Virus record (IMG/VR): IMGVR_UViG_3300036715_002842
Span: 1 to 64,000 of that record
Source: a virus
Reading direction: 5' to 3' (one strand)
DNA length: 64,000 bases
Shown here: positions 1-64,000 of the stretch, one piece after another
How the letters are laid out: each line of letters starts with the position of its first letter
How positions within the stretch are numbered: the first letter of the stretch is position 1
Program-made: the position numbers and the translations under genes
Notes under the pieces: model-generated
Seen by the model: only the letters and a program-made list of their open reading frames with translations
Database searches by the model: none
Told to the model about the DNA's origin: nothing

Positions 1-1
1 C

Positions 2-232
2 CTTTCCGAGGAACATAAAGAGAAGATTCGTCTTGCTCATACTGGTCTTAAGTTGTCGGAAGAAGCAAAAGAAGGAATGCGCGGTAGGGTAACTTCCGAT
101 GAAACAAAACGAAAGCTAAGCGCTGCGTGTAAAGGAAAGAAGCTGACGGAAGAGCAAAAGGCGAAGATGCGTAAACCCCATTCTGCCGAACATAATGCAA
201 AGGTTCGAAAGAGTAGATGGGGATTGGAATGA
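2..232 (+). CDS. C-terminal part of a homing endonuclease (NUMOD3-type repeats)
   Basis: The reading frame enters the window open and stops with TGA at 230-232. The visible 76 residues are several copies of a short charged motif of the form SEExKxKIxxAxxGxKxS. This is the NUMOD3 DNA-binding repeat found at the C-terminus of GIY-YIG and some HNH homing endonucleases. The catalytic domain lies upstream of the window, so the nuclease class cannot be told. The stop overlaps the next start (ATGA), so the mobile gene is translationally coupled to its neighbour. Confidence 0.75.
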   Translation, partial: LSEEHKEKIRLAHTGLKLSEEAKEGMRGRVTSDETKRKLSAACKGKKLTEEQKAKMRKPHSAEHNAKVRKSRWGLE

Positions 233-597
233 AACTCCTCATTCGAGCAGCTCTGACGATGCCTCTTGAACCTGAGCTTCAAACTCTCATCAAGAAATTT
301 GAAGCAATGGGTGTTAGCATCTCCCTGTTTCAGCATCCAGAGTACCTCAAGCTCAACTCTATCAAGGTACCCAAGGAGAGACGGGGAGAAGGATTGGGTA
401 CGGAGTTCATGGAGAACTTGGTTCGGATCGCCGATCAGTATGGGCTAGCTATATTTTTAACACCTTCGACAGATCTAGGTGCTTCGTCCATCTCCCGTCT
501 GAGGAGCTTCTATTCCCGCTTTGGGTTCAAAAGGAACCAGGGTCGGAACAAGGATTTCCGTAGTTGGGATGGAATGGTACGGCAACCACGTAAATAG
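229..597 (+). CDS. GNAT-family N-acetyltransferase-like protein
   Basis: This 122-residue protein has a GNAT motif A, RRGEGLG, near residue 55, followed by an amphipathic helix and a C-terminal YSRFGFKR segment like GNAT motif B. Such enzymes move an acetyl group from acetyl-CoA to an amine; the substrate is unknown. ATG 229 is preferred over the in-frame ATG 217 because it overlaps the upstream stop as ATGA. Its start, MKLLIRAAL, matches a short N-terminal motif shared with at least five other small proteins in this window. Confidence 0.65.
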   Translation: MKLLIRAALTMPLEPELQTLIKKFEAMGVSISLFQHPEYLKLNSIKVPKERRGEGLGTEFMENLVRIADQYGLAIFLTPSTDLGASSISRLRSFYSRFGFKRNQGRNKDFRSWDGMVRQPRK

Positions 598-599
598 CC

Positions 600-627
600 T
601 TGACATTTTGAATTGCTGGGTTATCTT
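600..627 (+). promoter_or_regulatory. Sigma70-like promoter
   Basis: TTGACA (600-605), a 16-nt spacer and TATCTT (622-627) lie 36 nt before ATG 663. The segment after the -35 (ATTTTGAATTG) is a degenerate form of the dyad seen in the promoters at 1038, 1850 and 4089. Confidence 0.65.
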
Positions 628-662
628 GGATCTGGAGACTTATTCTCTACTTGGAGGGACCC

Positions 663-1010
663 ATGACAACCGCAGTAGCTACCTTAACACCCGAAGGAAC
701 TAAGCTTAGAGATTTCCTTCTCACTCACCTGAACGCTCATACCCTTCCATCTTACACAATGGTCGGAAATCATATGGGATGGACTCGGGACGACGATCGT
801 CTGGGACAGACTCTTCTTGAGGTACTTCAGTATGAGCTGGAGACTTCCGGACTTCCTCTCACCGCAATCGTTGTAAGTCCTGGTACTGGCGCCCCTCACA
901 TCGCCTTCTATCACTACCTCAAGGGTCTGGTGCCGGCCTATAAGAAGGTGCCGAACTACCTCATCCTGATGGATTGCTACAAGAAACTTGGCTATCCCAC
1001 AACTATCTAA
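663..1010 (+). CDS. Hypothetical protein, 115 aa
   Basis: I do not recognise this protein. Start ATG 663 follows GGAGGG with good spacing and lies just downstream of a promoter, so it probably opens a transcription unit. The protein is soluble-looking and mixed alpha/beta, with no Cys motif, signal or membrane segment. Codon use is ordinary for the window, unlike the strongly GC3-biased gene that follows. Its position in the early-type block suggests a host-takeover or accessory role, which is inference from place only. Confidence 0.7.
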   Translation: MTTAVATLTPEGTKLRDFLLTHLNAHTLPSYTMVGNHMGWTRDDDRLGQTLLEVLQYELETSGLPLTAIVVSPGTGAPHIAFYHYLKGLVPAYKKVPNYLILMDCYKKLGYPTTI

Positions 1011-1037
1011 GAAATTAGATGAATTTTTCAAATACCC

Positions 1038-1065
1038 TTGACAATTTAATCGTCAAGGGTATATT
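1038..1065 (+). promoter_or_regulatory. Dyad-overlapping early-type promoter
   Basis: TTGACA (1038-1043), a 16-nt spacer and TATATT (1060-1065). The -35 is the left arm of an inverted repeat, TTGACAATT-T-AATCGTCAA, which has one mismatch here. The following GGGTATATTTAT is shared with the promoters at 1850 and 4089. SD AAGGAG and ATG 1085 follow. Confidence 0.8.
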
Positions 1066-1084
1066 TATATCATAAGGAGCCACC

Positions 1085-1762
1085 ATGACCGACCTCTTTG
1101 CTGCCGCCCCGACCGTTGCCCCTAAGCCCGCCGCGGCCAAGAAGGGTAAGAAGAAGGAATTCGCCCTCTCCGATACCCACACCCTGTACGCTGCCGCCAA
1201 GTCCCTGGTCGACAGTGCGACGACCATCGTCAAGACCCTGGAAGCGGAAGTGAAGGTCGAGACCAAGGAGATCTTCGCCAACGAGGGTGTCCGGCTGAAC
1301 GGCCAGCCCGAGAACTTCGACGGCATCAGCGCCCACGCGAGCAGCAACTGCCAGCTTCGCCAGCGTGCCAGCACCTCCGTCCTGAGCGAAGAGGAAGTGC
1401 GGATCGCCAAGGAGAACGAGATCCCCCTCTCCGAGAAGGTGACCAAGGAAGCGGTGCCCGAGCGGTTCTTCTTCGAAGAGTCCCTGCTGTCCAACCCTGA
1501 GTACCGGGCCAAGATCTCTGCCGCCCTGAGTACCATCGACTTCGGCGGCATCTCCCCGATCGTCCGTCAGGCCCCTGAGGAGAAGGTGTTCGGCTACATC
1601 GTGGCTGAGAACGCCATCGACGAGCTCTTCAAGAAGGTGAAGGACACCACGAAGGCGAAGGAGCTCATGAGCATCGTGGGTGTCCTGGCCCTCAAGACCA
1701 AGTTCGATGGCACCCTGCAGGACGCGGTCAAGATCCTGGACGAGGCCGGCATCAAGCTGTAA
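1085..1762 (+). CDS. Highly expressed hypothetical protein, 225 aa
   Basis: I recognise no family. Residues 1-25 are Ala/Pro/Lys-rich with a KKGKKK patch, like a flexible nucleic-acid-binding tail. The rest is acidic, helical and charged. Codons end mostly in C or G, far more than in neighbouring genes, which fits very high expression. It has a strong dyad promoter, a consensus SD and its own terminator, so it is a one-gene unit. A DNA- or RNA-binding early protein is plausible but unproven. Confidence 0.8.
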   Translation: MTDLFAAAPTVAPKPAAAKKGKKKEFALSDTHTLYAAAKSLVDSATTIVKTLEAEVKVETKEIFANEGVRLNGQPENFDGISAHASSNCQLRQRASTSVLSEEEVRIAKENEIPLSEKVTKEAVPERFFFEESLLSNPEYRAKISAALSTIDFGGISPIVRQAPEEKVFGYIVAENAIDELFKKVKDTTKAKELMSIVGVLALKTKFDGTLQDAVKILDEAGIKL

Positions 1763-1813
1763 CAGAAGCGGGACGGAAAGCTAACCGTTCATTGACACCG
1801 GTGAAAGGACCGG

Positions 1814-1844
1814 CGGCGGATTTCCTCCCAGATCCGCCGTTTTT
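1814..1844 (+). terminator. Rho-independent terminator
   Basis: Perfect 8-bp stem CGGCGGAT/ATCCGCCG (1814-1821 and 1832-1839) with a 10-nt loop and TTTTT directly after. It closes the unit of gene 1085-1762. Confidence 0.85.
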
Positions 1845-1849
1845 CTACC

Positions 1850-1877
1850 TTGACAATTTAATTGTCAAGGGTATATT
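1850..1877 (+). promoter_or_regulatory. Dyad-overlapping early-type promoter
   Basis: TTGACA (1850-1855), a 16-nt spacer and TATATT (1872-1877). The -35 and spacer form a perfect inverted repeat, TTGACAATT-T-AATTGTCAA (1850-1868). It lies directly after the terminator. Confidence 0.85.
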
Positions 1878-1895
1878 TAAAGCCTGGAGGGAACC

Positions 1896-2225
1896 TTGAT
1901 CAAAGAGCTGCATGATTTCGACAAGTTCACGGATGAGCAGGTCCGCGTGATGAACCTGGGCTTCGATACCCTCGTTCCCCGGTTCCATGAAGCTCTGACC
2001 AAGGCCCTTGAGGCCCACAGCGCCATCGTTCCCCTGCCCCATGTGAACGAGAAGGGCGTCAATACTATCGTTCTCTGCAACAACCTGATGTACTCCCTGT
2101 ACGAGAGCTACGTTGAGGAGGCCCGGGTTCTTTACTACCGCGCTACCCGTTTCCCCGACTTGACCAATCAGCTTCAAACCGTCCGCGAAGAGTTCGTTGG
2201 AAAGATCCGCCTTTCATTCTGCTGA
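1896..2225 (+). CDS. Hypothetical protein, 109 aa
   Basis: Unrecognised. The TTG at 1896 is chosen because GGAGGG sits 5 nt upstream and the promoter is 20 nt away; no ATG fits as well. The protein is helical, with an aromatic YSLYESYVEEARVLYYRA segment near residue 70. It opens an operon of five short genes that continues to 3137 with overlapping or near-overlapping stops and starts. Its codon bias is similar to gene 1085, which suggests good expression. Confidence 0.7.
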   Translation: MIKELHDFDKFTDEQVRVMNLGFDTLVPRFHEALTKALEAHSAIVPLPHVNEKGVNTIVLCNNLMYSLYESYVEEARVLYYRATRFPDLTNQLQTVREEFVGKIRLSFC

Positions 2226-2233
2226 GAAGTTCG

Positions 2234-2440
2234 ATGTTCCCTCCATCACACCTTCCATTACATCCGACCGATAACTTGGTCCAGTCCGAGAAGGATCCGG
2301 TCGCATTGGCGACGAAGTTGCGTGCCGCCTGGGATTCAATTCATGCTGCAGGCTTGGGCGCTGAGCTCGAACTCCTCATGGAAGCCGCAGTTGATCAGGA
2401 ACGTATGTCGGTCGCTGAAGACGAAGCTGGAGAATTATGA
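2234..2440 (+). CDS. Hypothetical protein, 68 aa
   Basis: Unrecognised small acidic protein. ATG 2234 follows GAGAAG; the stop TGA overlaps the next ATG as ATGA, which supports real coupled translation. The N-terminal 15 residues are Pro/His-rich and the rest is helical (LATKLRAAWDSIHAAG). It lies 8 nt after the preceding stop and in another frame. A frameshift relation to the upstream gene was considered but nothing in the sequence supports it. Confidence 0.55.
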   Translation: MFPPSHLPLHPTDNLVQSEKDPVALATKLRAAWDSIHAAGLGAELELLMEAAVDQERMSVAEDEAGEL

Positions 2441-2685
2441 CACTCGCAGAACTGAACCTGGATCCCGAGACCAAAGAAAAGCTCAAAGAGCTTCTAGTCA
2501 ATGCGGATGTCTTCCGATCCACTGGGGTGTTCAACAACAATGGCGCGGACAGCTATCGTTGCCCTTGCTGCTTCGGGTCAACCAACATCCTGGGTAATGC
2601 TTTCTCCTACGGCACCATGGAGGCGTGTGAGCATGAGCCGGACTGCAACCTCAACAAGCTCTACAAGGACATCTATGAGCACTGA
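2437..2685 (+). CDS. Small Cys-rich (zinc-finger-like) protein, 82 aa
   Basis: The first 25 residues are charged and helical. Then come YRCPCC at about residues 41-46 and CEHEPDC at about 64-70, which together could bind one zinc ion. Family not recognised. Start ATG 2437 overlaps the upstream stop, and the next gene starts inside this one (ATG 2675), so it is a middle member of a coupled operon. A nucleic-acid- or protein-binding adaptor is a reasonable guess. Confidence 0.65.
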   Translation: MTLAELNLDPETKEKLKELLVNADVFRSTGVFNNNGADSYRCPCCFGSTNILGNAFSYGTMEACEHEPDCNLNKLYKDIYEH

Positions 2686-2914
2686 GACAGATGAAATCCT
2701 CGAAATGCAGAACTTCCTGGGCATCCGGGAAAAGCCGCATAACATCTGGCAAGCCCAGTTTTCGAGAGAAGTTGGGTACGAAGACTGGTTAACTTCCTAC
2801 AAGAGGCAGCTTCGTACTCAGTGCGAAGATCGTCTTGCCGAGGACTTCCTGAAGAACCTGGGTGCCCGGCTCTTTCGAGAACGTTTCCACTTCTTCCATG
2901 AGTTCCAGCGATGA
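2675..2914 (+). CDS. Hypothetical protein, 79 aa
   Basis: Unrecognised. ATG 2675 is chosen because it overlaps the previous gene by 11 nt, as usual in this operon, and gives the coding-like sequence. The protein is charged and helical, rich in Arg, Glu and Phe, with FRERFHFFHEF at its end. No metal motif or membrane segment is visible. Confidence 0.6.
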   Translation: MSTETDEILEMQNFLGIREKPHNIWQAQFSREVGYEDWLTSYKRQLRTQCEDRLAEDFLKNLGARLFRERFHFFHEFQR

Positions 2915-2921
2915 GGATTCT

Positions 2922-3137
2922 ATGACTGACCGCCATTCGGCTTACCTCGTAATTCTTGAACACGATATGCGCGAGGACGATGCTCAAGCCACGGTTACTG
3001 CCTTGGGCCAGATCAAAGGGGTTCTGAGCGTGGGTCCTTACGTCGCCGAGAACATGGTGAACGACATCGCAGAGGCCCGGGTTCGAAATGAGCTCACCCA
3101 GAAGCTGATCGAGGTCCTCCACCCCAAACGCTCGTAG
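2922..3137 (+). CDS. Hypothetical small alpha/beta protein, 71 aa
   Basis: ATG 2922 is preferred to the upstream in-frame ATG 2898 because GAGGA lies 4 nt before it. The pattern (YLVILEHD, an amphipathic helix, GVLSVGPYV, then a helix) suggests a ferredoxin-like half-fold. No catalytic motif is seen. It is the last gene of the 1896-3137 operon; the next gene has its own -10 and hairpin. Confidence 0.6.
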   Translation: MTDRHSAYLVILEHDMREDDAQATVTALGQIKGVLSVGPYVAENMVNDIAEARVRNELTQKLIEVLHPKRS

Positions 3138-3139
3138 TT

Positions 3140-3159
3140 TCCTCTATAATAAAGGAGGA
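3140..3159 (+). promoter_or_regulatory. SD-sequestering hairpin with TATAAT in the loop
   Basis: TCCTCT (3140-3145) pairs with GGAGGA (3154-3159), the Shine-Dalgarno of gene 3167. TATAAT (3145-3150) lies at the stem-loop border. Read-through RNA would hide the SD, while RNA started from this -10 would lack the left arm. It is the weakest stem of the class (6 bp with one G-U). Confidence 0.45.
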
Positions 3160-3166
3160 GATTGCC

Positions 3167-4003
3167 ATGGGCTTTGGTAGCGTAGAAGACTACAAACGGC
3201 GCTTGGACAAGGCGGAAGAGAAGCTTGATCGCGTTCCCAACGAAGGTCCAATCTGGAATGTGGATTGGATGGACGCGAAAGACTATCTCTCCAGCGCAAT
3301 CGACACCATTCAGTGGGTGATCACGGACAAGATTCGTGACCTGGATTCATGGAAAGCCCTGGACCAGGAAACCCAGCACAAGCTCTACTACACCATGTGC
3401 AACCTGGGGTACCCTCACGAGTTCCGAAGAAAGACTGAGCTGTTCCGAAAAGCCTTTTCGAAGTATCCAGAGTTTATGGCTATCGCAGTTCCCTTCTTTG
3501 ATGAGCTCCTTCCCGTTTGCGACAAGCTGGCAACCCTCAAGTCGAAGGTAATGAAAGGTCGGAAGCCCTCTCTGACACCTTCCAAGATACCTGAACGTAC
3601 CATCGAGAACACTGGTACCTGTGGGGTTTGCAAACGCAACGTAAAGATGGTCACCAGGGGTAAGCACTACATCTGGACCCACGGTTACTCTGTGGACCAT
3701 CACTACGGAAGATCCGCGGATTGCTTTGGATCCGGCCACCAGCCAATCGAGGAGAGCAATGAGGTTCTGACTGCTTACCAGGAGAACCTTGAGAAGTATC
3801 TTGAGACCCTTCCGATTGCCATCGAGAACCTTACCAAGTGGCTCGCAGAGAATCCTTTGACCAAAGAGAACCGAACTGGATTTGAAAACCGTCAGAGAAG
3901 CCTAAGTCAGTACAAGTTCGAAATCAAGCGAATTCCGGAAACAATCGAAGACCTCAAAGCAGAAATACTTGCGTGGAAACCTAGAAATCTTCCCGGGACC
4001 TAG
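3167..4003 (+). CDS. Hypothetical protein with a Cys/His metal site, 278 aa
   Basis: The first 130 residues are helical. The middle holds TGTCGVCKRNVKM (about residue 145) followed by HGYSVDHHYGRSADCFGSGHQP, a CxxC...H...C arrangement that looks like a zinc site. The C-terminal 90 residues are helical and coiled-coil-like. I recognise the general layout from uncharacterised plasmid and phage proteins, but no function. AAAGGAGGAG lies 6 nt before ATG 3167. The TAG stop overlaps a GTG that starts a small membrane peptide. Confidence 0.75.
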   Translation: MGFGSVEDYKRRLDKAEEKLDRVPNEGPIWNVDWMDAKDYLSSAIDTIQWVITDKIRDLDSWKALDQETQHKLYYTMCNLGYPHEFRRKTELFRKAFSKYPEFMAIAVPFFDELLPVCDKLATLKSKVMKGRKPSLTPSKIPERTIENTGTCGVCKRNVKMVTRGKHYIWTHGYSVDHHYGRSADCFGSGHQPIEESNEVLTAYQENLEKYLETLPIAIENLTKWLAENPLTKENRTGFENRQRSLSQYKFEIKRIPETIEDLKAEILAWKPRNLPGT

Positions 4004-4092
4004 TGGTTTGGGTAGGATTTCTTCTCGGAGTAATCTTCACAGTAATATGTGTAGAACTGGTTATTTGGAGTGCTAGAGATAAAGAACCTTGA
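4003..4092 (+). CDS. Candidate 29-aa single-pass membrane peptide
   Basis: GTG 4003 overlaps the stop of gene 3167 (TAGTG). The peptide is about 22 hydrophobic residues (VVWVGFLLGVIFTVICVELV...), then WSARDKEP, consistent with one membrane helix and a polar tail. Only GGGA provides a possible SD. Its stop TGA lies inside the -35 box of the next promoter. The strong hydrophobic periodicity over an otherwise unexplained gap is the main support. Confidence 0.45.
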   Translation: MVWVGFLLGVIFTVICVELVIWSARDKEP

Positions 4093-4116
4093 CAATTTAA
4101 TTGTCAAGGGTATATT
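4089..4116 (+). promoter_or_regulatory. Dyad-overlapping early-type promoter
   Basis: TTGACA (4089-4094), a 16-nt spacer and TATATT (4111-4116), with the same perfect 9-1-9 inverted repeat as at 1850. It drives the peptide-ligase-kinase operon. Confidence 0.85.
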
Positions 4117-4133
4117 TGTACTGAGGTGCAAAT

Positions 4134-4262
4134 ATGCCGAATCCGAACGACACATTCACCAACCTTCCCAACCCAGATCTAGATCCAGAACAGATTTCGT
4201 GGCTTGAAGCCCTCGCGGAAAATATCGAAGATGCAAAAGATGCCGGCATGGTGACCAGGTGA
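4134..4262 (+). CDS. Small hypothetical protein, 42 aa
   Basis: ATG 4134 lies 18 nt after the -10 and behind a weak GAGG. The product is acidic and Pro/Asn-rich at the N-terminus with one helix (WLEALAENIEDAKDAG). Its TGA overlaps the GTG start of the ligase gene (GTGA), so its translation probably feeds the ligase. Function unknown; a leader role is possible. Confidence 0.55.
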   Translation: MPNPNDTFTNLPNPDLDPEQISWLEALAENIEDAKDAGMVTR

Positions 4263-4939
4263 TCGCCGAAGCAACCAAGTACGGGTTCATGTACCCACCC
4301 CGTCCGGAGATGGCAGTCAATCCGGAGCTCCTGGATTTCTATCAGAATAGAGGTTTTATCTCCCAGGTGAAGAAAAATGGAACTTGTACGGAGATCATCG
4401 TCGCCCCGAATGGGGAACAAAAGATTCTCCACCCAAGTCTGGTCAATCTTCCGGTTGAGCGCAAGATCGACCTCTTCACTCGTCATGGGGAAGCTCACAA
4501 GGCTTGGACCCCGGATTTCCGGAGCCCTGCTCTTCGCCGGATGCAAGAACTGCCGAACGAGTGGTACATCTTCGTGGCAGAACTTCTCCACAGCAAGGGC
4601 ACTGGCCAGAAGGATACGCTCTACGTATTCGACATGATTGTCGCGGAGAAACCCCTCGTGGGTAAGACCTTCATTCAGCGCCAGGATATGCTGTTCAATC
4701 TCTGGGACATTCACAAGGACGAACGATTCGACTACTGCGAAGTCGATGAACGCCTGTGGCTCTCGAAGCCCATCATCAACATGAAATTCTCACACGTATT
4801 TCACAACATGCTCGGACCAGAAGATGAGGGCCTTGTCCTCAAGAAGCCAGATGCTCCTCTTGAAATCTGTGGGAAGCAAAGCAACAATCAATCTTGGCAG
4901 GTCAAGTCCCGCCGAGAAACGAAAAACTACAAACACTAG
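4259..4939 (+). CDS. Adenylation domain of an ATP-dependent RNA/DNA ligase
   Basis: This protein carries the covalent nucleotidyltransferase motifs in order: motif I KKNG (Lys38 the likely AMP acceptor), motif III YIFVAELLH, motif IV EDEGLVLKK and motif V WQVKSRR. Such enzymes seal nicked nucleic acid through enzyme-AMP. At 226 residues it is only the adenylation domain, with no OB-fold or zinc tail, like small RNA ligases. The GTG start is coupled to the upstream peptide. A P-loop kinase follows 13 nt later, so a break-healing and sealing pair is likely. RNA or DNA preference cannot be told. Confidence 0.75.
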   Translation: MIAEATKYGFMYPPRPEMAVNPELLDFYQNRGFISQVKKNGTCTEIIVAPNGEQKILHPSLVNLPVERKIDLFTRHGEAHKAWTPDFRSPALRRMQELPNEWYIFVAELLHSKGTGQKDTLYVFDMIVAEKPLVGKTFIQRQDMLFNLWDIHKDERFDYCEVDERLWLSKPIINMKFSHVFHNMLGPEDEGLVLKKPDAPLEICGKQSNNQSWQVKSRRETKNYKH

Positions 4940-4952
4940 ATCGGAGTGAGAT

Positions 4953-5582
4953 ATGATCAAGACTGTGGTCCTGATGGCAGGACCTTACGGCAGCGGGAAG
5001 TCGAAGTACGTGAAGCAGGCTCAGGCCAAACTTCCAAAAGATGTCACCTCAGCCGTCTGCAGCTCCAGCTTCTTCTTCCTGAACCAGGGGGTTTATCGGT
5101 TCGAAGCAACCAAGCTCTCTGAAGCCTTCTCTTCCACGCGCCGGAAATTTCTTTCCGAGATCTCCAAGGGAACCACAATCATCTTCGTGGACGATACCCA
5201 TCTCAAATTCCAGTACCGGAAATTCTATCTCGAGCATGCCATCGAGAACGGTTACCAGGTTGAAATCTGTGTCATGGCCAATGAAAAGAAGAACATTGAG
5301 TGCGACCTACCTCCTGGCCGCTACCTCGTGTACGAAGGGGAAGAGGATCTCGAGTGCGAATACCGGCCTCTGGAAACCGAGCAGGTAGCAGTGACCGTCG
5401 AAGGAGTTCCAGTACCTCAGGGTGGACCCATGCTTCGACCGGTCCCACAGCAAACACCTCCAGGCCCCACAATGGGATCCATTGTGGAGGACAAGGAAAC
5501 TGGGCTACTAAAGAAGTTCAACGGGGACCGGTGGATCTACTACACCCCAGTTCCGGACCCCGTTGAGGTCATTCGACTCTAG
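4953..5582 (+). CDS. P-loop kinase (polynucleotide-kinase-like)
   Basis: Residues 10-17 are a Walker A, GPYGSGKS, and IIFVDDTH near residue 85 is a Walker B-like strand. This is the small P-loop kinase fold of the PNK/N4BP2 type that phosphorylates 5'-OH ends. The last ~70 residues are Pro-rich and probably disordered. It sits 13 nt after the ligase. In T4, Pnkp and Rnl1 repair cleaved tRNA; a similar role fits the many tRNAs here but is inference. The stop overlaps the convergent reductase gene tail-to-tail by 4 nt. Confidence 0.7.
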   Translation: MIKTVVLMAGPYGSGKSKYVKQAQAKLPKDVTSAVCSSSFFFLNQGVYRFEATKLSEAFSSTRRKFLSEISKGTTIIFVDDTHLKFQYRKFYLEHAIENGYQVEICVMANEKKNIECDLPPGRYLVYEGEEDLECEYRPLETEQVAVTVEGVPVPQGGPMLRPVPQQTPPGPTMGSIVEDKETGLLKKFNGDRWIYYTPVPDPVEVIRL

Positions 5583-8500
5583 CTACAACCACCTGTAGCT
5601 CCGCAGGTCATGCACTTGGTGCAAGAACCATTGCGGACCAGAGTCAGATTTCCACATTCGACGCACGCATCTCCGGTGTAACCCTTCTCCTTTGCTGAAT
5701 TCACTTCGTTCTTTCCCTTACGTGCCACGGGGATCATGGCTACACGTTCGACGGTCTCTTCTTTGCCACCGCGATCGACTGTCTTGGCTACCGGCTTGGT
5801 GATCTCCTGTCCTTCCTCACCCTGTACCAGATCTGTTCGACCCAGGTAGGTGATGGACAGTTCACGGAACACGTAGTCAATGATCGAGTGAGCCATCTTG
5901 ATGGAGTCGTTTCCACGAACCATACCAGCAGGCTCGAACTTGGTGAACATGAACGCATCGCAGAACTCTTCCAGGGGAACTCCGTACTGAAGTCCCATGG
6001 AGACGGAGATAGCGAAGGCGTTCAGCAAGGAACGGAAGGCAGCACCCTCGCGGTGGGTATCAAGGAAGATTTCTCCAATGCCACCATCCTCGTACTCACC
6101 AGTTCTGAGATAGATTTTCGTGGTTCCGATCTGAGCGGACTGGGTATATCCTCCACGACGGTTGGGGAGCTTCCGGCGATAGGAGCGAAGGTAGCTCTCT
6201 GCGATTGCCTTAGCCTTCTCCACCTTGGGGGCTTCATCATCCAGAAGGATGTCAGCGCTGTCAAGCAGGTCCAGGTTGGTTGCAAGGGCCTGAGACATCT
6301 TTGAACCATCTCGATAGAGGGCAACGGACTTGAGACCGCATTTCCAAGCTTCTTCGTAGATGTATCCGATCTCATCCATACTGGTCTCAGCTGGAAGGTT
6401 GACGGTCTTGCTGATGGCGCCGGATAGGAATGGCTGGGTTGCTGCCATCATATACACGTGACCCATTGGTGCAATGAACCGCTTGCCGATCTTGCCACAC
6501 CGGTTAGCGCAATCAAAGATTGCATAGTGCTCGGTCTTGAGACCAGGCGCCCCCTCGACGGTCATACGACCACCCAGTTCCAGGTAGAACATCTCGATTG
6601 CGTCCTGGGTGAACCCAAGCTGTTCGAGAAGAGGTTGGGTTTCTTTGCCATCCGGATTCAAGCCCAGTGCGCGGTAGTCGTCATCCGACAGGGTTGCTAG
6701 GGAGAAGAGGAAACTAGGATCGAACGAGGAAGGGATTGCCTTCTCGATCTTCTGAATCATTTCATCGGTGAAGCCCTTCTCATGGAGATCGAGGAGATTG
6801 ATTCCCGGGGTATCTTCAGTGATCTTCTTGATGCCCACCACATACTCAACGATGCCTTCGATCTCATCGTTCTTGTATCCCAGGCGGCTTAGGGACTCGG
6901 TTAGGGACTGATTCACCAGCTTGAAGTAACCACCACCTGCGAGCTTCTTGAACTTCACGATGGAGAAGTCCGGCTCAATTCCGGTGGTATCGCAATCCAT
7001 GATCAGGCCAATCGTGCCAGTAGGTGCCAGGCAAGAAACCTGGGCATTACGATATCCGTACTGCTTACCTAGCTCCCACGCTTCATCCCAGCATTCTTTG
7101 ACTGCGGCGCCCAAAGGACGGGGCAGAGAGCGAATCTTCAGGCCCACCGGTGGCATGGTTAAGTCTTCGTAATCCGAGGTCTTAGCGTTATATGCCGCGC
7201 TCCTATGGTTACCAATGACCTTCAGCATCACCTCTTTGTTCTCTTCGTAACGCTCGAATGGGCCATGATCCTTTGCTAGCTTCGCGGAGGTTGCATAGGC
7301 TTCACCAGTCAGGATTGCAGTCACCGCACCTGCCCACTGACGACCCTGATCTGAATCGTAGGGGATGCCCAGTCGCTGAAGCATGGTTCCGAGGTTTGCA
7401 TAACCCAGTCCCAAGGTACGGAACTCATAACTGAGCTGCGCAATGGTGGGTGAGGGGTACTGGGCCATCAGTACGCTGATCTCTAGAACCATTGTCCACA
7501 GTCTTGCTGCGTGACGGTAAGCCTCTACGTTGAAGACCCCATCATTCAGGAAGGTGCAGAGATTCAGGCTGGCGAGATTACATGCAGTGTCATCTAGGAA
7601 CATGTATTCCGAGTTGTGGATAAAGATACCAGATGCTTTCTCTTTGGACCTGCTTGTGTAGATTCCAAAGTTGTGGTATCCATCGACTGTTCCATCATAG
7701 ACATCTTCAGTTCCTGCAAACTCAACCGAAACTACTTTATGGTTGAAGTGCTGAGCTTGGTCTAAGAATTCCTCTTCGTTACTGAAGATATTTTGAAGGA
7801 CTTCGGACTTCGGAAAATGGTAGGCTCCAAGTTCTTTCGCAACAGGTTTCAGACTATCCCAGGATTCAAAGGTAAATTGATTGTTGGATTCTAGAAGAAG
7901 TTTTCCAACTTTTAAGCACTTGTTTCGAATGCTAGCAAGCTGTGCTTTCTTTACATTTTCAGGCTTTGCTCCAAGAGAATTAGAAATTCTCAGTTTTTCG
8001 ATATGCGCTGGAGAAAGTGCTTTTCCTCGAAGCTTGGCTGCAGCAAGGCTCTTGGTACCTCTTACTCCACAAAGTGCAGAACAGTAAAGTCTCTCCTCAT
8101 TCATAGAACTGAACTTGTTTCGGCAAACTGCACATGATAGCTCATGTCGAAGATGCTTCGGACGACCAACTTCCTCTCCAGAAGCCATTCTCGTTAGCTG
8201 AACTTCTGTCATATGAATTCGGGTTGCTTCTTTTCTTTCGGGAGTCCAACGACTTACCATCTTCAATTTAGTCTTTGAAGAATGAGTCTTTCCAAAATTA
8301 GGATTTTGTTCCCCAGTGAAGTAGGTACGAAGCTTTTCTTTCCAAACTAGTTTCTGCTCTTCTGTCAAACGATGGACAGGATTATTTTCTCCAGTCATGT
8401 GCGAAACGTGGATTTCTGTGTGAGCTTCTGGAGTTAGAAGTTCCAGGTTTTCCAATGAATCGTTTTGAGCATTCCAATCTTTGTGATGAATATGCATTTT

Positions 8501-10240
8501 CTTAGGTTGAGGTCCATTCGCATATTCCCAGATCATTCGATACTGAGCATGCCATCCACGACCGGACCATGTATACCACCTTGGAGTGTGACCTTTCTGT
8601 GCCCATTCATAGAGCTTCCCATGAAGGGGATTCAAAGAATCTCCCGGAAGGAGATCTTCTACCTTACGATATCCACCTTCCTTGAGCATAATTAAATGGT
8701 CTTCTGTGGCCTTGAAACTAGAACCATCATCCAGAGTTACCCTGTAAACTGAGGCACCGGTTCTCTTCACACCAATGTTGTACATTGGAGCAATAACGGT
8801 CTTCTTAAGTTCGGAATCCCAAGTATAAACATTGACTGTAGTTCCAACCAACTCCTTGATCGGAACGGAAATTCTACCATCTGCAACAGAAATAAGGGTA
8901 TCCCCGGTAATGCAGCAAGGGTTCGAACCGTTAATCCTTCCAGAATTTAAGCAGGTGTGCCACTCATTGATCGTGGTGTCGAACTGAAGTCCAGGGTCAG
9001 CGCAGAACCAAGCCGCCTTGACGATCTTGTCCCATAGCTCCTTCGACTTGATGGTCTTGACGATGTGCCCACCAGTACGAGAAGTCAGGTTCCAATCCCC
9101 ACCAGCCTTCACGGAATCCATGAAATCATTGGTCAGGCGAACGGAGTTGTTGGAGTTCATTCCGTTGACGGTGAGGTAAGCTTCACTGTCCCAGTTGGTA
9201 TCGTAGATATCGATGTCGCGAACGGTGTCACCATTCTGAAGCCGACCAAGGCACTGGGAGATGAAAGGCTTCGCAATACCATCACGGTATGCCTGTGCGA
9301 TTGCCTTCTTCAGCTTCTCGTTGGTGTAGGGGTTGGGGTCCTTCGAAGGGCTGGCTTCGTATGCCTTGCACATGCGATCCCAGTGCTTACGCATGATCTG
9401 GGAGCCTGCAGCAAGAGCAACCACCTTGCGCTCTTCCTTGACCTTCCAATCCACGAAGGTTTCGATGTCCGGATGGTCTGCGTTCAGGATCACCATCTTC
9501 GCAGCACGGCGCGTGGTACCGCCCGACTTGATGGCGCCTGCAGCCTTGTCTCCAATCACCAGGAACGACATCAGACCGGAGCTTTTACCCCCACCGGAGA
9601 GGGTTTCATTCGCACCACGTACGTTGGAGAAGTTGGTGCCGGTACCCGAGCCGTACTTGAACAAGCGAGCTTCACGGGTCCACAGATCCATGATGCCACC
9701 ATCGTTGACCAGATCGTCCTTGATGCTCTGGATGAAGCATGCGTGAGGCTGAGGACGTTCATAGGAGGAGGTCGAAGCCTTCAACTCCTTAGAATCCGGA
9801 TCTACGTAGTAGTGACCTTGAGACGGCCCATTGATCCCGTAAGAGTTGAACAGCCCTGTATTGAACCACTGGGGGCTATTAGGAGCCGCCATCTGGTTTG
9901 CCAACATGAACTGAAGTTCTTCCTTGAAGGCATCTGCATCTTCTGCGGTATCGAAGTAGTTGTGCTTGACTCCCCAGGTCTTCCAGCAGTCGGTCAATCG
10001 TTCGAAGACTTGGCGAGAATCGTTCTCGCCCTCAGTCCCATTCTTTCCGAGACCCTTACGGCGGAAGTACTTCTGTGCCAGGATATCCGTTGCTACCTGC
10101 GACCACCTATCCGGAACGATTACATTGCTGTTCTCGAAGATCGCATTTCCATCCAACCTGTTAATCCTGGATGTTCTTTTCACGAAGTTGATTCCATCGT
10201 ACGGACCGGAATCCTTCGTAAAGTAGCGGGATATTTTCAT
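5579..10240 (-). CDS. nrdJ: Adenosylcobalamin-dependent (class II) ribonucleotide reductase with intein
   Basis: The 1553-residue precursor contains a class II NrdJ of 1119 residues split by a 434-residue intein. Recognisable parts are the [14 protein letters not shown] active-site segment with the thiyl-radical Cys, the [23 protein letters not shown] and [11 protein letters not shown] segments, and a Cys-rich tail (CVECG...[14 protein letters not shown]) typical of NrdJ. It reduces ribonucleotides to deoxyribonucleotides using B12. Start ATG 10240 is chosen over ATG 10276 because AGAGG precedes it. It makes dNTPs for phage replication and needs no oxygen or second subunit. Confidence 0.93.
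   Translation of the reverse strand: [1553 protein letters not shown]
7613..8914 (-). mobile_element. Intein with HNH homing endonuclease in nrdJ
   Basis: The 434-residue insert starts with Cys (CITGDTLI, block A), has the block B sequence TEDHLIML, and ends [19 protein letters not shown]...GIFIHN before the +1 Ser. Its middle contains [21 protein letters not shown], an HNH nuclease, plus a four-Cys zinc motif (CAVC...CSALCG) and NUMOD-like repeats. It should self-splice and home. It sits directly after the active-site Cys of the reductase (NPC/SEY), a conserved site that inteins favour. Confidence 0.92.
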
Positions 10241-10334
10241 GGAGAACCTCTTAGTTTGGATAAAACGGGTACTCAACCTATGGGGATGAGTATGACAATA
10301 AAGGGGGAACTAGAGATCTAGTTTCAAGTAAGCC

Positions 10335-10490
10335 TCAGGAAATTTCTTCTTCGAGGAGTGGTTCTGAGAGATAGACACGGCAGATTGCACAGCGGTCACC
10401 TAGCTCCACAACATCTGCTTTGTACCCATCGTTTGGACAGTGTTTCTCACAATAAGTATCACCGGTCGAATCGGATATGTACGCAGTCAC
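10335..10490 (-). CDS. Small four-Cys protein, 51 aa
   Basis: GTG 10490 opens a frame with CEKHC near residue 14 and CAIC near residue 34, a likely zinc ribbon, ending in an acidic LLEEEIS tail. AGAGG is 12 nt upstream, which is long, so the start is uncertain. It lies between the QueC fusion (70 nt upstream in transcription) and nrdJ and is probably co-transcribed with them. Family unknown. Confidence 0.55.
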   Translation of the reverse strand: MTAYISDSTGDTYCEKHCPNDGYKADVVELGDRCAICRVYLSEPLLEEEIS

Positions 10491-10559
10491 GGAAATACTA
10501 TGCCTCTTGGTAGGGGTCTGCTCAGGAAAATTATTCTACCCTGAGAGCCAGACTGGGTC

Positions 10560-12350
10560 TTAATTTGACGGGGAAGGTTTCAGGTGAGCAAAGACAGGAT
10601 CCTCTAAACCGTTTCTTTCGAAAGCCGTCTTCCTCATGTAGCATGGACCACAGCTCCCACAATGGTGTTCTTCGTGGGAATAGCACGACCAAGTCAGTTC
10701 CCAAGGGGTGCCACACTCATTGCCCAGCTTGACAATTTCGTGTTTCATGAGGGTACTGAGAGGATCGATCAGAGTGATCTTTACCCCATTCTGCGTGCTG
10801 TAGGGTAGGATCTTATTGAATAACCTTCCGAACTCTTGTTCGTTATCTGGGTAGCTTCCAGAATTGTGAACAAGAATACCGTTGGCAAGAACGAAATTCT
10901 CATCTCCAGGAACTGAAAGATCGTATACAACTGGCGGGGCTGGAACCGCTTCAATACTAGTAACACCGGAAAATCTAACCCCACAATCTAGGTTTTCGGG
11001 GAATGGAAGAAGTTCCGTTTTTAGAACTTCTCCAAAAATTTCTGGGTAGGGTAGGGAATTATTTGTAAGTTCATCCGTTCGAATGGATCCAATTTTAATA
11101 GTAGATTGATCTTCCTGTTTTCTAACCATGATGGAATGACAAGGGGTAAGATCTACGGTTCTTCCCAAAGTATCTGTTACACGAAGAAGATGATCATAAG
11201 TACATTTATGAACTATTACTTTTGCAACGTCAGATTCCTTACAAACTCCATCTGAATTTACTGAAATGGTTTTTACTCCGATGGTATTCTCCCACTTGGA
11301 GAGGTTTTCAATGGTTTCTACAAAGGTCCTTCCATCCTTCTTTAAAAGAAGCTTCGTATATCCTGGTAAGCTTTCTTCAAGGTTTCCTCCAAATGCGATC
11401 GTACCAATGTTATTCGTTTCGGCATAAGCTGTCAGCACCGACAGCATCAGAAGGTTACGTGCGGAGACCCAATCCATCGCATATTCAGTTCCACGAATTC
11501 CTTCTTGATGGTAGTGCCCTTCGACAATGGATCCTCCGAACACCCTCGGGAGATCCAAGAAGACCAACTTGAAGCCACCATGATCCGCAATTTTCTTAAT
11601 GCGATCAACCTCAACAGATTCGGCAACACACCCATACTGGAAGTGTGCCAGGGTCACTTCATGCCCTTTGGCCTTCAGCATGTAGGCCACGGCGGTAGAG
11701 TCCAGGCCGGAAGAAGCTGCAACCACTACTCCAGGCGCTTGAGTACGGGGAAGCTCTACTGTTTCGAACTCGAAGGTCCGAATGTTGACGCGAAGGATGG
11801 AATAGGGCTTCAGGGCTGAAGAGTATTCAGGGAGCATCTCTGGAATGGATCCAAAGGAGAAGTAGCTCTTCCAATCAGTGAAGAAGTAGATCGGCTTGTA
11901 GTTACAGGCCAGGATCAGGCTATCACCCTCGAACCAAGCCAGTGCGTAGCTACCTTCGATCTTCTGGAGGATGGCTGGGATCTCTTCGAATGGTTGATTA
12001 CGTAGCAGACCTGGAAGGACCATCGAGTCAATCGGAAAGTCCCCAAAGGTCTTATCGTTGGCGATCACTCCATTGTGGACTATCCCATCGTAGGGTTGCA
12101 GGATCTCGATTCGGGAAAGGGCCTCGGTGGTAGGTGTAGCGCGAAAGTTGCCAACCACTCGGCTGAACTTGGAGATGTTTGAAATCTCCTCGTCCGACAT
12201 CTTCTCCAGGCTACGAAATTCTTGATCTGGTTGGCTTCGATCGTAGGCTTTGAAGCCCCAACCATCCCTACCGCGAATGCTTCCATTACGCAGGATGCCA
12301 ACTTTCACTTCCTGTGGGGTCTCTCCGAACCAACCAGCAATGCCGCACAT
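10560..12350 (-). CDS. Glutamine amidotransferase-QueC fusion with mini-intein
   Basis: The precursor is 596 residues; the spliced form is 426. It begins MCGIAGWFG, a class II (Ntn) glutamine amidotransferase whose Cys2 is the nucleophile. From about residue 200 comes a QueC domain with PP-loop ASSGLDSTA and a C-terminal zinc site (CYSHEEHHCGSCGPC). QueC makes 7-cyano-7-deazaguanine. Such Gat-QueC fusions are known in phages such as 9g, whose DNA carries archaeosine-type 7-deazaguanine. AGGAGG lies just before ATG 12350. QueE is at 46130; the inserting transglycosylase is not in this window. Confidence 0.88.
   Translation of the reverse strand: MCGIAGWFGETPQEVKVGILRNGSIRGRDGWGFKAYDRSQPDQEFRSLEKMSDEEISNISKFSRVVGNFRATPTTEALSRIEILQPYDGIVHNGVIANDKTFGDFPIDSMVLPGLLRNQPFEEIPAILQKIEGSYALAWFEGDSLILACNYKPIYFFTDWKSYFSFGSIPEMLPEYSSALKPYSILRVNIRTFEFETVELPRTQAPGVVVAASSGLDSTAVAYMLKAKGHEVTLAHFQYGCVAESVEVDRIKKIADHGGFKLVFLDLPRVFGGSIVEGHYHQEGIRGTEYAMDWVSARNLLMLSVLTAYAETNNIGTIAFGGNLEESLPGYTKLLLKKDGRTFVETIENLSKWENTIGVKTISVNSDGVCKESDVAKVIVHKCTYDHLLRVTDTLGRTVDLTPCHSIMVRKQEDQSTIKIGSIRTDELTNNSLPYPEIFGEVLKTELLPFPENLDCGVRFSGVTSIEAVPAPPVVYDLSVPGDENFVLANGILVHNSGSYPDNEQEFGRLFNKILPYSTQNGVKITLIDPLSTLMKHEIVKLGNECGTPWELTWSCYSHEEHHCGSCGPCYMRKTAFERNGLEDPVFAHLKPSPSN
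10863..11372 (-). mobile_element. Mini-intein in the QueC domain
   Basis: The 170-residue insert lies between NLEE and SGSYPDNEQEF, a segment continuous in QueC proteins. It starts with Ser (SLPGYTK), which is less usual than Cys. Block B is TPCHSIMV, blocks F/G are VYDLSVPGDENFVLANGILVHN, and the +1 residue is Ser. No endonuclease domain is present. The Ser1 boundary is the best fit to extein continuity. Confidence 0.85.
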
Positions 12351-12439
12351 GGATCCTCCTACAGGGTTAACCGATAGAATTTTGGAGAAGGGGTACGCAT
12401 AAACACCGTTTTAAGAGCCGAGAGACCTGGATGGGGGAT

Positions 12440-12793
12440 TTAGGTGGCCTTGTGGACATACACCTTTAAACCCCGCTTAGTTGCGATCTCTACCATACCC
12501 CTGGTACCTTTGGACCGACCGTTCCAGATCGCAATAAGGGCATCCGCCTTCGCGGCCATTTCTGCGTTTCGAACCATTCCAGCTTCAGGGTGAAAGACTC
12601 CGTCAATCGTCCACTTGGCAGGATATTCTTCCCAGGGAATCCCGTTGATCTTTGCGAACTCAATTGCGTCCAGGTCAATCCCCTTCGCCTTACCGGAGAG
12701 GATTACTGAAATCTCAAAGCCGGACTGTTCAACCGCTTCGCATACTAGTTGGATGTCGCAGATATCCCGACCGCCGGCAATGATAGTTCTCAT
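12440..12793 (-). CDS. DUF2493 (YspA-like, SLOG superfamily) protein
   Basis: The 117-residue protein starts MRTIIAGGRD and has VLSGKAKGIDLDAIEFA, VRNAEMAAKADALIAIWNG and GTRGMVEIA, the pattern of DUF2493 proteins with a Rossmann-like SLOG fold thought to bind nucleotides or nucleotide-derived ligands. The family's biochemical role is not settled. It lies upstream of the QueC fusion in the same direction, so it may be expressed with nucleotide-metabolism genes. Confidence 0.85.
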   Translation of the reverse strand: MRTIIAGGRDICDIQLVCEAVEQSGFEISVILSGKAKGIDLDAIEFAKINGIPWEEYPAKWTIDGVFHPEAGMVRNAEMAAKADALIAIWNGRSKGTRGMVEIATKRGLKVYVHKAT

Positions 12794-12808
12794 GGAATTT
12801 AAACCTGT

Positions 12809-13582
12809 CTAGAAACCAACCATCGCTGAAAGGAGCTTCGGAAGATCAAACCGCACTCCAGCGGTGTATCTCAGCTCAATCGGTCCAACACTCTGCAGGT
12901 TTCGATTGTATGAGAAGTCAAAGAACACACTATTGCCATCCGTAACGGGGTAAAGGTGGTATCTGGCTCTCCCCACAATTCGTGCTGGTTCGGCGTAAAA
13001 CTTGTCGTGCCCTGCAGAAAGTTCGAGTTGGATGATGTTGTGTCGACCTTCATCGAGTGGCACTACGTAGTGATAGCCGACACGGTAGGATCCAGAACGG
13101 TCTCTATTGCCCACGTTGTCGTTCTTGATATAGTCGAACAGTCGAACATCGAGAAAAGGGCCGGCGGCTTTAATAGACTTGTTGACACGATTGGTATCGA
13201 AGGACCAACCCAGAGTCAAGGTTCCACAAGTTCGAGAGGCGGTTTTGATCCCAGAACTATCAAATCCGGTTGAAGGAGATGGTGGATCTGTTAGAGTTCC
13301 ACCTGTTTGGGGAAGGGTCTCAAAGCCAACGCTAACATTTACGTAGTAAAAGCCGGTGAGAGTCTTTCTGATGGGGGACTGAATTGGCTTTTGGATGAGA
13401 AAGAGGTTGAAGACTGTAGAGGTGTAATTCGATTGGAACACTCCGGCAGAATTAGGTGCGTTGTTGATGTTGGTATTTACTCGGGCCACATCAACCGTAG
13501 CAGTCACTGGACTTGACTTGGGTCCCTGGGAGATGTCTTGTGGCTCTTCCATTGCAAGGACTAGCAACGCAGCAAGTAGCAT
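12809..13582 (-). CDS. Putative secreted beta-barrel (outer-membrane-like) protein
   Basis: The 257-residue protein begins with a short hydrophobic stretch, MLLAALLVLA, that could be a signal sequence, although it lacks basic N-terminal residues. The rest is rich in alternating hydrophobic and aromatic residues (GFYYVNVSVGF, YRVGYHYVV, VFFDFSYNRNL, LRYTAGVRF) and ends in Phe, the usual C-terminal residue of outer-membrane barrels. TAGGAGAATTTC precedes ATG 13582. No family recognised. It lies divergent from a single-pass membrane protein at 13636. Confidence 0.5.
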   Translation of the reverse strand: MLLAALLVLAMEEPQDISQGPKSSPVTATVDVARVNTNINNAPNSAGVFQSNYTSTVFNLFLIQKPIQSPIRKTLTGFYYVNVSVGFETLPQTGGTLTDPPSPSTGFDSSGIKTASRTCGTLTLGWSFDTNRVNKSIKAAGPFLDVRLFDYIKNDNVGNRDRSGSYRVGYHYVVPLDEGRHNIIQLELSAGHDKFYAEPARIVGRARYHLYPVTDGNSVFFDFSYNRNLQSVGPIELRYTAGVRFDLPKLLSAMVGF

Positions 13583-13635
13583 GAAATTCTCCTAGATAAA
13601 GTAACCCAGAAGGTTATTCCTACAAGGGGTTTCCT

Positions 13636-14004
13636 GTGAAAATCCACTACCTCGGAAAAGAGTTTCCCAAGTATTTAGCAGTCGCATTGTTTCTCCTTGG
13701 CAGTTTCGCATACGCTATCCATAATAATGCTACGAAGTCCCGGGAGATGCGCGAACTGAAGCAGCAGATGGAAATTCAAAACCAGCGGATCGAAGCCCTT
13801 CAAAATCAGGTTACCAAGGTGGAGAAAAGACCTCCCTCGGTCATCCATCATCACCACATTAAGAAGATCGTAATCAAGAAGTACATCTTGGTCAAGCCAC
13901 TCAATCCTTTACCCCCATTAGACTTCAGTTCGTTCCTACTTCCGTTACCAACCATGTCGGGGATTCAGGATGCAACAAGTTTTAGATTCCCTCCTCTTAA
14001 ATGA
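13636..14004 (+). CDS. Single-pass membrane protein with coiled coil (i-spanin-like layout)
   Basis: GTG 13636 follows AAGGGG. Residues ~12-30 (YLAVALFLLGSFAYAIH) form one membrane helix, followed by a coiled coil (REMRELKQQMEIQNQRIEALQNQ), a His/Lys-rich stretch and a Pro-rich tail. An N-terminal membrane helix with a periplasmic coiled coil is the layout of Rz-type spanins, but no paired lipoprotein was found. The next gene starts inside this one with a 35-nt overlap. Function is inference. Confidence 0.55.
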   Translation: MKIHYLGKEFPKYLAVALFLLGSFAYAIHNNATKSREMRELKQQMEIQNQRIEALQNQVTKVEKRPPSVIHHHHIKKIVIKKYILVKPLNPLPPLDFSSFLLPLPTMSGIQDATSFRFPPLK

Positions 14005-14500
14005 AGACGTAATCAGTTTGAAGGGGATCCTCGCGCAGGATCCCTTGTTCCTGCAAATCAATCAACAGGTCCCCTTGCTCATCAACGAATTAAATGCGAT
14101 GATGACCATGTCGATGCCAGTCTTGGATCTCAACCAAGCTGCGGTTGCCGATGCGAATCGCTGGATCACAACTCTCCAGGGGCATAGAGATAAGATCTGT
14201 CAGTACGAGATTACCCTTCGAACTTTCGAGTATCAGGTAGACAAGTACTGGTCCATCGCCTACAACATGTGCATGGTCCAACCTCAGATCGAAGGTTTGA
14301 GATCCAATGAGCACAAGAAAGCGTACATTGAGCAGGTCTTCAAAGATCTGATCGAGATGAAAAACTACGTTTCGATCAGTTTGAAGAAGCTCCAGATTAT
14401 CAGTGATAACATTCAGCAGGCTTACTACAGCTTCAGTGCCCAGCAGAAGAACGTGCAGCTACTGGCTACGGTCCATCGTTCGTATGGAACCCCGAACTAG
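13970..14500 (+). CDS. Hypothetical helical protein, 176 aa
   Basis: Unrecognised. Start ATG 13970 overlaps the previous gene by 35 nt, with GGGG 7 nt before. The protein is nearly all helix (EITLRTFEYQVDKYW, KKLQIISDNIQQAYY) with no signal or membrane segment. It may act with the membrane protein before it. The stop overlaps the convergent DUF6527 gene by 4 nt. Confidence 0.65.
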   Translation: MQQVLDSLLLNEDVISLKGILAQDPLFLQINQQVPLLINELNAMMTMSMPVLDLNQAAVADANRWITTLQGHRDKICQYEITLRTFEYQVDKYWSIAYNMCMVQPQIEGLRSNEHKKAYIEQVFKDLIEMKNYVSISLKKLQIISDNIQQAYYSFSAQQKNVQLLATVHRSYGTPN

Positions 14501-14844
14501 CAGCTTGTAACTTCCCCATTAGTTACGAAGCCATGCCAACCGCAAAGCTGACCTTCTACACAGGTACAGCCAGCACAATGGGTCTGTAAATGGACTGAAG
14601 GGGTGAGGGTTAGGTCATCAAAATCGGTTCCAACCATTCCCCATCTTGCCGGAGCTTCCCAAGATTCTGGAGTCGCTTGAGTGCTTGGGCAGATGACTAG
14701 GTGAGTTCCACGCGGTCCACCATTCGCTTGAAAACACTTAGGACATAAGAATCGAATCCCATTCGAATCGTGGATGGAGTCTCGTTTTCCAATTTTCATT
14801 CCATCCAGGAACACAAACCGGGGATCTAGGTCAGTTAGTCGCAT
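14497..14844 (-). CDS. DUF6527 family protein
   Basis: The 115 residues contain FLCPKCF, GTHLVICPS, RWGMVGTDFDDLTLTPSVHL and CGWHGFVTNGEV. These fit the phage-common DUF6527 family, which has a split Cys zinc site; its function is unknown to me. The start overlaps the end of gene 14831-15127 by 14 nt. Confidence 0.75.
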   Translation of the reverse strand: MRLTDLDPRFVFLDGMKIGKRDSIHDSNGIRFLCPKCFQANGGPRGTHLVICPSTQATPESWEAPARWGMVGTDFDDLTLTPSVHLQTHCAGCTCVEGQLCGWHGFVTNGEVTSC

Positions 14845-15127
14845 CAGCAGAAGGAATGAATGAGGTAAGCGAGGGTAACGGTATCGTTCTGAAACCTAAG
14901 AGTGTTTCTTTCGACTGCAAGAAAAATAAATTCTTCCTCTTGAGGTGTACTGGTATCTTCTTCACTTCAGAACCGGTTTCAACTTCAAGCTCAGACAGAA
15001 TGTACCCATCCCCAGCAACAAGGATCTGCTTGCCCAACACAGTTCCGTTCAGTCTTTTCAGAATTGCTTCGACCCTACGTTTTGTTTGGGCCTTCTTCTG
15101 AAGAGCTATCTCAGCGGGCCTTGGCAT
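14831..15127 (-). CDS. Hypothetical basic protein, 98 aa
   Basis: Unrecognised. It starts MPRPAEIALQKKAQTKRRVEAILKRL, a basic helix, followed by a beta-rich part (GKQILVAGDGYILSELEVET). The start is uncertain: ATG 15127 overlaps the previous gene by 17 nt with a poor SD, and GTG 15154 is the alternative. Downstream and upstream overlaps support a coupled operon. Confidence 0.55.
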   Translation of the reverse strand: MPRPAEIALQKKAQTKRRVEAILKRLNGTVLGKQILVAGDGYILSELEVETGSEVKKIPVHLKRKNLFFLQSKETLLGFRTIPLPSLTSFIPSADATN

Positions 15128-15470
15128 GCTTGTGCCGTACGTAAGATGGCACACCAGCAGTTGTCTTCAATCGAGCGGTCGCCTCGTTCGCATAGTCCGG
15201 CTCTTCAAAGACTTCCGGTTCCTTTGCGTCCATCCAAGCTGGTCGATTCTTATTCCAACCGGCAAACTCAACGTAGCCTGCGTAATCGTGAGGAACACCA
15301 TCAATCACGATCTGGTAGCTCTTGGAAGATCCCGGTACCCACAGTTCAGGCTGATCCTGTAGCCACTGAAGTACGTAACCTTCAGGTCGCTTTTCTAGAA
15401 TTCGGTACTTGGATTGTTCGAGGGTTTCCTGCCAAGCCTGCTTGAGAACCGCTGCAATATGAAGCTTCAT
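15111..15470 (-). CDS. Hypothetical protein with MKLHIAA N-terminus, 119 aa
   Basis: Unrecognised. ATG 15470 has AGGTGG 5 nt upstream and overlaps the previous stop (ATGA). The N-terminus MKLHIAAVL matches the MK[LF]xIxA motif shared by several otherwise unrelated small proteins here. The centre (SYQIVIDGVPHDYAGYVEFAG) is beta-rich and the C-terminus basic. Confidence 0.65.
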   Translation of the reverse strand: MKLHIAAVLKQAWQETLEQSKYRILEKRPEGYVLQWLQDQPELWVPGSSKSYQIVIDGVPHDYAGYVEFAGWNKNRPAWMDAKEPEVFEEPDYANEATARLKTTAGVPSYVRHKHAKAR

Positions 15471-15952
15471 TTTTCCACCTGAATGAATGTCCTACTGTTA
15501 TCCTTCTCGAGGATGTCGATGAAGTCTTCTGGGACTCTTGCATTGTCCGGGAAGGTGTATCCACATTCTTTTTCGATTGATGCTGAGTACTCAGTGCAGA
15601 TCCACCCGCTCTCATTGTACCCTTGCTTCAAGCCGGCTCGAATGGCATCTACGAAGGAATAGGGCTCCATCATATGTTCCATCGCTTGCTTCTCTGCTTC
15701 CGGAGTCCATGTAAGGTTCATCTGAACAATGGTATCTGGTAGTCTCATGGAGAGAGGTACCATGCGTACACCACCGATAGCACTTGCTTCGAGCAAGAAA
15801 ACTCGCCCGGCGATGCACCAGATGGTCCCCACGTGGCTGTACTTTGAATGTGTCCACCACTTGATCAGCTTGTCTCCCAGTTTCTCGTGGCTGGAGTAGA
15901 AAGCCAGATCACCAGACTTTAACTGTTCGCGGATGTCTTCATACTTGGCCAC
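15467..15952 (-). CDS. YiiX/YebB-like permuted NlpC/P60 Cys hydrolase
   Basis: The 161 residues carry SGDLAFYSS, a KYSHVG segment with the catalytic-type His, and WICTEYSASI with the likely nucleophile Cys near residue 119. This is the permuted papain-like layout of YiiX/YebB enzymes, which cut amide bonds in peptidoglycan or lipid substrates. GTG 15952 follows GAGGTG. It lies just downstream of the giant Ig-repeat gene, so a virion or lysis role is possible. Confidence 0.7.
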   Translation of the reverse strand: MAKYEDIREQLKSGDLAFYSSHEKLGDKLIKWWTHSKYSHVGTIWCIAGRVFLLEASAIGGVRMVPLSMRLPDTIVQMNLTWTPEAEKQAMEHMMEPYSFVDAIRAGLKQGYNESGWICTEYSASIEKECGYTFPDNARVPEDFIDILEKDNSRTFIQVEK

Positions 15953-15991
15953 GTATCACCTCTCATTCAATTTTAGGTGGGGATTTCCATC

Positions 15992-18900
15992 TTAATCACT
16001 AGAGGCCGTGGCAGACTTTTTACCAGAACTCGTGGCATTGACAGTGATGGTAAGATCCTGAGTAACTGTATCACCCGCGGCATTAGTAACGGTGAGTGTG
16101 TAGGTGGTATTTGAAGAAAGTGCTGGGGTGGTGAACCCTGTGGTAACTGCACCGATTCCATTATTGACAGATCCTGTACCACCACTGAACGTGGTTGTTA
16201 CTACTGCGGTAGTGCCACTGAAAACTGGGTTGGGTGTAGCGGAGAAGGCTGAGATTGTTGGCATTGCTACGACTGTTGCTGTTGTTGTTGCGGTTTTAGA
16301 ACCATCTGCGGCGGAGGTGGCGGTGATGGTGTAGGAACCGGGGGTTGCTGGAGCAGTATAAACGGTATTCACTCCAGTTGCGGTAGAGATTGGAGAGAAG
16401 GTTCCACCGGTTGCAGTCCAGTTGATGCTAGTGTTCACCGCGCCAGAAATGGTTGAACTAAATGTCTTGTTGTGGCTTACGGAAACGGTGAAGTTCTGGA
16501 GGGAGATGGCTCCCACAACTACGGTCTGAGGTGTGATAGTTAAGTTACCGCTCATGGTATAGCCGGTGATTGAAGTAATCTTGCCGTAGTAAATGGTCTG
16601 AGTCACAAACCCACTTGCTTGAACTGCGTAGGGGGTACCACTTACAGCGCTCGCAGTGATTTCAGAACCACCAACGGTTGTTCCAATACTCTTGTTACCC
16701 GTCAAGGTTCCAGTGTAGGTCATTGTAAGGGTTACATTGGTTGCACCATAAAGAGGAGACATAGTGCTTGCTACCATTGTTAATGTTGGTAGTGCGTAGA
16801 CTATTGCAGTGGTTGAATTTGTCTTTGTAGGATCTGCAACGGATGTTGCGGTGATAGTGTAAGTTCCGGGAGTCGCTGGAATATTCCAAGTTGCTCCAGT
16901 GAAGGAACCGCCGGTTGCGGACCAGGTTACCGCGGTATTAGCAGCACCCGTCACGTTCGCGAGGTAGATCTGGGTTTGACTTACGTTTACGTTCGCGGTG
17001 GCAGGACTGGGAACTCCTACCGCTACGGTCTGAGGAGTAACCGTTACGGAGTAATCCGCTGTTGTACCTGCTAGGTTGGAGACTCTCAGGTAATAGGTCT
17101 TGGCAACTGTGAAGCCAGAAGCCTGTACAGTGATGGGAGTTCCGGAAGTTGCTGCAGCGGAGATATCAGATCCGCCCAGAGTAGTCCCAACAATCGCGGA
17201 GGAGCCGGTCCAGGTCGGTGTTACGGTTGTGGTCGTTGCCCCATAGAGGGGAGAAGTAGTGCTCGCAGCAATCGAACCTGTGGGGTTTGCAACTGTGGTA
17301 ACAGTCGTTGTATTGGTGGAAGTTCCATTCGCTGCGGCGGTTGCCGTCAAGGTGTAGGTTCCAATACTTGCGGGGGCGGTCCAAGAAGTTGCCACCCCAC
17401 TTGCGGTAGAGATTGGAGAGAAGGTTCCACCGGTTGCAGTCCAGTTGATGTTAGTGTTCACCGCACCCGAAACCGTGGTGCTTACGTTTCTCGAAGTGCT
17501 TACGGTCTGGTATCCACCACCACCGGTGATTGCAGCCACAGATACCGTTTGAGGTGTGATGGTTACAGATGCATCGGCAGTTGTTCCGGGAACGTTAGTT
17601 CCTCTTGCGTAGTAGGTGGTAGCCGCGGTGAACCCGCCAGCTTGAACTGCCAGGGCAACTCCAGAAGTAGCCGAAGCAGAGATCTGGGTACCTCCGACAG
17701 ATGTACCTACGGTGATTGAGGTAGTTCCACCACTACCGGTTGGCGTTACGGTTACGTTCGTTGCCCCATAAAGAGGTGAAGTAGTACTTGCGGCGAGGGA
17801 GATTCCTGGGAGTGCGTAAACATTGACGGTTGTGGAATTGGTGGTAGAACCATCTGCAGCAGAAGTGGCAGTGATGGTGTAGGAACCGGGGGTTGCTGGA
17901 GCTGTCCACGTAGTTGTCGCACCGCTTGCGGTAGAGGTTGGAGAGAAGGATCCACCGGTTGCTGACCAGTTGATGTTGGTGTTTACTGCGCCGGTTACCG
18001 TTGCACTATAAGCCTGGGTCTGGCTCACGTTCACATTCGCTGCGGCTGGAGATGGAATGCTGACGGACGGCCACTGGGGATTTGTTGTGACGCTGCTTGC
18101 GAGGTAGGTAGCTCCAACGGAGTTTGTTACTATAAGGATGTACGTCCCCTGATTAACGAATCCAGTGGGCTGTACTGGTAAGGCAACCCCAGAAGTAGCG
18201 TTCGAGGAGATTTCGGAACCAGTTCCATTGAGAACTCCGACCGTTGCAGTTGCTCCAGCAGTGAAAGTTGGGGTAACCGTTACGTCAGTCGCACCATAGA
18301 GAGGGTTGTTGGTGCTCATTGTGAGCGAACCAGTTGGTAGAGCGACCAAGGTAATGGTTGAGGTTGCAGACTTGGTTCCATCTGCAACGCAGGTCGCTGT
18401 CGCAGTCTTGGCACCAGCGGTAAGTCCACCATAGTAGAAATACCCATCCGAACGGTAGGTTCCTGCCGACTGGGAGAAGGAAACCGATGTGTTTGCTGCA
18501 CCACTTACGGTTGGGGTAATCAGAATGTCGCACTTGAGGAATTGCGTTGCTGAGGTGTTCACCTGCAGTTGGACATGATCAAAATCTAGTTCGAGATTCA
18601 GTCCACTGTAGCAGTTATTCACTGACATGAACCACTGAAGAACCTTAGCGGTGGTGCACATCCACTTGACACTATAACGTTGCCACACGGTAGCGCTAAG
18701 AGGTGGATTCTCCAACCACACGATATTTTCTGGTGCCTGATTCCATGCATCAAAGAATCCTGCACCAGTTGCAGAAAGTCTGCCGCGTGCGTAGAAGCTC
18801 AGGGTATACCAGGTACTGAGTGCGTAAGCACCAATCCAGAAGGCATTTCCATCTGCGGCGGATAGTCCGAAAGTATTGATGGTTGTGTTGTGAGTGAATC

Positions 18901-20926
18901 TTACAAAAGGTCCACCATCCACACCGCCAGTTGCTTGGTAAGATGAAGTCGCTCCACCACCATTGTCGTAGATGGAGTAGTAGGTCATCCCGTTATCAAA
19001 AGATCCATCGCACATCAGATTGACTGAGACTGATCTCGATGCGGACGTTGGACTTACTGCTACTGAAACTGTCTGAGGAGTAATGGTTACACTGGAATCC
19101 GCTGCTGCAAAGGCATGATTGTAGGTTCTTGCCCAGTAAGTTGTTGCTGCAGTAAATCCGCCAGTCTGAACTCCAATCGGAGTACCAGAAGTAGCCGTCG
19201 AAGAAACCTGGGATCCACCTTGATTGGTACCAACGTAGATGAGATAGGGATCTCCTCCACCAGTTGGGGTAACAGTTACATTCGTTGCCCCATAAAGAGG
19301 TGAAGTAGTACTTGCGGAGATGGAGGAGGTAGGTACCGCGTAGACATAAACCGAGGTCGAAGCGGACTTTGTTGGATCTGTTACCGATGTAGCTGTAATG
19401 GTATAGGTTGCTTGACCCGAGCCGAAGGTTGGCGCAGTCCAATTAGCACCGGCAAAGGATCCACCACTGCAAGACCAGGTAACTGCGGAACTAACCCCTC
19501 CAGAAGCTGAAGCAGAAAATGCTACGACTTCTCCGCAGGTTCGATTTGTATTTGAAGGGGTTGGGGTACTCACTGAAACTGTTTGTGGGGTAATCGTTAC
19601 GCTAGCATCTGCTACGGTACTAGCGGCATTGAACACTCGTGTCCAGTAGGTCTGGGCAGTAGTAAATCCGCCTGTCTGTACTCCAACTGCCGCATTGTTG
19701 GTAGCGTTCGTCGAAATCTGCACTCCACCCTGCGTTGTGCCGAGGTAGATGCCATAAACACTTCCACCACCCGTTGGAGTAATGGTTACGTTCGTCGCAC
19801 CATAGAGTGGATTTGTGGTGCTCGCAGCAAGAGAAGCTGTTGGTGCGGCAATTACTGTTGTATATGAATCGTTCGTTACTCCATTCGCTGCGGCGGTAGC
19901 ACGAACGTAGTAGGATCCAGTAGTTCCTGGGGCGGTGAAAGTTGTCGAATCGCCGGATGCAGGGGATACGGATCCACCTGCTGGGGCAGACCAGTTGATT
20001 GTGGTGTTCACCGCACCGGATACACTAGCAGTTACTCCAGCCGAAGTACCCACAGTCATGTATGTTGGAAGAGCAACGGAATAGGTAATTGAAGGTGTTT
20101 GAGGTGTAATTGTTACGCTAGCGTCTGCAACTCCGCCACCGTAGGAGGAGTATCTATTCCAATAGGTAGTTGAGGTTACGAACCCTCCTGTTTGAACTCC
20201 GATAGCGGATGAGTAAGGAGACGCGGAACTGAAAATATTTCCGGAACCCTGGGAGGTTCCAACCTGGGTTGCTGCAATTGAACCGGTGCCACCAGGGGTT
20301 ACCGTTACGTTCGTCGCACCATAAAGAGGTGAGGTGGTGCTTGCAGTAATAGTTGCAGTCGGAATCGCAGTTACGGAAAGATTCACGTTACTTGAAGCTC
20401 CGGTCCCCGAAGCGGTTGTGGCATAAATGACGACTGTTTGTGGAGATGTTGGAGGGGTGTAAGTAGTCGTACCTCCGCTCGCAGTTGTAGATGGGGAGAA
20501 GGATCCGCCGGAAGCGCAGGACCAATTGATATTTGAATTTGATGCACCAGATACGGTTGCTGAGAAGGTACAAGTTCTATTAGTATCGCAATAGTTGCTA
20601 CTAGGAGTAATTGCTGAAACTGCTGGGGTTTGTACTGTTACAGTTTGGGAACCAGAACCAGTTCCACCTGAAGTTGTAACACTCATTACACCAGATGTAT
20701 TCTGAGCTACGGTTCCAGTGATAGTGATGGTTGTATCGTTCGTTACTGTAAATGCAATAGAAGTGGTTCCAATCTTAACTACGGTTGCGCCAGTGAATCC
20801 GCTACCCGTAACAGTCCAACCAGTCTGACCATAGAGAGGTGAAGTTGTCGATACACTGGAGACAACCGGTACTCCAGAGTAGGTTCCTAGGATGTAGGTC
20901 TCGTATACATTAAGAGTTGCGGTCAT
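15992..20926 (-). CDS. Giant Ig-like repeat virion protein, 1644 aa
   Basis: About nine units of ~150 residues repeat the marks NPLYGATNVTVTP, VQxGGFTxxTTYxxR, SVTITPQT and NINWSATGGSFSP, typical of tandem bacterial Ig-like domains. The first unit resembles an IPT/TIG fold. Between units, around 18530-19020, sits a ~170-residue non-repeat domain (NLMCDGSFDNGM...) with jelly-roll carbohydrate-binding character. It is probably a surface adhesin or decoration fibre. It lies 11 nt after the small Cys-tailed gene in one operon. Confidence 0.8.
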   Translation of the reverse strand: MTATLNVYETYILGTYSGVPVVSSVSTTSPLYGQTGWTVTGSGFTGATVVKIGTTSIAFTVTNDTTITITGTVAQNTSGVMSVTTSGGTGSGSQTVTVQTPAVSAITPSSNYCDTNRTCTFSATVSGASNSNINWSCASGGSFSPSTTASGGTTTYTPPTSPQTVVIYATTASGTGASSNVNLSVTAIPTATITASTTSPLYGATNVTVTPGGTGSIAATQVGTSQGSGNIFSSASPYSSAIGVQTGGFVTSTTYWNRYSSYGGGVADASVTITPQTPSITYSVALPTYMTVGTSAGVTASVSGAVNTTINWSAPAGGSVSPASGDSTTFTAPGTTGSYYVRATAAANGVTNDSYTTVIAAPTASLAASTTNPLYGATNVTITPTGGGSVYGIYLGTTQGGVQISTNATNNAAVGVQTGGFTTAQTYWTRVFNAASTVADASVTITPQTVSVSTPTPSNTNRTCGEVVAFSASASGGVSSAVTWSCSGGSFAGANWTAPTFGSGQATYTITATSVTDPTKSASTSVYVYAVPTSSISASTTSPLYGATNVTVTPTGGGDPYLIYVGTNQGGSQVSSTATSGTPIGVQTGGFTAATTYWARTYNHAFAAADSSVTITPQTVSVAVSPTSASRSVSVNLMCDGSFDNGMTYYSIYDNGGGATSSYQATGGVDGGPFVRFTHNTTINTFGLSAADGNAFWIGAYALSTWYTLSFYARGRLSATGAGFFDAWNQAPENIVWLENPPLSATVWQRYSVKWMCTTAKVLQWFMSVNNCYSGLNLELDFDHVQLQVNTSATQFLKCDILITPTVSGAANTSVSFSQSAGTYRSDGYFYYGGLTAGAKTATATCVADGTKSATSTITLVALPTGSLTMSTNNPLYGATDVTVTPTFTAGATATVGVLNGTGSEISSNATSGVALPVQPTGFVNQGTYILIVTNSVGATYLASSVTTNPQWPSVSIPSPAAANVNVSQTQAYSATVTGAVNTNINWSATGGSFSPTSTASGATTTWTAPATPGSYTITATSAADGSTTNSTTVNVYALPGISLAASTTSPLYGATNVTVTPTGSGGTTSITVGTSVGGTQISASATSGVALAVQAGGFTAATTYYARGTNVPGTTADASVTITPQTVSVAAITGGGGYQTVSTSRNVSTTVSGAVNTNINWTATGGTFSPISTASGVATSWTAPASIGTYTLTATAAANGTSTNTTTVTTVANPTGSIAASTTSPLYGATTTTVTPTWTGSSAIVGTTLGGSDISAAATSGTPITVQASGFTVAKTYYLRVSNLAGTTADYSVTVTPQTVAVGVPSPATANVNVSQTQIYLANVTGAANTAVTWSATGGSFTGATWNIPATPGTYTITATSVADPTKTNSTTAIVYALPTLTMVASTMSPLYGATNVTLTMTYTGTLTGNKSIGTTVGGSEITASAVSGTPYAVQASGFVTQTIYYGKITSITGYTMSGNLTITPQTVVVGAISLQNFTVSVSHNKTFSSTISGAVNTSINWTATGGTFSPISTATGVNTVYTAPATPGSYTITATSAADGSKTATTTATVVAMPTISAFSATPNPVFSGTTAVVTTTFSGGTGSVNNGIGAVTTGFTTPALSSNTTYTLTVTNAAGDTVTQDLTITVNATSSGKKSATASSD

Positions 20927-20937
20927 ATGTCAGAACC

Positions 20938-21408
20938 TCATCCAAGGTTGATGCAGCAAGCGTCCCCACGGGCACATCCACCGGTATAGTTCGATGCACC
21001 GTACACGGCAAATCTTACCTTTACGTAGGTTAAATTCTGGGCAGCAGATAGAGTGTAAGTAGGAACTGGGGTGATTCTTGTAGTGGTGTGTGCAGTATAG
21101 TCAGAGAACATATTAGTCCAAGTTACGTTTGTTGAATCCACGCTCACATCAATGTTAATATACGCGTTGTCATAGGTACCATCAACCAAAGTAGTACTTA
21201 TATCCGTATACAGAACCAAAGCGGTATAGGTTTGAGTTGCTGCCGCCCAAGCCTGAAGTGTGTAATATCCAACAGTTGGCGCTTGAAGGGTAGAAGCCAA
21301 TTTCTGCATTGTTGCCGCATCAGCACTATTTCCGTTGTAAGCAAATGTTGGATTTGTGATACCGGTAACGCTAGCCCAGGCAGTTGGATATAGATTAATT
21401 GTTGACAT
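20938..21408 (-). CDS. Small virion-type protein with Cys-rich C-terminus, 156 aa
   Basis: The product is Thr/Ala/Tyr-rich and beta-structured, like phage adhesin domains, and ends GGCARGDACCINLG, with three of its cysteines in the last 14 residues. Family not recognised. Its ATG directly abuts the stop of the radical SAM gene (TAAATG), with GAGGTC as SD inside that gene. The abutment and the odd tail make it a candidate substrate of the radical SAM enzyme, which is inference. Confidence 0.7.
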   Translation of the reverse strand: MSTINLYPTAWASVTGITNPTFAYNGNSADAATMQKLASTLQAPTVGYYTLQAWAAATQTYTALVLYTDISTTLVDGTYDNAYINIDVSVDSTNVTWTNMFSDYTAHTTTRITPVPTYTLSAAQNLTYVKVRFAVYGASNYTGGCARGDACCINLG

Positions 21409-22779
21409 TTAAGACCTCACTTCAACTGGGCCATGTGAAAGCTTCCGGTATGTTTCAACCATCTGTTCTTTCCGAACTTCAATCGCTGACAGAAGGGAAT
21501 CCCTCTTCAGCCCACAGTAGAAATCCCTTGTTTTGATTGAACCATTTTCCACGTAACAACCACCCTGACAATTGTATTTAGCAACGCAGGTCTGACATTC
21601 CGTATAGCAGGCAGTTTCAAGATTGAGAACATTCCAGATCTTCTCCATATCCAATTCAAATTCTTTGGTTTCTGGATCGAACTGGCCAACGATTAAATTA
21701 TCGGTGTAAGTTCCATTTTCCGTTGAGATTCTGTGGCACGTTGTAATGAGCCCATTGTTCAAGAAGGTCATGGAAGAACTTGGATCAGTCGCACCACATC
21801 CAGAAAATCTTGTTTTGAAAACTGAGGTATGATCTAAGTCGGTGTCAGATACAACTGCCCACTTCTTCCCAACCGATCGTTCCTTTAGTCTCTTCCAAGC
21901 TTCAACATAGACATCCACATCGTGCATCCCCTGAGGATCTGTATCGGAGTGATATGCCGCCATGTTGAGAACTAAACGAGAATTTGGATGCCTGGGAGTT
22001 TTCTGAGCCTCGATCCATCCATCGAATCCTTCTTGTTCCTGAAGCCAGTCTAGAAAGTCAGCAACGGATTCAAGTTCGGAAACCATGGGAACCGTGAGAG
22101 TTCCACGTAGATTGAAGAAGATCTTATGTTTCAGTAGGAGCAAGATTCCATTCACCGCAGCATTGAATGTTCCGGAACCATCCAATCTCTGGCGTTGACT
22201 ATTTTGAAGGATGGGGCTTCCATCAAAAGATGCCACGATCTGGTTGAAGTACTTCGCAATCTGCTCTATGTTTCCTTCATTGATCAGGGTTAGGTTGGTG
22301 GTCATTGCCATCGAACCAACTCTACCGGTTGCGAAGAGTTTTTCACTGAAAGCGAAAAGGCGGTTCCCGATGGTGAGGGTCTCCCCTTGAGGAATGAAGT
22401 TGATGTGAAGTTCTTCTTCACCCTCATCCTCAACCACAAGATCAGCTTTACGAATCACGTTCAGAATCGCCTCTTCCATGTCCTCGGAAAGGACAGGTTC
22501 ATCCGGTCTCGTATGAGCATCTGCAGCGTAGCAGTAAGTGCAAGCCAAGTTGCACTTTGAGGTCATTGAGATCTTAAATGATTTGATTTTTCTCAGATTG
22601 AAAGCGAGATCTGTTTCTGGTTTTGGGTTGGGCTGGAATTTGAAAGTCGGCGCTTCATTTGCCGGTACAAGGCACTTGAAGAAGGGATAGAAAACGTAAT
22701 CACCGTCAGATAACGTAATCGGGTAACCCGGATTCGGGTTTACACTTGTCGTTACCTCTTCCGTGGTCCAGTTAGGCAT
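21409..22779 (-). CDS. Radical SAM enzyme with SPASM domain
   Basis: The 456-residue enzyme has the radical SAM CxxxCxxC motif at Cys76, Cys80 and Cys83 (SKCNLACTYCY). Its C-terminal SPASM region has cysteines near 391, 395, 398, 404, 408 and 422 for further FeS clusters. SPASM enzymes modify peptides or proteins, for example in sulfatase maturation or RiPP synthesis. ATG 22779 is chosen over the longer frame because GGGGAG precedes it and it overlaps the YkgJ stop. It lies inside the tail-fibre operon, so a fibre or adhesin is the likely target. Confidence 0.88.
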   Translation of the reverse strand: MPNWTTEEVTTSVNPNPGYPITLSDGDYVFYPFFKCLVPANEAPTFKFQPNPKPETDLAFNLRKIKSFKISMTSKCNLACTYCYAADAHTRPDEPVLSEDMEEAILNVIRKADLVVEDEGEEELHINFIPQGETLTIGNRLFAFSEKLFATGRVGSMAMTTNLTLINEGNIEQIAKYFNQIVASFDGSPILQNSQRQRLDGSGTFNAAVNGILLLLKHKIFFNLRGTLTVPMVSELESVADFLDWLQEQEGFDGWIEAQKTPRHPNSRLVLNMAAYHSDTDPQGMHDVDVYVEAWKRLKERSVGKKWAVVSDTDLDHTSVFKTRFSGCGATDPSSSMTFLNNGLITTCHRISTENGTYTDNLIVGQFDPETKEFELDMEKIWNVLNLETACYTECQTCVAKYNCQGGCYVENGSIKTRDFYCGLKRDSLLSAIEVRKEQMVETYRKLSHGPVEVRS

Positions 22780-23128
22780 GAGGCTCCCCAAGTGGAATGC
22801 CACTCGCAATCGCCTCAGCTCTGAACTGCTCTTTTGAAATATCGGCGGGCAAAAGTGCCTTGAGAATGCACATCCTACATTCTTTTGTACCGCGAGCAAA
22901 ATCTCTGCAGGTTTGAGGACGTATATCGTAAACCTTGCAGTTTCCGTTTTCATCCAAGGCCAGACAAGATCCATTTTCATTCGCACCCATCGCATTTCCG
23001 AAAGGGGTGCTCACTAAATATTCATCTGGAATTTCCGAGGTACGATCAACATAGATGGTGTTGTTGATTGAATGGCAGCACTCGCCACACCCTTCACAAG
23101 AAGTTGGGACAATTATTTCTGTAGCCAT
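22772..23128 (-). CDS. YkgJ-family Cys-cluster protein
   Basis: The 118 residues contain CEGCGECCHS, then GSCLALDENGNCKVYDIRPQTCRDFARG and a further CRMC. This is the YkgJ pattern, with cysteines proposed to bind zinc or an iron-sulfur cluster. GAGGG lies just before ATG 23128. The stop overlaps the radical SAM start by 8 nt, so the two are made together. An electron-transfer, cluster-supply or substrate-handling partner for the radical SAM enzyme is likely but unproven. Confidence 0.85.
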   Translation of the reverse strand: MATEIIVPTSCEGCGECCHSINNTIYVDRTSEIPDEYLVSTPFGNAMGANENGSCLALDENGNCKVYDIRPQTCRDFARGTKECRMCILKALLPADISKEQFRAEAIASGIPLGEPHA

Positions 23129-23159
23129 CGTACCCTCGAATTTCTAACCCATCGCAGGA

Positions 23160-26100
23160 TTAAACGGTTTGTTCAATGTCAAGCTGGACGGTTACACCTG
23201 CGGCGGTTCCGGCTACCGAACAGACAGCGGTGATAGAATCTCCTGCTGCAATTGCTACACTCAAACCAGTGTAACGATCGGTCCAAGCTGTAGCGGAATC
23301 CGTACCCAGTAAGGTTAGAGTTCCGTAGGATGCAATGGTCGTACCATTGATCTTGATCAGGAGGGTACCGGTTCCAGGAGTCTGAGACTGAGTACGAATT
23401 GCCTTCAGAGTGCCGGCAGCATCTGCTCTATACGCAGGCTGAAGAACGGTTGTGGTGAGTGCTGCTTCGTAGAACCAACGGAGAGGGGCCTTGATCACTG
23501 GCTTACTTGTAACACCGGACCAGGGCACCGATCCGGCACTACCATCAATGTTCACACCGGTCAAGGACTGAGCTGCGGAAGACCGGTTCGCTGCGATCGC
23601 GGTAGTACCTACGTAGTGAACCTGTGCGACGGTGGCGAACGCCGATGCATGCAGACCATCCAGAAGATCTGCGTTCAGGTTTGCTACAACGGTCTGAGAG
23701 GATACTGCAAGAGGTGCTGTACCAGTTGCTACACCAGAAATCAGAATGTTGGCTTGGAAGGATCCATTCGTTGTGAGTGCAGCTACGCCAGTTCTTGCAA
23801 GAGTGGTATCTGCTGCCCCAGTACCGCTTGCCCAGTAAATCGTACCACTCTGGTCAATAGAAATTCTGTAGGTTGTATCCCCCGTTTGTCCTGCGAGGTA
23901 AGCTCCGGTACCGGCGGTACCGTAGGCGTTGAACGCGGCACCATAGTTTGTTCCAATGTAGAACTTACCCGTTACAGTTACATCACCGTTAGTGTTAACA
24001 CTTAGACCCTTCGCGGCAGAAATTGTTGCATCCGTGTAATCTACCATTGCGGAGCTCTGATAGAGCTTGATCTGGCTTGCAGTAATTGCCAAACCACCTT
24101 CAGTGTTGCCGGTCTTGAATAGTGCAACTACGGGGGACTGGTTCGAGGAATTACCGCCAAACACCTTTAAGATGTTCTGCTGATTACCACTAGCCGTACC
24201 GACATAGAGGGTGCCAGCGGTGTTTCCATTTGAATTGACAACCACGTTGTTGGTGAAGCTAATGTTGTTTGTTCCAGTTGGAACTACAGCAATGTATCCA
24301 GAGTTGGCTGGATTGATCAGACTGAAATCGTAGGAAGTTCCGGTACTTGCTTGTAAGACCAACCCCTGAGAAGCTGTAGTTGTTAAGGATGCATGGGAAC
24401 CGCCGGTGACCCAGTAAGAAGGTGCCATCATCGCACCAGTGCAGGTCAAGGTAGTGTTGAAAGTTGAACCGCCTGAACCGATCAGGACCCAAGCGGTTCC
24501 AGTCAGAACTGAACCAACGTTACCGGCAGTAGGCTGACCGATCCACATCTGATTAGAAGTGTTAATACCCCAACCGATCGCAGTGGAACCGGCACGTGTC
24601 ATTCCAAAGTAGGTGTAGTTCGAAGTTGTAGGCGCGGTTACGGAAATGGCACCGTATGGATCTGGGCTTGCAGTATTGGATCCAACTTGAACAAATCCAT
24701 TACCGCCAGCGTTGGTTGAGAATCCAGCGGCGGTTACATTTCCAGTAGAAGTCACTGCGGGTACCGCAAGATTTGCTGAAGTCAAGGACATCCAAGCCAC
24801 AGACTGTGCTTGGTTCGTCCACTGGAATCCACCTGCGTCCACTCCAGCAATGAATCTTGTGATATTATTCGTATCGTTGGTCAACAAGAAAAGTGAAACC
24901 GTGGAACCTCCGGAAGTGGTTCCTTTGATTCCGCCGGCGTTAATGAATTGAATACTACCCATCCCGGTCACTACGGTTGTTGTTGTACCCAAGGCCATCG
25001 CAGTTGAACCAAGCGTCACTGAGGAGCTGGTTAGGGCACTGCTGGGAATTCCAGTGAAGTTGGTTCCGGTAAGAACTGGGGCAGTTGAAGGAAGGATGTA
25101 TCCCTGAGCTTTGACAAACGCAGTCGTTGCGATGGTTGTTGAATTATTCGCGGTCAGTGGGGTAGGTGCTGCAGGGGTACCTGTGAAGGTTGGAGAATCC
25201 AGGGGAGCCGCACCGGTTACCTGAGCTACTGTGTAGTCACCGCTGGTTGCAACAACCACACCAGTTCTTCCAAAGACAGTTACTACCTCAGTCGGTACCC
25301 CATCAATTCCGTCCCACGTGGTGCCATTGAAGACAATCATGTCTCCGACTTTCCACGTGGAAACTCCATCGATTAAGGTACTACCTGCAACGCTCACCTT
25401 GTAGTAGTAGCCCTTAGTACCAACTCCTGAAGCTAGGGCCGGAGAGTTGGTAGAAGCGTTCCACACCCCCTGGTAAACAAGCGCTCCAGAGACTGCGTTC
25501 AACTGTGCTTGTACTTTACCAAAGGCTGCAAGAATCGTATCTGTTGCGGCTACGGAAACGGCAGATCCTACGGAGAAGCCAGTCAGAACCTTGCCAGTGA
25601 CGGTTGCAGCGGCCAGGGTAGTAGTGATGGCGGTAGCACCGGAGCCAGTTACGTCCCCAGTAAGGGTTACAGTCTGGTTGGCGCTAATGTAGCCGCTTGG
25701 GTTCGTCGCGTTGTATGGGGTGTATCCCAACGCAGTAGTTACCTGACTAGAGGTAAGGGTACCACCATATACTCCAGTGATGGTTGCTGCGGAACCCGTG
25801 ATGCTGATTCCCCACGAACCAGAAGCTCCAGTACCTGTCAGAGAAGGTGCACCCACCTGGGCGGCGGTTGGAGTTGAGTAGGAGAAGGTTCCAGTTCCAT
25901 TGTTGTAGAGCCAACCCACTGCGTTAACCAGACCACCAATGGAAGTCAGGTTAGTGTTGAGAGGCTGGCGAGAAGTATCAGAAGGATGTACGTGTGCACC
26001 ATCAGCCCACTTACCAGAAGCTCCTATCGCCGCGGTACCATCCATATTCGGAACTGTGATGGCTACCACTGGAATCGCGGTGACATTCGCCGGGGTGTAT

Positions 26101-26399
26101 CCCAACGCAGTAGTCACCATCAGAGAAGTGATGCCCGTGATGTAGTTGCTTGGGTTCGTTGCATTGTAGGGCGTGAAGCCCAACGCATTCGTAACCTGGA
26201 GCGATGTGATGCTTGAGACTGCGCCAGCAGTTAGAGAGGCCGCGGTGCCGGTCAAGCCAGTTCCAGGACCACTGAACTGGGTCGTCGCAGTGATAGTGGA
26301 ACCAGAGATGGTCCCGAATGTTCCATTGCCCGTGGCATCAATCACACCTGTTGGTGTTGTACCTACGGATAGTCCTAGTCTCGCATTGAAAGCTGACAT
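23160..26399 (-). CDS. Tail-fibre-type repeat protein, 1079 aa
   Basis: The N-terminal third repeats ALGFTPYNATNPSGYI and GTGASGSWGISITGSA units typical of phage tail-fibre shafts. The middle is a long Gly/Thr/Ser-rich beta region. The C-terminal ~100 residues, starting LRWFYEAALTTTVLQPAYR, look like a distinct tip domain. GGGGAGAG precedes ATG 26399. It is directly upstream of the YkgJ/radical SAM pair in the operon. Confidence 0.85.
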   Translation of the reverse strand: MSAFNARLGLSVGTTPTGVIDATGNGTFGTISGSTITATTQFSGPGTGLTGTAASLTAGAVSSITSLQVTNALGFTPYNATNPSNYITGITSLMVTTALGYTPANVTAIPVVAITVPNMDGTAAIGASGKWADGAHVHPSDTSRQPLNTNLTSIGGLVNAVGWLYNNGTGTFSYSTPTAAQVGAPSLTGTGASGSWGISITGSAATITGVYGGTLTSSQVTTALGYTPYNATNPSGYISANQTVTLTGDVTGSGATAITTTLAAATVTGKVLTGFSVGSAVSVAATDTILAAFGKVQAQLNAVSGALVYQGVWNASTNSPALASGVGTKGYYYKVSVAGSTLIDGVSTWKVGDMIVFNGTTWDGIDGVPTEVVTVFGRTGVVVATSGDYTVAQVTGAAPLDSPTFTGTPAAPTPLTANNSTTIATTAFVKAQGYILPSTAPVLTGTNFTGIPSSALTSSSVTLGSTAMALGTTTTVVTGMGSIQFINAGGIKGTTSGGSTVSLFLLTNDTNNITRFIAGVDAGGFQWTNQAQSVAWMSLTSANLAVPAVTSTGNVTAAGFSTNAGGNGFVQVGSNTASPDPYGAISVTAPTTSNYTYFGMTRAGSTAIGWGINTSNQMWIGQPTAGNVGSVLTGTAWVLIGSGGSTFNTTLTCTGAMMAPSYWVTGGSHASLTTTASQGLVLQASTGTSYDFSLINPANSGYIAVVPTGTNNISFTNNVVVNSNGNTAGTLYVGTASGNQQNILKVFGGNSSNQSPVVALFKTGNTEGGLAITASQIKLYQSSAMVDYTDATISAAKGLSVNTNGDVTVTGKFYIGTNYGAAFNAYGTAGTGAYLAGQTGDTTYRISIDQSGTIYWASGTGAADTTLARTGVAALTTNGSFQANILISGVATGTAPLAVSSQTVVANLNADLLDGLHASAFATVAQVHYVGTTAIAANRSSAAQSLTGVNIDGSAGSVPWSGVTSKPVIKAPLRWFYEAALTTTVLQPAYRADAAGTLKAIRTQSQTPGTGTLLIKINGTTIASYGTLTLLGTDSATAWTDRYTGLSVAIAAGDSITAVCSVAGTAAGVTVQLDIEQTV

Positions 26400-26428
26400 C
26401 GGTTCACTCTCCCCAATGTGTTACGTTA

Positions 26429-29400
26429 TTAGATTGTGATTGCGGTTACTGCTACCTTGAAGACTGAAGAGTTGGCGGAAGTTGGTGTCACCAGAAGCTT
26501 CATGTTGGTTCCATCTGCCACCACGGAGAAGGCACCTACCTGACCGCCGATCTGGACGGATCCGAACTCGGTGTAGTCTGCTGAGGTGCTTCCATTGTGA
26601 ACTGCAAGAATCTTCGTGGTCTGGTACTTGCCACCGGTTGCATCCACCGCCTGGATCTGGAATTCTGCAGATCTGAATGTTGCCTGTGGAATGCTTGCGA
26701 TCTGCTGACCGGCGGTTGTAGCCGTGGAGGTCAGGGTATAGGTATCGATGTTGGCGAAGTCCACGTTCAAGGTGGTCAGGGTACCAACAGAGGTGATGGC
26801 TGGCTGAGCTGCTGTAGTGACGGTTCCAGCGGTTGTTGCTGTGGAAGCATTACCACTCAGGACACCAGTGAAGGTGGTAGCTGTTACACTTGTCAGACCG
26901 GCAAGAGTGGTAGTTGTAGCACCCAAGGCAACCGCGGTAGAACCAATCGTCACCGAGGAGTTAGATAGTGCACCGTTTGGAATGCTGGTGAAGTTGGTAC
27001 CGGTCAGAGTGGGGGCGGTTCCTGGAGCAACATAATCTGCTGCTGTTGCGGCAGAGATGGCAGTTCCATTACCCTTGAGCAGACCCGAGATCGAAGTGGA
27101 GAGGGTAATGACTGGCGAGGAGGTTGCAGAGGCTACCGAACCTGCAAAGCCGTTCGCAGTTGCCACGGACAGGGTAGTGACGGTTCCGGGTGCTGCTGTA
27201 ACCTGTGCCTGCAGTTTACCGAAAGCAGTCAGAATCGAATCTGTTGCTGCTACCGCTGTTGCAGTTCCCAAGGTGTAGTTTGTTAGAACCTTACCAGTGA
27301 CTGTTGTAGCGGCCAGGGTTGTGGCGTTCCCGACCGAGGTAACATCTCCAGTCAGGTTGGCGTTGGTCACTACAGTTGTAGCGTTTCCAACTGAGGTCAC
27401 CATGCCAGTCAGGTTGGCGTTAGTCGTAACTGTTGCGGCATTGCCATCGATGCTGGTGATACCAGTAAGAGCAATCGAACCAGAAACCCGATTGATTGCA
27501 ATCTGCGTGGTACCTAGATAGAAGGTTTGACCTACCGCGGCCTTCGCAGCAAGATCCGTCACGAGGTTCGAAACACCAGATTCTGGAATGCCGGTGAAGT
27601 TGGTACCGGTCAGAGTAGGTGCTGTGGAGTAGGATGGGGTTGCGCCACCTACAAGGACCCCGGATCCAGTTGCCAGCATGGTTGTGGCACCAGAACCAGT
27701 CTGGTAAGGAATGGATCCTGCAGCGCCACCAGTGATGTTGGTTGCAGTTGTAGCCGTTGTTGCATTGCCAGTCAGGGCACCCACGAAGGTGGTGGAGGTT
27801 ACACTTGTCAGACCTGCAAGGGTGGTAGAAGTTGCACCCAAAGCAATCGCGGTGGAACCCACGGTCACAGAGGAGTTGGTCAGTGCCCCATTGGGAATGT
27901 TCGTTAAGCTAGCGCCGGAACCGCTGAAGGCCAAAGCTACCAGTGTGCCAGTTGCAGGGTAGAAGTACAATCTCGAAGCCGATACTTTAGGAGCAAGGTT
28001 ACCAGTAGAACCATCCACCATAACAAGGCTGAAGGCTGTTGCCGTGGTCGTATCGTTCGTAACACCCACGTTCGTAGCGTTTGTGGCACTCGCAGCGGAT
28101 CCGGTGATGCTGATTCCCCAGTTACCGGATGCACCAGTACCGGTTGTTGTGGGCGCTCCGATGTCACTAGGAACGTAGGCCAAGAGGGTCTTGATCTGGG
28201 CAACGGTCAGATCCGCTGCGTTAGCAGTCAGACCAGTGTTATTACCCTTGAGAGTATTTGCTGCCATCTGAGCGGACATGGCATTCGTGACCACGTTCGT
28301 TGAGGTAGTGTAGACTCCATTGGTGACCGTTGCTGCGTTACCCGTTGTGCTCTGGTTCAGGATCGGGAAGTCAGCTGCGACTGCAATTGTAAGAGCGCCA
28401 GTCGTGGTAGTGCTCTTTAGGATACCAGTTCCCAGGGCCGAGGTGCCTGCGGAGTAGTCAACCCCAGCAGTTGCGGCAACCAAGGCAGAACCACTACCCT
28501 TGAGCATTCCAGAGATGGAAGTTGTAAGGGTAATCGCTGGAGTGGTACCCGCGTTGGCAACGGAGCCGCCGAACCCATTCGCGGAAACAACGGATAGGGT
28601 GGTGACAGTTCCATTCGTTGTGGAATATGTTGTGGTATCCAATGCCCAGGTATCTGCCGCGGTTTTCTTCAGGAAGCCGGAGGTTCCTGCGAGGTTCGCG
28701 ATGGCGGTGAGGTCTCCATCCAGTGCCTGGTAGCTACCACTTACCTGTTTGTTGTTCAGCTGGGCTTGAACGTTCTGGAACGCAGTGAGTACTGAATCCG
28801 TTGCTGCGATGGGGGTATTAGCACCTGCTACCAATCCGGTAAGAGTTGCTCCACGCACGCTGGTGTTGAAGTCTGTCCAAGCCTTCAAGCCATTCCAGTA
28901 CTGAGCAGAAGTGCCACCGGTAATCGTAGGCTCCTTCGCAGTCAGGTCAGAAACCATTGCGAAGGTGCCACTTGCATCCGGGAGGGTGAACTGTCTTGCG
29001 GCGGTTGCGGTAGAGATTACTTCAGAGCTGAAGGCGGTTGCGCTGGGCGTCAGGAGGATGGTGCCGAGCTTCCCTGGAGCAAGGAAACTCCAGGAAGACC
29101 GGGTATTCCCGATCTTGGCGTACCCAGTGATGGATCCACCCTCTTCGATCTCAATACCAGCAGAGTCCCCCGAAGCTGCCGCACCACCTTTGTTGAGCGT
29201 GATGAGCTTATCGGTCACGGTCATATTTGTTACGTTGTTGTAAACCAGGGTACCGGAGATGTTAACTGTGTCGCCAGCGCCACCAATATTAATGGTGGTG
29301 ACTCCTGCTCCGGTTCCAATGTTCACTGTCTGCGTGGTTGCTGCCGTACCGAGATTTACGATCGAGGCCCAGTTGGTGCCTAGATCTAGGGTTCCAGTGT

Positions 29401-31453
29401 TTACGTAAGCGTCCAGGGCGCCAGTGTGAACGATACCAGAGAAATAAGGGCTATCTGTAGGCGCCTTCGCATTGAAAGTCGTCCAATCTGCTGAGAGAAG
29501 GTAACCGGCAACAAGTTCTGTTGCCGCGGGCATCGAAATGACTGGGGTATTGCCACCTGTCGATTGTACTGGGGATGTAGCTGTGACGGATGTAACTGTG
29601 CCACCGGAGTTTGGTGGGGTTGCGAACGTACCATCTGCGCGGAGGAAGTCTGTGGTGTTGGAAACAACCCCAGGTACCAAGCCCTTTGAAGTTCCAAAGA
29701 CCGGCAACAGTGCTGCAACCTGAGCGGCAGAAAGTGCTTCAACGTTCCCAGTTCCCGCAGTAGTTCTTGCGAGGAAGGTTCCAGATGCTATCTGTGCGAG
29801 GTTGCTGAGAATAACTTTGTTGGTTCCGATGGTTGTTGCATTACCGACCGAGGTAACATCCCCGGTCAGATTGGCGTTGGTCACCACCGTCGTAGCGTTT
29901 CCAACCGAGGTAACATCCCCGGTCAGATTGGCGTTGGTCACCACCGTCGTAGCGTTTCCAACCGAGGTCACCATGCCAGTCAGGTTTGCGTTGGTCACTA
30001 CGGTTGCTGCGAACGTACCAGTTCCAGAACCGGTAACTCCACCTGTCAGCGTGATGGTCTGATCACCAGTGTTCGTTCCAGATACGGATCCACTTGCAGG
30101 AACTGTCAGCGTTGCAGAAGCAGTACCACCACCGATGGAGAAGCCATTCGCGAGGGAATTGAAAGCCAGTCCATTGATTGAAGCAGCTATTGCATTGCCC
30201 AGGTTTGGTGTAACAAGTACCGGAGAATTAAGATTCGCCTTCAGATTTAGTGCTGTCTGGGTGGCAGTTGAAATTGGCTTGTTCAGGTCCGAGGTGTCAT
30301 CCACATTCCCCAGACCCACGCTAGCAGCAGTAATCGTTGGAGTGCTGATAACTCCACTTGCATCGATTGAAATGTTTGTTCCCTGCTTTACCCCACCCAG
30401 AACTGTTGCAGAAGCAACTGGCAGGGTATAGTTATTTGCACCCGCTGCGATACCATCCAGCTTCGCAGCGTAGGTGGAAGTCATATAGCCATTGACCGAA
30501 GCGGTTGCCGCGGCCATGGAAATGACTGGAGCCGAACCGCCGCTTGAATCTACCGGCGCGGTTGCTGTCACACCAGTTACGTAGACCGTTGTGTCTAAGG
30601 ACCATGTATCGACGGCAGTCTTTTTCAAAAGACCGGAAGTACCTGCTAGAGCTGCAATCGAAGTGAGATCCGCATCTAGCGGTTGTGCGTCCGTGATTCC
30701 GTAACCGGACAGGGAAGTTGGATTGGTTCCTGCTGTTACTCTTCCCTTTGTATCAACAGTTACGGACTTGTAGGTTCCGGCGGTTACTACGTTTGGAAGC
30801 GAGAGAGTGATTGCAGTTGTACCTGATCCAGTAACGTCTCCTGTTACAGTGATAGTCTGATTACCTGTGATGTAGCCACTGGGGTTGGTGCTATTGTAAG
30901 GAGTGAAGCCCAGTGCGTTAGTGACATCAGTTGACAGAAGGGTCACAGCACCGGAACGGGTATTGAAGGAATCTACTTTGGAACCTACGATCGATGCTGC
31001 TGGGGTATTGACCCACGCCAGACCAGTCCACTGAAGCACATCTGTATTGCCCTTAGTACCCACATTCACATTCGAAAGGTTCTCAAGGATGTGGGTGTGG
31101 GTGAGTGCCGCTGCGTCTGTGATTCCATACCCTGCGAGTGTAGTGGGATTGGTTCCACCGGTTACCCGACCTTTACTATCCACAGTTACAGACTTATACG
31201 TACCAGCGGTTACCCCAGATGCTGAAAGGGTAAGAGCCACGCTGGAGGATCCAGAACCCGTAACATCCCCAGTGTAGGTGAGAACTGGAATCCCACCGAT
31301 AACAGCGACGGCACTTCCAGATCCATTCTTGTAATAAAGGTCCCCACCAGGTCCAAAGGAAAAGAGAGACTCATTTGGATAGCTGGACAGATCTGGAAAT
31401 TTAGGGCCGAGTTGGAGGTACTTGGGTCCACGTAGTGGGGCAACGAGTTTCAT
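26429..31453 (-). CDS. Very long tail-fibre-type repeat protein, 1674 aa
   Basis: The start MKLVAPLRGPKYLQLGPKFPDL could be the attachment end. Beyond it come many fibre repeats: GYGITDA, LTGDVTSVGNATTVVT (19-residue units), SSVTVGSTAIALGATTTTLAGLTSVTS, and LKKTAADTWALDTT. The C-terminus (QIQAVDATGGKYQTTKILAVHNG...) resembles a trimeric fibre tip. It is the first gene of the fibre operon, and its SD lies in a hairpin (31454-31495). Confidence 0.85.
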   Translation of the reverse strand: MKLVAPLRGPKYLQLGPKFPDLSSYPNESLFSFGPGGDLYYKNGSGSAVAVIGGIPVLTYTGDVTGSGSSSVALTLSASGVTAGTYKSVTVDSKGRVTGGTNPTTLAGYGITDAAALTHTHILENLSNVNVGTKGNTDVLQWTGLAWVNTPAASIVGSKVDSFNTRSGAVTLLSTDVTNALGFTPYNSTNPSGYITGNQTITVTGDVTGSGTTAITLSLPNVVTAGTYKSVTVDTKGRVTAGTNPTSLSGYGITDAQPLDADLTSIAALAGTSGLLKKTAVDTWSLDTTVYVTGVTATAPVDSSGGSAPVISMAAATASVNGYMTSTYAAKLDGIAAGANNYTLPVASATVLGGVKQGTNISIDASGVISTPTITAASVGLGNVDDTSDLNKPISTATQTALNLKANLNSPVLVTPNLGNAIAASINGLAFNSLANGFSIGGGTASATLTVPASGSVSGTNTGDQTITLTGGVTGSGTGTFAATVVTNANLTGMVTSVGNATTVVTNANLTGDVTSVGNATTVVTNANLTGDVTSVGNATTIGTNKVILSNLAQIASGTFLARTTAGTGNVEALSAAQVAALLPVFGTSKGLVPGVVSNTTDFLRADGTFATPPNSGGTVTSVTATSPVQSTGGNTPVISMPAATELVAGYLLSADWTTFNAKAPTDSPYFSGIVHTGALDAYVNTGTLDLGTNWASIVNLGTAATTQTVNIGTGAGVTTINIGGAGDTVNISGTLVYNNVTNMTVTDKLITLNKGGAAASGDSAGIEIEEGGSITGYAKIGNTRSSWSFLAPGKLGTILLTPSATAFSSEVISTATAARQFTLPDASGTFAMVSDLTAKEPTITGGTSAQYWNGLKAWTDFNTSVRGATLTGLVAGANTPIAATDSVLTAFQNVQAQLNNKQVSGSYQALDGDLTAIANLAGTSGFLKKTAADTWALDTTTYSTTNGTVTTLSVVSANGFGGSVANAGTTPAITLTTSISGMLKGSGSALVAATAGVDYSAGTSALGTGILKSTTTTGALTIAVAADFPILNQSTTGNAATVTNGVYTTSTNVVTNAMSAQMAANTLKGNNTGLTANAADLTVAQIKTLLAYVPSDIGAPTTTGTGASGNWGISITGSAASATNATNVGVTNDTTTATAFSLVMVDGSTGNLAPKVSASRLYFYPATGTLVALAFSGSGASLTNIPNGALTNSSVTVGSTAIALGATSTTLAGLTSVTSTTFVGALTGNATTATTATNITGGAAGSIPYQTGSGATTMLATGSGVLVGGATPSYSTAPTLTGTNFTGIPESGVSNLVTDLAAKAAVGQTFYLGTTQIAINRVSGSIALTGITSIDGNAATVTTNANLTGMVTSVGNATTVVTNANLTGDVTSVGNATTLAATTVTGKVLTNYTLGTATAVAATDSILTAFGKLQAQVTAAPGTVTTLSVATANGFAGSVASATSSPVITLSTSISGLLKGNGTAISAATAADYVAPGTAPTLTGTNFTSIPNGALSNSSVTIGSTAVALGATTTTLAGLTSVTATTFTGVLSGNASTATTAGTVTTAAQPAITSVGTLTTLNVDFANIDTYTLTSTATTAGQQIASIPQATFRSAEFQIQAVDATGGKYQTTKILAVHNGSTSADYTEFGSVQIGGQVGAFSVVADGTNMKLLVTPTSANSSVFKVAVTAITI
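29851..29996 (-). repeat. 57-bp tandem repeat inside the fibre gene
   Basis: AGGTAACATCCCCGGTCAGA recurs at 29851 and 29908, with a diverged third copy at 29965. The 57-bp period equals 19 residues (NANLTGDVTSVGNATTVVT). A related pair occurs at about 27310-27430. It is coding, not a CRISPR. Confidence 0.85.
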
Positions 31454-31495
31454 GTAGAACTCCCCTTTGGTTTAATTCTACAGGAGAAGTTCTAC
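31454..31495 (-). promoter_or_regulatory. SD-sequestering hairpin of the fibre operon
   Basis: On the minus strand GTAGAACTTCTC pairs with GGGGAGTTCTAC (12 bp with two G-U), the latter holding the SD and ending directly before ATG 31453. The loop contains TAGAATTAAA, a -10-like box. Read-through RNA would hide the SD. Confidence 0.55.
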
Positions 31496-31520
31496 GTTGA
31501 TTCTTTTACCGATTAACATG

Positions 31521-31544
31521 AAAAAAGGGGTCCCGAAGGACCCC
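31521..31544 (-). terminator. Rho-independent terminator of the tRNA array
   Basis: Stem GGGGTCC/GGACCCC with a UUCG loop on the minus strand, then TTTTTT. It ends the tRNA-cluster transcript before the fibre operon. Confidence 0.85.
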
Positions 31545-31630
31545 TTGATCGACTGATCTTCCCCACCATGCCAGAACTGAATCTGGTCATATCGATTAGG
31601 GTGGTTTCTGTCACTGCCAGCGACAGTTAC

Positions 31631-31768
31631 TTACTTGCTACGGTGCGCCTTCACGCGGTTGGGGCTCTTGTAAGCGCCAGTACGAGTCCGGAGATTACGG
31701 TCCTTCACGCGAAGGTTGTTGCGGTTGATACGGTCGAAACGTTCGACCTTGAGTCTGGCCTTGGCCAT
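31631..31768 (-). CDS. Very basic 45-aa protein
   Basis: ATG 31768 follows AGGAGG at 5 nt. The product has about 17 Arg/Lys and few acidic residues (MAKARLKVERFDRINRNN...KSPNRVKAHRSK), like a small ribosomal or nucleic-acid-binding protein. Codons are GC-rich, as in highly expressed genes. It is the last gene of the tRNA-array transcript, just before the terminator. Function unknown; RNA or DNA binding is likely. Confidence 0.75.
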   Translation of the reverse strand: MAKARLKVERFDRINRNNLRVKDRNLRTRTGAYKSPNRVKAHRSK

Positions 31769-31790
31769 GTGAACCTCCTAGATAGCATCA

Positions 31791-31838
31791 CTAGCTATCT
31801 GAATGGCTCACCCCTCCGCTGCTGTAGTTGTAGTGCAT
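31791..31838 (-). CDS. Possible 15-codon peptide ending in TAG
   Basis: AGGAGAATGATATG couples it to the stop of gene 31840. The peptide is MHYNYSSGGVSHSDS. It ends next to a GATAGC/GCTATC inverted repeat before the basic-protein gene, so it may be a leader. Weak support. Confidence 0.25.
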   Translation of the reverse strand: MHYNYSSGGVSHSDS

Positions 31839-31839
31839 A

Positions 31840-32028
31840 TCATTCTCCTAAGAGTTGTTTCCGTCTGGCAAACGCACGTTCAAGTGCTGGTGCCATCGGT
31901 GGTGGGTTCTGGAGTGCTTCAGCGAAGCACATCTGATCTTGTGCAGTCATGTGGATCGTTTCAACAGTTTCAGAGAAACCTTTGAGCGGATCGTTTGGAA
32001 CGGGTATGTAGTTTACCTCGTTTGTCAT
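31840..32028 (-). CDS. DUF1778/TacA antitoxin C-terminus-like protein, 62 aa
   Basis: ATG 32028 follows GAGG. The C-terminal half, TAQDQMCFAEALQNPPPMAPALERAF, resembles the toxin-binding end of DUF1778 (TacA-type) antitoxins. The ribbon-helix-helix N-terminus is missing. A phage protein that mimics only the toxin-neutralising part of a host antitoxin would fit, but this is inference. It lies between tRNA-Met and the basic-protein gene. Confidence 0.55.
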   Translation of the reverse strand: MTNEVNYIPVPNDPLKGFSETVETIHMTAQDQMCFAEALQNPPPMAPALERAFARRKQLLGE

Positions 32029-32051
32029 AGCATTTACCTCGGTTCTGGAAA

Positions 32052-32126
32052 TGGTGCCCCCGGTGGGGTTCGAACCCACGACCTGAAGATTATGAGCCAT
32101 CTGCTCTGCCGCTGAGCTACAGGGGT
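32052..32126 (-). tRNA. tRNA-Met(CAT)
   Basis: Full cloverleaf with CCA encoded and loop CTCATAA. Pairs 2-7/66-71 are good, while 1-72 is A-C, unpaired as in initiators. The three G-C pairs of initiator anticodon stems are absent and 29-41 is T-T, so elongator Met, initiator or Ile2 (lysidine) are all possible. Confidence 0.85.
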
Positions 32127-32168
32127 ATTGGTATATTGGTTTGACTTGAGGAAAGATGGATTTCGGAA

Positions 32169-32252
32169 TGGTACCCCTTCTCGGACTCGAACCGAGACGC
32201 TCGAAAGCATAGGACCTAAACCTATTGACTGGACCAATTCGTCTAAAGGGGC
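32169..32252 (-). tRNA. tRNA-Leu(TAG)
   Basis: Acceptor GCCCCTT/AAGGGGT, perfect anticodon stem ATAGG/CCTAT, loop TTTAGGT, long class II variable arm, CCA encoded. Confidence 0.92.
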
Positions 32253-32355
32253 ATTTGATCTTCTGTCCTTACTATTGTGGAACCCGCAACCGGGTTTGAA
32301 CCTTACCACACGCGGATATCAGTTCCGCCACGCTCGCATTGGTTGATGAATTAGG

Positions 32356-32460
32356 CGGATTCACCACTGGTCGGTTTTCCCTCCCCATTAAGACCAGTGC
32401 GCACCAGCCTTAACTACGGTCGACCTTTACGGTTCTCTGGGGCTAAGCCACTTGAATCCG
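32356..32460 (-). ncRNA. Structured 105-nt RNA of unknown function in the tRNA array
   Basis: An 8-bp closing stem CGGATTCA/TGAATCCG (32453-32460 with 32356-32363) encloses a perfect 8-bp hairpin CACTGGTC/GACCAGTG (32392-32399 with 32365-32372) and smaller helices GGC-TTA-GCC and ACC-GTAAA-GGT. It is not a tRNA. It shares GTGCGCACYGGTC with the RNA region near 33220. The array transcript and tRNA processing would release it. Confidence 0.5.
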
Positions 32461-32515
32461 ATAGGTGGTACCCGTTCTCGGAAATGACTTAACGATACGA
32501 AGAGCCGTCAAGAAT

Positions 32516-32591
32516 TGGAGCCCACAACCGGGTTCGAACCGATGACCTCCTGATTACAAAGCAGGTGCTCTACCAACTGAGCTATGCAGGC
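32516..32591 (-). tRNA. tRNA-Thr(TGT)
   Basis: Acceptor GCCTGCA/TGTGGGC, loop TTTGTAA, T arm ATCGG-TTCGAAC-CCGGT, CCA encoded. Pair 31-39 is C-T. Confidence 0.9.
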
Positions 32592-32610
32592 AAAGGTGTC
32601 GGACTGAAAC

Positions 32611-33048
32611 TTGAAGGGCCATCCGACTGCCACTCAAAGGTGGGTGCATATATCGCTAGGCCGAAGGTATTTTGGATGCGGTAGATCTAAGAGATCCGAA
32701 GTCCTTGACAGTTTTGGAAAGAAGGTTCTTCTTGACTCGACTTACGAATTGGAGGTTTCGGAACTTTTGAATCAGCTTGGAATTCGTTGGATTAGACCCA
32801 AACCATTGAGTTGGTATTTGGAGGGCAAGCAGCACCTATACCACCCAGATTTCTTTTTAACGGATTTCAATCTCTATCTGGATCCGAAGAACGACTATCT
32901 AGCTCGAATTGATGTAGGGAAAATTTCCCTAGTAAGTTGGCAGAACGCAGTTGTAATTCGAATTCTAACCAAGAAGCAAATTACACTTGAGTATCTGAAA
33001 GGATTGGTAGCCCCGGAGAATTTTGAAATCTCGACCTACCGCGTGTAA
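32611..33048 (+). CDS. Homing endonuclease-like protein (PD-(D/E)XK type), possibly truncated
   Basis: The 145 residues include YFGCGRSKRSEVLDSFGKKV, STYELEVSELLNQLGI and YHPDFFLTDFNLYLDPKNDY, a pattern of phage free-standing nucleases with a restriction-endonuclease-like core (D...DPKNxY). Only a TTG start is available (32611), so the N-terminus may be lost. It lies on the opposite strand to the tRNAs, and its last 44 nt are antisense to tRNA-Val. That placement is typical of a homing gene inserted beside a tRNA. Confidence 0.6.
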   Translation: MKGHPTATQRWVHISLGRRYFGCGRSKRSEVLDSFGKKVLLDSTYELEVSELLNQLGIRWIRPKPLSWYLEGKQHLYHPDFFLTDFNLYLDPKNDYLARIDVGKISLVSWQNAVVIRILTKKQITLEYLKGLVAPENFEISTYRV

Positions 33049-33079
33049 GGCGATTGCTCTACCTCTGAGCTACAGGGCT
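33005..33079 (-). tRNA. tRNA-Val(TAC)
   Basis: Acceptor AGCCCTG/CGGGGCT, stem ATCGC/GCGGT, loop CTTACAC, CCA encoded. The 53-61 pair is T-T instead of G-C. Its 3' half overlaps the antisense endonuclease gene. Confidence 0.88.
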
Positions 33080-33235
33080 AAGGTCGGGGATTCTTCAGCG
33101 GCGCCACCTAGGAGATCCCCTACAATTGCCGCCTGCTGGGGACTAGCATTGCTGCCCCACCCTCACCACCAGGTCTACCGAGTTAGGGCCTGATCCTGGA
33201 TTAAGATCCGGCCCCCTTGACCGGTGCGCACAACT

Positions 33236-33379
33236 GATCTTGTTCGGGGAACTGGAGTCCCGGCCGGATGACAACTCCAACTCCCCTTCAACCACCGCCC
33301 TCGAGGGGTAACAGTGAACCGAAGTCCACAGTGGTCGATCTAGTTCGGGGACCCACCACCCGCGTGGTTGCAGGTCCCC
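33236..33379 (-). ncRNA. Two hairpin modules with a shared CGAAC(A/T)AGATC tail
   Basis: 33080-33472 has no clear gene. On the minus strand it holds hairpin 1, GGGGACC/GGTCCCC with an inner ACCAC/GTGGT stem (33347-33379), and hairpin 2, a 13-bp stem GGGGAGTTGGAGT/ACTCCAGTTCCCC with two G-U pairs (33246-33286). Each is followed directly by CGAAC(T or A)AGATC. The repeated layout suggests duplicated structured RNAs. Function unknown. Confidence 0.45.
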
Positions 33380-33472
33380 TTCGGACGCCTGACGGCCAGT
33401 CCGATCTTTAAGATATTCGGGAGTTCACGCCTCACTCCCTAGCGTCCAAGACTTTGCGGCGAAGTGACAATC

Positions 33473-33652
33473 CTAAGATCGTCTCCGAAGTTGCAGAGCA
33501 TCTTCGTGTAGCGCGTGGATCCTTTTGTAACTTTGACAGTTTCCAACAACCTTTAGAGGGAAGTCTTTCACTATCCTGGAGATTGCGGGAGTAGGTGCTG
33601 TGTCGGGCACCACGACCTTCAGAAGCAAGAAGAGGCTTGAATGACCGTCCAA
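33473..33652 (-). CDS. Possible 59-aa protein between RNA genes
   Basis: TTG 33652 follows GGTGGAGAG. The sequence (MDGHSSLFLLLKVVVPDTAPTPAISRIV...) looks alternately beta and alpha, and it ends in a basic LQLRRRS. There is no ATG and no family match, so it may be a chance frame. It fills the gap between the hairpin modules and tRNA-Ala. Confidence 0.25.
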   Translation of the reverse strand: MDGHSSLFLLLKVVVPDTAPTPAISRIVKDFPLKVVGNCQSYKRIHALHEDALQLRRRS

Positions 33653-33735
33653 GTATCTCTCCACCCTCACACGCGGTAGGCGTGGGGCTCGTCCTTCTGT
33701 TCCAGACCGGTTTCTGGCTGTGTACCGGTAAATGC

Positions 33736-33810
33736 TGGTGGACCTGGAGGGAATTGAACCCCCGACATCTGCCTTGCAAAGGCAGCGTTCTCCCGCTGAA
33801 CTACAGGCCC
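33736..33810 (-). tRNA. tRNA-Ala(TGC)
   Basis: Acceptor GGGCCTG/CAGGTCC with the G3-U70 Ala identity pair, perfect stem CTGCC/GGCAG, loop TTTGCAA, CCA encoded. Confidence 0.94.
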
Positions 33811-33846
33811 GTGCTGTCAAACAACTTAATCTTTAACCTACTTTGT

Positions 33847-33921
33847 TGGTACTCCCAGTTGGAATCGAACCAACGTCTAGAGCTTAGAAGGCTCTTGCTA
33901 AATCCCCTCAGCTATGGGAGC
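33847..33921 (-). tRNA. tRNA-Arg(TCT)
   Basis: Acceptor GCTCCCA/TGGGAGT, perfect stem AGAGC/GCTCT, loop CTTCTAA, T arm GTTGG-TTCGATT-CCAAC, CCA encoded. Confidence 0.94.
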
Positions 33922-33924
33922 GAA

Positions 33925-34007
33925 TGGAGGCCCGGTGGAGAGTCGAACTCCTAACCTTTCGGACGAGGGTTGCAATCTCGCGCCAGTCCACACCAGCTTC
34001 CCGAGCC
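33925..34007 (-). tRNA. tRNA-Cys(GCA) with enlarged variable arm
   Basis: Acceptor GGCTCGG/CCGGGCC, loop TTGCAAC, discriminator U73 as in Cys tRNAs, CCA encoded. The variable region is about 11 nt with a CC-GAAA-GG mini-hairpin, unusual for a class I tRNA. The D arm is irregular and 31-39 is A-C. Confidence 0.75.
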
Positions 34008-34025
34008 TAGGTCTTGCATCTTGAA

Positions 34026-34102
34026 TGGTAGCCCAGGTGGGAGTCGAACCCACAGAACCCAGATTTTGAATCTGGTACCTATACCAATTCGGTTACTGAG
34101 CC
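34026..34102 (-). tRNA. tRNA with anticodon CAA on a class I body
   Basis: Acceptor GGCTCAG/CTGGGCT, perfect stem CCAGA/TCTGG, loop TTCAAAA (CAA would read UUG, Leu), CCA encoded. The variable loop is only 5 nt (GTTCT), whereas Leu tRNAs are class II. The identity is therefore unclear. Confidence 0.82.
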
Positions 34103-34297
34103 ATTGAGTACGTGGCGGACCCTTTCATAGTTTCCACCCTTTGGAGTCAATCCAACTTGTAGTAGGATTTGACGAATGTTTTTGCAAGTTTTAGACGCTT
34201 CTGAAATTTGCTCATCTGTTACTTTTGTCTTGCAGTTGATGTTTCTTCCTCGGTACGTTTCAGTTTGGCTATGACAGTTTGGACATAGAAGAGAATT
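34079..34297 (-). pseudogene. HNH endonuclease C-terminal remnant
   Basis: A minus-strand frame opens after TAA 34298-34300 with NSLLCPNCHSQTETYRGRN, the end of an HNH motif. It continues KVTDEQISEASKTCKNIRQIL and runs into the 3'-adjacent tRNA, stopping at TAG 34079-34081. It has no start codon, so it is a decayed homing gene wedged between two tRNAs, next to the group I intron tRNA. Confidence 0.7.
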
Positions 34298-34305
34298 TTA
34301 AGGAT

Positions 34306-34587
34306 TGGTGCGCCCGGCCGGAATCGAACCGGCACGCTCTTACGAACAACAGATTTTCATCCTACTTCATGTTGCCATGACCGTTTCCGTTGTAGGCTGG
34401 ACTATCCCTTGACCTTATCCGAGGACTTAGGCCCCCACCGTCTAGTCTCTACACCTTCCTATTTCTAGGCTTGGCTCGGGATTGTCCTAAGGAGTTTCCC
34501 CGAATTTGATGGGATTCACGCTGGAGGTTTCCGACCCAGGTGCTCAAATCATAAGTCTGTGGCGTCTACCAGTTCCGCCACGGGCGC
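34306..34587 (-). tRNA. tRNA-Leu(TAA) interrupted by a group I intron
   Basis: Exon 1 (34587-34553) has acceptor GCGCCCG and ends CAGACTT. Exon 2 (34357-34306) begins AAAATCTG and ends CGGGCGC-A-CCA. The joined loop CTTAAAA gives anticodon TAA; the acceptor stem is perfect and the variable arm is class II. The break is after U34, the classical position of the cyanobacterial and plastid trnL intron. Confidence 0.92.
34358..34552 (-). mobile_element. Group I intron (cyanobacterial trnL-like), 195 nt
   Basis: The intron follows U34, starts ATGATTTGAGC and ends in G (GGATG). Core elements are present: AATCCCGAGCCAAGCC (34483-34468, P/Q), GACTAGACGG (34447-34438, R) and AAGGGATAGTCC (34410-34399, S). 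The 5' end, P/Q and R regions and 3' boundary closely follow the Anabaena tRNA-Leu intron as I know it. It has no ORF. Confidence 0.88.
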
Positions 34588-34716
34588 AAAAGTTAGGGCT
34601 CGCTACGACACTTCCCACCTATCGATGGATCAACATGCCACCGGGTCTTACGGCCACACCTAACACAACCTCCGATTTACCCAAGATAATCGGTTTAAAA
34701 TACTGCTTGGGGCAGT

Positions 34717-34804
34717 TGGAGCGGGAGATGGGACTTGAACCCACGATGGACTTTCGTCACGTCAGCTTGGAAGGCTGATGCCTTAACCACTAGGCTACAC
34801 CCGC
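34717..34804 (-). tRNA. tRNA-Gly(TCC) with hairpin in the variable region
   Basis: Acceptor GCGGGTG/CTCCCGC with one T-T mismatch, perfect stem TCAGC/GCTGA, loop CTTCCAA, U73, CCA encoded. The variable region is 17 nt and holds a GAC-GAAA-GTC hairpin, whereas bacterial Gly tRNAs have 4-5 nt. The preceding gap 34588-34716 holds only small hairpins such as CCGATT/AATCGG. Confidence 0.85.
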
Positions 34805-34939
34805 TTTGGAGAAACCTGGAAAATTTCATCCAGATTTCAAGGTAGAAGGAAAATTTGTGGCAACGTGATGACATTCGCTACTACGTATCCCCAAGCCTAA
34901 CACTCTAGGTAGCTTGGTTTATGTCAAGAGGACTTTTAT

Positions 34940-35308
34940 TGGTGGAGGTGGGGGAAATCGAATCCCCGTCCGAAAAGCTTCAGAAGGTAATTCATTCACA
35001 GGCTTAGTTCGAATCTAGTGACCTCTGTGGAGGATCGAACAACTCCAATCGAGGACTTGTTCCTTTGTCTCAACTGGAAGCCAGGAACACTCTTCCAATC
35101 CAGTTTATCTCTTCACCTCAGCAGGACGAATCCACCCTCGGATCTGATGCAACTAGGCTACTAAACGATCACCTAGAGGTTGCTGCTTACGCAGCCTGGA
35201 GAAAACGATCGTTTTCGGCAGTTGTGTTTGTTGGGCTTTTTAGGAGGCCAGCCCACCTCCGCCTGCACTACACTCCGGATTAGCCATCCGTCGAAACCTG
35301 GCACCCCC
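34940..35308 (-). ncRNA. ssrA: tmRNA
   Basis: This 369-nt RNA begins GGGGGTG and ends CACCTCC-A-CCA, a tRNA-Ala-like acceptor with G3-U70. It has the T arm GGGGA-TTCGATT-TCCCC and the 5' GTTTCGACGG segment. The tag frame ends ...T-A-E-N-D-R-F-L-Q-A-A then TAA (35219-35187), with the stop in a GCTGC-GTAA-GCAGC hairpin as usual. The tag ends QAA rather than the common LAA. tmRNA rescues stalled ribosomes and marks peptides for proteolysis. Confidence 0.93.
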
Positions 35309-35441
35309 AAGAGTTGGATTGGCTTGTAGGACCAATCCTGAGAGATCGTTACATTTGGTTTGCACCTACTAACGATTCACACCTTAGCACCGGTTCACCT
35401 TCCACCGAAAGGTTCCCCAAGTTGCTTAGACCTGGGAATTG

Positions 35442-35512
35442 TAGGTCCAGAGGGTATCGAACCCTCTTCCTCGCCTTAAAAGGGCGATGCTTCACCTTAA
35501 AGCTTTGGACCC
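35442..35512 (-). tRNA. tRNA-Lys(TTT)
   Basis: Acceptor GGGTCCA/TGGACCT, perfect stem TCGCC/GGCGA, loop CTTTTAA, 4-nt variable loop. The genomic 3' sequence after A73 is CAA, so CCA is not fully encoded. Confidence 0.9.
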
Positions 35513-35605
35513 GTTTGATGGGGATAGGAGGCAATGACCCATTCGGAGCCGCCTACCGTTAACCCATGCTGGACCCCACGGTCAGACCAGCATGCCCAAG
35601 ATTCA

Positions 35606-35678
35606 GACCAAAGAGTGGGTTCGAACCACTGTCCTCCCCAGACGTGCTGGGCGCTCTGACCGGCTGAGCTACCTTGGT
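35606..35678 (-). tRNA. tRNA-like gene with abnormal anticodon arm
   Basis: Acceptor ACCAAGG/CTTTGGT, D stem GCTC/GAGC and T arm AGTGG-TTCGAAC-CCACT are good. The anticodon arm folds best as CCCAG-CACGT-CTGGG with a 5-nt loop. A 7-nt loop lacks U33 and costs pairs. The anticodon cannot be assigned, so it may be defective. Confidence 0.5.
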
Positions 35679-35730
35679 CCTTTCCAGCTAGTGCACTAGC
35701 GTCAACAAGCCCGGATGTGGGTCTAGAACT

Positions 35731-35938
35731 CCACGGGGCTTGCAGGGAACTGATTGGTGGTAGCCCGATCCTCTGCTACTGAGCAAGTTGACCGGCACCT
35801 CATCGGGATGACGACCAACTGGCACCGAAGTGCACCACGGGGCTTGCAGGGAACTGATTGGTGGTAGCCCGATCCTCTGCTACTGAGCAAGTTGACCGGC
35901 ACCTCATCGGGATGACGACCAACTGGCACCGAAGTGCA
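35731..35938 (-). repeat. Perfect 104-bp tandem duplication in the RNA array
   Basis: 35731-35834 and 35835-35938 look identical. Each unit holds helices such as GTAGC/GCTAC within CTTGC/GCAAG and a TCAT-CGGG-ATGA hairpin, plus a D-arm-like TTGCTCAGTAGCAGAGG. It is not a full tRNA. Probably a duplicated structured RNA of unknown role. Confidence 0.7.
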
Positions 35939-35946
35939 CCAAAGAA

Positions 35947-36084
35947 CTACTTCACTCCCTCCTTTCTCCGGAGCAGCTCGAACTTCGCTGCCGCGGCCAG
36001 AAGGGATCCTGACTGAACCACCGCCTGCAACTGCGAGACGGTCATCCTACGCACGCTCTCTGCGTGCTTGCTTGATTGTGCCAT
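35947..36084 (-). CDS. Small helical protein, 45 aa
   Basis: ATG 36084 follows a consensus AGGAGG. The sequence (MAQSSKHAESVRRMTVSQLQAVVQSG...AKFELLRRKEGVK) is helical and basic. Codons are GC-rich, as in other well-expressed phage genes. It lies amid RNA genes. Its SD abuts a perfect 11-bp palindrome and a 6-residue upstream ORF, so translation is probably regulated. Function unknown. Confidence 0.65.
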   Translation of the reverse strand: MAQSSKHAESVRRMTVSQLQAVVQSGSLLAAAAKFELLRRKEGVK

Positions 36085-36093
36085 GGGGCACCT

Positions 36094-36116
36094 CCTTCCA
36101 ACAAGTTGTTGGAAGG
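36094..36116 (-). promoter_or_regulatory. Perfect 11-bp inverted repeat at the SD of gene 36084
   Basis: CCTTCCAACAA-C-TTGTTGGAAGG on the minus strand. The right arm runs into the AGGAGG SD (36096-36091), so folding would block initiation. The 1-nt loop makes a DNA operator equally possible. Confidence 0.5.
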
Positions 36117-36118
36117 TC

Positions 36119-36139
36119 TTACGTGTCTGCGTACCTCAT
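36119..36139 (-). CDS. Possible leader peptide MRYADT
   Basis: AAAGGAGCAACG-ATG followed by five codons and TAA, ending 2 nt before the 36094-36116 palindrome. SD and spacing are good. A ribosome on it could alter the hairpin ahead of gene 36084. Confidence 0.35.
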   Translation of the reverse strand: MRYADT

Positions 36140-36166
36140 CGTTGCTCCTTTTGGAAAAGTGGAAGG

Positions 36167-36228
36167 ATCGGGTTCGGTGTTATTTCACCCTCCAGGTCGT
36201 GTAACGTCCTAGGGAAGTCCCACCCGAT
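36167..36228 (-). ncRNA. 62-nt cloverleaf-like RNA, not a tRNA
   Basis: A perfect 7-bp closing stem ATCGGGT/ACCCGAT encloses three hairpins: GGGA-CT-TCCC, AGGaCGT-TAC-ACGaCCT and GGTG-AAATAA-CACC. This is a compact four-way junction without tRNA invariant bases. Located in the tRNA array. Function unknown. Confidence 0.5.
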
Positions 36229-36378
36229 TTCTTGAAGATATTTGGTTGGGGATTGGTGGCCACCGCACCCCAACCTACCTGTCGGTCCTATTGCCGTGGA
36301 TCGTTCATTCCCAACCTCCACGAGGAGTAGGTCCTTTTCGTCCCTGTTGGCAGCGACCGGTCTGTGCCGGGCTCACCG

Positions 36379-36489
36379 CTAGTTCTGTGGAGTCAGGGCT
36401 CCAGACATCCCGAGGGGAATTTGCACGGGACGATCTTGTGTTACAGAAAGGTACGAGTAGGAGTTCGCAAAGCTCCATTCTCCACTCAT
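36379..36489 (-). CDS. Possible 36-aa protein
   Basis: ATG 36489 follows AGGA at 8 nt. The product MSGEWSFANSYSYLSVTQDR...GALTPQN is unrecognised and ends in TAG. The rest of 36229-36524 shows no convincing gene, only short helices such as CGTGGA/TCCACG. Weak support. Confidence 0.25.
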   Translation of the reverse strand: MSGEWSFANSYSYLSVTQDRPVQIPLGMSGALTPQN

Positions 36490-36524
36490 TGCGGAGATCC
36501 TGCACTTGGAGGTGATACTCGTAA

Positions 36525-36601
36525 TGGTCGGCTATGAGTGATTCGAACACTCGACCTTCGCGACCCAAACGCGACGCGCTACCAGGCTGCGCTAATAGCC
36601 G
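36525..36601 (-). tRNA. tRNA-Pro(TGG)
   Basis: Acceptor CGGCTAT/ATAGCCG with the C1-G72 pair of Pro tRNAs, perfect stem TCGCG/CGCGA, loop TTTGGGT, CCA encoded. Confidence 0.93.
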
Positions 36602-36798
36602 GGAGGACTCGGTTTTAGTGGAGTTGACTGGAACCCGACCCCGAGTCACCCAGTTGCGCTGCTCCGCTGGGATGCCGGAGGTATTCACCGCTTTCGCGGG
36701 GCGCTGGAGGTCCCCTCAGTCAGTGGGAACCGGGGTCTAACACCTGATGCGCTTTTCGCTCTTGGGCCGCTTTTCATGACCGTTCAGGCAGTTACCTT
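36602..36798 (-). other. Structured non-coding spacer in the tRNA array
   Basis: No convincing gene. It contains a 7-bp closing stem GACTCGG/CCGAGTC (36606-36612 with 36641-36647) around a GGGTTCCAGTC segment, and a CCGC-GAAA-GCGG hairpin. It may encode another structured RNA. Confidence 0.3.
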
Positions 36799-36872
36799 TG
36801 GTTAGGGTGGTAGGATTCGAACCTACGAGGGGAGCGTCAAAGACTCCTGGTTTACCGCTAGCCTACACCCCA
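36799..36872 (-). tRNA. tRNA-Gln(TTG)
   Basis: Acceptor TGGGGTG/CACCCTA with the weak U1-A72 pair of Gln tRNAs, stem GGAGT/GCTCC, loop CTTTGAC, CCA encoded. It is the first tRNA after the array promoter. Confidence 0.93.
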
Positions 36873-36999
36873 ATGGTTGGTGACTTTAGGAAAGCCACCA
36901 GAACCCTCAAAGGATGCCCTGAAGCATCGTTTGGATGGTAAATGCATTATTCGGTTGTCAGAGATCTGTTACTTGACCGAAGTCAAACTCAACTCATAA

Positions 37000-37028
37000 A
37001 GGATAGGGTTGAGGGTAAAAATTGTCAA
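37000..37028 (-). promoter_or_regulatory. Promoter of the tRNA array
   Basis: TTGACA (37028-37023), a 17-nt spacer and TATCCT (37005-37000) on the minus strand, 130 nt before tRNA-Gln. The -35 context CCTTGACAATTTTT matches the early promoter class. Between it and the tRNA lies TTGAC-TTCG-GTCAA. Confidence 0.75.
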
Positions 37029-37050
37029 GGCTGAAAAATTGCGGTCCCAC

Positions 37051-37076
37051 AAAATTAAACCCCGGTTTTGCCGAGG
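37051..37076 (-). terminator. Rho-independent terminator
   Basis: Minus-strand stem CCTCGG/CCGGGG with loop CAAAA, followed by TTTAATTTT. It ends transcription from upstream before the tRNA promoter. Confidence 0.7.
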
Positions 37077-37100
37077 TCCGTGGGAAAGATCAGAATGCCT

Positions 37101-37157
37101 TTACCAGGACCCGGGAGACCCTTTTGTTAATCTTCCTTGTGGTAGACATACGAACAT
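37101..37157 (-). CDS. Possible 18-aa peptide in a minimal transcription unit
   Basis: AGAGGTAATCC precedes ATG 37157; the peptide is MFVCLPQGRLTKGSPGSW. A second overlapping frame (MSTTRKINKRVSRVLVKAF) is also possible. It lies between its own promoter and the terminator, so the unit could instead be a small RNA. Confidence 0.3.
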   Translation of the reverse strand: MFVCLPQGRLTKGSPGSW

Positions 37158-37176
37158 GGATTACCTCTTCTTAAAA

Positions 37177-37204
37177 AGTATAACCGTCTTTTTGAAAAAT
37201 GCAA
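37177..37204 (-). promoter_or_regulatory. Promoter of the minimal unit
   Basis: TTGCAT (37204-37199), a 16-nt spacer and TATACT (37182-37177) on the minus strand. Confidence 0.6.
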
Positions 37205-37225
37205 GGGAAATCTTTACCTCAACTT

Positions 37226-37537
37226 TTACCGACGGAAATAGTTCTCGTCCTTCAGCAGAGAATGCTCTCCACCATCAGGTCCGATTGCGAAGACGCCATC
37301 AAGAGGGGCGCCACCAGTCAGGACCTGAACATTCCCGAAGGTCTGTCCAGCAGGTGCCTTGACCGCGTACTTCCGTCCATTGAGAACAATGGAAACGATC
37401 CGGTTACCATCCACATCCTTCGACTTCTTCAGGTGCTCTTCGAAGTGAGTGAGGTACTTGTCGGAGATATAGACATGGGAGACTGGGTATCCCTGGCCTT
37501 CGTATTCCTTGAGAGCTAAGCTAATCTGCTGAAGCAT
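37226..37537 (-). CDS. Hypothetical protein, 103 aa
   Basis: Unrecognised. GGAGG precedes ATG 37537. The N-terminal half is helical (LQQISLALKEYE) and the C-terminal half beta-rich and Gly-rich (GNRIVSIVLNGRKYAVKAPAGQTF). It is the last gene of the 37.2-45 kb virion-type operon, which argues for a structural or assembly role. Confidence 0.65.
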   Translation of the reverse strand: MLQQISLALKEYEGQGYPVSHVYISDKYLTHFEEHLKKSKDVDGNRIVSIVLNGRKYAVKAPAGQTFGNVQVLTGGAPLDGVFAIGPDGGEHSLLKDENYFRR

Positions 37538-37563
37538 GTGGCCTCCAGATTAGATAACCGTAT

Positions 37564-38097
37564 TTACACGTTCTCGATTTTACGAAGATGTTGGATGGTC
37601 TTCTGAAGATCCCCTTTGCCCCACTCACGCATCGCATCAATTCCATGATCACGATCTGATGGTGTTCTTAGGGTTTTCAAGAAGGAGTCAAATTCATTGT
37701 ACATCTTCTCGTAGTGCGGATCTGTAATGCCAATCACTTCGTTTGATTTTGACCATAGATCGTAGCTGTTCAGATCGGTGATGAGCTTGTCTATGGCACT
37801 AGACTGAGTTCGGAAACCAGCGGTTTTACCAATGGATCGAACTATTTGATCATACTTGTAATCGTATAGAAATTCTGGATCGTTGAGGCGTTTACGTACC
37901 ACTTCCTTGAATTCTGGTTTTTCTTTCCACTCAGTCCAGGCTTTACCATTCTCCGGCGTTACAATGCTGAAACCTTCCCGACTGGAGTCCCCCTCCGCAT
38001 CGGTGACCTTGAATGCCTTGCCGTAAAGCTTATCGAAGTCAAGATGTACACGGTTCCCAGACTGAGTTCGGAAACCAGCTACAATCCGCAGCTTCAT
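37564..38097 (-). CDS. Hypothetical protein with MKLRIVAGFRTQS N-terminus, 177 aa
   Basis: ATG 38097 overlaps the previous stop (TGATG). It opens MKLRIVAGFRTQS, and AGFRTQS recurs near residue 95 with a 21-bp perfect DNA repeat (37801-37821 and 38059-38079). The rest is charged and helical. The N-terminus belongs to the MK[LF]xIxA set. Function unknown. Confidence 0.65.
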   Translation of the reverse strand: MKLRIVAGFRTQSGNRVHLDFDKLYGKAFKVTDAEGDSSREGFSIVTPENGKAWTEWKEKPEFKEVVRKRLNDPEFLYDYKYDQIVRSIGKTAGFRTQSSAIDKLITDLNSYDLWSKSNEVIGITDPHYEKMYNEFDSFLKTLRTPSDRDHGIDAMREWGKGDLQKTIQHLRKIENV

Positions 38098-38423
38098 CAC
38101 TGCACCGTTGGAGATTTGATGGTGTAACCATCTCGATGCGAATCCACTTCCCAACCCAGATTCTTGAAGTAATCCAGGACAGCAGGGTCCTCATTCGTAT
38201 CAAAGAAGATCACGAACTTCCCACCCTCAAGATGGGCCGAGGTCGTCACCGGACGTAGATACTCAATCTCAACCGTTGTCTGCGTTCCCAGTCCAAAGTT
38301 CAGTTTCTCGATCTTAGGTGGCAGATGCATCTCGATTGGCATGGGGCAGTGGGACAGAATATCTTTGATGGTCCCAAAGGTGAGGGACTTAGGACGATCA
38401 GCTGCCACAATCTTGAACTTCAC
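38097..38423 (-). CDS. Hypothetical protein with MKFKIVAA N-terminus, 108 aa
   Basis: GTG 38423 is chosen over ATG 38444 because AGGAG lies 5 nt before it and it gives the shared MKFKIVAA start. The C-terminal part (GGKFVIFFDTNEDPAVLDYFKNLGWEV) looks like an alpha/beta domain. Coupled to the next gene by TGATG. Function unknown. Confidence 0.6.
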   Translation of the reverse strand: MKFKIVAADRPKSLTFGTIKDILSHCPMPIEMHLPPKIEKLNFGLGTQTTVEIEYLRPVTTSAHLEGGKFVIFFDTNEDPAVLDYFKNLGWEVDSHRDGYTIKSPTVQ

Positions 38424-38443
38424 TTGCTCTCCTCTTGGAGTCA

Positions 38444-38695
38444 TTATTGTAAGAAAACTTGATTCCCAAATAGGATAGCAGTAATGCCTTCTTTGAATGT
38501 TACTAAGCTCATATATTGATTGGGTGACGAGCTCTCTCTAGGACTACGGACTTGAGTAAACACTTCGATAGTTTCTATCGTTACATCTTGTTGAGTTCCA
38601 CCTTTAGTGAAGATACGGATTGAATCTCCGATGACAAAATTCTTATTTTGATATCGTAGATGCTCGCTTGTTTTCGCAACAATCTTCAGTTTCAT
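38444..38695 (-). CDS. Hypothetical protein with MKLKIVAK N-terminus, 83 aa
   Basis: ATG 38695 follows GAGGAGAAGGT and is preferred to ATG 38710. After MKLKIVAK the protein is beta-rich (FVIGDSIRIFTKGG, TIETIEVFT). Member of the shared N-terminal set; function unknown. Confidence 0.6.
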   Translation of the reverse strand: MKLKIVAKTSEHLRYQNKNFVIGDSIRIFTKGGTQQDVTIETIEVFTQVRSPRESSSPNQYMSLVTFKEGITAILFGNQVFLQ

Positions 38696-38706
38696 ACCTT
38701 CTCCTC

Positions 38707-39144
38707 TCACTTGCTTTCCTCTTGAAGCTGTAGAATCTGCTCTTCAGAGTAAGGGATTGCAACTACAGAATAGCCTTTTTCCTTGTCACCCAAGAACTTC
38801 ATCTTGATGGACTTGGGCACTGCGTAAGGTTTCAGGGGTGTACCAGATTTCAGATTCAGGTGGACCCAGTGCCCCTTGATCTCAGTGGTGAACATCCCGG
38901 GTAGAAGGGAGGTAGTCATCACCTGGAACATTGGCTCACATACGATCACTCCCTTGTGAATGGTGTAGGTCTCTGCGAGGAGCCTTACCGCCCAGAAGGT
39001 GTTGTTGTGGGACTTGGGGTCCAGTACCTTACTGTTACGATCCGGGAGAACTACCTTACCAAGAGTCCGAGAAATCAACGGAAAGGAGTTTGGATTAGTC
39101 GAATCGTACTTGTTGTTCTCAATGAACTTTATGATTGTGTACAT
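38707..39144 (-). CDS. Hypothetical protein, 145 aa
   Basis: Unrecognised beta-rich protein. The start overlaps the previous stop as TGATG, so it is coupled to the structural protein upstream. It is likely a virion or assembly component by location; no motif is seen. Confidence 0.65.
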   Translation of the reverse strand: MYTIIKFIENNKYDSTNPNSFPLISRTLGKVVLPDRNSKVLDPKSHNNTFWAVRLLAETYTIHKGVIVCEPMFQVMTTSLLPGMFTTEIKGHWVHLNLKSGTPLKPYAVPKSIKMKFLGDKEKGYSVVAIPYSEEQILQLQEESK

Positions 39145-39968
39145 CAGAAGAGCCTGGTCCGGTCGATAGCAATCTCGGAGATGTTTACTGCTGGAACTCC
39201 GGAGACTTGTAATTTGAGGATGTCACTGAAAGAGTAAGCCCTGAAGGGATACACCAGTGTTTGGGTTGTGTAACTTGTTGCGGAGAAGCTCATGTTGGTC
39301 TTGATGGTTGTTGAATTTCCATTCTCAAAGGTCTTGAGAGCTTCTACGCTCAGAACCGCTGGCGCATCCCCACGTGCAGTGATTCGAATGCTTGAGATGT
39401 AACGATCTTTGTTCTCTGGAATTTTCAGGTAGAAGGCGCTGTCCGTATTCTTGAAGTTACGGAATAGAATCCCATCAGTGTAGCTGAGATCCACGATGGG
39501 AGTATAGATCTGTGGGAAAGGTGGTACCAAGATTTCTGGAGCGTCTAGGGACCTCTGACCCAAGTCCACTACTGTGAAGATGTTACCGACCTTCTGAATC
39601 CACGCAAGAGGCATGCGAACCAGATTGGTGATGTTCGTTAGTGCATCCGCGGCAACCTTGTTCTGAACAACTTCGTATCTAACCTCGTCGTTCATCATCC
39701 CAGGCTCAATCAGCCGGGTAGCGATCAGGGTTGCCCAGTAATCTCCAGTTCCAGGTTCTACGAGCTGGATCTTGACTGGTTCTGTCTCACCGATGACCAT
39801 TCCATCTGGCAGGATCATGTAGCCTGGAGCGATGGTCAAGGTCATGTCTGTGGTATTCAGATAAGTAGTGAGCCCGTACTTAACCCCAGGCTCGGAGTTC
39901 GCCTTCACCATAAAGAGAAGGTTTTCCTGCGTTAAATCGTCTTGAAAACCAATGAAGCGCTTTTGCAT
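39144..39968 (-). CDS. Putative virion (baseplate or fibre-base) protein, 274 aa
   Basis: It starts MQKRFIGFQDDLTQENLL. TLTIAPGYMILPDGMVIGETEPVKI resembles the segment of fibre-base proteins that gives a default position or identity domain. The C-terminal half is a beta-sandwich-like region (YISSIRITARGDAPAVLSVEALKTF). No exact family. Location among giant structural genes supports a virion role. Confidence 0.6.
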   Translation of the reverse strand: MQKRFIGFQDDLTQENLLFMVKANSEPGVKYGLTTYLNTTDMTLTIAPGYMILPDGMVIGETEPVKIQLVEPGTGDYWATLIATRLIEPGMMNDEVRYEVVQNKVAADALTNITNLVRMPLAWIQKVGNIFTVVDLGQRSLDAPEILVPPFPQIYTPIVDLSYTDGILFRNFKNTDSAFYLKIPENKDRYISSIRITARGDAPAVLSVEALKTFENGNSTTIKTNMSFSATSYTTQTLVYPFRAYSFSDILKLQVSGVPAVNISEIAIDRTRLF

Positions 39969-39969
39969 G

Positions 39970-40383
39970 TTACTCTTCTAGGAGAAGTTTAGAATTGATG
40001 GCGGCGCTAGAAAGGGCTTTCCGAAGACTGTCTACTACCTTGGGATCCCCGGTTACCTGCTGGGCCAGAGTCATGCACTCCTTCAACTTGAAGTTGAGTT
40101 GGATTGCTCTTTGATCCAGTCGGATGGCAGCGATCTTGGTGGATTCGATTTCTGAGAGAAAGTCACTCAGCCACTGATGAACCCGATCCGATAGGGCTCT
40201 GGATGGGGTGGAAGAATGAAGATCAATTTCCAGATCGGACTGCACATCATAGAGATGCTCCAGTCGCTTTCCATTGGCTGGAGTCTCTTCCGAACTCTCG
40301 ATACGCTTGATCTCTTTCCGGATGTAGGAAAGAACCTTGCGAACCTCGGATTTGTCCGAACCAGCCTTGATCCGAAACTTCAT
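39970..40383 (-). CDS. Hypothetical helical protein with MKFRIKAG N-terminus, 137 aa
   Basis: ATG 40383 overlaps the previous stop (TAATG). Apart from the shared MKFRIKAG start it is almost all helix, with coiled-coil periodicity and Lys/Glu-rich segments. Function unknown. Confidence 0.6.
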   Translation of the reverse strand: MKFRIKAGSDKSEVRKVLSYIRKEIKRIESSEETPANGKRLEHLYDVQSDLEIDLHSSTPSRALSDRVHQWLSDFLSEIESTKIAAIRLDQRAIQLNFKLKECMTLAQQVTGDPKVVDSLRKALSSAAINSKLLLEE

Positions 40384-40766
40384 TACAGCACCGTGTCGTA
40401 GTTGGTGGCGTACATGTCCGACAAGCCCTTCCACTGGGAAACCGCTTCTGTCAGCTTGACCAGATTTACATCGCAGAATGTCTTGGCGGCAAGAGCGGGA
40501 TCCGGGGTTTCCGCGGTTACCTTGAACACTCTCATATAGGTAACCTCGGTCGAGTTGGAAGGATCGATCACGAGATTGATGGGTTCTAGGCTGAAGTTGC
40601 AAGCCGGGGCGCCACCGCCAGCATCGGCAGCAAAAGCGCCACCAAAGTTGACGGTCATGGAACCGTACTTGGTAGCCTGTACCTTTTCACTGGACGAGAA
40701 GTTGTTGATCTCGACATTGGCCTTGACTGCTCCGCCCTCGACCGATGTCCAAAGTTTCACTCGCAT
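40383..40766 (-). CDS. Hypothetical virion-type protein, 127 aa
   Basis: GAGGTGG precedes ATG 40766. The protein is beta-rich with a Gly/Ala-rich loop (GGAFAADAGGGAPACNF). It is co-transcribed with the giant gene upstream. Unrecognised. Confidence 0.6.
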   Translation of the reverse strand: MRVKLWTSVEGGAVKANVEINNFSSSEKVQATKYGSMTVNFGGAFAADAGGGAPACNFSLEPINLVIDPSNSTEVTYMRVFKVTAETPDPALAAKTFCDVNLVKLTEAVSQWKGLSDMYATNYDTVL

Positions 40767-40819
40767 GAGCCACCTCTTTTAATATTCTGGGAGAAAATCA
40801 CTCTTTTGTTGAATTTGAG

Positions 40820-43800
40820 CTACACGGGATTCGCTACGATGGTGAAGGTCGAGATCTTCACGAAGTTCTCTTGCGAGGTGATCTGGAGCTTGATGTTGTA
40901 AGTTCCGCCACTGGTAACGGTTCCACCAATGGTGAAGGAGTTCATGGAAACGTTGGAATCGTATACAATCGTCGGAACTGGCAGGTCCGCAATTCCGGTG
41001 AGCATGACATCGATTGTGTAGGGTCCAGTACCACCCAGAATCTCAAAGGGTCCAATGTCGGTCAGAACGTGAGCGCCTGGGGTGTTGGGATAGGCGGCTA
41101 CCATGTCTGCTGGAGGTAGGATCAGGAGGTTCTGCACTGGCGGGATCACAATGGAGATTGGAATTTCCGAGCTAACGCCATTGCTATCTGCAACGAATAC
41201 GTGGAGCAGGCCATTCAAGCCGCTTGTTGGAATGTCATGGATTGTGAAAGAGTTTCCGGTATTGACTGCGTTGGAGGCAAGTCCACCGGGCATGGTTGTG
41301 TAGGTGTAGGTTCCCACCCCGTTCACCCCATTGAGAAGGAAGGAGAACGTTGAGGACCACACAGGGCTTGAAACATAGAGTGGGGTAATTCCGATGGTGT
41401 AATTTGCTGCTGGAACTGTGATGTCTAGCAGGTAGATGTTCGACAGACCATTGAAGTCCGTCACCTTGACATTAACGGTTCCCTGAAGCCCTGTGTTGTG
41501 GATGTTCGATATCACCAACTGGTAGGTGTTCATCGCACAATCGCTATACGGAATTGTGCCACCACTCAGAACTGCAATCGAGTACGGAGAAGTTCCACCG
41601 GTCGGCTGGAGATTGAAGGTTGCGGTGCTGGTGTAAGATGGGGCAACGAAGGTGGTTGTCAGTAAGCTACCACTACCAGATCCGCCTGCCTTCGCGGGAA
41701 TCGTTACGGGAATGATGCGTGTAGCAGACTGACTCATCGGAAGACTGCTATCCACTACTCGAACCTCTACTATACCGTTGAGGCCGGAAGCTGGAACGCT
41801 TGGAACCGAGATGATCTCTCCATTCAGTACCGCGTTTGTGATGTCAGAGTTTAGCAGGGTGTAAGTGTAGGGTCCCATACCGCCAGAGACTGAAAGGTTG
41901 AAGTTGAAGAAGTCCACGTTCAGTGGGTAGGTAACCTCTTCCGGTCCGATCGTAAGTGGAAGGGGAACGCTACCAGATGGTGGGGGTGCTGGTAGTGGGG
42001 TATCGGTCATGAAGTTGATTGCGACGGAAGCAAGACGGTTTCCGGAATCCGGTGGGCTGGAAATCTGGAGGAACTGGTACTTGTTGTTTGGAACCTCGAA
42101 CCGATAGAGCATCTTCGAATAGTTGTTGTCGAATGTGAGTGGTGTAAGGGTCAGGGTCCCAGCGCTATCGTACTGAGAGATTGAAACATCTGGTGGATTG
42201 GTGGAGTCCAGAGTGTTGAAGTTTACTTCCATCAGGTAGGAACCCTTCAGGAAGTAGATTGGTCTCGACTGATAGATACTGCTGTAGATGCCTTCGAGTA
42301 CAGTGAACGTTGAAGTCTCTGGATTGAAGGATACAGGGTTCGTAAAGTCTTCGTAGAACAGATCCTTTGAAACTTTCTGAACCCCGATTTTCTGAATTCT
42401 GGTATCGTACACCTTGCTCGTTGTGCCGCGGTTGGTTACCAGGATGGTTGCCAGCTGAATGAGATTTGCCTTGTTCGCAAGACTCTGGGTCATCAGAATT
42501 GTGGTATCCGTTGGCATGTTCGAAGAGGAAGAGTCGATTGAGATCTTCGTTATCGAGGTGTAGGACTTGACAGTTGGTACCCACTGCCCAGGGTAACGGG
42601 TAGTCTGTAGAGCCTTGAGATCCGTTGTGACCGGAACGGTAAAGTTGGCACCTGTACCGGTGTTTATGACGGTCAGGTTCTCCGTAACGGTCTCAGTTCC
42701 ATTCTTGCCCTCGATCTTGAGGACCACGGACATGGAGGCTGGTACTACGAAGTTTCCAAGCGCAAGATTCAAGGTGCCAGTCTGAGGAAGGAAGACCTCA
42801 CTGAACGCATTGTTGCTGAGCTTGTAGAAGTTGGTCTGGAAGACTGGGATCGGATCCAGGACCAGGACTCCGTAGGTATCGGAGTACATGTCGTACCGAT
42901 TCGATACCCCGGAGAGTGCCTGAGTGTTGAATTCCTGGGACTGAAAGCTAGGAAGAACACCAGAATCCGTCACGAAGTACTCAAAGTCGATGGCACCCTC
43001 AATCTGGAGGATGAACTCGTTCCCCTGCTGGAGTGTAACGGTTCCGGCATGAATGACCAGGCACTTGACGGTGAGGGGTTCTGCGATGATCGCGTTGGAG
43101 TAAACGGTCACTACGCGATTGATTCGATCGTACTTGAAGTTATGGAAGGTTCCAGATCCTTCTCTAACGCTCAGTACGTGGGCAGCACCATTCGTGATTG
43201 TGAAGGTTGCCGGGGCATTCCCACCTACGTTCGTATCGATGGAAAGAGGTGGAATGGAAATCTCCACCAGATCCCCGTAGTGGTTTGAGTTCTGGTAGGT
43301 CGAAACAACACCCACGAGACCATTCTGGGTCCAGTACGAAAGGCCCGGAAGGGTTTCCAGGTCCATCATACTCATTCCGTGTGGGTTGTTCGTGCTGGCT
43401 CTTCCAGTTCCTAAGAGGGATCGATGGGTTACATCTTCCCAGGTGAACCAAGGCCTCGTAGTAATCGGAGAAGTGGATTCGATGTATGATGGAGTGATGT
43501 CGGTCTGCTTTGTGAACTCACCCAGTACGATGGTGTAATCCAGATCTGTGTTGGAAAGGAACTGGTATTCGTTCATTGCCAGAAGCTGGATCTCGAAAGC
43601 CATCCCCAACTCAATCGGCTCTACAATTTCTGTTGCCACATTGTAGCGGGTTTCCATCGTAACGTTCGGAATCATTCTCACTACCAGAACGTAGGAGAGA
43701 TCCAGCTCATCCACATTCACAGCGAAAGCGATCTGTGTAGCGGTAAGCAATTCGAAAACGTAACCACTACGGAAGATTGCTTTGCCAGGTTCGATCTGGA

Positions 43801-44017
43801 ACGTGGTGGAATCCGAAAGGGAAACGGACAAGGGACCAGCATTTGAAACTGGATTTGTGGTCGAGAAGATTCCTGGGGTGATGCAGGCTTCGAAGATCTT
43901 GTCGAACTTCGATTTATAGATATCCTGAACAGTGTTCAAGTCTTCCGGGTAGAGGTTGCCCTCGTGGAAGACTCGGTCAGTTAGAATCTGGGTGTTGGTG
44001 AGTCTGACTGCTTGCAT
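40820..44017 (-). CDS. Large virion protein with C-terminal Ig/PKD-like repeats, 1065 aa
   Basis: The N-terminal 200 residues (MQAVRLTNTQILTDRVFHEGNLYPEDLNT...) look like a baseplate or fibre-attachment part. The centre is mixed beta. The C-terminal third repeats the pattern GGxGPYTYT...ASGLNGxVxVxVxD at ~85-residue spacing, like Ig/PKD or SprB-type repeats of surface adhesins. AGGGATAACCG precedes ATG 44017. Probably a baseplate-attached fibre. Confidence 0.75.
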   Translation of the reverse strand: MQAVRLTNTQILTDRVFHEGNLYPEDLNTVQDIYKSKFDKIFEACITPGIFSTTNPVSNAGPLSVSLSDSTTFQIEPGKAIFRSGYVFELLTATQIAFAVNVDELDLSYVLVVRMIPNVTMETRYNVATEIVEPIELGMAFEIQLLAMNEYQFLSNTDLDYTIVLGEFTKQTDITPSYIESTSPITTRPWFTWEDVTHRSLLGTGRASTNNPHGMSMMDLETLPGLSYWTQNGLVGVVSTYQNSNHYGDLVEISIPPLSIDTNVGGNAPATFTITNGAAHVLSVREGSGTFHNFKYDRINRVVTVYSNAIIAEPLTVKCLVIHAGTVTLQQGNEFILQIEGAIDFEYFVTDSGVLPSFQSQEFNTQALSGVSNRYDMYSDTYGVLVLDPIPVFQTNFYKLSNNAFSEVFLPQTGTLNLALGNFVVPASMSVVLKIEGKNGTETVTENLTVINTGTGANFTVPVTTDLKALQTTRYPGQWVPTVKSYTSITKISIDSSSSNMPTDTTILMTQSLANKANLIQLATILVTNRGTTSKVYDTRIQKIGVQKVSKDLFYEDFTNPVSFNPETSTFTVLEGIYSSIYQSRPIYFLKGSYLMEVNFNTLDSTNPPDVSISQYDSAGTLTLTPLTFDNNYSKMLYRFEVPNNKYQFLQISSPPDSGNRLASVAINFMTDTPLPAPPPSGSVPLPLTIGPEEVTYPLNVDFFNFNLSVSGGMGPYTYTLLNSDITNAVLNGEIISVPSVPASGLNGIVEVRVVDSSLPMSQSATRIIPVTIPAKAGGSGSGSLLTTTFVAPSYTSTATFNLQPTGGTSPYSIAVLSGGTIPYSDCAMNTYQLVISNIHNTGLQGTVNVKVTDFNGLSNIYLLDITVPAANYTIGITPLYVSSPVWSSTFSFLLNGVNGVGTYTYTTMPGGLASNAVNTGNSFTIHDIPTSGLNGLLHVFVADSNGVSSEIPISIVIPPVQNLLILPPADMVAAYPNTPGAHVLTDIGPFEILGGTGPYTIDVMLTGIADLPVPTIVYDSNVSMNSFTIGGTVTSGGTYNIKLQITSQENFVKISTFTIVANPV

Positions 44018-44026
44018 CGGTTATCC

Positions 44027-44974
44027 CTAGAAGTCTACTTTGTGGTCCGACTGCTTTACGTTCTTGAGATGCTGATCTTGTAGTTTCAAGGAGAAGGCTC
44101 CAATTCGAAGAGCCTTCCCTTGATAGATTCTATCCCCGTCTCCCTCACCATGAGGACCTGACAACTGAAGAATCTGGAAAATCTCTGGTCTGGAACTGTA
44201 TAGCTTCACGCCCAGAAGATTCGTCTTGATCGTGATGATGTAGTTCTGACCCATGTGAACTACCATTGGAAGATCGTGGGCCAAGATCATCTTACCTGGG
44301 GTGTTGGAGATCTGGAGCTTCTCGTAACCTGGGATGAATCTGATGGACTCGTACTCAACCTCAAAGCTGAGGGTGTACCGATAAGCACGTTCAACGTTCG
44401 AATCCTGCTGGAAGTCCCTTGAAAGGACTTCTGATTGGGTGTATTCTTGTGGGAGAATGATTTGGCTGTTGCTCGCATCTCCGTAGATCACGTTCTGGTA
44501 ATACTCTGGGAGATGTTGGAGGAAAATCTCATTCAACAGTTTCGCGAGCTTGTTGGTCGACTGCTCCTGCGAGGTCTCTGCCGTGAGGGTAACGGAGTAC
44601 TTTCCAATGTTCCTCTTCTGCAAGCAGTTCGACTGATTACCCGCGACGGAGTGCTCAACTGCGATACCCAAACCAGTCTTGATCACCCTAGGACTTCCAA
44701 CCTGGATAATAATGGCCGGCTCTCTGCGGAAGACGTAGGTCGAGAGATTGTAGATATTGATTTTCTGTTGCTTGGTATTGACCGGATCGATAGCGTATCC
44801 ATCTGCGAATGGAGACTGCTCAGTGAACAGGTTGCGATGCTTTCCATTTACGCTGAAGAACCAGGTCAGAACCTCTTTAAGAACCAGCGTAAGTACGGAA
44901 GATTCCTCTTCGACCGGCTGAGTCGCTTTGCTCTCTACGTTACTTCTTGGGACGGATGAGAATGGAGATGCCAA
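44027..44974 (-). CDS. Putative baseplate/tail protein, 315 aa
   Basis: TTG 44974 is chosen because GGGGAGG lies 5 nt upstream and a longer frame would overlap the divergent gene 45074. The product has a helical N-terminus (LTLVLKEVLTWFFSVNGKHRNLF), conserved-looking QQKINIYNLSTYVF, and beta-rich later parts. It is the first gene of the 37-45 kb minus operon. No family recognised; structural by context. Confidence 0.65.
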   Translation of the reverse strand: MASPFSSVPRSNVESKATQPVEEESSVLTLVLKEVLTWFFSVNGKHRNLFTEQSPFADGYAIDPVNTKQQKINIYNLSTYVFRREPAIIIQVGSPRVIKTGLGIAVEHSVAGNQSNCLQKRNIGKYSVTLTAETSQEQSTNKLAKLLNEIFLQHLPEYYQNVIYGDASNSQIILPQEYTQSEVLSRDFQQDSNVERAYRYTLSFEVEYESIRFIPGYEKLQISNTPGKMILAHDLPMVVHMGQNYIITIKTNLLGVKLYSSRPEIFQILQLSGPHGEGDGDRIYQGKALRIGAFSLKLQDQHLKNVKQSDHKVDF

Positions 44975-44989
44975 GTGTACCTCCCCATT

Positions 44990-44998
44990 ATTGTAACC
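44990..44998 (-). promoter_or_regulatory. -10-like motif GGTTACAAT before the SD
   Basis: On the minus strand GGTTACAATAAT lies directly before GGGGAGG of gene 44974. The same GGTTAYAATT motif precedes genes at 46130 and 61735 and is the -10 of the promoter at 50388. No -35 is clear. Confidence 0.4.
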
Positions 44999-45073
44999 GA
45001 AACCCCTGAATTCTCCTCTTTTGAAAACTAAACGAACCTGGTGGACTAGGTTATCTCTTTTAGGAGTAGTTCT

Positions 45074-45559
45074 ATGGATCAAGACTACTTGGACCAGTTC
45101 GGGACACTGTTGAAAGAGGCCGGTACCCCTCTCGGCAAGATGAAGGTTCTCCAAGAATTTCATCTCTACAGAGCAAACATGATGAAGATGGAGAAATATG
45201 CCAAACGGGCCAGACCCCTAACTCAGAAGATTCCGGAACCAGAGGATTTGGTTGGGATCAAGTTCGATGAGCAATCACATATTCGAGAACAGAATTTTGC
45301 GAAATTAAAGCTGCCTGACCAGTACCCTTACGTGATGGACCAGATCTGGAAGATTTCAAAGAATGGTTACATGAGGGTAGTGGTGATGCAAGATCACGAT
45401 TACGCAGAGATCACCTTTCACAAGTGGAACGATGTAGTACTGAAATACCTACCATACGAGAGAAAGAAAACCATTCATCCCCGGACCGCAGAAGCTCTTA
45501 CAGAGAAGTTCTCCAAGCTGGGTGCCCTCCTAATTTATAGTCAATCAATCGAGAGCTGA
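45074..45559 (+). CDS. Hypothetical protein, 161 aa
   Basis: Unrecognised. AGGAG precedes ATG 45074. The N-terminal half is helical and basic, the C-terminal half alpha/beta (YMRVVVMQDHDYAEITFHKW). Its stop overlaps the RuvC-like start (TGATG), so the two are made together and may act in DNA processing. Confidence 0.7.
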   Translation: MDQDYLDQFGTLLKEAGTPLGKMKVLQEFHLYRANMMKMEKYAKRARPLTQKIPEPEDLVGIKFDEQSHIREQNFAKLKLPDQYPYVMDQIWKISKNGYMRVVVMQDHDYAEITFHKWNDVVLKYLPYERKKTIHPRTAEALTEKFSKLGALLIYSQSIES

Positions 45560-46095
45560 TGAGAATTCTTGGGCTGGATCCTGGATCTGTGAACTTTGGG
45601 TACGCAGTAGTAGACGTTGACGATGAATACTCCTATCTGAAGGACACCTACGTAGAAGTACCAACGGTCCTTGAACATGGACTACTCAAGAACATCCCCG
45701 GGTACTTTGCGAATAACGATCTGGATTCCGCACTCCTTCGTATCTGCGTTCAGGAGCTTCAAGAGATCTGCCTTCGTCATTCTGTTGATCGGATCGCAAT
45801 CGAACGTTGGATGGGTCGAGGTACGTTCATGCCGGGTTGGGTTGAGCGCCTGAACCATATTATTGGAGCCATGCTCTATTCGAGCCCCATCCCGATCAAG
45901 GCTATTACCGCGGCTTCGTGGAAAACTAGAATTTTAAAGCGTTATGGAATTAAGTCCACCAAGACACTGGTTGGATCCGTCAAGTCCGAGCATGCGGGAG
46001 ATGCGGTCATGCAGGCCACCTATCTCCACGAGCTGGAACTGGAAGCCCTTCTGAAAAGCCGAAAGGCTGCGGCTCGAAAATCTAAGAAGAAGTGA
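45559..46095 (+). CDS. RuvC-like Holliday-junction resolvase
   Basis: The 178 residues show the RuvC fold: MRILGLDPG with Asp7, DRIAIERW with the second acidic residue, and HAGDAVMQA with the third. The C-terminus is a Lys/Ala-rich tail. Such enzymes cut four-way junctions before packaging or during recombination. ATG 45559 is coupled to the previous gene. Confidence 0.85.
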   Translation: MRILGLDPGSVNFGYAVVDVDDEYSYLKDTYVEVPTVLEHGLLKNIPGYFANNDLDSALLRICVQELQEICLRHSVDRIAIERWMGRGTFMPGWVERLNHIIGAMLYSSPIPIKAITAASWKTRILKRYGIKSTKTLVGSVKSEHAGDAVMQATYLHELELEALLKSRKAAARKSKKK

Positions 46096-46104
46096 GAAAT
46101 CGAA

Positions 46105-46115
46105 GGTTACAATTG
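46105..46115 (+). promoter_or_regulatory. -10-like motif GGTTACAATTG before queE
   Basis: GGTTACAATTG lies immediately before GAGGAG, the SD of queE. It has the same arrangement as at 44990 (minus) and 61706. A transcript from it would have a very short leader. Confidence 0.4.
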
Positions 46116-46129
46116 AGGAGACCCACACC

Positions 46130-46897
46130 ATGAACTACCCAATTACTGAAATCTTCCACTCTATTCAGGGAGAAGGCGCTAATGCAGGTCGTAGCGCAAC
46201 CTTTATTCGTCTTGCAGGTTGCAACTTAGCCTGCACAGTGACAATTGAAGGGAAAGAGTATCCTTGCGATGAACCGCTTCACGACGATGCCAACGCCAAG
46301 AAACAGATGAGCGTTGCAGATATTCTAGAGCAGGTGAATGCCTTTGGTCCGGTAGAGGTAATTGTTATTACTGGTGGTGAGCCCACTCTCTACGATCTCA
46401 AACCCCTAACGGACGCGCTTAACAGTGATCAGGTCACCTGGCGTCATGAAGTTAATCGTCTCCACCCTCTCACTGGTTATGTTCGTGCCAGGGGCATTGC
46501 AGGTCTTCTTGGCGGTGTTGCGAATGGCCCACTGATTTGCATGGAGACCAATGGGACCTTGAAGCTCCGAGGTGACATCGACTTCATTAGCCTTTCTCCC
46601 AAGCCTGCGCGCTTCGGTAAAGGTGGAAAGAGGATTCCGGTCCTTGATGAGATGATCGAGAAGGCTGGGGAGATCCGAATCGTAGCCGGATGGGATACCG
46701 CGGATGAGGTCCAGTCCAAGATTGAAGACTACTTCTTCAAGACCAGCGGCCAGATTTTCATCAGTCCACTAACGAAATTCCCTGGTAATCTTTTGATCCA
46801 GGAGACTGCTGAGATGGCAGTTGAGCTGGTAAAATCAAATGCCAGAAAGGGAATTCGCTTGAGTCTTCAGACGCATAAGTGGATGCAAATTCGGTAA
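46130..46897 (+). CDS. queE: 7-carboxy-7-deazaguanine synthase QueE (radical SAM)
   Basis: The 255 residues show IFHSIQGEGANAGRSATFIRLAGCN, the GGEPTL motif, METNGTL, SLSPKPARFG and the C-terminal LQTHKWMQIR of QueE. It turns carboxy-tetrahydropterin into CDG, the precursor that QueC converts to preQ0. The cluster cysteines are Cys31, Cys35 and Cys46, with ten residues between the last two instead of two, an unusual insertion. It works with the Gat-QueC fusion at 10560-12350. Confidence 0.88.
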   Translation: MNYPITEIFHSIQGEGANAGRSATFIRLAGCNLACTVTIEGKEYPCDEPLHDDANAKKQMSVADILEQVNAFGPVEVIVITGGEPTLYDLKPLTDALNSDQVTWRHEVNRLHPLTGYVRARGIAGLLGGVANGPLICMETNGTLKLRGDIDFISLSPKPARFGKGGKRIPVLDEMIEKAGEIRIVAGWDTADEVQSKIEDYFFKTSGQIFISPLTKFPGNLLIQETAEMAVELVKSNARKGIRLSLQTHKWMQIR

Positions 46898-46966
46898 AAG
46901 ATTTCTCTACCCCCTCTGGGCTATTTGCCCGGATAATTGAGTCCAAGATCCATCAAGGATGACTCG

Positions 46967-47242
46967 ATGCTGGTCACCACCTTAGGCACTTTCAGAAACC
47001 CGTGTAAAATAACGGAGATTCGAGGTACCACGGGTCAAATGGTGGTTGGTATTCTATCCGTTAAGAGTATTACTTTCTACCATTTGAGGAAAGTTCTAAA
47101 GGGCAATTTTCTGGGTGACTTTGCATTTTCAAAGTTCCTCAAAAAATTGAGCCTTGATTTTTCTTCGAGACCCGGTAAATTAGTAGTATATGTTCCCCAG
47201 AGGCCCCGGCTCCCCCACCTTCTCTACTGCCCCACTTTCTAG
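46967..47242 (+). CDS. Possible basic protein, 91 aa
   Basis: ATG 46967 follows AAGGATGACTCG. The sequence is basic and alternates beta and alpha (GTTGQMVVGILSVKSITFYHLRKVLKG). It ends 9 nt before the next gene, so it fits an operon. No family or motif; AT-rich third positions differ from neighbours. Confidence 0.4.
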   Translation: MLVTTLGTFRNPCKITEIRGTTGQMVVGILSVKSITFYHLRKVLKGNFLGDFAFSKFLKKLSLDFSSRPGKLVVYVPQRPRLPHLLYCPTF

Positions 47243-47251
47243 AGGTGCTTA

Positions 47252-48343
47252 ATGCGCTTGCTGATGTTCCGGTCTCAACTCACACCTCAGGGGATAACAT
47301 TCGTACCTCGTGAGGGTGAGCCGGCGCGATATAGCATCTTCCAGGACATCCACGACTACATCAAGATGAGCACTGAGAGTCTTCTCCATCCTCAGGCGGC
47401 GGTCGATCTGGTCATGGACAGCATCGCTCTACGTATCCTGCACCTGCCTCAGGCTCCGGACCACAAGGAGATCTACAGCAGTCAGTGCACCATCCGTAAG
47501 ACCAATGCGGATACCGGGAACGAGTGGTATGAGAAGACCCGGGACTTCAAAAACAAGTTTATGTATTGCATCAACTTCAACCGTATATCTCGTGCAGCGG
47601 AAGAAGCGATTGACAATCCGAAGAAGACCCTCATCTCTATTGCCAGCTTCTGGGATGTTTCCGAATACGAACTGGAACAGATTCTGAACTGGTATTACGA
47701 AACCGGACAGCAGCTCTACGGTGCCAAGGACCAGCGCCCTGAGTGGTGGGGGCAGCGCATTGATGAGGTTGCCCGCTACAAGGCTCTGGAATTTGAGTTC
47801 GTCAAGCAGGTGAACAAGAAACTGGCTACCCCGGCCTTCAGCTACCTCGTGGACTTCTACGAGTCCAGAGAATCCATCGTCCAGGACTTGATGCGAGAAG
47901 CCTGGCGCGCAGTTCTGGATACTTCCCACAAGCCGGAGCTTGATACCCTTCGCATGGGTAAGACCTACATCAATACGGTCATCCATCACGTGGCCCAGAG
48001 CTACACCAAGCACCATGGGAAGCAGGCTTACAACAAGCAGAACGATACTTACGAGACCATCGAGTTCTCTCTTCTGAGTGAACCGGACATGGATGAGTCC
48101 AAGCACTTCTTCCTGGCCCACGAGGTAAGTGAGTATCACGAAATGGAAGTCTTCCATACCCTCGACAAGGTTCTGGCTGACAATGAGATGACCCTGGTGC
48201 GGGTCCTCACTGGTGATCTGGAGAGTCCGGAATTCGAGAGTTACGCCTCGGGAATGTCCAGTCGTAGGATTGCGGCCTTCACCTTCTTCAAGGTGGACGC
48301 TGAGAACCTGCGGGACAAGTTCGGATACCTGTTCCACAGCTAA
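47252..48343 (+). CDS. Putative sigma-factor-like protein, 363 aa
   Basis: Residues ~205-275 (YLVDFYESRESIVQDLMREAWRAV...GKTYINTVIHHVAQSYTKHHGK) resemble sigma-70 region 2, and the C-terminus (VLADNEMTLVRVLTGDL...MSSRRIAAFTFFKVD) could be a region 4 helix-turn-helix. This is a tentative reading. Codons are strongly GC3-biased, which suggests high expression. A phage sigma would explain a separate late promoter type. AGAGG precedes ATG 47252. Confidence 0.45.
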   Translation: MRLLMFRSQLTPQGITFVPREGEPARYSIFQDIHDYIKMSTESLLHPQAAVDLVMDSIALRILHLPQAPDHKEIYSSQCTIRKTNADTGNEWYEKTRDFKNKFMYCINFNRISRAAEEAIDNPKKTLISIASFWDVSEYELEQILNWYYETGQQLYGAKDQRPEWWGQRIDEVARYKALEFEFVKQVNKKLATPAFSYLVDFYESRESIVQDLMREAWRAVLDTSHKPELDTLRMGKTYINTVIHHVAQSYTKHHGKQAYNKQNDTYETIEFSLLSEPDMDESKHFFLAHEVSEYHEMEVFHTLDKVLADNEMTLVRVLTGDLESPEFESYASGMSSRRIAAFTFFKVDAENLRDKFGYLFHS

Positions 48344-48348
48344 GTTCA

Positions 48349-48390
48349 AAAACCTCCAACCTTCTACTAAAATAGGTGGAAGGAGGTTTT
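48349..48390 (+). promoter_or_regulatory. SD-sequestering hairpin before the holin-like gene
   Basis: AAAACCTCC (48349-48357) pairs perfectly with GGAGGTTTT (48382-48390), the SD of ATG 48392. The loop contains TACTAAAATAGG, a -10-like box. It could also end transcription of gene 47252. Confidence 0.5.
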
Positions 48391-48391
48391 C

Positions 48392-48769
48392 ATGGTCTGG
48401 TTTAAAAAACCTTCACCAGTTGGAGTTAAGAAAGAGCACTCCAAAAACGTGGAAACTCTACTTTCGATGGTTCCGCACCCAATTCGTGCCCTCAAAGAAC
48501 TCATTAGTCCCGGCGGTCCAAGTGTGGCCACTCTGGTTACCCTCACGACTTGCATGTGCTTGAACGTTGAGTGCCTGATACTTGTGTGGTTCCGCGCCAA
48601 GTGGAACCAGCCAGTGACTGCGGAGCTTACGATCATAGCCGGTATGCTAAGCGCGCTCATTGGCTACGTGTACCATCGCTACAAGTCCTCGGAAGAGAGA
48701 ACCGCGGCTCACAAGCCGAAAAGATCAACGGATAAGAACCCTCTTACGCGTGCAGAGGATAAGGGTTAG
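48392..48769 (+). CDS. Small membrane protein, holin-like
   Basis: The 125 residues have two predicted membrane helices, VATLVTLTTCMCLNVECLILVWF (about 45-68) and AELTIIAGMLSALIGYVY (about 77-95), and a long basic C-terminal tail. This two-helix, basic-tail layout fits class II holins, which open the inner membrane at lysis. No endolysin neighbour is seen. Its SD is hidden in a hairpin, in line with timed expression. Confidence 0.5.
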   Translation: MVWFKKPSPVGVKKEHSKNVETLLSMVPHPIRALKELISPGGPSVATLVTLTTCMCLNVECLILVWFRAKWNQPVTAELTIIAGMLSALIGYVYHRYKSSEERTAAHKPKRSTDKNPLTRAEDKG

Positions 48770-48826
48770 AGTTACTCGAAGGAGCGCTCTACCCCGTTAA
48801 TCTCGGCAGCAATCACCGTTTGGCCT

Positions 48827-49105
48827 CTAACTAGCGAGCGGCAGCTTTTCAATTTCTGCCATGAATGAAGGTGGGGTTGTGAAAGCTGCCGCTCGAGGTA
48901 TCTTAAAGTACGGATCGGTAAATCCGATGGCACCTTCAGAGATGGCATCCTTAATAAGGAACCGTGGAGTGTCCAGGATGACCAGAGTTTCGTTCTTCCA
49001 CTCTTCCGGATACTCTAGAACGAACTGAGCAATAGCGTGCCCAGCTTGAGACATCTTTTGTCCGAAAGAAAGTTTTTCGTCGATCAGAATGTAGAGCTTA
49101 GTCAT
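48827..49105 (-). CDS. Peptidyl-tRNA hydrolase 2-like protein, 92 aa
   Basis: MTKLYILIDEKLSFGQKMSQAGHAIAQF matches the PTH2 N-terminal pattern (strand, then GKxxxQxxHA). WKNETLVILD and the later IPRAAAFTTPPS fit the fold. PTH2 frees tRNA from stalled peptidyl-tRNA. ATG 49105 follows GAGGAAAGCG and overlaps the previous stop by 8 nt. A tRNA-recycling role suits the tRNA/tmRNA set. Confidence 0.55.
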   Translation of the reverse strand: MTKLYILIDEKLSFGQKMSQAGHAIAQFVLEYPEEWKNETLVILDTPRFLIKDAISEGAIGFTDPYFKIPRAAAFTTPPSFMAEIEKLPLAS

Positions 49106-49409
49106 CGCTTTCCTCGTCTTCATCGTTCTTCTTGATGAGATAGGGTTTGAGAGGGTCCATATAAATGACCCCATCCTTCTTGAACGCTTCCTCGATTGCA
49201 GACATGGGAAACTTGAAAGTGTAATAGTTGTCGTTACAACTGTAAGAACAACGGCAAGGATTCACTTCCCGAATATTCGCGATAAGATGGTCACCCTCCA
49301 TTCGAAATCCCTGCAACCTAAAGTTGCTGAAGAGCTTGGAGTGATAGAAGGCGTCCTTGAGCTTCTGTTCAAACTTCTTCGTGGCTTGAAGGGTTTCGGT
49401 GTAAGACAT
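49098..49409 (-). CDS. Hypothetical protein, 103 aa
   Basis: ATG 49409 follows GGAGAATTCCA. The product has a helical start, PCRCSYSCNDNYYTF (three close cysteines) in the middle and an acidic tail. Unrecognised. It overlaps the PTH2-like gene by 8 nt, so the two are coupled. Confidence 0.6.
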   Translation of the reverse strand: MSYTETLQATKKFEQKLKDAFYHSKLFSNFRLQGFRMEGDHLIANIREVNPCRCSYSCNDNYYTFKFPMSAIEEAFKKDGVIYMDPLKPYLIKKNDEDEESDD

Positions 49410-49499
49410 TGGAATTCTCCACAAGTTGTAAAAGTTGATTGACAAACCGGATATGCAGCTCCGTTAACATCCTCTTCAAAGGCTTGCTGTCTAACCTCT

Positions 49500-49673
49500 T
49501 CAGATTGTGGGATGGTAATCCTTTCCAGCAATCTTTACCCAGTTTGACATTCCAATCAAGAGGTGACCGTGCTGAGAAGGGGAGAAGGGGACTAGCCCCT
49601 TCCCATCACAGTGCAGACTTGGCTTAGACGATTCGAAGACCGTCCGGCAACCAAGACAGATCCACTCTTTCAT
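49500..49673 (-). CDS. Small zinc-ribbon-like protein, 57 aa
   Basis: ATG 49673 overlaps the previous stop (TGATG) and GAGGGG is the SD. Residues 6-9 are CLGC and Cys22-His21 follow (LHCDGKG), a possible metal site; the end (NWVKIAGKDYHPTI) is beta-like. Family unknown. The 90 nt after it (49410-49499) hold no convincing gene. Confidence 0.6.
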   Translation of the reverse strand: MKEWICLGCRTVFESSKPSLHCDGKGLVPFSPSQHGHLLIGMSNWVKIAGKDYHPTI

Positions 49674-50119
49674 CACTTCCCCTCTTGCATGTCGAGGAGG
49701 ATCTGCGTACTCAGACCCTGCTGGAAGTCCAGAGTCTCCTTACGGAAACGCTTCTTCTCTTCCCAAGCGGCGATGTCCTCAGCAATCATTTCCTTCCATT
49801 CCGCGAGCTGGCGCTGAGAATAGTGGTCGGCTTGCTTGTGGAAGTAAGAACGGCTGGGATTCCGGTTGGGCTCGATCTGCTCGAGGGTACGTCCACGGAG
49901 AAGGCAGTAAGCGATGTGCTTCGCTCTCCAATTCTGATCGTCGCAGCTGTAGAAGTTCTCGGGCTTGATTGCCAGGAGCTTGGCGCGAAGTTCTTCCTGT
50001 TGCTCCCCGGGAATGGAAGGCTTGAAGGTGGCATCGTAACGCCGTTCCCAATGCCTGCAAGCCACTTCGTGCTTGAGCTCTGCCTTGATGGTTGCGATCA
50101 GTTCTTTGTAAGTGGTCAT
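49673..50119 (-). CDS. Hypothetical helical protein, 148 aa
   Basis: Unrecognised, charged and helical throughout (AELKHEVACRHWERRYDATFK, QLAEWKEMIAEDIAAWEEKKRF). The SD GGAG sits at the end of a ~20-bp imperfect hairpin (50122-50173). An open frame on the other strand is rejected because this one has the SD, operon overlap and typical codons. Confidence 0.65.
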   Translation of the reverse strand: MTTYKELIATIKAELKHEVACRHWERRYDATFKPSIPGEQQEELRAKLLAIKPENFYSCDDQNWRAKHIAYCLLRGRTLEQIEPNRNPSRSYFHKQADHYSQRQLAEWKEMIAEDIAAWEEKKRFRKETLDFQQGLSTQILLDMQEGK

Positions 50120-50121
50120 TA

Positions 50122-50173
50122 GATTCTCCGAAATTTGAAAAGTTTGAGAAAAGGTTTTCGAATTTGGAGAATC
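50122..50173 (-). promoter_or_regulatory. Long inverted repeat covering the SD of gene 50119
   Basis: GATTCTCC (50173-50166) pairs with GGAGAATC (50129-50122). Inside, AAATTCGAAAA pairs with TTTTCAAATTT with one mismatch, giving a stem of about 20 bp. The SD is in the right arm, 6 nt before ATG 50119. Initiation should depend on opening this hairpin. Confidence 0.6.
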
Positions 50174-50219
50174 ACTAAGGTGGGCGGTTCTACGTCATCG
50201 TAGGCTCCTTTACGAACAG

Positions 50220-50244
50220 AAAAAACCCAACAGAGGCTGCTGGG
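50220..50244 (-). terminator. Rho-independent terminator (attenuator or sRNA end)
   Basis: Minus-strand stem CCCAGCAG/CTGTTGGG with a 3-nt loop and TTTTTT. It lies between the promoter at 50388-50416 and gene 50119. Confidence 0.8.
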
Positions 50245-50342
50245 CAGCTGATCCGTTGGGGAGGAAGTGTTCTTGCGAACACAGATTTTTGTGGTGTGGC
50301 AAAACTTTGGAGCCGCGAATCTACTTCATGGTCTTGTCCCTC

Positions 50343-50380
50343 AAATGGTTGGTACTACCCAAAATGGTTGGTACTACCCA
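50343..50380 (-). repeat. Perfect 19-bp tandem repeat at the transcript start
   Basis: TGGGTAGTACCAACCATTT occurs twice (50380-50362 and 50361-50343), directly after the -10. It could be a pair of operators or an RNA-binding site. Confidence 0.85.
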
Positions 50381-50387
50381 AAGACTA

Positions 50388-50416
50388 ATTATAACCCCGG
50401 ATCTTTCGTTTGCCAA
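50388..50416 (-). promoter_or_regulatory. Strong sigma70-like promoter
   Basis: TTGGCA (50416-50411), a 17-nt spacer and TATAAT (50393-50388) on the minus strand, in the context GGGGTTATAATTAG. Confidence 0.8.
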
Positions 50417-50480
50417 GGTTTGACGGAAAAATTATTTTACCCTTGGCTTCATGGTTACATATCAGTGACGATCTTGATGG

Positions 50481-51518
50481 TCATGGCTGACTCCCAGAAG
50501 TAAGGACGTTTCGTTCCATGGGCTGACCGTGCATCCAGTGTTTCACGGTCTGGACATGGGAGGCCCGGACGAACTTCCCAACCTTGACCCGAAACTCAGA
50601 GAAGGGGAATGCCTCGGCCACCCGGACCACATAGCCCTCCTGGCGATCCCATTTGCGCTTGTCCCACAAGGCGCGGATGGCCTTTTCGTCATAGATTCCG
50701 TCGTAGAGTACGGGAACAGGAGTAATCCCCAACAGGGCAAACCATTCCAGCGTCTCGTCCCAGGGGAGGCAGATGTTCCGGTCATCCCAGATGGAGAACC
50801 CAAGCAGGTAGCTGGGAAGGCCGTCGTAGCCGATGGAATGCTTGGCGTAGAGGTTTTCGCCGCACACTCGCCATCCTTCCGGGATGTCCATACGGATCTG
50901 GGACCAGAATTGCTTGACCCAGTTCCGGCTGGGGTGACTGCGCCCATCCAGGCTCCGAGCGTGGATGTGATCCTGGTAGAGGGACGTGTTTTCTCCGTCC
51001 ATTTTCTCGGTAACGATCACCCGCTTCCCTGCGAGGGCTGCGGTGGAATCCATCATTCGGTCGTCGTCGTTCATTCCCTCCGACCATGGCAGATGGTGGG
51101 TCCTGGGATACTTGACCCAGTGGGTGAATAGGCTAAGAACGCCGCCAATGGCGAGCACCTTCTGAACGCTCTCGTCATGGAACAACTCCCCCTTGAGGCG
51201 CTGGCCATTGGGGAGGATGGGATTCCCCCACTTGTCATAAGGCTGGTCCGCGTAGAGATGTGGTGGGAGCAAAGATTTGGTGATCCCGCAGGCGTTACGA
51301 ACATCCTCGGTGGAGATCTCTGTGGTTTCGCACCGCATGTGGTGATCGCCACAAACGGAAGCGCCGTTGTCGAGGTAGTAGCCTCCGTCCGGCCACAGTC
51401 TGCGTTCCAGGATGTGGTGGGCGTCCGCAGCAGGTTCCCCGCAGAAGACACAGCGGCCCTTGGCGCGAGCAAACACGGCCTCGCGGAAAGCGTCTCTGGT
51501 TAGCAGCAGGGCGTTCAT
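50481..51518 (-). CDS. HNH nuclease-RNA ligase fusion, 345 aa
   Basis: Residues 20-65 hold an HNH-type site: Cys23 and Cys26, His34-His35, Asn51, Cys56 and His59-His60. From residue ~150 an RNA-ligase (Rnl2-like) domain follows: motif I EKMDGEN with Lys172, motif III VCGENLYAKHSI, motif IV EGYVVRV and motif V VKVGKFVR. The nuclease and ligase parts are both apparently intact. Codons are GC-rich. ATG 51518 follows AAAGGA. The fusion could cut and reseal RNA or process its ends; the role is unknown. Confidence 0.8.
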   Translation of the reverse strand: MNALLLTRDAFREAVFARAKGRCVFCGEPAADAHHILERRLWPDGGYYLDNGASVCGDHHMRCETTEISTEDVRNACGITKSLLPPHLYADQPYDKWGNPILPNGQRLKGELFHDESVQKVLAIGGVLSLFTHWVKYPRTHHLPWSEGMNDDDRMMDSTAALAGKRVIVTEKMDGENTSLYQDHIHARSLDGRSHPSRNWVKQFWSQIRMDIPEGWRVCGENLYAKHSIGYDGLPSYLLGFSIWDDRNICLPWDETLEWFALLGITPVPVLYDGIYDEKAIRALWDKRKWDRQEGYVVRVAEAFPFSEFRVKVGKFVRASHVQTVKHWMHGQPMERNVLTSGSQP

Positions 51519-51639
51519 TGGGTGGTTCCTTTCGAGTTGGATTCATTACATTTCAGACGCTACCGTATGGCGTACCTGTGGGTGTATCCCCTTGAATTCT
51601 GGCTCGTAGTGTTTCAAAGCGGTTTCACTCTTAAAAAAG

Positions 51640-51711
51640 TCCCCACGGTGGTAGTCGAAACCACGACACAGTGTTTTAGAAGCACCTGCTCTACCGTTGA
51701 GCTACGTGGGG
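51640..51711 (-). tRNA. Candidate amber-suppressor tRNA (anticodon CTA)
   Basis: Perfect acceptor CCCCACG/CGTGGGG, D stem GCTC/GAGC, T arm GTGGT-TTCGACT-ACCAC, 5-nt variable loop. The anticodon stem is GGTGC/ACACT with a C-A mismatch at 31-39, and loop TTCTAAA gives CTA, reading UAG. A37-A38 after A36 fits a tRNA for U-starting codons. No CCA is encoded and TTTTTT follows. A UCU reading needs a broken stem, and a proper Arg(TCT) gene is at 33847. It stands alone behind its own promoter. Confidence 0.72.
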
Positions 51712-51730
51712 AAAGATCTGCTACCTAGAA

Positions 51731-51758
51731 AGAATAACCTTGAATTTTGAATTGTCAA
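51731..51758 (-). promoter_or_regulatory. Promoter of the lone tRNA
   Basis: TTGACA (51758-51753), a 16-nt spacer and TATTCT (51736-51731) on the minus strand, about 20 nt before the tRNA. The context TTGACAATTCAAAATTCAAGG resembles the early dyad class. Confidence 0.75.
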
Positions 51759-51770
51759 TCCGAAATTATG

Positions 51771-51795
51771 AAAAAGCGACCAGTTCTCTGGTCGC
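51771..51795 (-). terminator. Rho-independent terminator after the actin-like gene
   Basis: Perfect 8-bp minus-strand stem GCGACCAG/CTGGTCGC with AGAA loop, then TTTTTC. Confidence 0.88.
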
Positions 51796-51825
51796 TCTTA
51801 AGAACAGGAAGAAAAGTTAAATTAT

Positions 51826-52815
51826 CTATTCATCTGAGTGCGCCAGGGCAGCGAACAGGCACCCCTTCGCGATAGCCTTCAGAGGATCCTCAGCACGAAC
51901 TACCTTGCCAATCTTGATGGGGAGGTTCTGCGCCTTGAGAGCCTCTTCGAACAGTTCGATGAACCCGCCGGGAAGAGAGGTTCCACCTGCGACTGCGATC
52001 TTGGGCGGCTTCTGGAAGTCTGGTAGCTTCGCCATGCCAAGGAGTTTGTCCTTGATTTGCTTGGCTACGTACTCCAACATCGCCTTGTAGTAGTACGAAA
52101 TGGCTTCCTCGGTCTGATCCTTGGGCTTGCGGAGATCAATGATCCCCTCCTTTGCGAGCATAGCCTTGACCGTGGAGATACCCAGAGAGGTGGAAACGTT
52201 CTTGTCAATGTAGTCACCGGAACGGGCTACGGAGAAGTTGAAGGCTTCCACACTCAATTGTGCGCAGCAGACATTGCACATGCCAGCGCCCCACGAAACA
52301 CCAAAGCCAGAAAGATTGTCCTCGAGGAGTTCACTGTAAATGACCGACAGACCTTCATTGAGTGGTACTGGAGTGTAACCCATGTCGGTTAGGATCTTGT
52401 TGAACACATTCGAGTGGTAAACTGCATTGAACTCCTGATCGACTGGATCCCCTGGGACGGAGTAGACCACCTTTTCTTTCTTGGTGGCAGGAGCCCCAAG
52501 GGACTCTTTGATGATCGCCTGGATGATTGGCAGCGCCTTAATCTCATGGGGATTGAGAACACCTTGCGACATAGGTCGCTTGGGCTCACTGTTGAAAGCG
52601 CTAGCGAGCTCCAGTGCCTGCTGACCTAAAGCAGAAATTTCCCCCTCAAGTTCCACGTAAGGTGCACCCACCTTCTTGAGCATCGATTTTACGAAGGGGG
52701 ATTTCTCTACTGGTACGAAGATATTGCGGAAAGCTTTGTACTCGAAGCTCTCCCCATCTGCACCAACCCTCGCAGCTACGATATTTCCAGTTCCCAAATC
52801 TAGTCCACAGGGCAT
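51826..52815 (-). CDS. Actin-like ATPase (ParM/MreB-type fold)
   Basis: The 329 residues show the actin-superfamily ATP-binding marks: GLDLGTGN (residues 4-11, phosphate 1), GVSWGAGMCNV (about 180, phosphate 2) and VAGGTSLPGGF (adenosine). Such proteins form filaments that move or segregate DNA or position virions; some plasmids and phages encode them. GAGGAG precedes ATG 52815 and a terminator follows. The two small genes upstream in the operon may be partners. Confidence 0.82.
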   Translation of the reverse strand: MPCGLDLGTGNIVAARVGADGESFEYKAFRNIFVPVEKSPFVKSMLKKVGAPYVELEGEISALGQQALELASAFNSEPKRPMSQGVLNPHEIKALPIIQAIIKESLGAPATKKEKVVYSVPGDPVDQEFNAVYHSNVFNKILTDMGYTPVPLNEGLSVIYSELLEDNLSGFGVSWGAGMCNVCCAQLSVEAFNFSVARSGDYIDKNVSTSLGISTVKAMLAKEGIIDLRKPKDQTEEAISYYYKAMLEYVAKQIKDKLLGMAKLPDFQKPPKIAVAGGTSLPGGFIELFEEALKAQNLPIKIGKVVRAEDPLKAIAKGCLFAALAHSDE

Positions 52816-52880
52816 ACGGACTCCTCTGAATTTTTAACCTTCTTGGCTCTTCTTTTGAATCTCGAATCTTTTATCGCAGA

Positions 52881-53399
52881 TCATTGAGCGGATTTCCTCA
52901 GTTTTGCCTTGAGGTCTGATAAGGACCCGACCTTCGATTTTGATTCTTCCATGGATATCTGAATATCTTCCACACCTTTAATGCTTGGTACGAAAACATC
53001 GATTGGGCTATCTTTCGAGATTTGAGAAGAAGGGGTACCCCCATTAATTACAAGTGCACCAAGTGCTTCGAGAAGATCCGCTTTTGTAAGTCCAGTAGGT
53101 TGAGGTGTCGGCATTTCCCTTGGCAGAGTTGCCAGATGCTCCCCCACGACTTCTTTGAGCATACTTCTCAGATCTTCTCGATCAATGGTAGGTACTACTG
53201 GGGAAGGTGGCACTGGATCTGCTAGATCCAGGAACTCGAAGGAGAAGATGGTTCCCATCGTCTGCCAATCGGGTGGGAGAGATGCGGCCGAGACCACCAC
53301 CCAGGTTCCAGGTTCCAGAAACTTATTGGCTATCCAGGCGCCAATCGAACCAGACTGGCTACGGTGAGAGATGTTGGTGATTTTGACCAATCGTTCCAT
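52881..53399 (-). CDS. Hypothetical protein, 172 aa
   Basis: ATG 53399 overlaps the previous stop (TAATG). The N-terminal 60 residues are beta-rich (GSIGAWIANKFLEPGTWVVVSAASLP), then a Pro-rich linker and a charged, Ser-rich C-terminus with LKAKLRKSAQ. Unrecognised. Directly upstream of the actin-like gene, so an adaptor is possible. Confidence 0.6.
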   Translation of the reverse strand: MERLVKITNISHRSQSGSIGAWIANKFLEPGTWVVVSAASLPPDWQTMGTIFSFEFLDLADPVPPSPVVPTIDREDLRSMLKEVVGEHLATLPREMPTPQPTGLTKADLLEALGALVINGGTPSSQISKDSPIDVFVPSIKGVEDIQISMEESKSKVGSLSDLKAKLRKSAQ

Positions 53400-53698
53400 T
53401 AATGGCACTTTTCAAAGATTCGAAGGTCGCCCAGATCGAACGAGACCTGTATTCCGAACGAGTCCTTCGCAGCTTTTTCTAACTTTGCAACCAGAACGTG
53501 AACTGGAGGATCTACGGAGTTGTCACACTCACCCCGCTTTATTTCCAGGATTCTTGAGGACTTGAAGCAAAGATAGAAGGATTCTTCATCAAATTCCATA
53601 TAAAACGGGGAAGTAGCCATTCCCACCCGGTAATTGATATCCGGGGACCATTTGAAATATCTTTGTGAAACGGTTTTCATAAGTTCACGAATTTTCAT
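53399..53698 (-). CDS. Hypothetical protein, 99 aa
   Basis: ATG 53698 overlaps the endonuclease stop as ATGA. An N-terminal basic helix (MKIRELMKTVSQRYFKW) is followed by beta strands (FYMEFDEESFYLCFKSSRILEIKRG). Unrecognised. Confidence 0.6.
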   Translation of the reverse strand: MKIRELMKTVSQRYFKWSPDINYRVGMATSPFYMEFDEESFYLCFKSSRILEIKRGECDNSVDPPVHVLVAKLEKAAKDSFGIQVSFDLGDLRIFEKCH

Positions 53699-55380
53699 AT
53701 TTTCACCAATTCAAATTTTAATTGTCCGCAATCCCAGATTCGAAGGATTCCCGCTTGATCCATAATTTCTTTCTGCGTTCCAGAAAGGTGTGGAAATCTC
53801 TTTGATAACTTATCGTGTGTGTAGTTCAAACGGTTGATTCTGAAGTCTCTGAAATTTTCAAAACCATGAAAACTGGGCGGAATTTCACCCACAAGACTGA
53901 AACCAGTTTTTAGATACAATTCCCCACGACTCCAACATCCATCAGCAAAGGTGTAAATTCTTTTCCAATTTACCTTTCTTTTGAAGTGTTCGAGAAGTTT
54001 AGAAAATCCACCTACAACACTGCAAGAGGTTGCGTAACGATTGAGATCGTAGGACCCATTTCCCATGGATTTGAGGGTTAACATCGCAACGAGAGCACCC
54101 CCATTCTGAAGCGCGTAGGTTATCGAACCAGCGCCATCCCCTTTGATATGATTTGTCTCATAGAAACTCTTCTTTTGCTGTGAAGTTGGAATTAAGATTG
54201 AACATTTTCTAGCAAAAACTCTTTCTTTTTCTAATCCAACGAAAGCTCGAATTTTCTTTTCAAGTAGGGTTCTCTTAAGTAACCAATCATCCGACCAGAT
54301 ATGAATCAACCTAATTCCCAACCGTTCACATTCGAGGGTCTTTTCGTGGTGGTACTCTGGTTTTTGATGGAGTTCTGAATGCCAGTAAAGACCGTTGTAT
54401 TCAAAAGCTAGTTTGAAATCTGGTAGATAAACATCTATTTCTTTTCTAGATTCAGAAATCTTACCCACCATTTTCGCTAGTTTCTGAAAAGATAACCTTG
54501 CTATCGTTTTCAATTCTAGAGAATCTATGAAGTCAATGAAAGATCTTTCTTCCGCACTACTTCCCTGGTTAGCAAAACCTCTTAACTCCAAATTGGAGTA
54601 TTTCCAGAAGTAATTCGAAGCACCTGCCGCGTTGATTCCAAGTTCAGCTGCAATCTGATCAATACTTCTTTGTTTGTTGCAATACTCTTCTTTCCAGAAT
54701 TCTTCTGAAGTAATTTTTTCGATGATTGCTTGAGGAAGCTTAGGTCTTTGAACAATTCTGCGTCCCCTCGAACTCTGGATAAAATGGGCCACACCATACT
54801 TTCTTAGACTAGTCTCCCTACTTTTCAACTTTATTGATTCAAGTACCGCTGGATTTTCTACCCCATATTTCTGTAAACAGGTGGCTTTCATCTTTAATCT
54901 TATTGATTTTTGTAAGTCAACATTTTTCAATTTCTCCGATATTTTTTCTTTGACTTCCACCGCCTGACTAGCGTTTTCAACTCCAAACCTTTCCAAGTTA
55001 GTTTCTTTCATTCGTTGCTTAACTATATCGGATTGAGCTGGGTGATGAGTTCCATAGTGATTTTGAGAAGTTTCGGCTTTCTTCTTCTTAACTATATCAG
55101 ATTGACTAGCATTTTCAACTCCGAACCGTTCCAAGTTCGTTTCTTTCATTCGTTGCTTAACTATATCAGATTGACTAGCATTTTCAACTCCGAACCGTTC
55201 TAAGTTCGTTTTTCTACACTTGTCAAGAATTTCTTCTTTAGAGGTCTCTAAAATTCGAAGTCTACTTTCACTTTTTCTTTTTCTTGTTGCTGGACAAGAG
55301 TTTGCGGATTTTCCACATCGAGAAGGTTTTTCCGGTGGAAACACCGCAATTAAACCACACCCATACTTACACAACTTCAT
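53695..55380 (-). CDS. Homing endonuclease with TNLERFGVENASQSD repeats (DUF7487-like), 561 aa
   Basis: An N-terminal Cys cluster (CKYGCGLIAVFPPEKPSRCG) is followed by seven or so copies of a ~23-residue repeat, TNLERFGVENASQSDIVKQRMKE; two DNA copies lie 69 bp apart at 55102 and 55171. Then comes a nuclease core with EIDVYLPDFKLAFEYNGLYWHSE and LIHIWSDDW, the EDxHD/Vsr-like type of phage homing enzymes. It is inserted between the helicase and gene 53698, with ATGA overlaps at both ends. AT-rich codons mark it as foreign. Confidence 0.85.
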   Translation of the reverse strand: MKLCKYGCGLIAVFPPEKPSRCGKSANSCPATRKRKSESRLRILETSKEEILDKCRKTNLERFGVENASQSDIVKQRMKETNLERFGVENASQSDIVKKKKAETSQNHYGTHHPAQSDIVKQRMKETNLERFGVENASQAVEVKEKISEKLKNVDLQKSIRLKMKATCLQKYGVENPAVLESIKLKSRETSLRKYGVAHFIQSSRGRRIVQRPKLPQAIIEKITSEEFWKEEYCNKQRSIDQIAAELGINAAGASNYFWKYSNLELRGFANQGSSAEERSFIDFIDSLELKTIARLSFQKLAKMVGKISESRKEIDVYLPDFKLAFEYNGLYWHSELHQKPEYHHEKTLECERLGIRLIHIWSDDWLLKRTLLEKKIRAFVGLEKERVFARKCSILIPTSQQKKSFYETNHIKGDGAGSITYALQNGGALVAMLTLKSMGNGSYDLNRYATSCSVVGGFSKLLEHFKRKVNWKRIYTFADGCWSRGELYLKTGFSLVGEIPPSFHGFENFRDFRINRLNYTHDKLSKRFPHLSGTQKEIMDQAGILRIWDCGQLKFELVKI

Positions 55381-56954
55381 AGTGAAGCCGCCATATCATT
55401 TTCTTTCACTCCACCAGTTAGATCCGTCACCTGGTAGTTAAGAACGTTCGTGCAGACCTTCTTGAACTTCGCAGCACACCCATATAATATCCCAGTACCG
55501 GAATCCGCCCAGTAATAGGTTCGTGGCAAGAACTTGCGTGCGTAGAAGCGCTGCACTCGACCAATTACCTGCTCAATGAATACCTCGTTCGCGGTTGGGC
55601 AAACGATGTGTAAGGTATCAATGCAGGGGATATCAGTTCCCTCGGAGAACAGTTGCTTGGTTGCCACGAGGACATCAATCTTGTTGTTGTAGATTATATT
55701 GATCTGCGCACGCATGTCGGCGTTCAAATCCAATTTCTTTACCTCTTCGAGGAACTGTGGCCAAGTGAGGATTGGATCCCAGTCGATCTCATTCGCTGCG
55801 GCAAGAGAAGAGGTTACGTAGTCAATTGCTTTCTCAAGACCTGTGATCCGGTCAACCAGACTATCTCGATCGGCCTTCTTCATTGGCCCAGTGACACAGG
55901 CGGCGCTGATGCCAGAACTTATGAGCATCGCAGCCAGATTTTCAGCGTGGGCGACTCGCTCGGTAATCACCAGAATACGCCTATTTTCAGCCTGATTCTG
56001 AATTACCTTTTGGACTATCTTCTCATTGCGCGCCTTGTTTTTCACCACGACCGACATGACGGAAACCCAGTTCATGTTCTGCGGCAAAGGGAAGTGGCAG
56101 CCCTTGAGAATCTCGATCTCGCAGTTGTTCTTTACCTTACTCTCATACCGAACGGGTCCGAGAAGATCTGGAAGGAGAAGATGGTAGTTGTCCTTCCGCT
56201 TGGGAGTTGCGGAAACCCCCACAAAGATCTGCGGGTTCATGTACTTCAGGATCTTTGTCAAACTAGCGGCAGGAGCGCGATGGCACTCATCCACCATCAC
56301 TAATCCGAAAAGATTTTGGATTTTCTTCAGTCGATTCACTACATCGTAGTTCACTAGCTGGTAAGTCGAAACTGTAATGGGATAATAGACCGGTTCCCCG
56401 TTCTTGTCGAATTCGAGCTCCCCAACCAACTTTCTGCCAGTTTGAGCTTCAAGTTCGTTGATGTTGGTGTAATCTCGCAACCTAGTAACGAATTGGTCCT
56501 TCAAGTCTACCTTGTTCACTAGGAGAAGGATCTTTTGTTGCTGGAGAGTGATGAACGCAGTCATCACTACAGTCTTACCATAAGCCGGTGGAGCCTGGAA
56601 GATACCACCAATGTTCGGGGTAATGAATGCTTTGATTCCGGCTTTCTGATCATCCTTCAACTTACCGGTGAACTGTAAATCTAATCCAAGGGGGGCATTG
56701 GTTCTACGATCATCAAACTCGAAGTCTTTGAAGAGGTATTGGATCTTGTTAACATCCCCACGGCAGAAAGCGATGTACTCCCCAACCGGACGGTACATAC
56801 GTACATACTCTTCGAGGACTGGGTTGTCCTCATAGTTGTCGTACCCGAAGTCAACCTTCTGTTCGAACCGGTATGTGAAGGACTGCAGAATCGAGGGATT
56901 CTGTTCGACCCACACCCTTGGCACGTAGAGTGCATCTGCGAGAATTGCTTTCAC
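55377..56954 (-). CDS. Superfamily 2 DNA/RNA helicase (UvsW-like)
   Basis: Motifs in order: Walker A APPAYGKTV, DECH box (VMVDECHRAP), SATPKRKD, RILVITERVAHAENLA, SEGTDIPCID and IEQVIGRVQR. T4 UvsW, of the same family, unwinds branched DNA and R-loops. GTG 56954 follows GAGGTG and is preferred over TTG 56966. It heads an operon running to the actin-like gene. Confidence 0.88.
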   Translation of the reverse strand: MKAILADALYVPRVWVEQNPSILQSFTYRFEQKVDFGYDNYEDNPVLEEYVRMYRPVGEYIAFCRGDVNKIQYLFKDFEFDDRRTNAPLGLDLQFTGKLKDDQKAGIKAFITPNIGGIFQAPPAYGKTVVMTAFITLQQQKILLLVNKVDLKDQFVTRLRDYTNINELEAQTGRKLVGELEFDKNGEPVYYPITVSTYQLVNYDVVNRLKKIQNLFGLVMVDECHRAPAASLTKILKYMNPQIFVGVSATPKRKDNYHLLLPDLLGPVRYESKVKNNCEIEILKGCHFPLPQNMNWVSVMSVVVKNKARNEKIVQKVIQNQAENRRILVITERVAHAENLAAMLISSGISAACVTGPMKKADRDSLVDRITGLEKAIDYVTSSLAAANEIDWDPILTWPQFLEEVKKLDLNADMRAQINIIYNNKIDVLVATKQLFSEGTDIPCIDTLHIVCPTANEVFIEQVIGRVQRFYARKFLPRTYYWADSGTGILYGCAAKFKKVCTNVLNYQVTDLTGGVKENDMAASL

Positions 56955-56966
56955 GGCACACCTCAA

Positions 56967-57293
56967 TACGATTAACCATAATTTTAAGGGAAAGAGCGGA
57001 CTTAGTCGACCCTTTGCTTAGTGCCGTTTTCCTTTGCTTTCCGTTTCTGAACTTTCTTCGTGAGCAATCTTGGTGCTGGGTACCCTGGCCAGAGGTGTGT
57101 CGTGAGTGACTTCTTTTCATCGAAAAAGCCCCGCTAAATCCTGCTAGTTTAAAACAGAAATTTTCTTGGAAAAAGAACTTAATTGAGGAACTCGAAAAAC
57201 GGTTCGAGAAAAAGAACTCATAAAAATATCCTCTACAAATATATGGGGATTTCTGTACCACTTCACATTATCCAATTTATAAGCCTATATAAA
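56967..57293 (-). other. Gene-poor AT-rich spacer
   Basis: No firm gene. A 25-codon frame (57221-57144) with AGAGGAT as SD encodes MSSFSRTVFRVPQLSSFSKK... A second coding-like stretch, THLWPGYPAPRLLTKKVQKRK..., has no start codon and may be a remnant. TATAAATT-type AT-rich boxes near 57280 could be promoters. Confidence 0.3.
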
Positions 57294-58424
57294 TTATCTT
57301 GGCCCCAATTTGCGACTCCAGGAAACTGCTTGATTCCATCTGTCTTTTTTCTCAATCCCAGGTATCCTCTTACAGTACTCCAAATAGTCTTCTTCGGACT
57401 GGAATCTGTACACTAGTTTTCCTAACTCATCGTGCCACCGACCATTTTTGATTTTCATCTTCTCAGGTGCTGACAACAGTTCGGTCTTGGGGAGGTTTCT
57501 CAGAATCTCGCCAAACTCTCTTATTGCTCTGTAGGTCTTTGCTTTGTTCAAGGTGCTTTTCTCAATACACTGGATCTGATGGTACTTTCTCAATAATCGT
57601 ATCGCGTCGCTCACATAGGGTTGATGGCTCACTTCATTGGGGAACACTCTCTTAAAGGTCTTCACCATATAGTCTTGAGGAAGATCTGCTCCCTTCAGAA
57701 AATTCGAGCTTCCCAACATAAAAAGGCAGACCTTCACCATCTCTCTTCTTTGCTTTGGAGTGGCTTCAAATGTCTCCATCAAGGAATCAAGTTCCTTATA
57801 TTCTGTTGGCATCGACCATTCATGCTCTAGACGGCTAGTAGGAATGTTTTTATAGAACAGGAATGTCTTGGGTATCACTCTTGGAGGATTCTCAAAGGTC
57901 TCTTTAGACAGGAAGAAGACGGTCATAGCAGACAATCTACTATCGAACTTGCACTCAAATCTACACTTCTTCAGGATCAACTTCAGGTACTCTTCCAGAT
58001 CCTTCGCTCTCTTAGGACCATGAATCTGAACGTGGAACAGCGCTTTCTTCTTACCACTTGGGGTAGTAACGAGAACAGCGCTAGAAGCGAGCTCCTCTAT
58101 TCTCGAAGTATCTTCTACATCCCAGTCGAGGACGAGAAAATTCGAAAGGTTGGCTTGAATAATAGGGTGGAAATCCTTACCCTTTGTCGCGGCCAGCTCC
58201 ATCTCACGAGTCAGATCTTCTTTATATTCACCAACTTTACGTAGGAACTTGGTCGGCTCCTTCACCTTTCTCCATAGGAAAGAGTCGAAGTTCAGCACTC
58301 TTGGGGCACTCATCTCAATAAGAGTGGTTTTGAATGCCTCCGGTTTCGGGAGGGGAACGTCCCAAGTCTGAAGATCTTCTAGGGAAGGTAGCTCATCCAA
58401 GTTCGAAATCAGGGTTGCAGTCAT
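57294..58424 (-). CDS. Putative primase/PrimPol-like replication protein, 376 aa
   Basis: LSNFLVLDWDVEDTSRI with its acidic pair and SSAVLVTTPSGKKKALFHVQIHGPKRA resemble the N-terminal active site of archaeo-eukaryotic-type primases found in phages. The C-terminal 150 residues are helical and basic. The match is by eye and incomplete, so another replication role is possible. It is divergent from the RdgC-like gene; SD is weak before ATG 58424. Confidence 0.4.
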   Translation of the reverse strand: MTATLISNLDELPSLEDLQTWDVPLPKPEAFKTTLIEMSAPRVLNFDSFLWRKVKEPTKFLRKVGEYKEDLTREMELAATKGKDFHPIIQANLSNFLVLDWDVEDTSRIEELASSAVLVTTPSGKKKALFHVQIHGPKRAKDLEEYLKLILKKCRFECKFDSRLSAMTVFFLSKETFENPPRVIPKTFLFYKNIPTSRLEHEWSMPTEYKELDSLMETFEATPKQRREMVKVCLFMLGSSNFLKGADLPQDYMVKTFKRVFPNEVSHQPYVSDAIRLLRKYHQIQCIEKSTLNKAKTYRAIREFGEILRNLPKTELLSAPEKMKIKNGRWHDELGKLVYRFQSEEDYLEYCKRIPGIEKKDRWNQAVSWSRKLGPR

Positions 58425-58513
58425 ATGAGTAGTTAACGCATAATTTCGGGGGATTAGGAATGTCCCTCATATTTTGTGCTCTCAGGTTACTTATTTCTAT
58501 TCGAGGAGTGAAC

Positions 58514-59440
58514 GTGTCCCTACTTCAAGGATCCTTCAACTGGACAGTCTTCGAGACCTTCGGAGAAAACCCTAAGGATGCCGACCTGTTTGATCTGATG
58601 ACCACTCGTGCCCTTTTCAAAGAGGGGTTCCCCGGAGACTACCACTCTATCGGCTTCTGCCACTGGAACGATCCAGGTTCCGTCCCTGTCCTAGATCAGA
58701 CTTTCCTCGCTGATGGTTGGGTCCTGATGGGCATTCGGAAGGATAGCAAGAGGGTTCCCAAGGCCCTAGTGAATATGGAATTCCGTGCATACCTCAAGGG
58801 ACTCTCTGCGGATCAAAAGAAGGGCCTCAATAAGAAGATGATCCTTCAGGACATCACAGACAAGCTTCTGCCAACCATCCCCTTTACCCCTTCCATCCAA
58901 GTCGCCGCATGGCATCGGCCCTCCAAGCGCCTCTACTGCGAGGGAATGGGGCTCTATGACTGGCTCGTGGGCCACCTCGGTACCTTGGGCGTGAAGATTA
59001 CCCCTGCGACCTTCCTGGACCAGCACGGCAAGGCATTTGAGATGATCCGGAGCATGACCTTCGATGCCATCCAGTGCCCTGGAGCACCCTCCCTTGTACC
59101 CAGTCAGGTTTCTTACGCACCCACCCCGGATCTTACCATCCAGCTTGAGGACCAAAAGATCTCTTTTCTGGGAGATGGGGACGATGATGCCGCGAAAGCC
59201 GAGTGCGATTCCCTTCTGACTAAGGGTGGAAAAATTGTCAAGATGAAAGTCCTCACCAATCTTGAGGATGACAACTACGTTCTTCAGCTCAACAGTAGCA
59301 ACCCAAACGTTCTTAAGTTCAATCCTGGCAATATTAGGGGTTCGATCTACGACAAACTTTTCCACCGCCTTGAAAAGGCGGTCGCTATCACCTATACTCT
59401 AGAGAATGTCGTACGCAACGGAGCCAACGCAAAGGTTTAA
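58514..59440 (+). CDS. RdgC-like recombination-associated protein, 308 aa
   Basis: GTG 58514 is chosen because GAGGAG lies 5 nt upstream. FRAYLKGLSADQKKGLNKKMILQDITDKLLPTIPFTPSIQVAAWHRPSKRLYCEGMG follows the RdgC pattern (RKExxxLKExVxxxLLPxAF...). RdgC forms a DNA-binding ring that limits RecA. Strong GC3 codon bias implies high expression. Assignment is moderate. Confidence 0.55.
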   Translation: MSLLQGSFNWTVFETFGENPKDADLFDLMTTRALFKEGFPGDYHSIGFCHWNDPGSVPVLDQTFLADGWVLMGIRKDSKRVPKALVNMEFRAYLKGLSADQKKGLNKKMILQDITDKLLPTIPFTPSIQVAAWHRPSKRLYCEGMGLYDWLVGHLGTLGVKITPATFLDQHGKAFEMIRSMTFDAIQCPGAPSLVPSQVSYAPTPDLTIQLEDQKISFLGDGDDDAAKAECDSLLTKGGKIVKMKVLTNLEDDNYVLQLNSSNPNVLKFNPGNIRGSIYDKLFHRLEKAVAITYTLENVVRNGANAKV

Positions 59441-59448
59441 TACTCACC

Positions 59449-59476
59449 TTGACAATTTTTCAAAACGGGTTAATCT
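59449..59476 (+). promoter_or_regulatory. Early-type promoter, half dyad
   Basis: TTGACA (59449-59454), a 16-nt spacer and TAATCT (59471-59476). The left dyad arm CCTTGACAATTTTT is kept but the right arm is lost. AGGAG and ATG 59508 follow. Confidence 0.75.
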
Positions 59477-59507
59477 CTACATAGGGACCTAGTGTCCAGG
59501 AGATAAG

Positions 59508-60050
59508 ATGAAAGAGAAACTCCCATCCGGCCGTCTTCGAGTTTATCAACTCCAGCACGTGATGAATCCTGAGAGTTGGTTCAAGAATCACTCCAGACAT
59601 AATTGGGAATTTCACCTGACGAACTTGAAGAGGCTTCAAGAGCTTCTTCCGGGAAGTTGCTACGAGCATCGGGATCCCCACCAGAACCTCCTCTGTCAGG
59701 TCGAGGACTTCCAGTTGATTGGGGATCTGGTCGTCACCAAGACCAAGGTGCTCTCCGCGGACAACATCCTCTTCGATATTGAAGAGGGGAAGATCCGGGC
59801 AACCGTCGAGGGTGAGGATGAGGTCCAGGAAGTTTTCTACTACTCCGCGCTGGATAGTTCCTGGAAGAACCGTCTACCTGCCCCTCGACAGAATGGTGGC
59901 ACGCAGGTCGAGGTCCTCAAGTTCCAGACCAAGCTGATGAAGCAGAATAATGAGGCCGATGAGTGGCTCCGAGAGAGCGCCCGGCGCCGCGAGCAGTTCA
60001 AGAACTACGAACCGGAAGAGGTTGAAGTTCGCGAGCAGAACCATGATTGA
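59508..60050 (+). CDS. Hypothetical protein, 180 aa
   Basis: Unrecognised. CAGGAGATAAG precedes ATG 59508. It is mixed alpha/beta, then an acidic, charged C-terminal helix (NNEADEWLRESARRREQFKNY). GC3-rich codons. It is first in an operon of five overlapping genes. Confidence 0.7.
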   Translation: MKEKLPSGRLRVYQLQHVMNPESWFKNHSRHNWEFHLTNLKRLQELLPGSCYEHRDPHQNLLCQVEDFQLIGDLVVTKTKVLSADNILFDIEEGKIRATVEGEDEVQEVFYYSALDSSWKNRLPAPRQNGGTQVEVLKFQTKLMKQNNEADEWLRESARRREQFKNYEPEEVEVREQNHD

Positions 60051-60543
60051 GGTTGTAGTCCATTTAGTTCTCTATCGGAACGTTACAGAAGAAAAGCCAA
60101 ACCGGTCTAAGATGGTGCCACTCTCTTGCTACACCAAGAGAGTGACCTTACCTTTCGCACCAGCTATCGGAATGACTCTCAGGTTGAAAGATCTCACAAA
60201 GTTCCATGGAAACAACCGGTTCTATGAAATTCAGTCAATCCAGCTTTTCGATGACCGGGAATTGGCTTCCGTTTACGTGGAAGAGAAGTTCAAGCCCCTG
60301 GAGAAGTACAAGGATCAGGATCCCAGATTCGAGAAGTTTATAAAGTATCTACTTGGTAGCGGCTGGGAAGTTTGCACACCCTCCAGGAAAATCGTCAAGG
60401 GTATATTTAAAGCTGGAGGATGTCATGGCAAAGCGCCGAAAAGGACCATTTCTTGGCAGGTATTTCCTGTCTCGGAAGCAGATGGTCGAAGCCAAAGTCA
60501 TCCAGGACCAGAACAATGGCAGGATGAAACGGGGAGAAATTAA
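60043..60543 (+). CDS. Hypothetical protein with an odd C-terminal extension, 166 aa
   Basis: ATG 60043 overlaps the previous stop by 8 nt. The first ~117 residues look coding (VVVHLVLYRNVTEE..., MTLRLKDLTKFHGNNRFYEIQSI). The remainder is read through a promoter-like segment and out of frame with gene 60425. The extension may be an accident of recombination that removed the original stop. Confidence 0.55.
   Translation: MIEVVVHLVLYRNVTEEKPNRSKMVPLSCYTKRVTLPFAPAIGMTLRLKDLTKFHGNNRFYEIQSIQLFDDRELASVYVEEKFKPLEKYKDQDPRFEKFIKYLLGSGWEVCTPSRKIVKGIFKAGGCHGKAPKRTISWQVFPVSEADGRSQSHPGPEQWQDETGRN
60391..60420 (+). promoter_or_regulatory. Decayed copy of the dyad promoter
   Basis: TCGTCAAGGGTATATTTAAA plus GCTGGAGG repeats the right half of the promoter and leader at 1850-1890. 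The left half with TTGACA is absent; CCTCCA stands at the -35 place. Activity is doubtful. Confidence 0.55.
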
Positions 60544-60628
60544 GAATTTCACCCTTGTAACCTGTGGCTGTGTGGTTGTGGCGTCTTCGTTTCCGAGAAG
60601 AAATGAACATCTTTTGCATCGAAGGTGA
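60425..60628 (+). CDS. Small basic protein, 67 aa
   Basis: ATG 60425 follows GGAGGATGTC. The product MAKRRKGPFLGRYFLSRKQMVEAKV... is basic and ends in NEHLLHRR, with CGC near the middle. It overlaps the tail of gene 60043 in another frame and the next gene by 26 nt. Unrecognised; nucleic-acid binding is likely from charge. Confidence 0.55.
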   Translation: MAKRRKGPFLGRYFLSRKQMVEAKVIQDQNNGRMKRGEIKNFTLVTCGCVVVASSFPRRNEHLLHRR

Positions 60629-61154
60629 AGGTGAGATTATTGATTGGGTAAAAAGTGCCCAGTCTCTTGACAATTACCGCGTGGTAAAGATGCTTGTGGA
60701 GACCACCCAGCTTCTTTGCTGCGCGCTGAATGAGCAGGGGATTGAGACTCCTTACAAGACTAGGCACCATAATCCGCAGGCAGTTTCCGCTTGGGTGATG
60801 GCCTCCTCCGCGAATTGGATGAATCTCTACTACCATGCGATTGCAATGCTCGCGGAGTATCGAAGGCGGTTCGGACCCAAGCCTTTCCGGAGTGACGAGG
60901 TTCTCCATACGGTCTTCCAGTTGTTCGATCCCAAGCGGTTCCCATCGCAGAAACCTACCCCAGTGATGCTGGCAATGCCGGACGAGTTCAAGGACCCCAA
61001 GAACCCTGTTCAAAGTTACCGGCGGTTCTACGCAACCAAACCCAACATGAGATACCCTGCTGACAAGATCCCTTCGTGGTTCCTTGAGCTCCGTGGGGAT
61101 ATCCCCTTCGAGGTGGTGAATGACAACGTTCGTAATCGGCCAGTTCTTTCGTGA
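60603..61154 (+). CDS. Conserved phage-type protein, 183 aa (HxxKM/ETxQ family)
   Basis: ATG 60603 follows GAGAAGAA. MNIFCIEGEGEIIDWVKSAQSLDNYRVVKMLVETTQLLCCAL, then TRHHNPQAVSAWVMASSANWMNLYYHAIAMLAEYRRRFG, matches the layout of a widespread phage family. I know it as uncharacterised, sometimes labelled pyrimidine-dimer glycosylase-like; I do not endorse that function. It overlaps the next gene by 35 nt. Confidence 0.65.
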   Translation: MNIFCIEGEGEIIDWVKSAQSLDNYRVVKMLVETTQLLCCALNEQGIETPYKTRHHNPQAVSAWVMASSANWMNLYYHAIAMLAEYRRRFGPKPFRSDEVLHTVFQLFDPKRFPSQKPTPVMLAMPDEFKDPKNPVQSYRRFYATKPNMRYPADKIPSWFLELRGDIPFEVVNDNVRNRPVLS

Positions 61155-61671
61155 TGCCCGCAAGCCCGCTGGGTACGAAAAGAGCTACAACGAAGATTCT
61201 CTTCTGAAGGCTGTGGAGTGTAACTTCGCAACTGCCATTCCAGGCTACCGTGATGGTGTGGTCCTGGTCCGAATCCTTCCCAAGTACCTTCGTTCTTCTG
61301 TCGTGGAGTTGACACCGGACCTGAAGATTGTAACCACGTTCGAGAGTCGAGTCCCAGGGGAAACCCCGAGAAAAAGAACTTTCGCCGTAGTGGATGAGCT
61401 CCCTGAAGCTGGAAGTGCCAGTGTGGTTTTGTACCGTGCGGATGTTCTGGCCGAGGATAACGATCGGTCTTCAGATGCTGACTGGGAGGTTGTTACCGTT
61501 CTGGCTCACTGCGATCGGGAGCCAGAACCTATGAACCCTGGTACCCTGATGGCGAACCACTTCAAGGCCGATGGTGGAACTTCCACTTTGATGAACGCGG
61601 AACAGTTCGAGGCAGCTCTTCGTGAGAGCTACAACTTCTGGAAGACCCGCATCCTCGCGGAAGTTCGTTAA
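61120..61671 (+). CDS. DUF3228 family protein, 183 aa
   Basis: MTTFVIGQFFRDARKP, GYRDGVVLVRILP and SRVPGETPRKRTF fit DUF3228, whose function is unknown. GAGGTGGTGA precedes ATG 61120, inside the previous gene. The C-terminus (MNAEQFEAALRESYNFWKTRIL) is a helix. Confidence 0.65.
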   Translation: MTTFVIGQFFRDARKPAGYEKSYNEDSLLKAVECNFATAIPGYRDGVVLVRILPKYLRSSVVELTPDLKIVTTFESRVPGETPRKRTFAVVDELPEAGSASVVLYRADVLAEDNDRSSDADWEVVTVLAHCDREPEPMNPGTLMANHFKADGGTSTLMNAEQFEAALRESYNFWKTRILAEVR

Positions 61672-61694
61672 GCCGAGTTCCTAAAACAGTCATA

Positions 61695-61725
61695 TCCCTC
61701 TCCCCGGTTATAATTGGGAGAGGGA
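61695..61725 (+). promoter_or_regulatory. Perfect SD-sequestering hairpin with TATAAT in the loop
   Basis: TCCCTCTCCC pairs with GGGAGAGGGA (10 bp, no mismatch). The loop is CGGTTATAATT. The right arm is the SD region of ATG 61735. Transcripts started from the loop -10 would lack the left arm, so only they would expose the SD. Confidence 0.65.
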
Positions 61726-61734
61726 GAATTCTGG

Positions 61735-63153
61735 ATGCCACTACTACAGACCTTCATTGCTGCCGACGCCAAGCCCACTGTAGACAATTACAACAACCTG
61801 AACCTCGGAATTCTGCCGAAGGGCATCTATTCTGGTGGAGCAGTCTCGCAGGGTCCGGGTCGTCAGGTGACGGTAGAGGCTTTCCACGCTAAGGCTTACG
61901 ATGGATTCACAATCGTAGGCGAGACTCAGAATATCAACATTCCACCTGCCCCGAAACAGGGCTGGGCGTTGGTACTCTACGCGAAGAGCTGGGTACCTGG
62001 GGACGCACCCCCAAAGAGTCATAAGGTAGAGTTCCGGGTCATTCCTTGGGTTGGCACTGATGCGATCAAAGGTTATACCGATGTCGATCCGGGACCGGAT
62101 TACCCGTACTACATCCTCTTTGCGAAGATCGACGCTCTGAGTAATGAGGTTCGAATTCTTCCTACAGAGATCAATACTTCGTTCTCGGATCGAGTTAATC
62201 TTCTGAACCTCTCATCCACCCAGCTTATGATCGGATCCTCGAACTTTAACGGTCCTATAGGCACCGCCGTTTATCATCACCTGGGCCATACAATGTACAA
62301 GGTTCAGGTCACTCCAACCGAGGCACCTAACGTTGGCATTGGTGACATCTGGGTAGTGAAGGATAGTAAATTCTTCACCGTATTCTCTAACGGCTCGGTC
62401 ACCACCAAATTCGATTGGGCAGTTTCAACCTCTCAGGCCAGTCTGGGGGTAGATGCACAATCCGCCTTTGGTAGTCGATTCGGAAAAGCACTCTTGAAGG
62501 ATCCGGTTCCTATCGTTCACAACGAAGGAGCATCCAACTATGTGCTTCTTGCAGCAGTACTGGGCATGCAGGAGCCCCTATCCCAGTTACCCTACGTGGT
62601 CCAGACCGATACTGTAGGCACCATTACTGGGGATTCTACCGTAACCACTCCCATCTGCTGGCAACTCGTTTCTGGTTCGACGCACCAGAACATGTTGTTC
62701 GATTCCTTCATCATGGGTAATAGCACGTTCGAAGATACCTACGACCAAAACGTAGATGCTAGATCTCTTCGGGTCTTCATTTACCCTGAAGTTTCTCACA
62801 CGAATCCGGTCGTTACAGTAACAAATTACGAGACAACTCAGGGGGATCCGACTACCAATCGGGTGAAGATCAAGTTTGATTGTATCGTTCCAGACGGAAC
62901 TAAATGTCGAAGAGTGATCTTCAAGAATCCTGGTTCTTACCCAAGTGGTACAACGACCGGCATGGGAACTATCGAGATTCTTCACAACCTAGACCTGGAC
63001 ATGTACGTCCCATTCATTTCCTTCACCAACGTTACCGGGGGTTCTTTGACTGGGTATAATGTGGAGATAGGACGTAAGTCCTTCAAGGTTGTAGTACCGA
63101 CTGGGGTTTCTGTTTCCTTTGATTGGCTGCTTGTGCCGAGTTTCACTTCATGA
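61735..63153 (+). CDS. Putative virion structural protein, 472 aa
   Basis: ATG 61735 is preferred over the upstream in-frame TTG/ATG because of GAGGGAG. The protein is beta-rich with Asn/Thr/Gly-rich segments, an N-terminal part (MPLLQTFIAADAKPTVDNYNNLNLGILPKG) like phage baseplate or fibre proteins, and a C-terminal beta sandwich (MYVPFISFTNVTGGSLTGYNVEIG). No family recognised. The hairpin before it suggests late expression. Confidence 0.65.
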   Translation: MPLLQTFIAADAKPTVDNYNNLNLGILPKGIYSGGAVSQGPGRQVTVEAFHAKAYDGFTIVGETQNINIPPAPKQGWALVLYAKSWVPGDAPPKSHKVEFRVIPWVGTDAIKGYTDVDPGPDYPYYILFAKIDALSNEVRILPTEINTSFSDRVNLLNLSSTQLMIGSSNFNGPIGTAVYHHLGHTMYKVQVTPTEAPNVGIGDIWVVKDSKFFTVFSNGSVTTKFDWAVSTSQASLGVDAQSAFGSRFGKALLKDPVPIVHNEGASNYVLLAAVLGMQEPLSQLPYVVQTDTVGTITGDSTVTTPICWQLVSGSTHQNMLFDSFIMGNSTFEDTYDQNVDARSLRVFIYPEVSHTNPVVTVTNYETTQGDPTTNRVKIKFDCIVPDGTKCRRVIFKNPGSYPSGTTTGMGTIEILHNLDLDMYVPFISFTNVTGGSLTGYNVEIGRKSFKVVVPTGVSVSFDWLLVPSFTS

Positions 63154-63160
63154 GGTCTGC

Positions 63161-63478
63161 GTGAGTAAGGTACGACACGTCTACGGCACCTCAGTTGATG
63201 ACCGTAAAAGGGCAATCGCTAACCTTCAGTTTGCCCTGGAGGATAAGGCTCTCTGGTACATGAATTGTAAGTATCGTCCAAACAAAACCGCGATTGCAAA
63301 GGGAAAATTTTGTAATTGGATCACAAAGGACACCTTTGATCTAGCTTGTAAAGCGATTATCAATGCAACGGACCCCATCTATTTCTACACGTTCGGAGAC
63401 ATGGTAGAGTTGGATGGGCAGAAGATCACTGAGTTCGCAAACTGGGACTCAATGGACCTTCGTAAGATATCTGGTTAG
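63161..63478 (+). CDS. Hypothetical protein, 105 aa
   Basis: GTG 63161 follows TGAGG. MSKVRHVYGTSVDDRKRAIANLQFALEDKALWYMNCKYRPNKTAIAKGKFCNWI and a helical C-terminus; unrecognised. It lies 7 nt after the structural gene. Confidence 0.6.
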   Translation: MSKVRHVYGTSVDDRKRAIANLQFALEDKALWYMNCKYRPNKTAIAKGKFCNWITKDTFDLACKAIINATDPIYFYTFGDMVELDGQKITEFANWDSMDLRKISG

Positions 63479-63485
63479 ATTGATC

Positions 63486-64000
63486 ATGAATACCTGGTAC
63501 AAGAGATATCTTGACTTAATTGGATTGAAGTATCCGGGTGACAGTATTTTTATCAAGAAGAACCCAGAGTTCTGTTCAAGTGTTCTCAATGCAACTTCTA
63601 AATGTTCTTCAAACCTCCCCATCCTTTCAAGGGTTCTTCTTCTAGATATGGGTTTGGAGATTGAACCTCCATGTATAATTTGTGGTAATAAATCTATTTG
63701 GTGGAAGGATCCACACAATCCTTCCAGCGGTTGGAAGGATCACACCTGTTCTGCCTCTTGTAGTCGAAGGGCCGTAAGAGTTCTTCGTGGTGAGACTCTT
63801 ATAGAAAAGCAGAAACAAACGGTTAGGAATCGTTATGGTGTTGAGAATGTTGCGACGCTGAAAGAAGTTCAAGAGACTATTAAGAAAACCAACTTGGAGA
63901 GGTTTGGAACCGAAGCCTCTTCGAGGTCCTTGGTTGTACAAGAAAAGAAACTTAGAACTATTCGAGAACGTTATGGTGTTGATAACGTTATGCAGGTAGA
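63486..64000 (+). CDS. Homing endonuclease, N-terminal part (cut by window end)
   Basis: ATG 63486 opens a frame to the end. Residues ~65-100 form a four-Cys site (CIICGNKS...CSASCSRRA), then NRYGVENVATLKEVQETIKKTNLERFG and RERYGVDNVMQV repeats of the type in gene 53695. The catalytic domain would lie beyond the window. AT-rich codons differ from neighbours. Confidence 0.75.
   Translation, partial: MNTWYKRYLDLIGLKYPGDSIFIKKNPEFCSSVLNATSKCSSNLPILSRVLLLDMGLEIEPPCIICGNKSIWWKDPHNPSSGWKDHTCSASCSRRAVRVLRGETLIEKQKQTVRNRYGVENVATLKEVQETIKKTNLERFGTEASSRSLVVQEKKLRTIRERYGVDNVMQV

Follow-up and report, generated by a model that had tools for sequence, protein, structure and literature searches.

A dedicated radical SAM/SPASM enzyme, encoded in a row of phage fibre-like genes, probably modifies the cysteine-bearing tail of the small fibre-region protein encoded beside it, before or during virion assembly. 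We hold this reading, which is built from comparison of sequences, with moderate confidence. The genes lie in a window of 64,000 nucleotides, comprising positions 1 to 64,000 of the IMG/VR virus record IMGVR_UViG_3300036715_002842 (105,575 bases). The features concerned are as follows, with L221 and L225 denoting the two contigs of the closest relative.

26429..31453, minus strand: 1674-aa fibre-like protein, first in the row; matches phrog_5181, with similar segments in L221
23160..26399, minus strand: 1079-aa fibre-like protein upstream of the block; residues 969-1079, its C-terminus, are 39% identical to the L225 counterpart
22772..23128, minus strand: P0003, 118-aa YkgJ-type PF03692 (CxxCxxCC) protein by Pfam; accessory, not kept in relatives
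21409..22779, minus strand: P0001, 456-aa radical SAM/SPASM enzyme by Pfam, conserved cluster cysteines, and CteB/anSME profile and fold
20938..21408, minus strand: P0002, 156-aa Cys-tailed protein and proposed substrate, with a homologue in L225; its gene adjoins the enzyme gene as TAAATG
20941..20976, minus strand: Cys tail of P0002, CARGDACCINLG, residues 145-156, the proposed modification site; holds all three cysteines
15992..20926, minus strand: 1644-aa Ig-like fibre protein downstream of P0002; weak Ig-like match, with a homologue in the same place in L221

Along the minus strand the six genes follow one another in the order 1674-aa, 1079-aa, YkgJ, P0001, P0002 and 1644-aa, with spacings of approximately 29, 31, -8, 0 and 11 bases. 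The original prediction described three tightly coupled genes encoding a YkgJ Cys-cluster protein, a SPASM radical SAM enzyme and a 156-aa Cys-tailed protein, and this description survives re-examination: the 8-nt YkgJ/enzyme overlap, the TAAATG junction and the coordinates are correct, Pfam cut-offs are passed, and the motifs were found again. Purine-rich ribosome sites precede the starts in the block, whose G+C content of 45–46% is slightly below that of the adjacent fibre genes (51–54%). The open reading frame list also contains a longer, 528-aa form of P0001 starting at 22995; the start at 22779 is preferred because of its GGGGAG ribosome site and the 8-nt overlap. Giant fibre genes had been proposed on both sides. 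Large genes are indeed present there, and we infer their fibre identity from composition and synteny with the relative; phrog_5181 is itself a family of unknown function. The 1644-aa and 1079-aa proteins contain 10 and 2 cysteines, respectively.

Elsewhere in the window are a fused glutamine amidotransferase/QueC-like gene (10560-12350, minus strand) and a QueE-like gene (46130-46897, plus strand), from which the phage probably makes 7-deazaguanine-modified DNA. The minus strand also carries 12 tRNA genes in an array, together with a tmRNA (tag AENDRFLQAA), at 32052-36872, a separate CTA-anticodon tRNA at 51639-51711 (tRNA-Pyl by ARAGORN, possibly an amber suppressor), and, at 5579-10276, a 1565-aa ribonucleotide reductase large subunit interrupted by an HNH-type insertion that is probably an intein.

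P0001 passes the Pfam Radical_SAM cut-off (30.5 bits against 29.5). Its CxxxCxxC motif is formed by C76, C80 and C83, and ten cluster cysteines align in a 36-sequence alignment, across which the SPASM cysteines C328, C348, C395, C398, C404, C408 and C422 are kept; by sequence, P0001 has the full seven-Cys SPASM set for two predicted auxiliary clusters. The best NCBIfam matches are peptide/protein maturases of the PapB (top), quinohemoprotein and SCIFF types. All fall far under their cut-offs (94 of 340 bits for the PapB equivalog, 66 of 425 for SCIFF), as does the anSME equivalog (56 of 349), and P0001 is therefore a member of none of these named maturase families. Among solved structures, the nearest to the P0001 profile is CteB (5wgg, E 9.5e-88), followed by anSME, and the AlphaFold model (mean pLDDT 76, pTM 0.79) finds its best fold matches in CteB, ChlB and anSME. 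This CteB/anSME-like fold and its clusters suggest that P0001 resembles SPASM enzymes acting on peptides or proteins, in several cases at cysteine. A PQGE[T/S]L motif is shared by P0001 and its closest relative, where most others have GGEP.

P0002 contains only three cysteines, at positions 145, 151 and 152 of 156; under random placement, the chance of all three falling in the last 12 residues is 4e-4. Searches of Pfam, PHROGs and sequenced phages gave no match to the protein, and a search of sequenced phages with its homologue P0004 likewise returned none. A single-sequence structure prediction of P0002 was discarded (pLDDT 35). The proteins downstream of P0002 and of its homologue start VYETYILG and VYDAWIEG. 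P0002 might be a domain that has lost its last strand to the start of the next gene, but fused queries gave no match and this is a guess; a frameshift fusing P0002 with the 1644-aa gene is unlikely, because a TGA lies in that frame directly before the ATG.

As single-sequence queries against viral contigs, P0001, P0002 and P0003 returned nothing close, and standard searches with the enzyme recovered only distant enzymes of approximately 20–28% identity. A DNA scan for sequence encoding the SKCNLxCxYCY motif identified L221 and L225, whose enzyme is 39% identical to P0001. There the order runs from DUF2793 fibre-like proteins, the last of which before the L225 enzyme is the C-terminal counterpart of the window's 1079-aa protein, through the enzyme, a 154-aa P0002 homologue and a TIG-domain protein to a 1428-aa Ig-like protein, the homologue of the 1644-aa protein in the window. 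The 154-aa L225 protein is 26% identical to P0002 (BLAST E 5e-10), and its gene overlaps the enzyme gene by 11 bases. It contains exactly three cysteines (134, 142 and 147 of 154), and these are confined to the tail. The spacing differs, C-x5-C-C in P0002 against C-x7-C-x4-C in L225, but the last Cys-Ile still aligns. The pairing of enzyme and Cys-tailed protein within the fibre operon is thus conserved in the nearest relative. A search among close relatives for an enzyme lacking such a substrate and set in another context, which would have spoken against the proposal, found none. A PAS-GGDEF gene lies at one end of L221, and these two contigs may not be wholly viral.

The block as first described fares less well in this comparison: the order of fibre, enzyme, Cys-tailed and Ig-like fibre genes is kept in L221/L225, but the YkgJ gene is missing. 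Indeed, PF03692 was unmatched in L221, L225, L179 and 57 further phage records that carry such enzymes, 60 in all, so the three genes do not form a conserved unit. The absence of PF03692 from relatives indicates that the conserved unit is the enzyme with its Cys-tailed protein, YkgJ being an addition in the window phage that is predicted to be dispensable to the pairing. P0003 itself passes the Pfam cut-off (46.4 bits against 23), but it is a small, single-domain form with no NCBIfam match. FliB contains the same Pfam domain, and together with the eight-base overlap this could suggest that YkgJ is the working enzyme, in the manner of a FliB-like flagellin lysine methylase, or an essential partner in a three-gene unit. 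Given the 60 records and the missing NCBIfam match, we judge such a role most improbable.

More distant enzymes likewise adjoin a Cys-cluster protein or peptide. In L179, a 221-kb contig, the enzyme lies between tail-fibre and Kelch proteins, directly preceded by a 206-aa fibre-region protein (L179:8265-8885) with a five-Cys cluster and then a weakly matched Hint/intein-like domain ending HN. This suggests that Hint autoprocessing could leave an exposed Cys end. The CAxxxxCC likeness between P0002 and the L179 protein is weak, because the last L179 cysteine may be the Hint nucleophile. In L180 the enzyme lies in a tail module, and a peptide of 56 aa, Cys-rich at its end, starts 5 bases after it. 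The P0001, L225, L179 and L180 enzymes form one clade (FastTree support 0.99); a quick tree without L225 agrees (SH-aLRT 96). In all four, the enzyme adjoins a protein with a Cys cluster in its tail, in or beside tail genes.

To place these loci among phage enzymes at large, we took 45 viral loci picked by the enzyme alone and scored open reading frames as Cys-rich if they had at least nine cysteines in 60 residues. Such frames made up 38/360 of those within 2.5 kb of the enzyme against 1/276 of those more than 4 kb away (Fisher p 4e-9, a guide only, because the loci partly share ancestry and the frames are not independent). A Cys-rich protein lay within 2.5 kb in 29 of the 45 loci, leaving 16 without one by this strict test. 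A loose three-Cys-cluster test gave no enrichment near enzymes and is not used as evidence. With three cysteines, P0002 has far fewer than these typical neighbours. Their forms include CSGSC-like repeats (L042, L052, L114, L115, L132), CTCNCNY-like repeats at loci where several radical SAM genes follow one another (L012, L030, L050, L053, L214), a CDCVxRTA form (L048), and SCSKGCDHRGG motifs repeated within a tape-measure protein (L197:6474-9017) whose gene immediately precedes a radical SAM gene. A blind CxxxC-repeat scan returned 16 loci with a frame above the Cys threshold. Sorted by eye, five of these look truly Cys-rich (L097, L111, L114, L115, L132) and all five records carry the enzyme, while most of the others resemble tandem repeats or antisense frames. 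These data support an association of phage enzymes of the P0001 family with Cys-rich proteins, several of which are encoded next to tail genes. Small proteins beside radical SAM genes at L210:8304-9023 and L184:7469-8203 have Cys-poor ends rich in His, Tyr, Ser and Asn, possibly another type of substrate. Three INPHARED matches labelled 'Bacteriophage sp.' (L003, L004 and L005; MT835472, MT836133 and MT838200) were rejected as phage relatives, since they resemble pieces of Clostridia chromosomes with a SCIFF maturase-like gene.

In the mechanism we propose, the phage would make P0001, encoded immediately before P0002, and the enzyme would act on the P0002 Cys tail prior to or during assembly. 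By analogy with CteB and PapB, the product may be a thioether from a tail cysteine to a nearby residue; this is the first choice because CteB is the nearest solved relative and the wider class is Cys-rich. With only three cysteines, a single link or a different radical product is possible. A thioether-linked tail could make the end of the protein rigid and resistant to proteases, or could make reactive contact with the host, with P0002 presumably part of the virion and possibly a receptor-binding protein. YkgJ may be an optional helper in metal or Fe-S handling or in substrate presentation.

Several other readings of the locus were weighed against this one. It is unlikely, though still to be taken seriously, that the enzyme targets another residue or protein, such as the 1644-aa Ig-like or the 1079-aa fibre, with the P0002 tail serving in disulphide formation, metal binding or assembly. 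The flanking fibres are likewise kept in the relative and hold cysteines, and SPASM enzymes also form C-C links and other Cys-free products; however, every cysteine of P0002 and its L225 homologue is restricted to the tail, and Cys clusters recur beside this clade's enzymes even as their other neighbours differ. Formylglycine formation on a tail cysteine would fit the profile comparison, in which anSME ranks second, and the fold comparison, in which it is one of the best matches. The tail, as originally predicted, lacks the sulfatase CxPxR motif (its core reads CARGDACC), and neither C-x-P-x-R nor C-x-A-x-R sites occur in P0002; the anSME equivalog score is far too low, no sulfatase adjoins, and anSME chemistry leaves the long Cys repeats of other phages unexplained, all of which makes this route very improbable.

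We also consider it improbable that the enzyme has an auxiliary metabolic role, helping the host or acting on a small molecule, and that its position among fibre genes is incidental. Campylobacter phage CP220 carries radical SAM genes that were interpreted in this manner (PMC2853527), and such genes in Campylobacter phages were called highly unusual and tied to host metabolism (PMC2853527; also PMC3322345). Against it stand the gene's place, kept in the relative, between homologous fibre genes and next to a homologous Cys-tailed protein, the association with Cys-rich proteins, and NCBIfam best matches that are mostly peptide/protein maturases. The CP220 locus is not a fibre operon, and phrog_1802, a family of phage radical SAM proteins matched by 10/10 sampled phage enzymes, has no function label. 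CP220 encodes a 125-aa protein near its radical SAM enzyme with its three cysteines in the C-terminal tail, and modification of Cys-tailed proteins is a candidate role for the phage genes earlier called unusual metabolic genes (PMC2853527).

Similar pairings in many viruses suggest that the tail proteins of some viruses are chemically modified by the viruses themselves. We advance more tentatively the broader view that many unrelated tailed phages use their own SPASM enzymes to cross-link, by thioethers or otherwise, Cys-rich tail, fibre and tape-measure parts in a RiPP-type mode of virion building, of which the window would be a low-Cys form. The recurring pair makes radical chemistry on virion proteins directly testable, both for the residues linked and for the need for such links in binding or survival. 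Also brought into view is a large, unexplored group of SPASM enzymes, for which long, repetitive Cys stretches may serve as substrates. Searches of open-access papers yielded no account of phage SPASM enzymes maturing virion proteins, and we know of no described radical chemistry on virion proteins by a phage-encoded enzyme.

Among known systems, anSME resembles P0001 in fold and clusters and modifies a protein at cysteine, but P0002 has no CxPxR-type site and no sulfatase lies beside the enzyme. P0003 belongs by Pfam score to the PF03692 YkgJ family, which was matched beside none of the other phage enzymes searched. The CteB/SCIFF and PapB-type ranthipeptide maturases have the fold, the CxxxCxxC motif, the SPASM Cys set and a Cys-bearing neighbour in common with P0001. 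P0001 differs from them in its low identity (approximately 20–25%), its score of 94 bits against 340, and its PQGE[T/S] in place of GGEP. Their substrates are short leader-core peptides, whereas P0001 lies in a phage fibre operon beside a structural-type protein of 156 aa. This neighbour has only three cysteines, all in a tail conserved in L225, and would be a borderline counterpart of the Cys-rich PapB and SCIFF precursors. The pair is thus a probable new form of SPASM peptide/protein maturation, acting on probable virion proteins.
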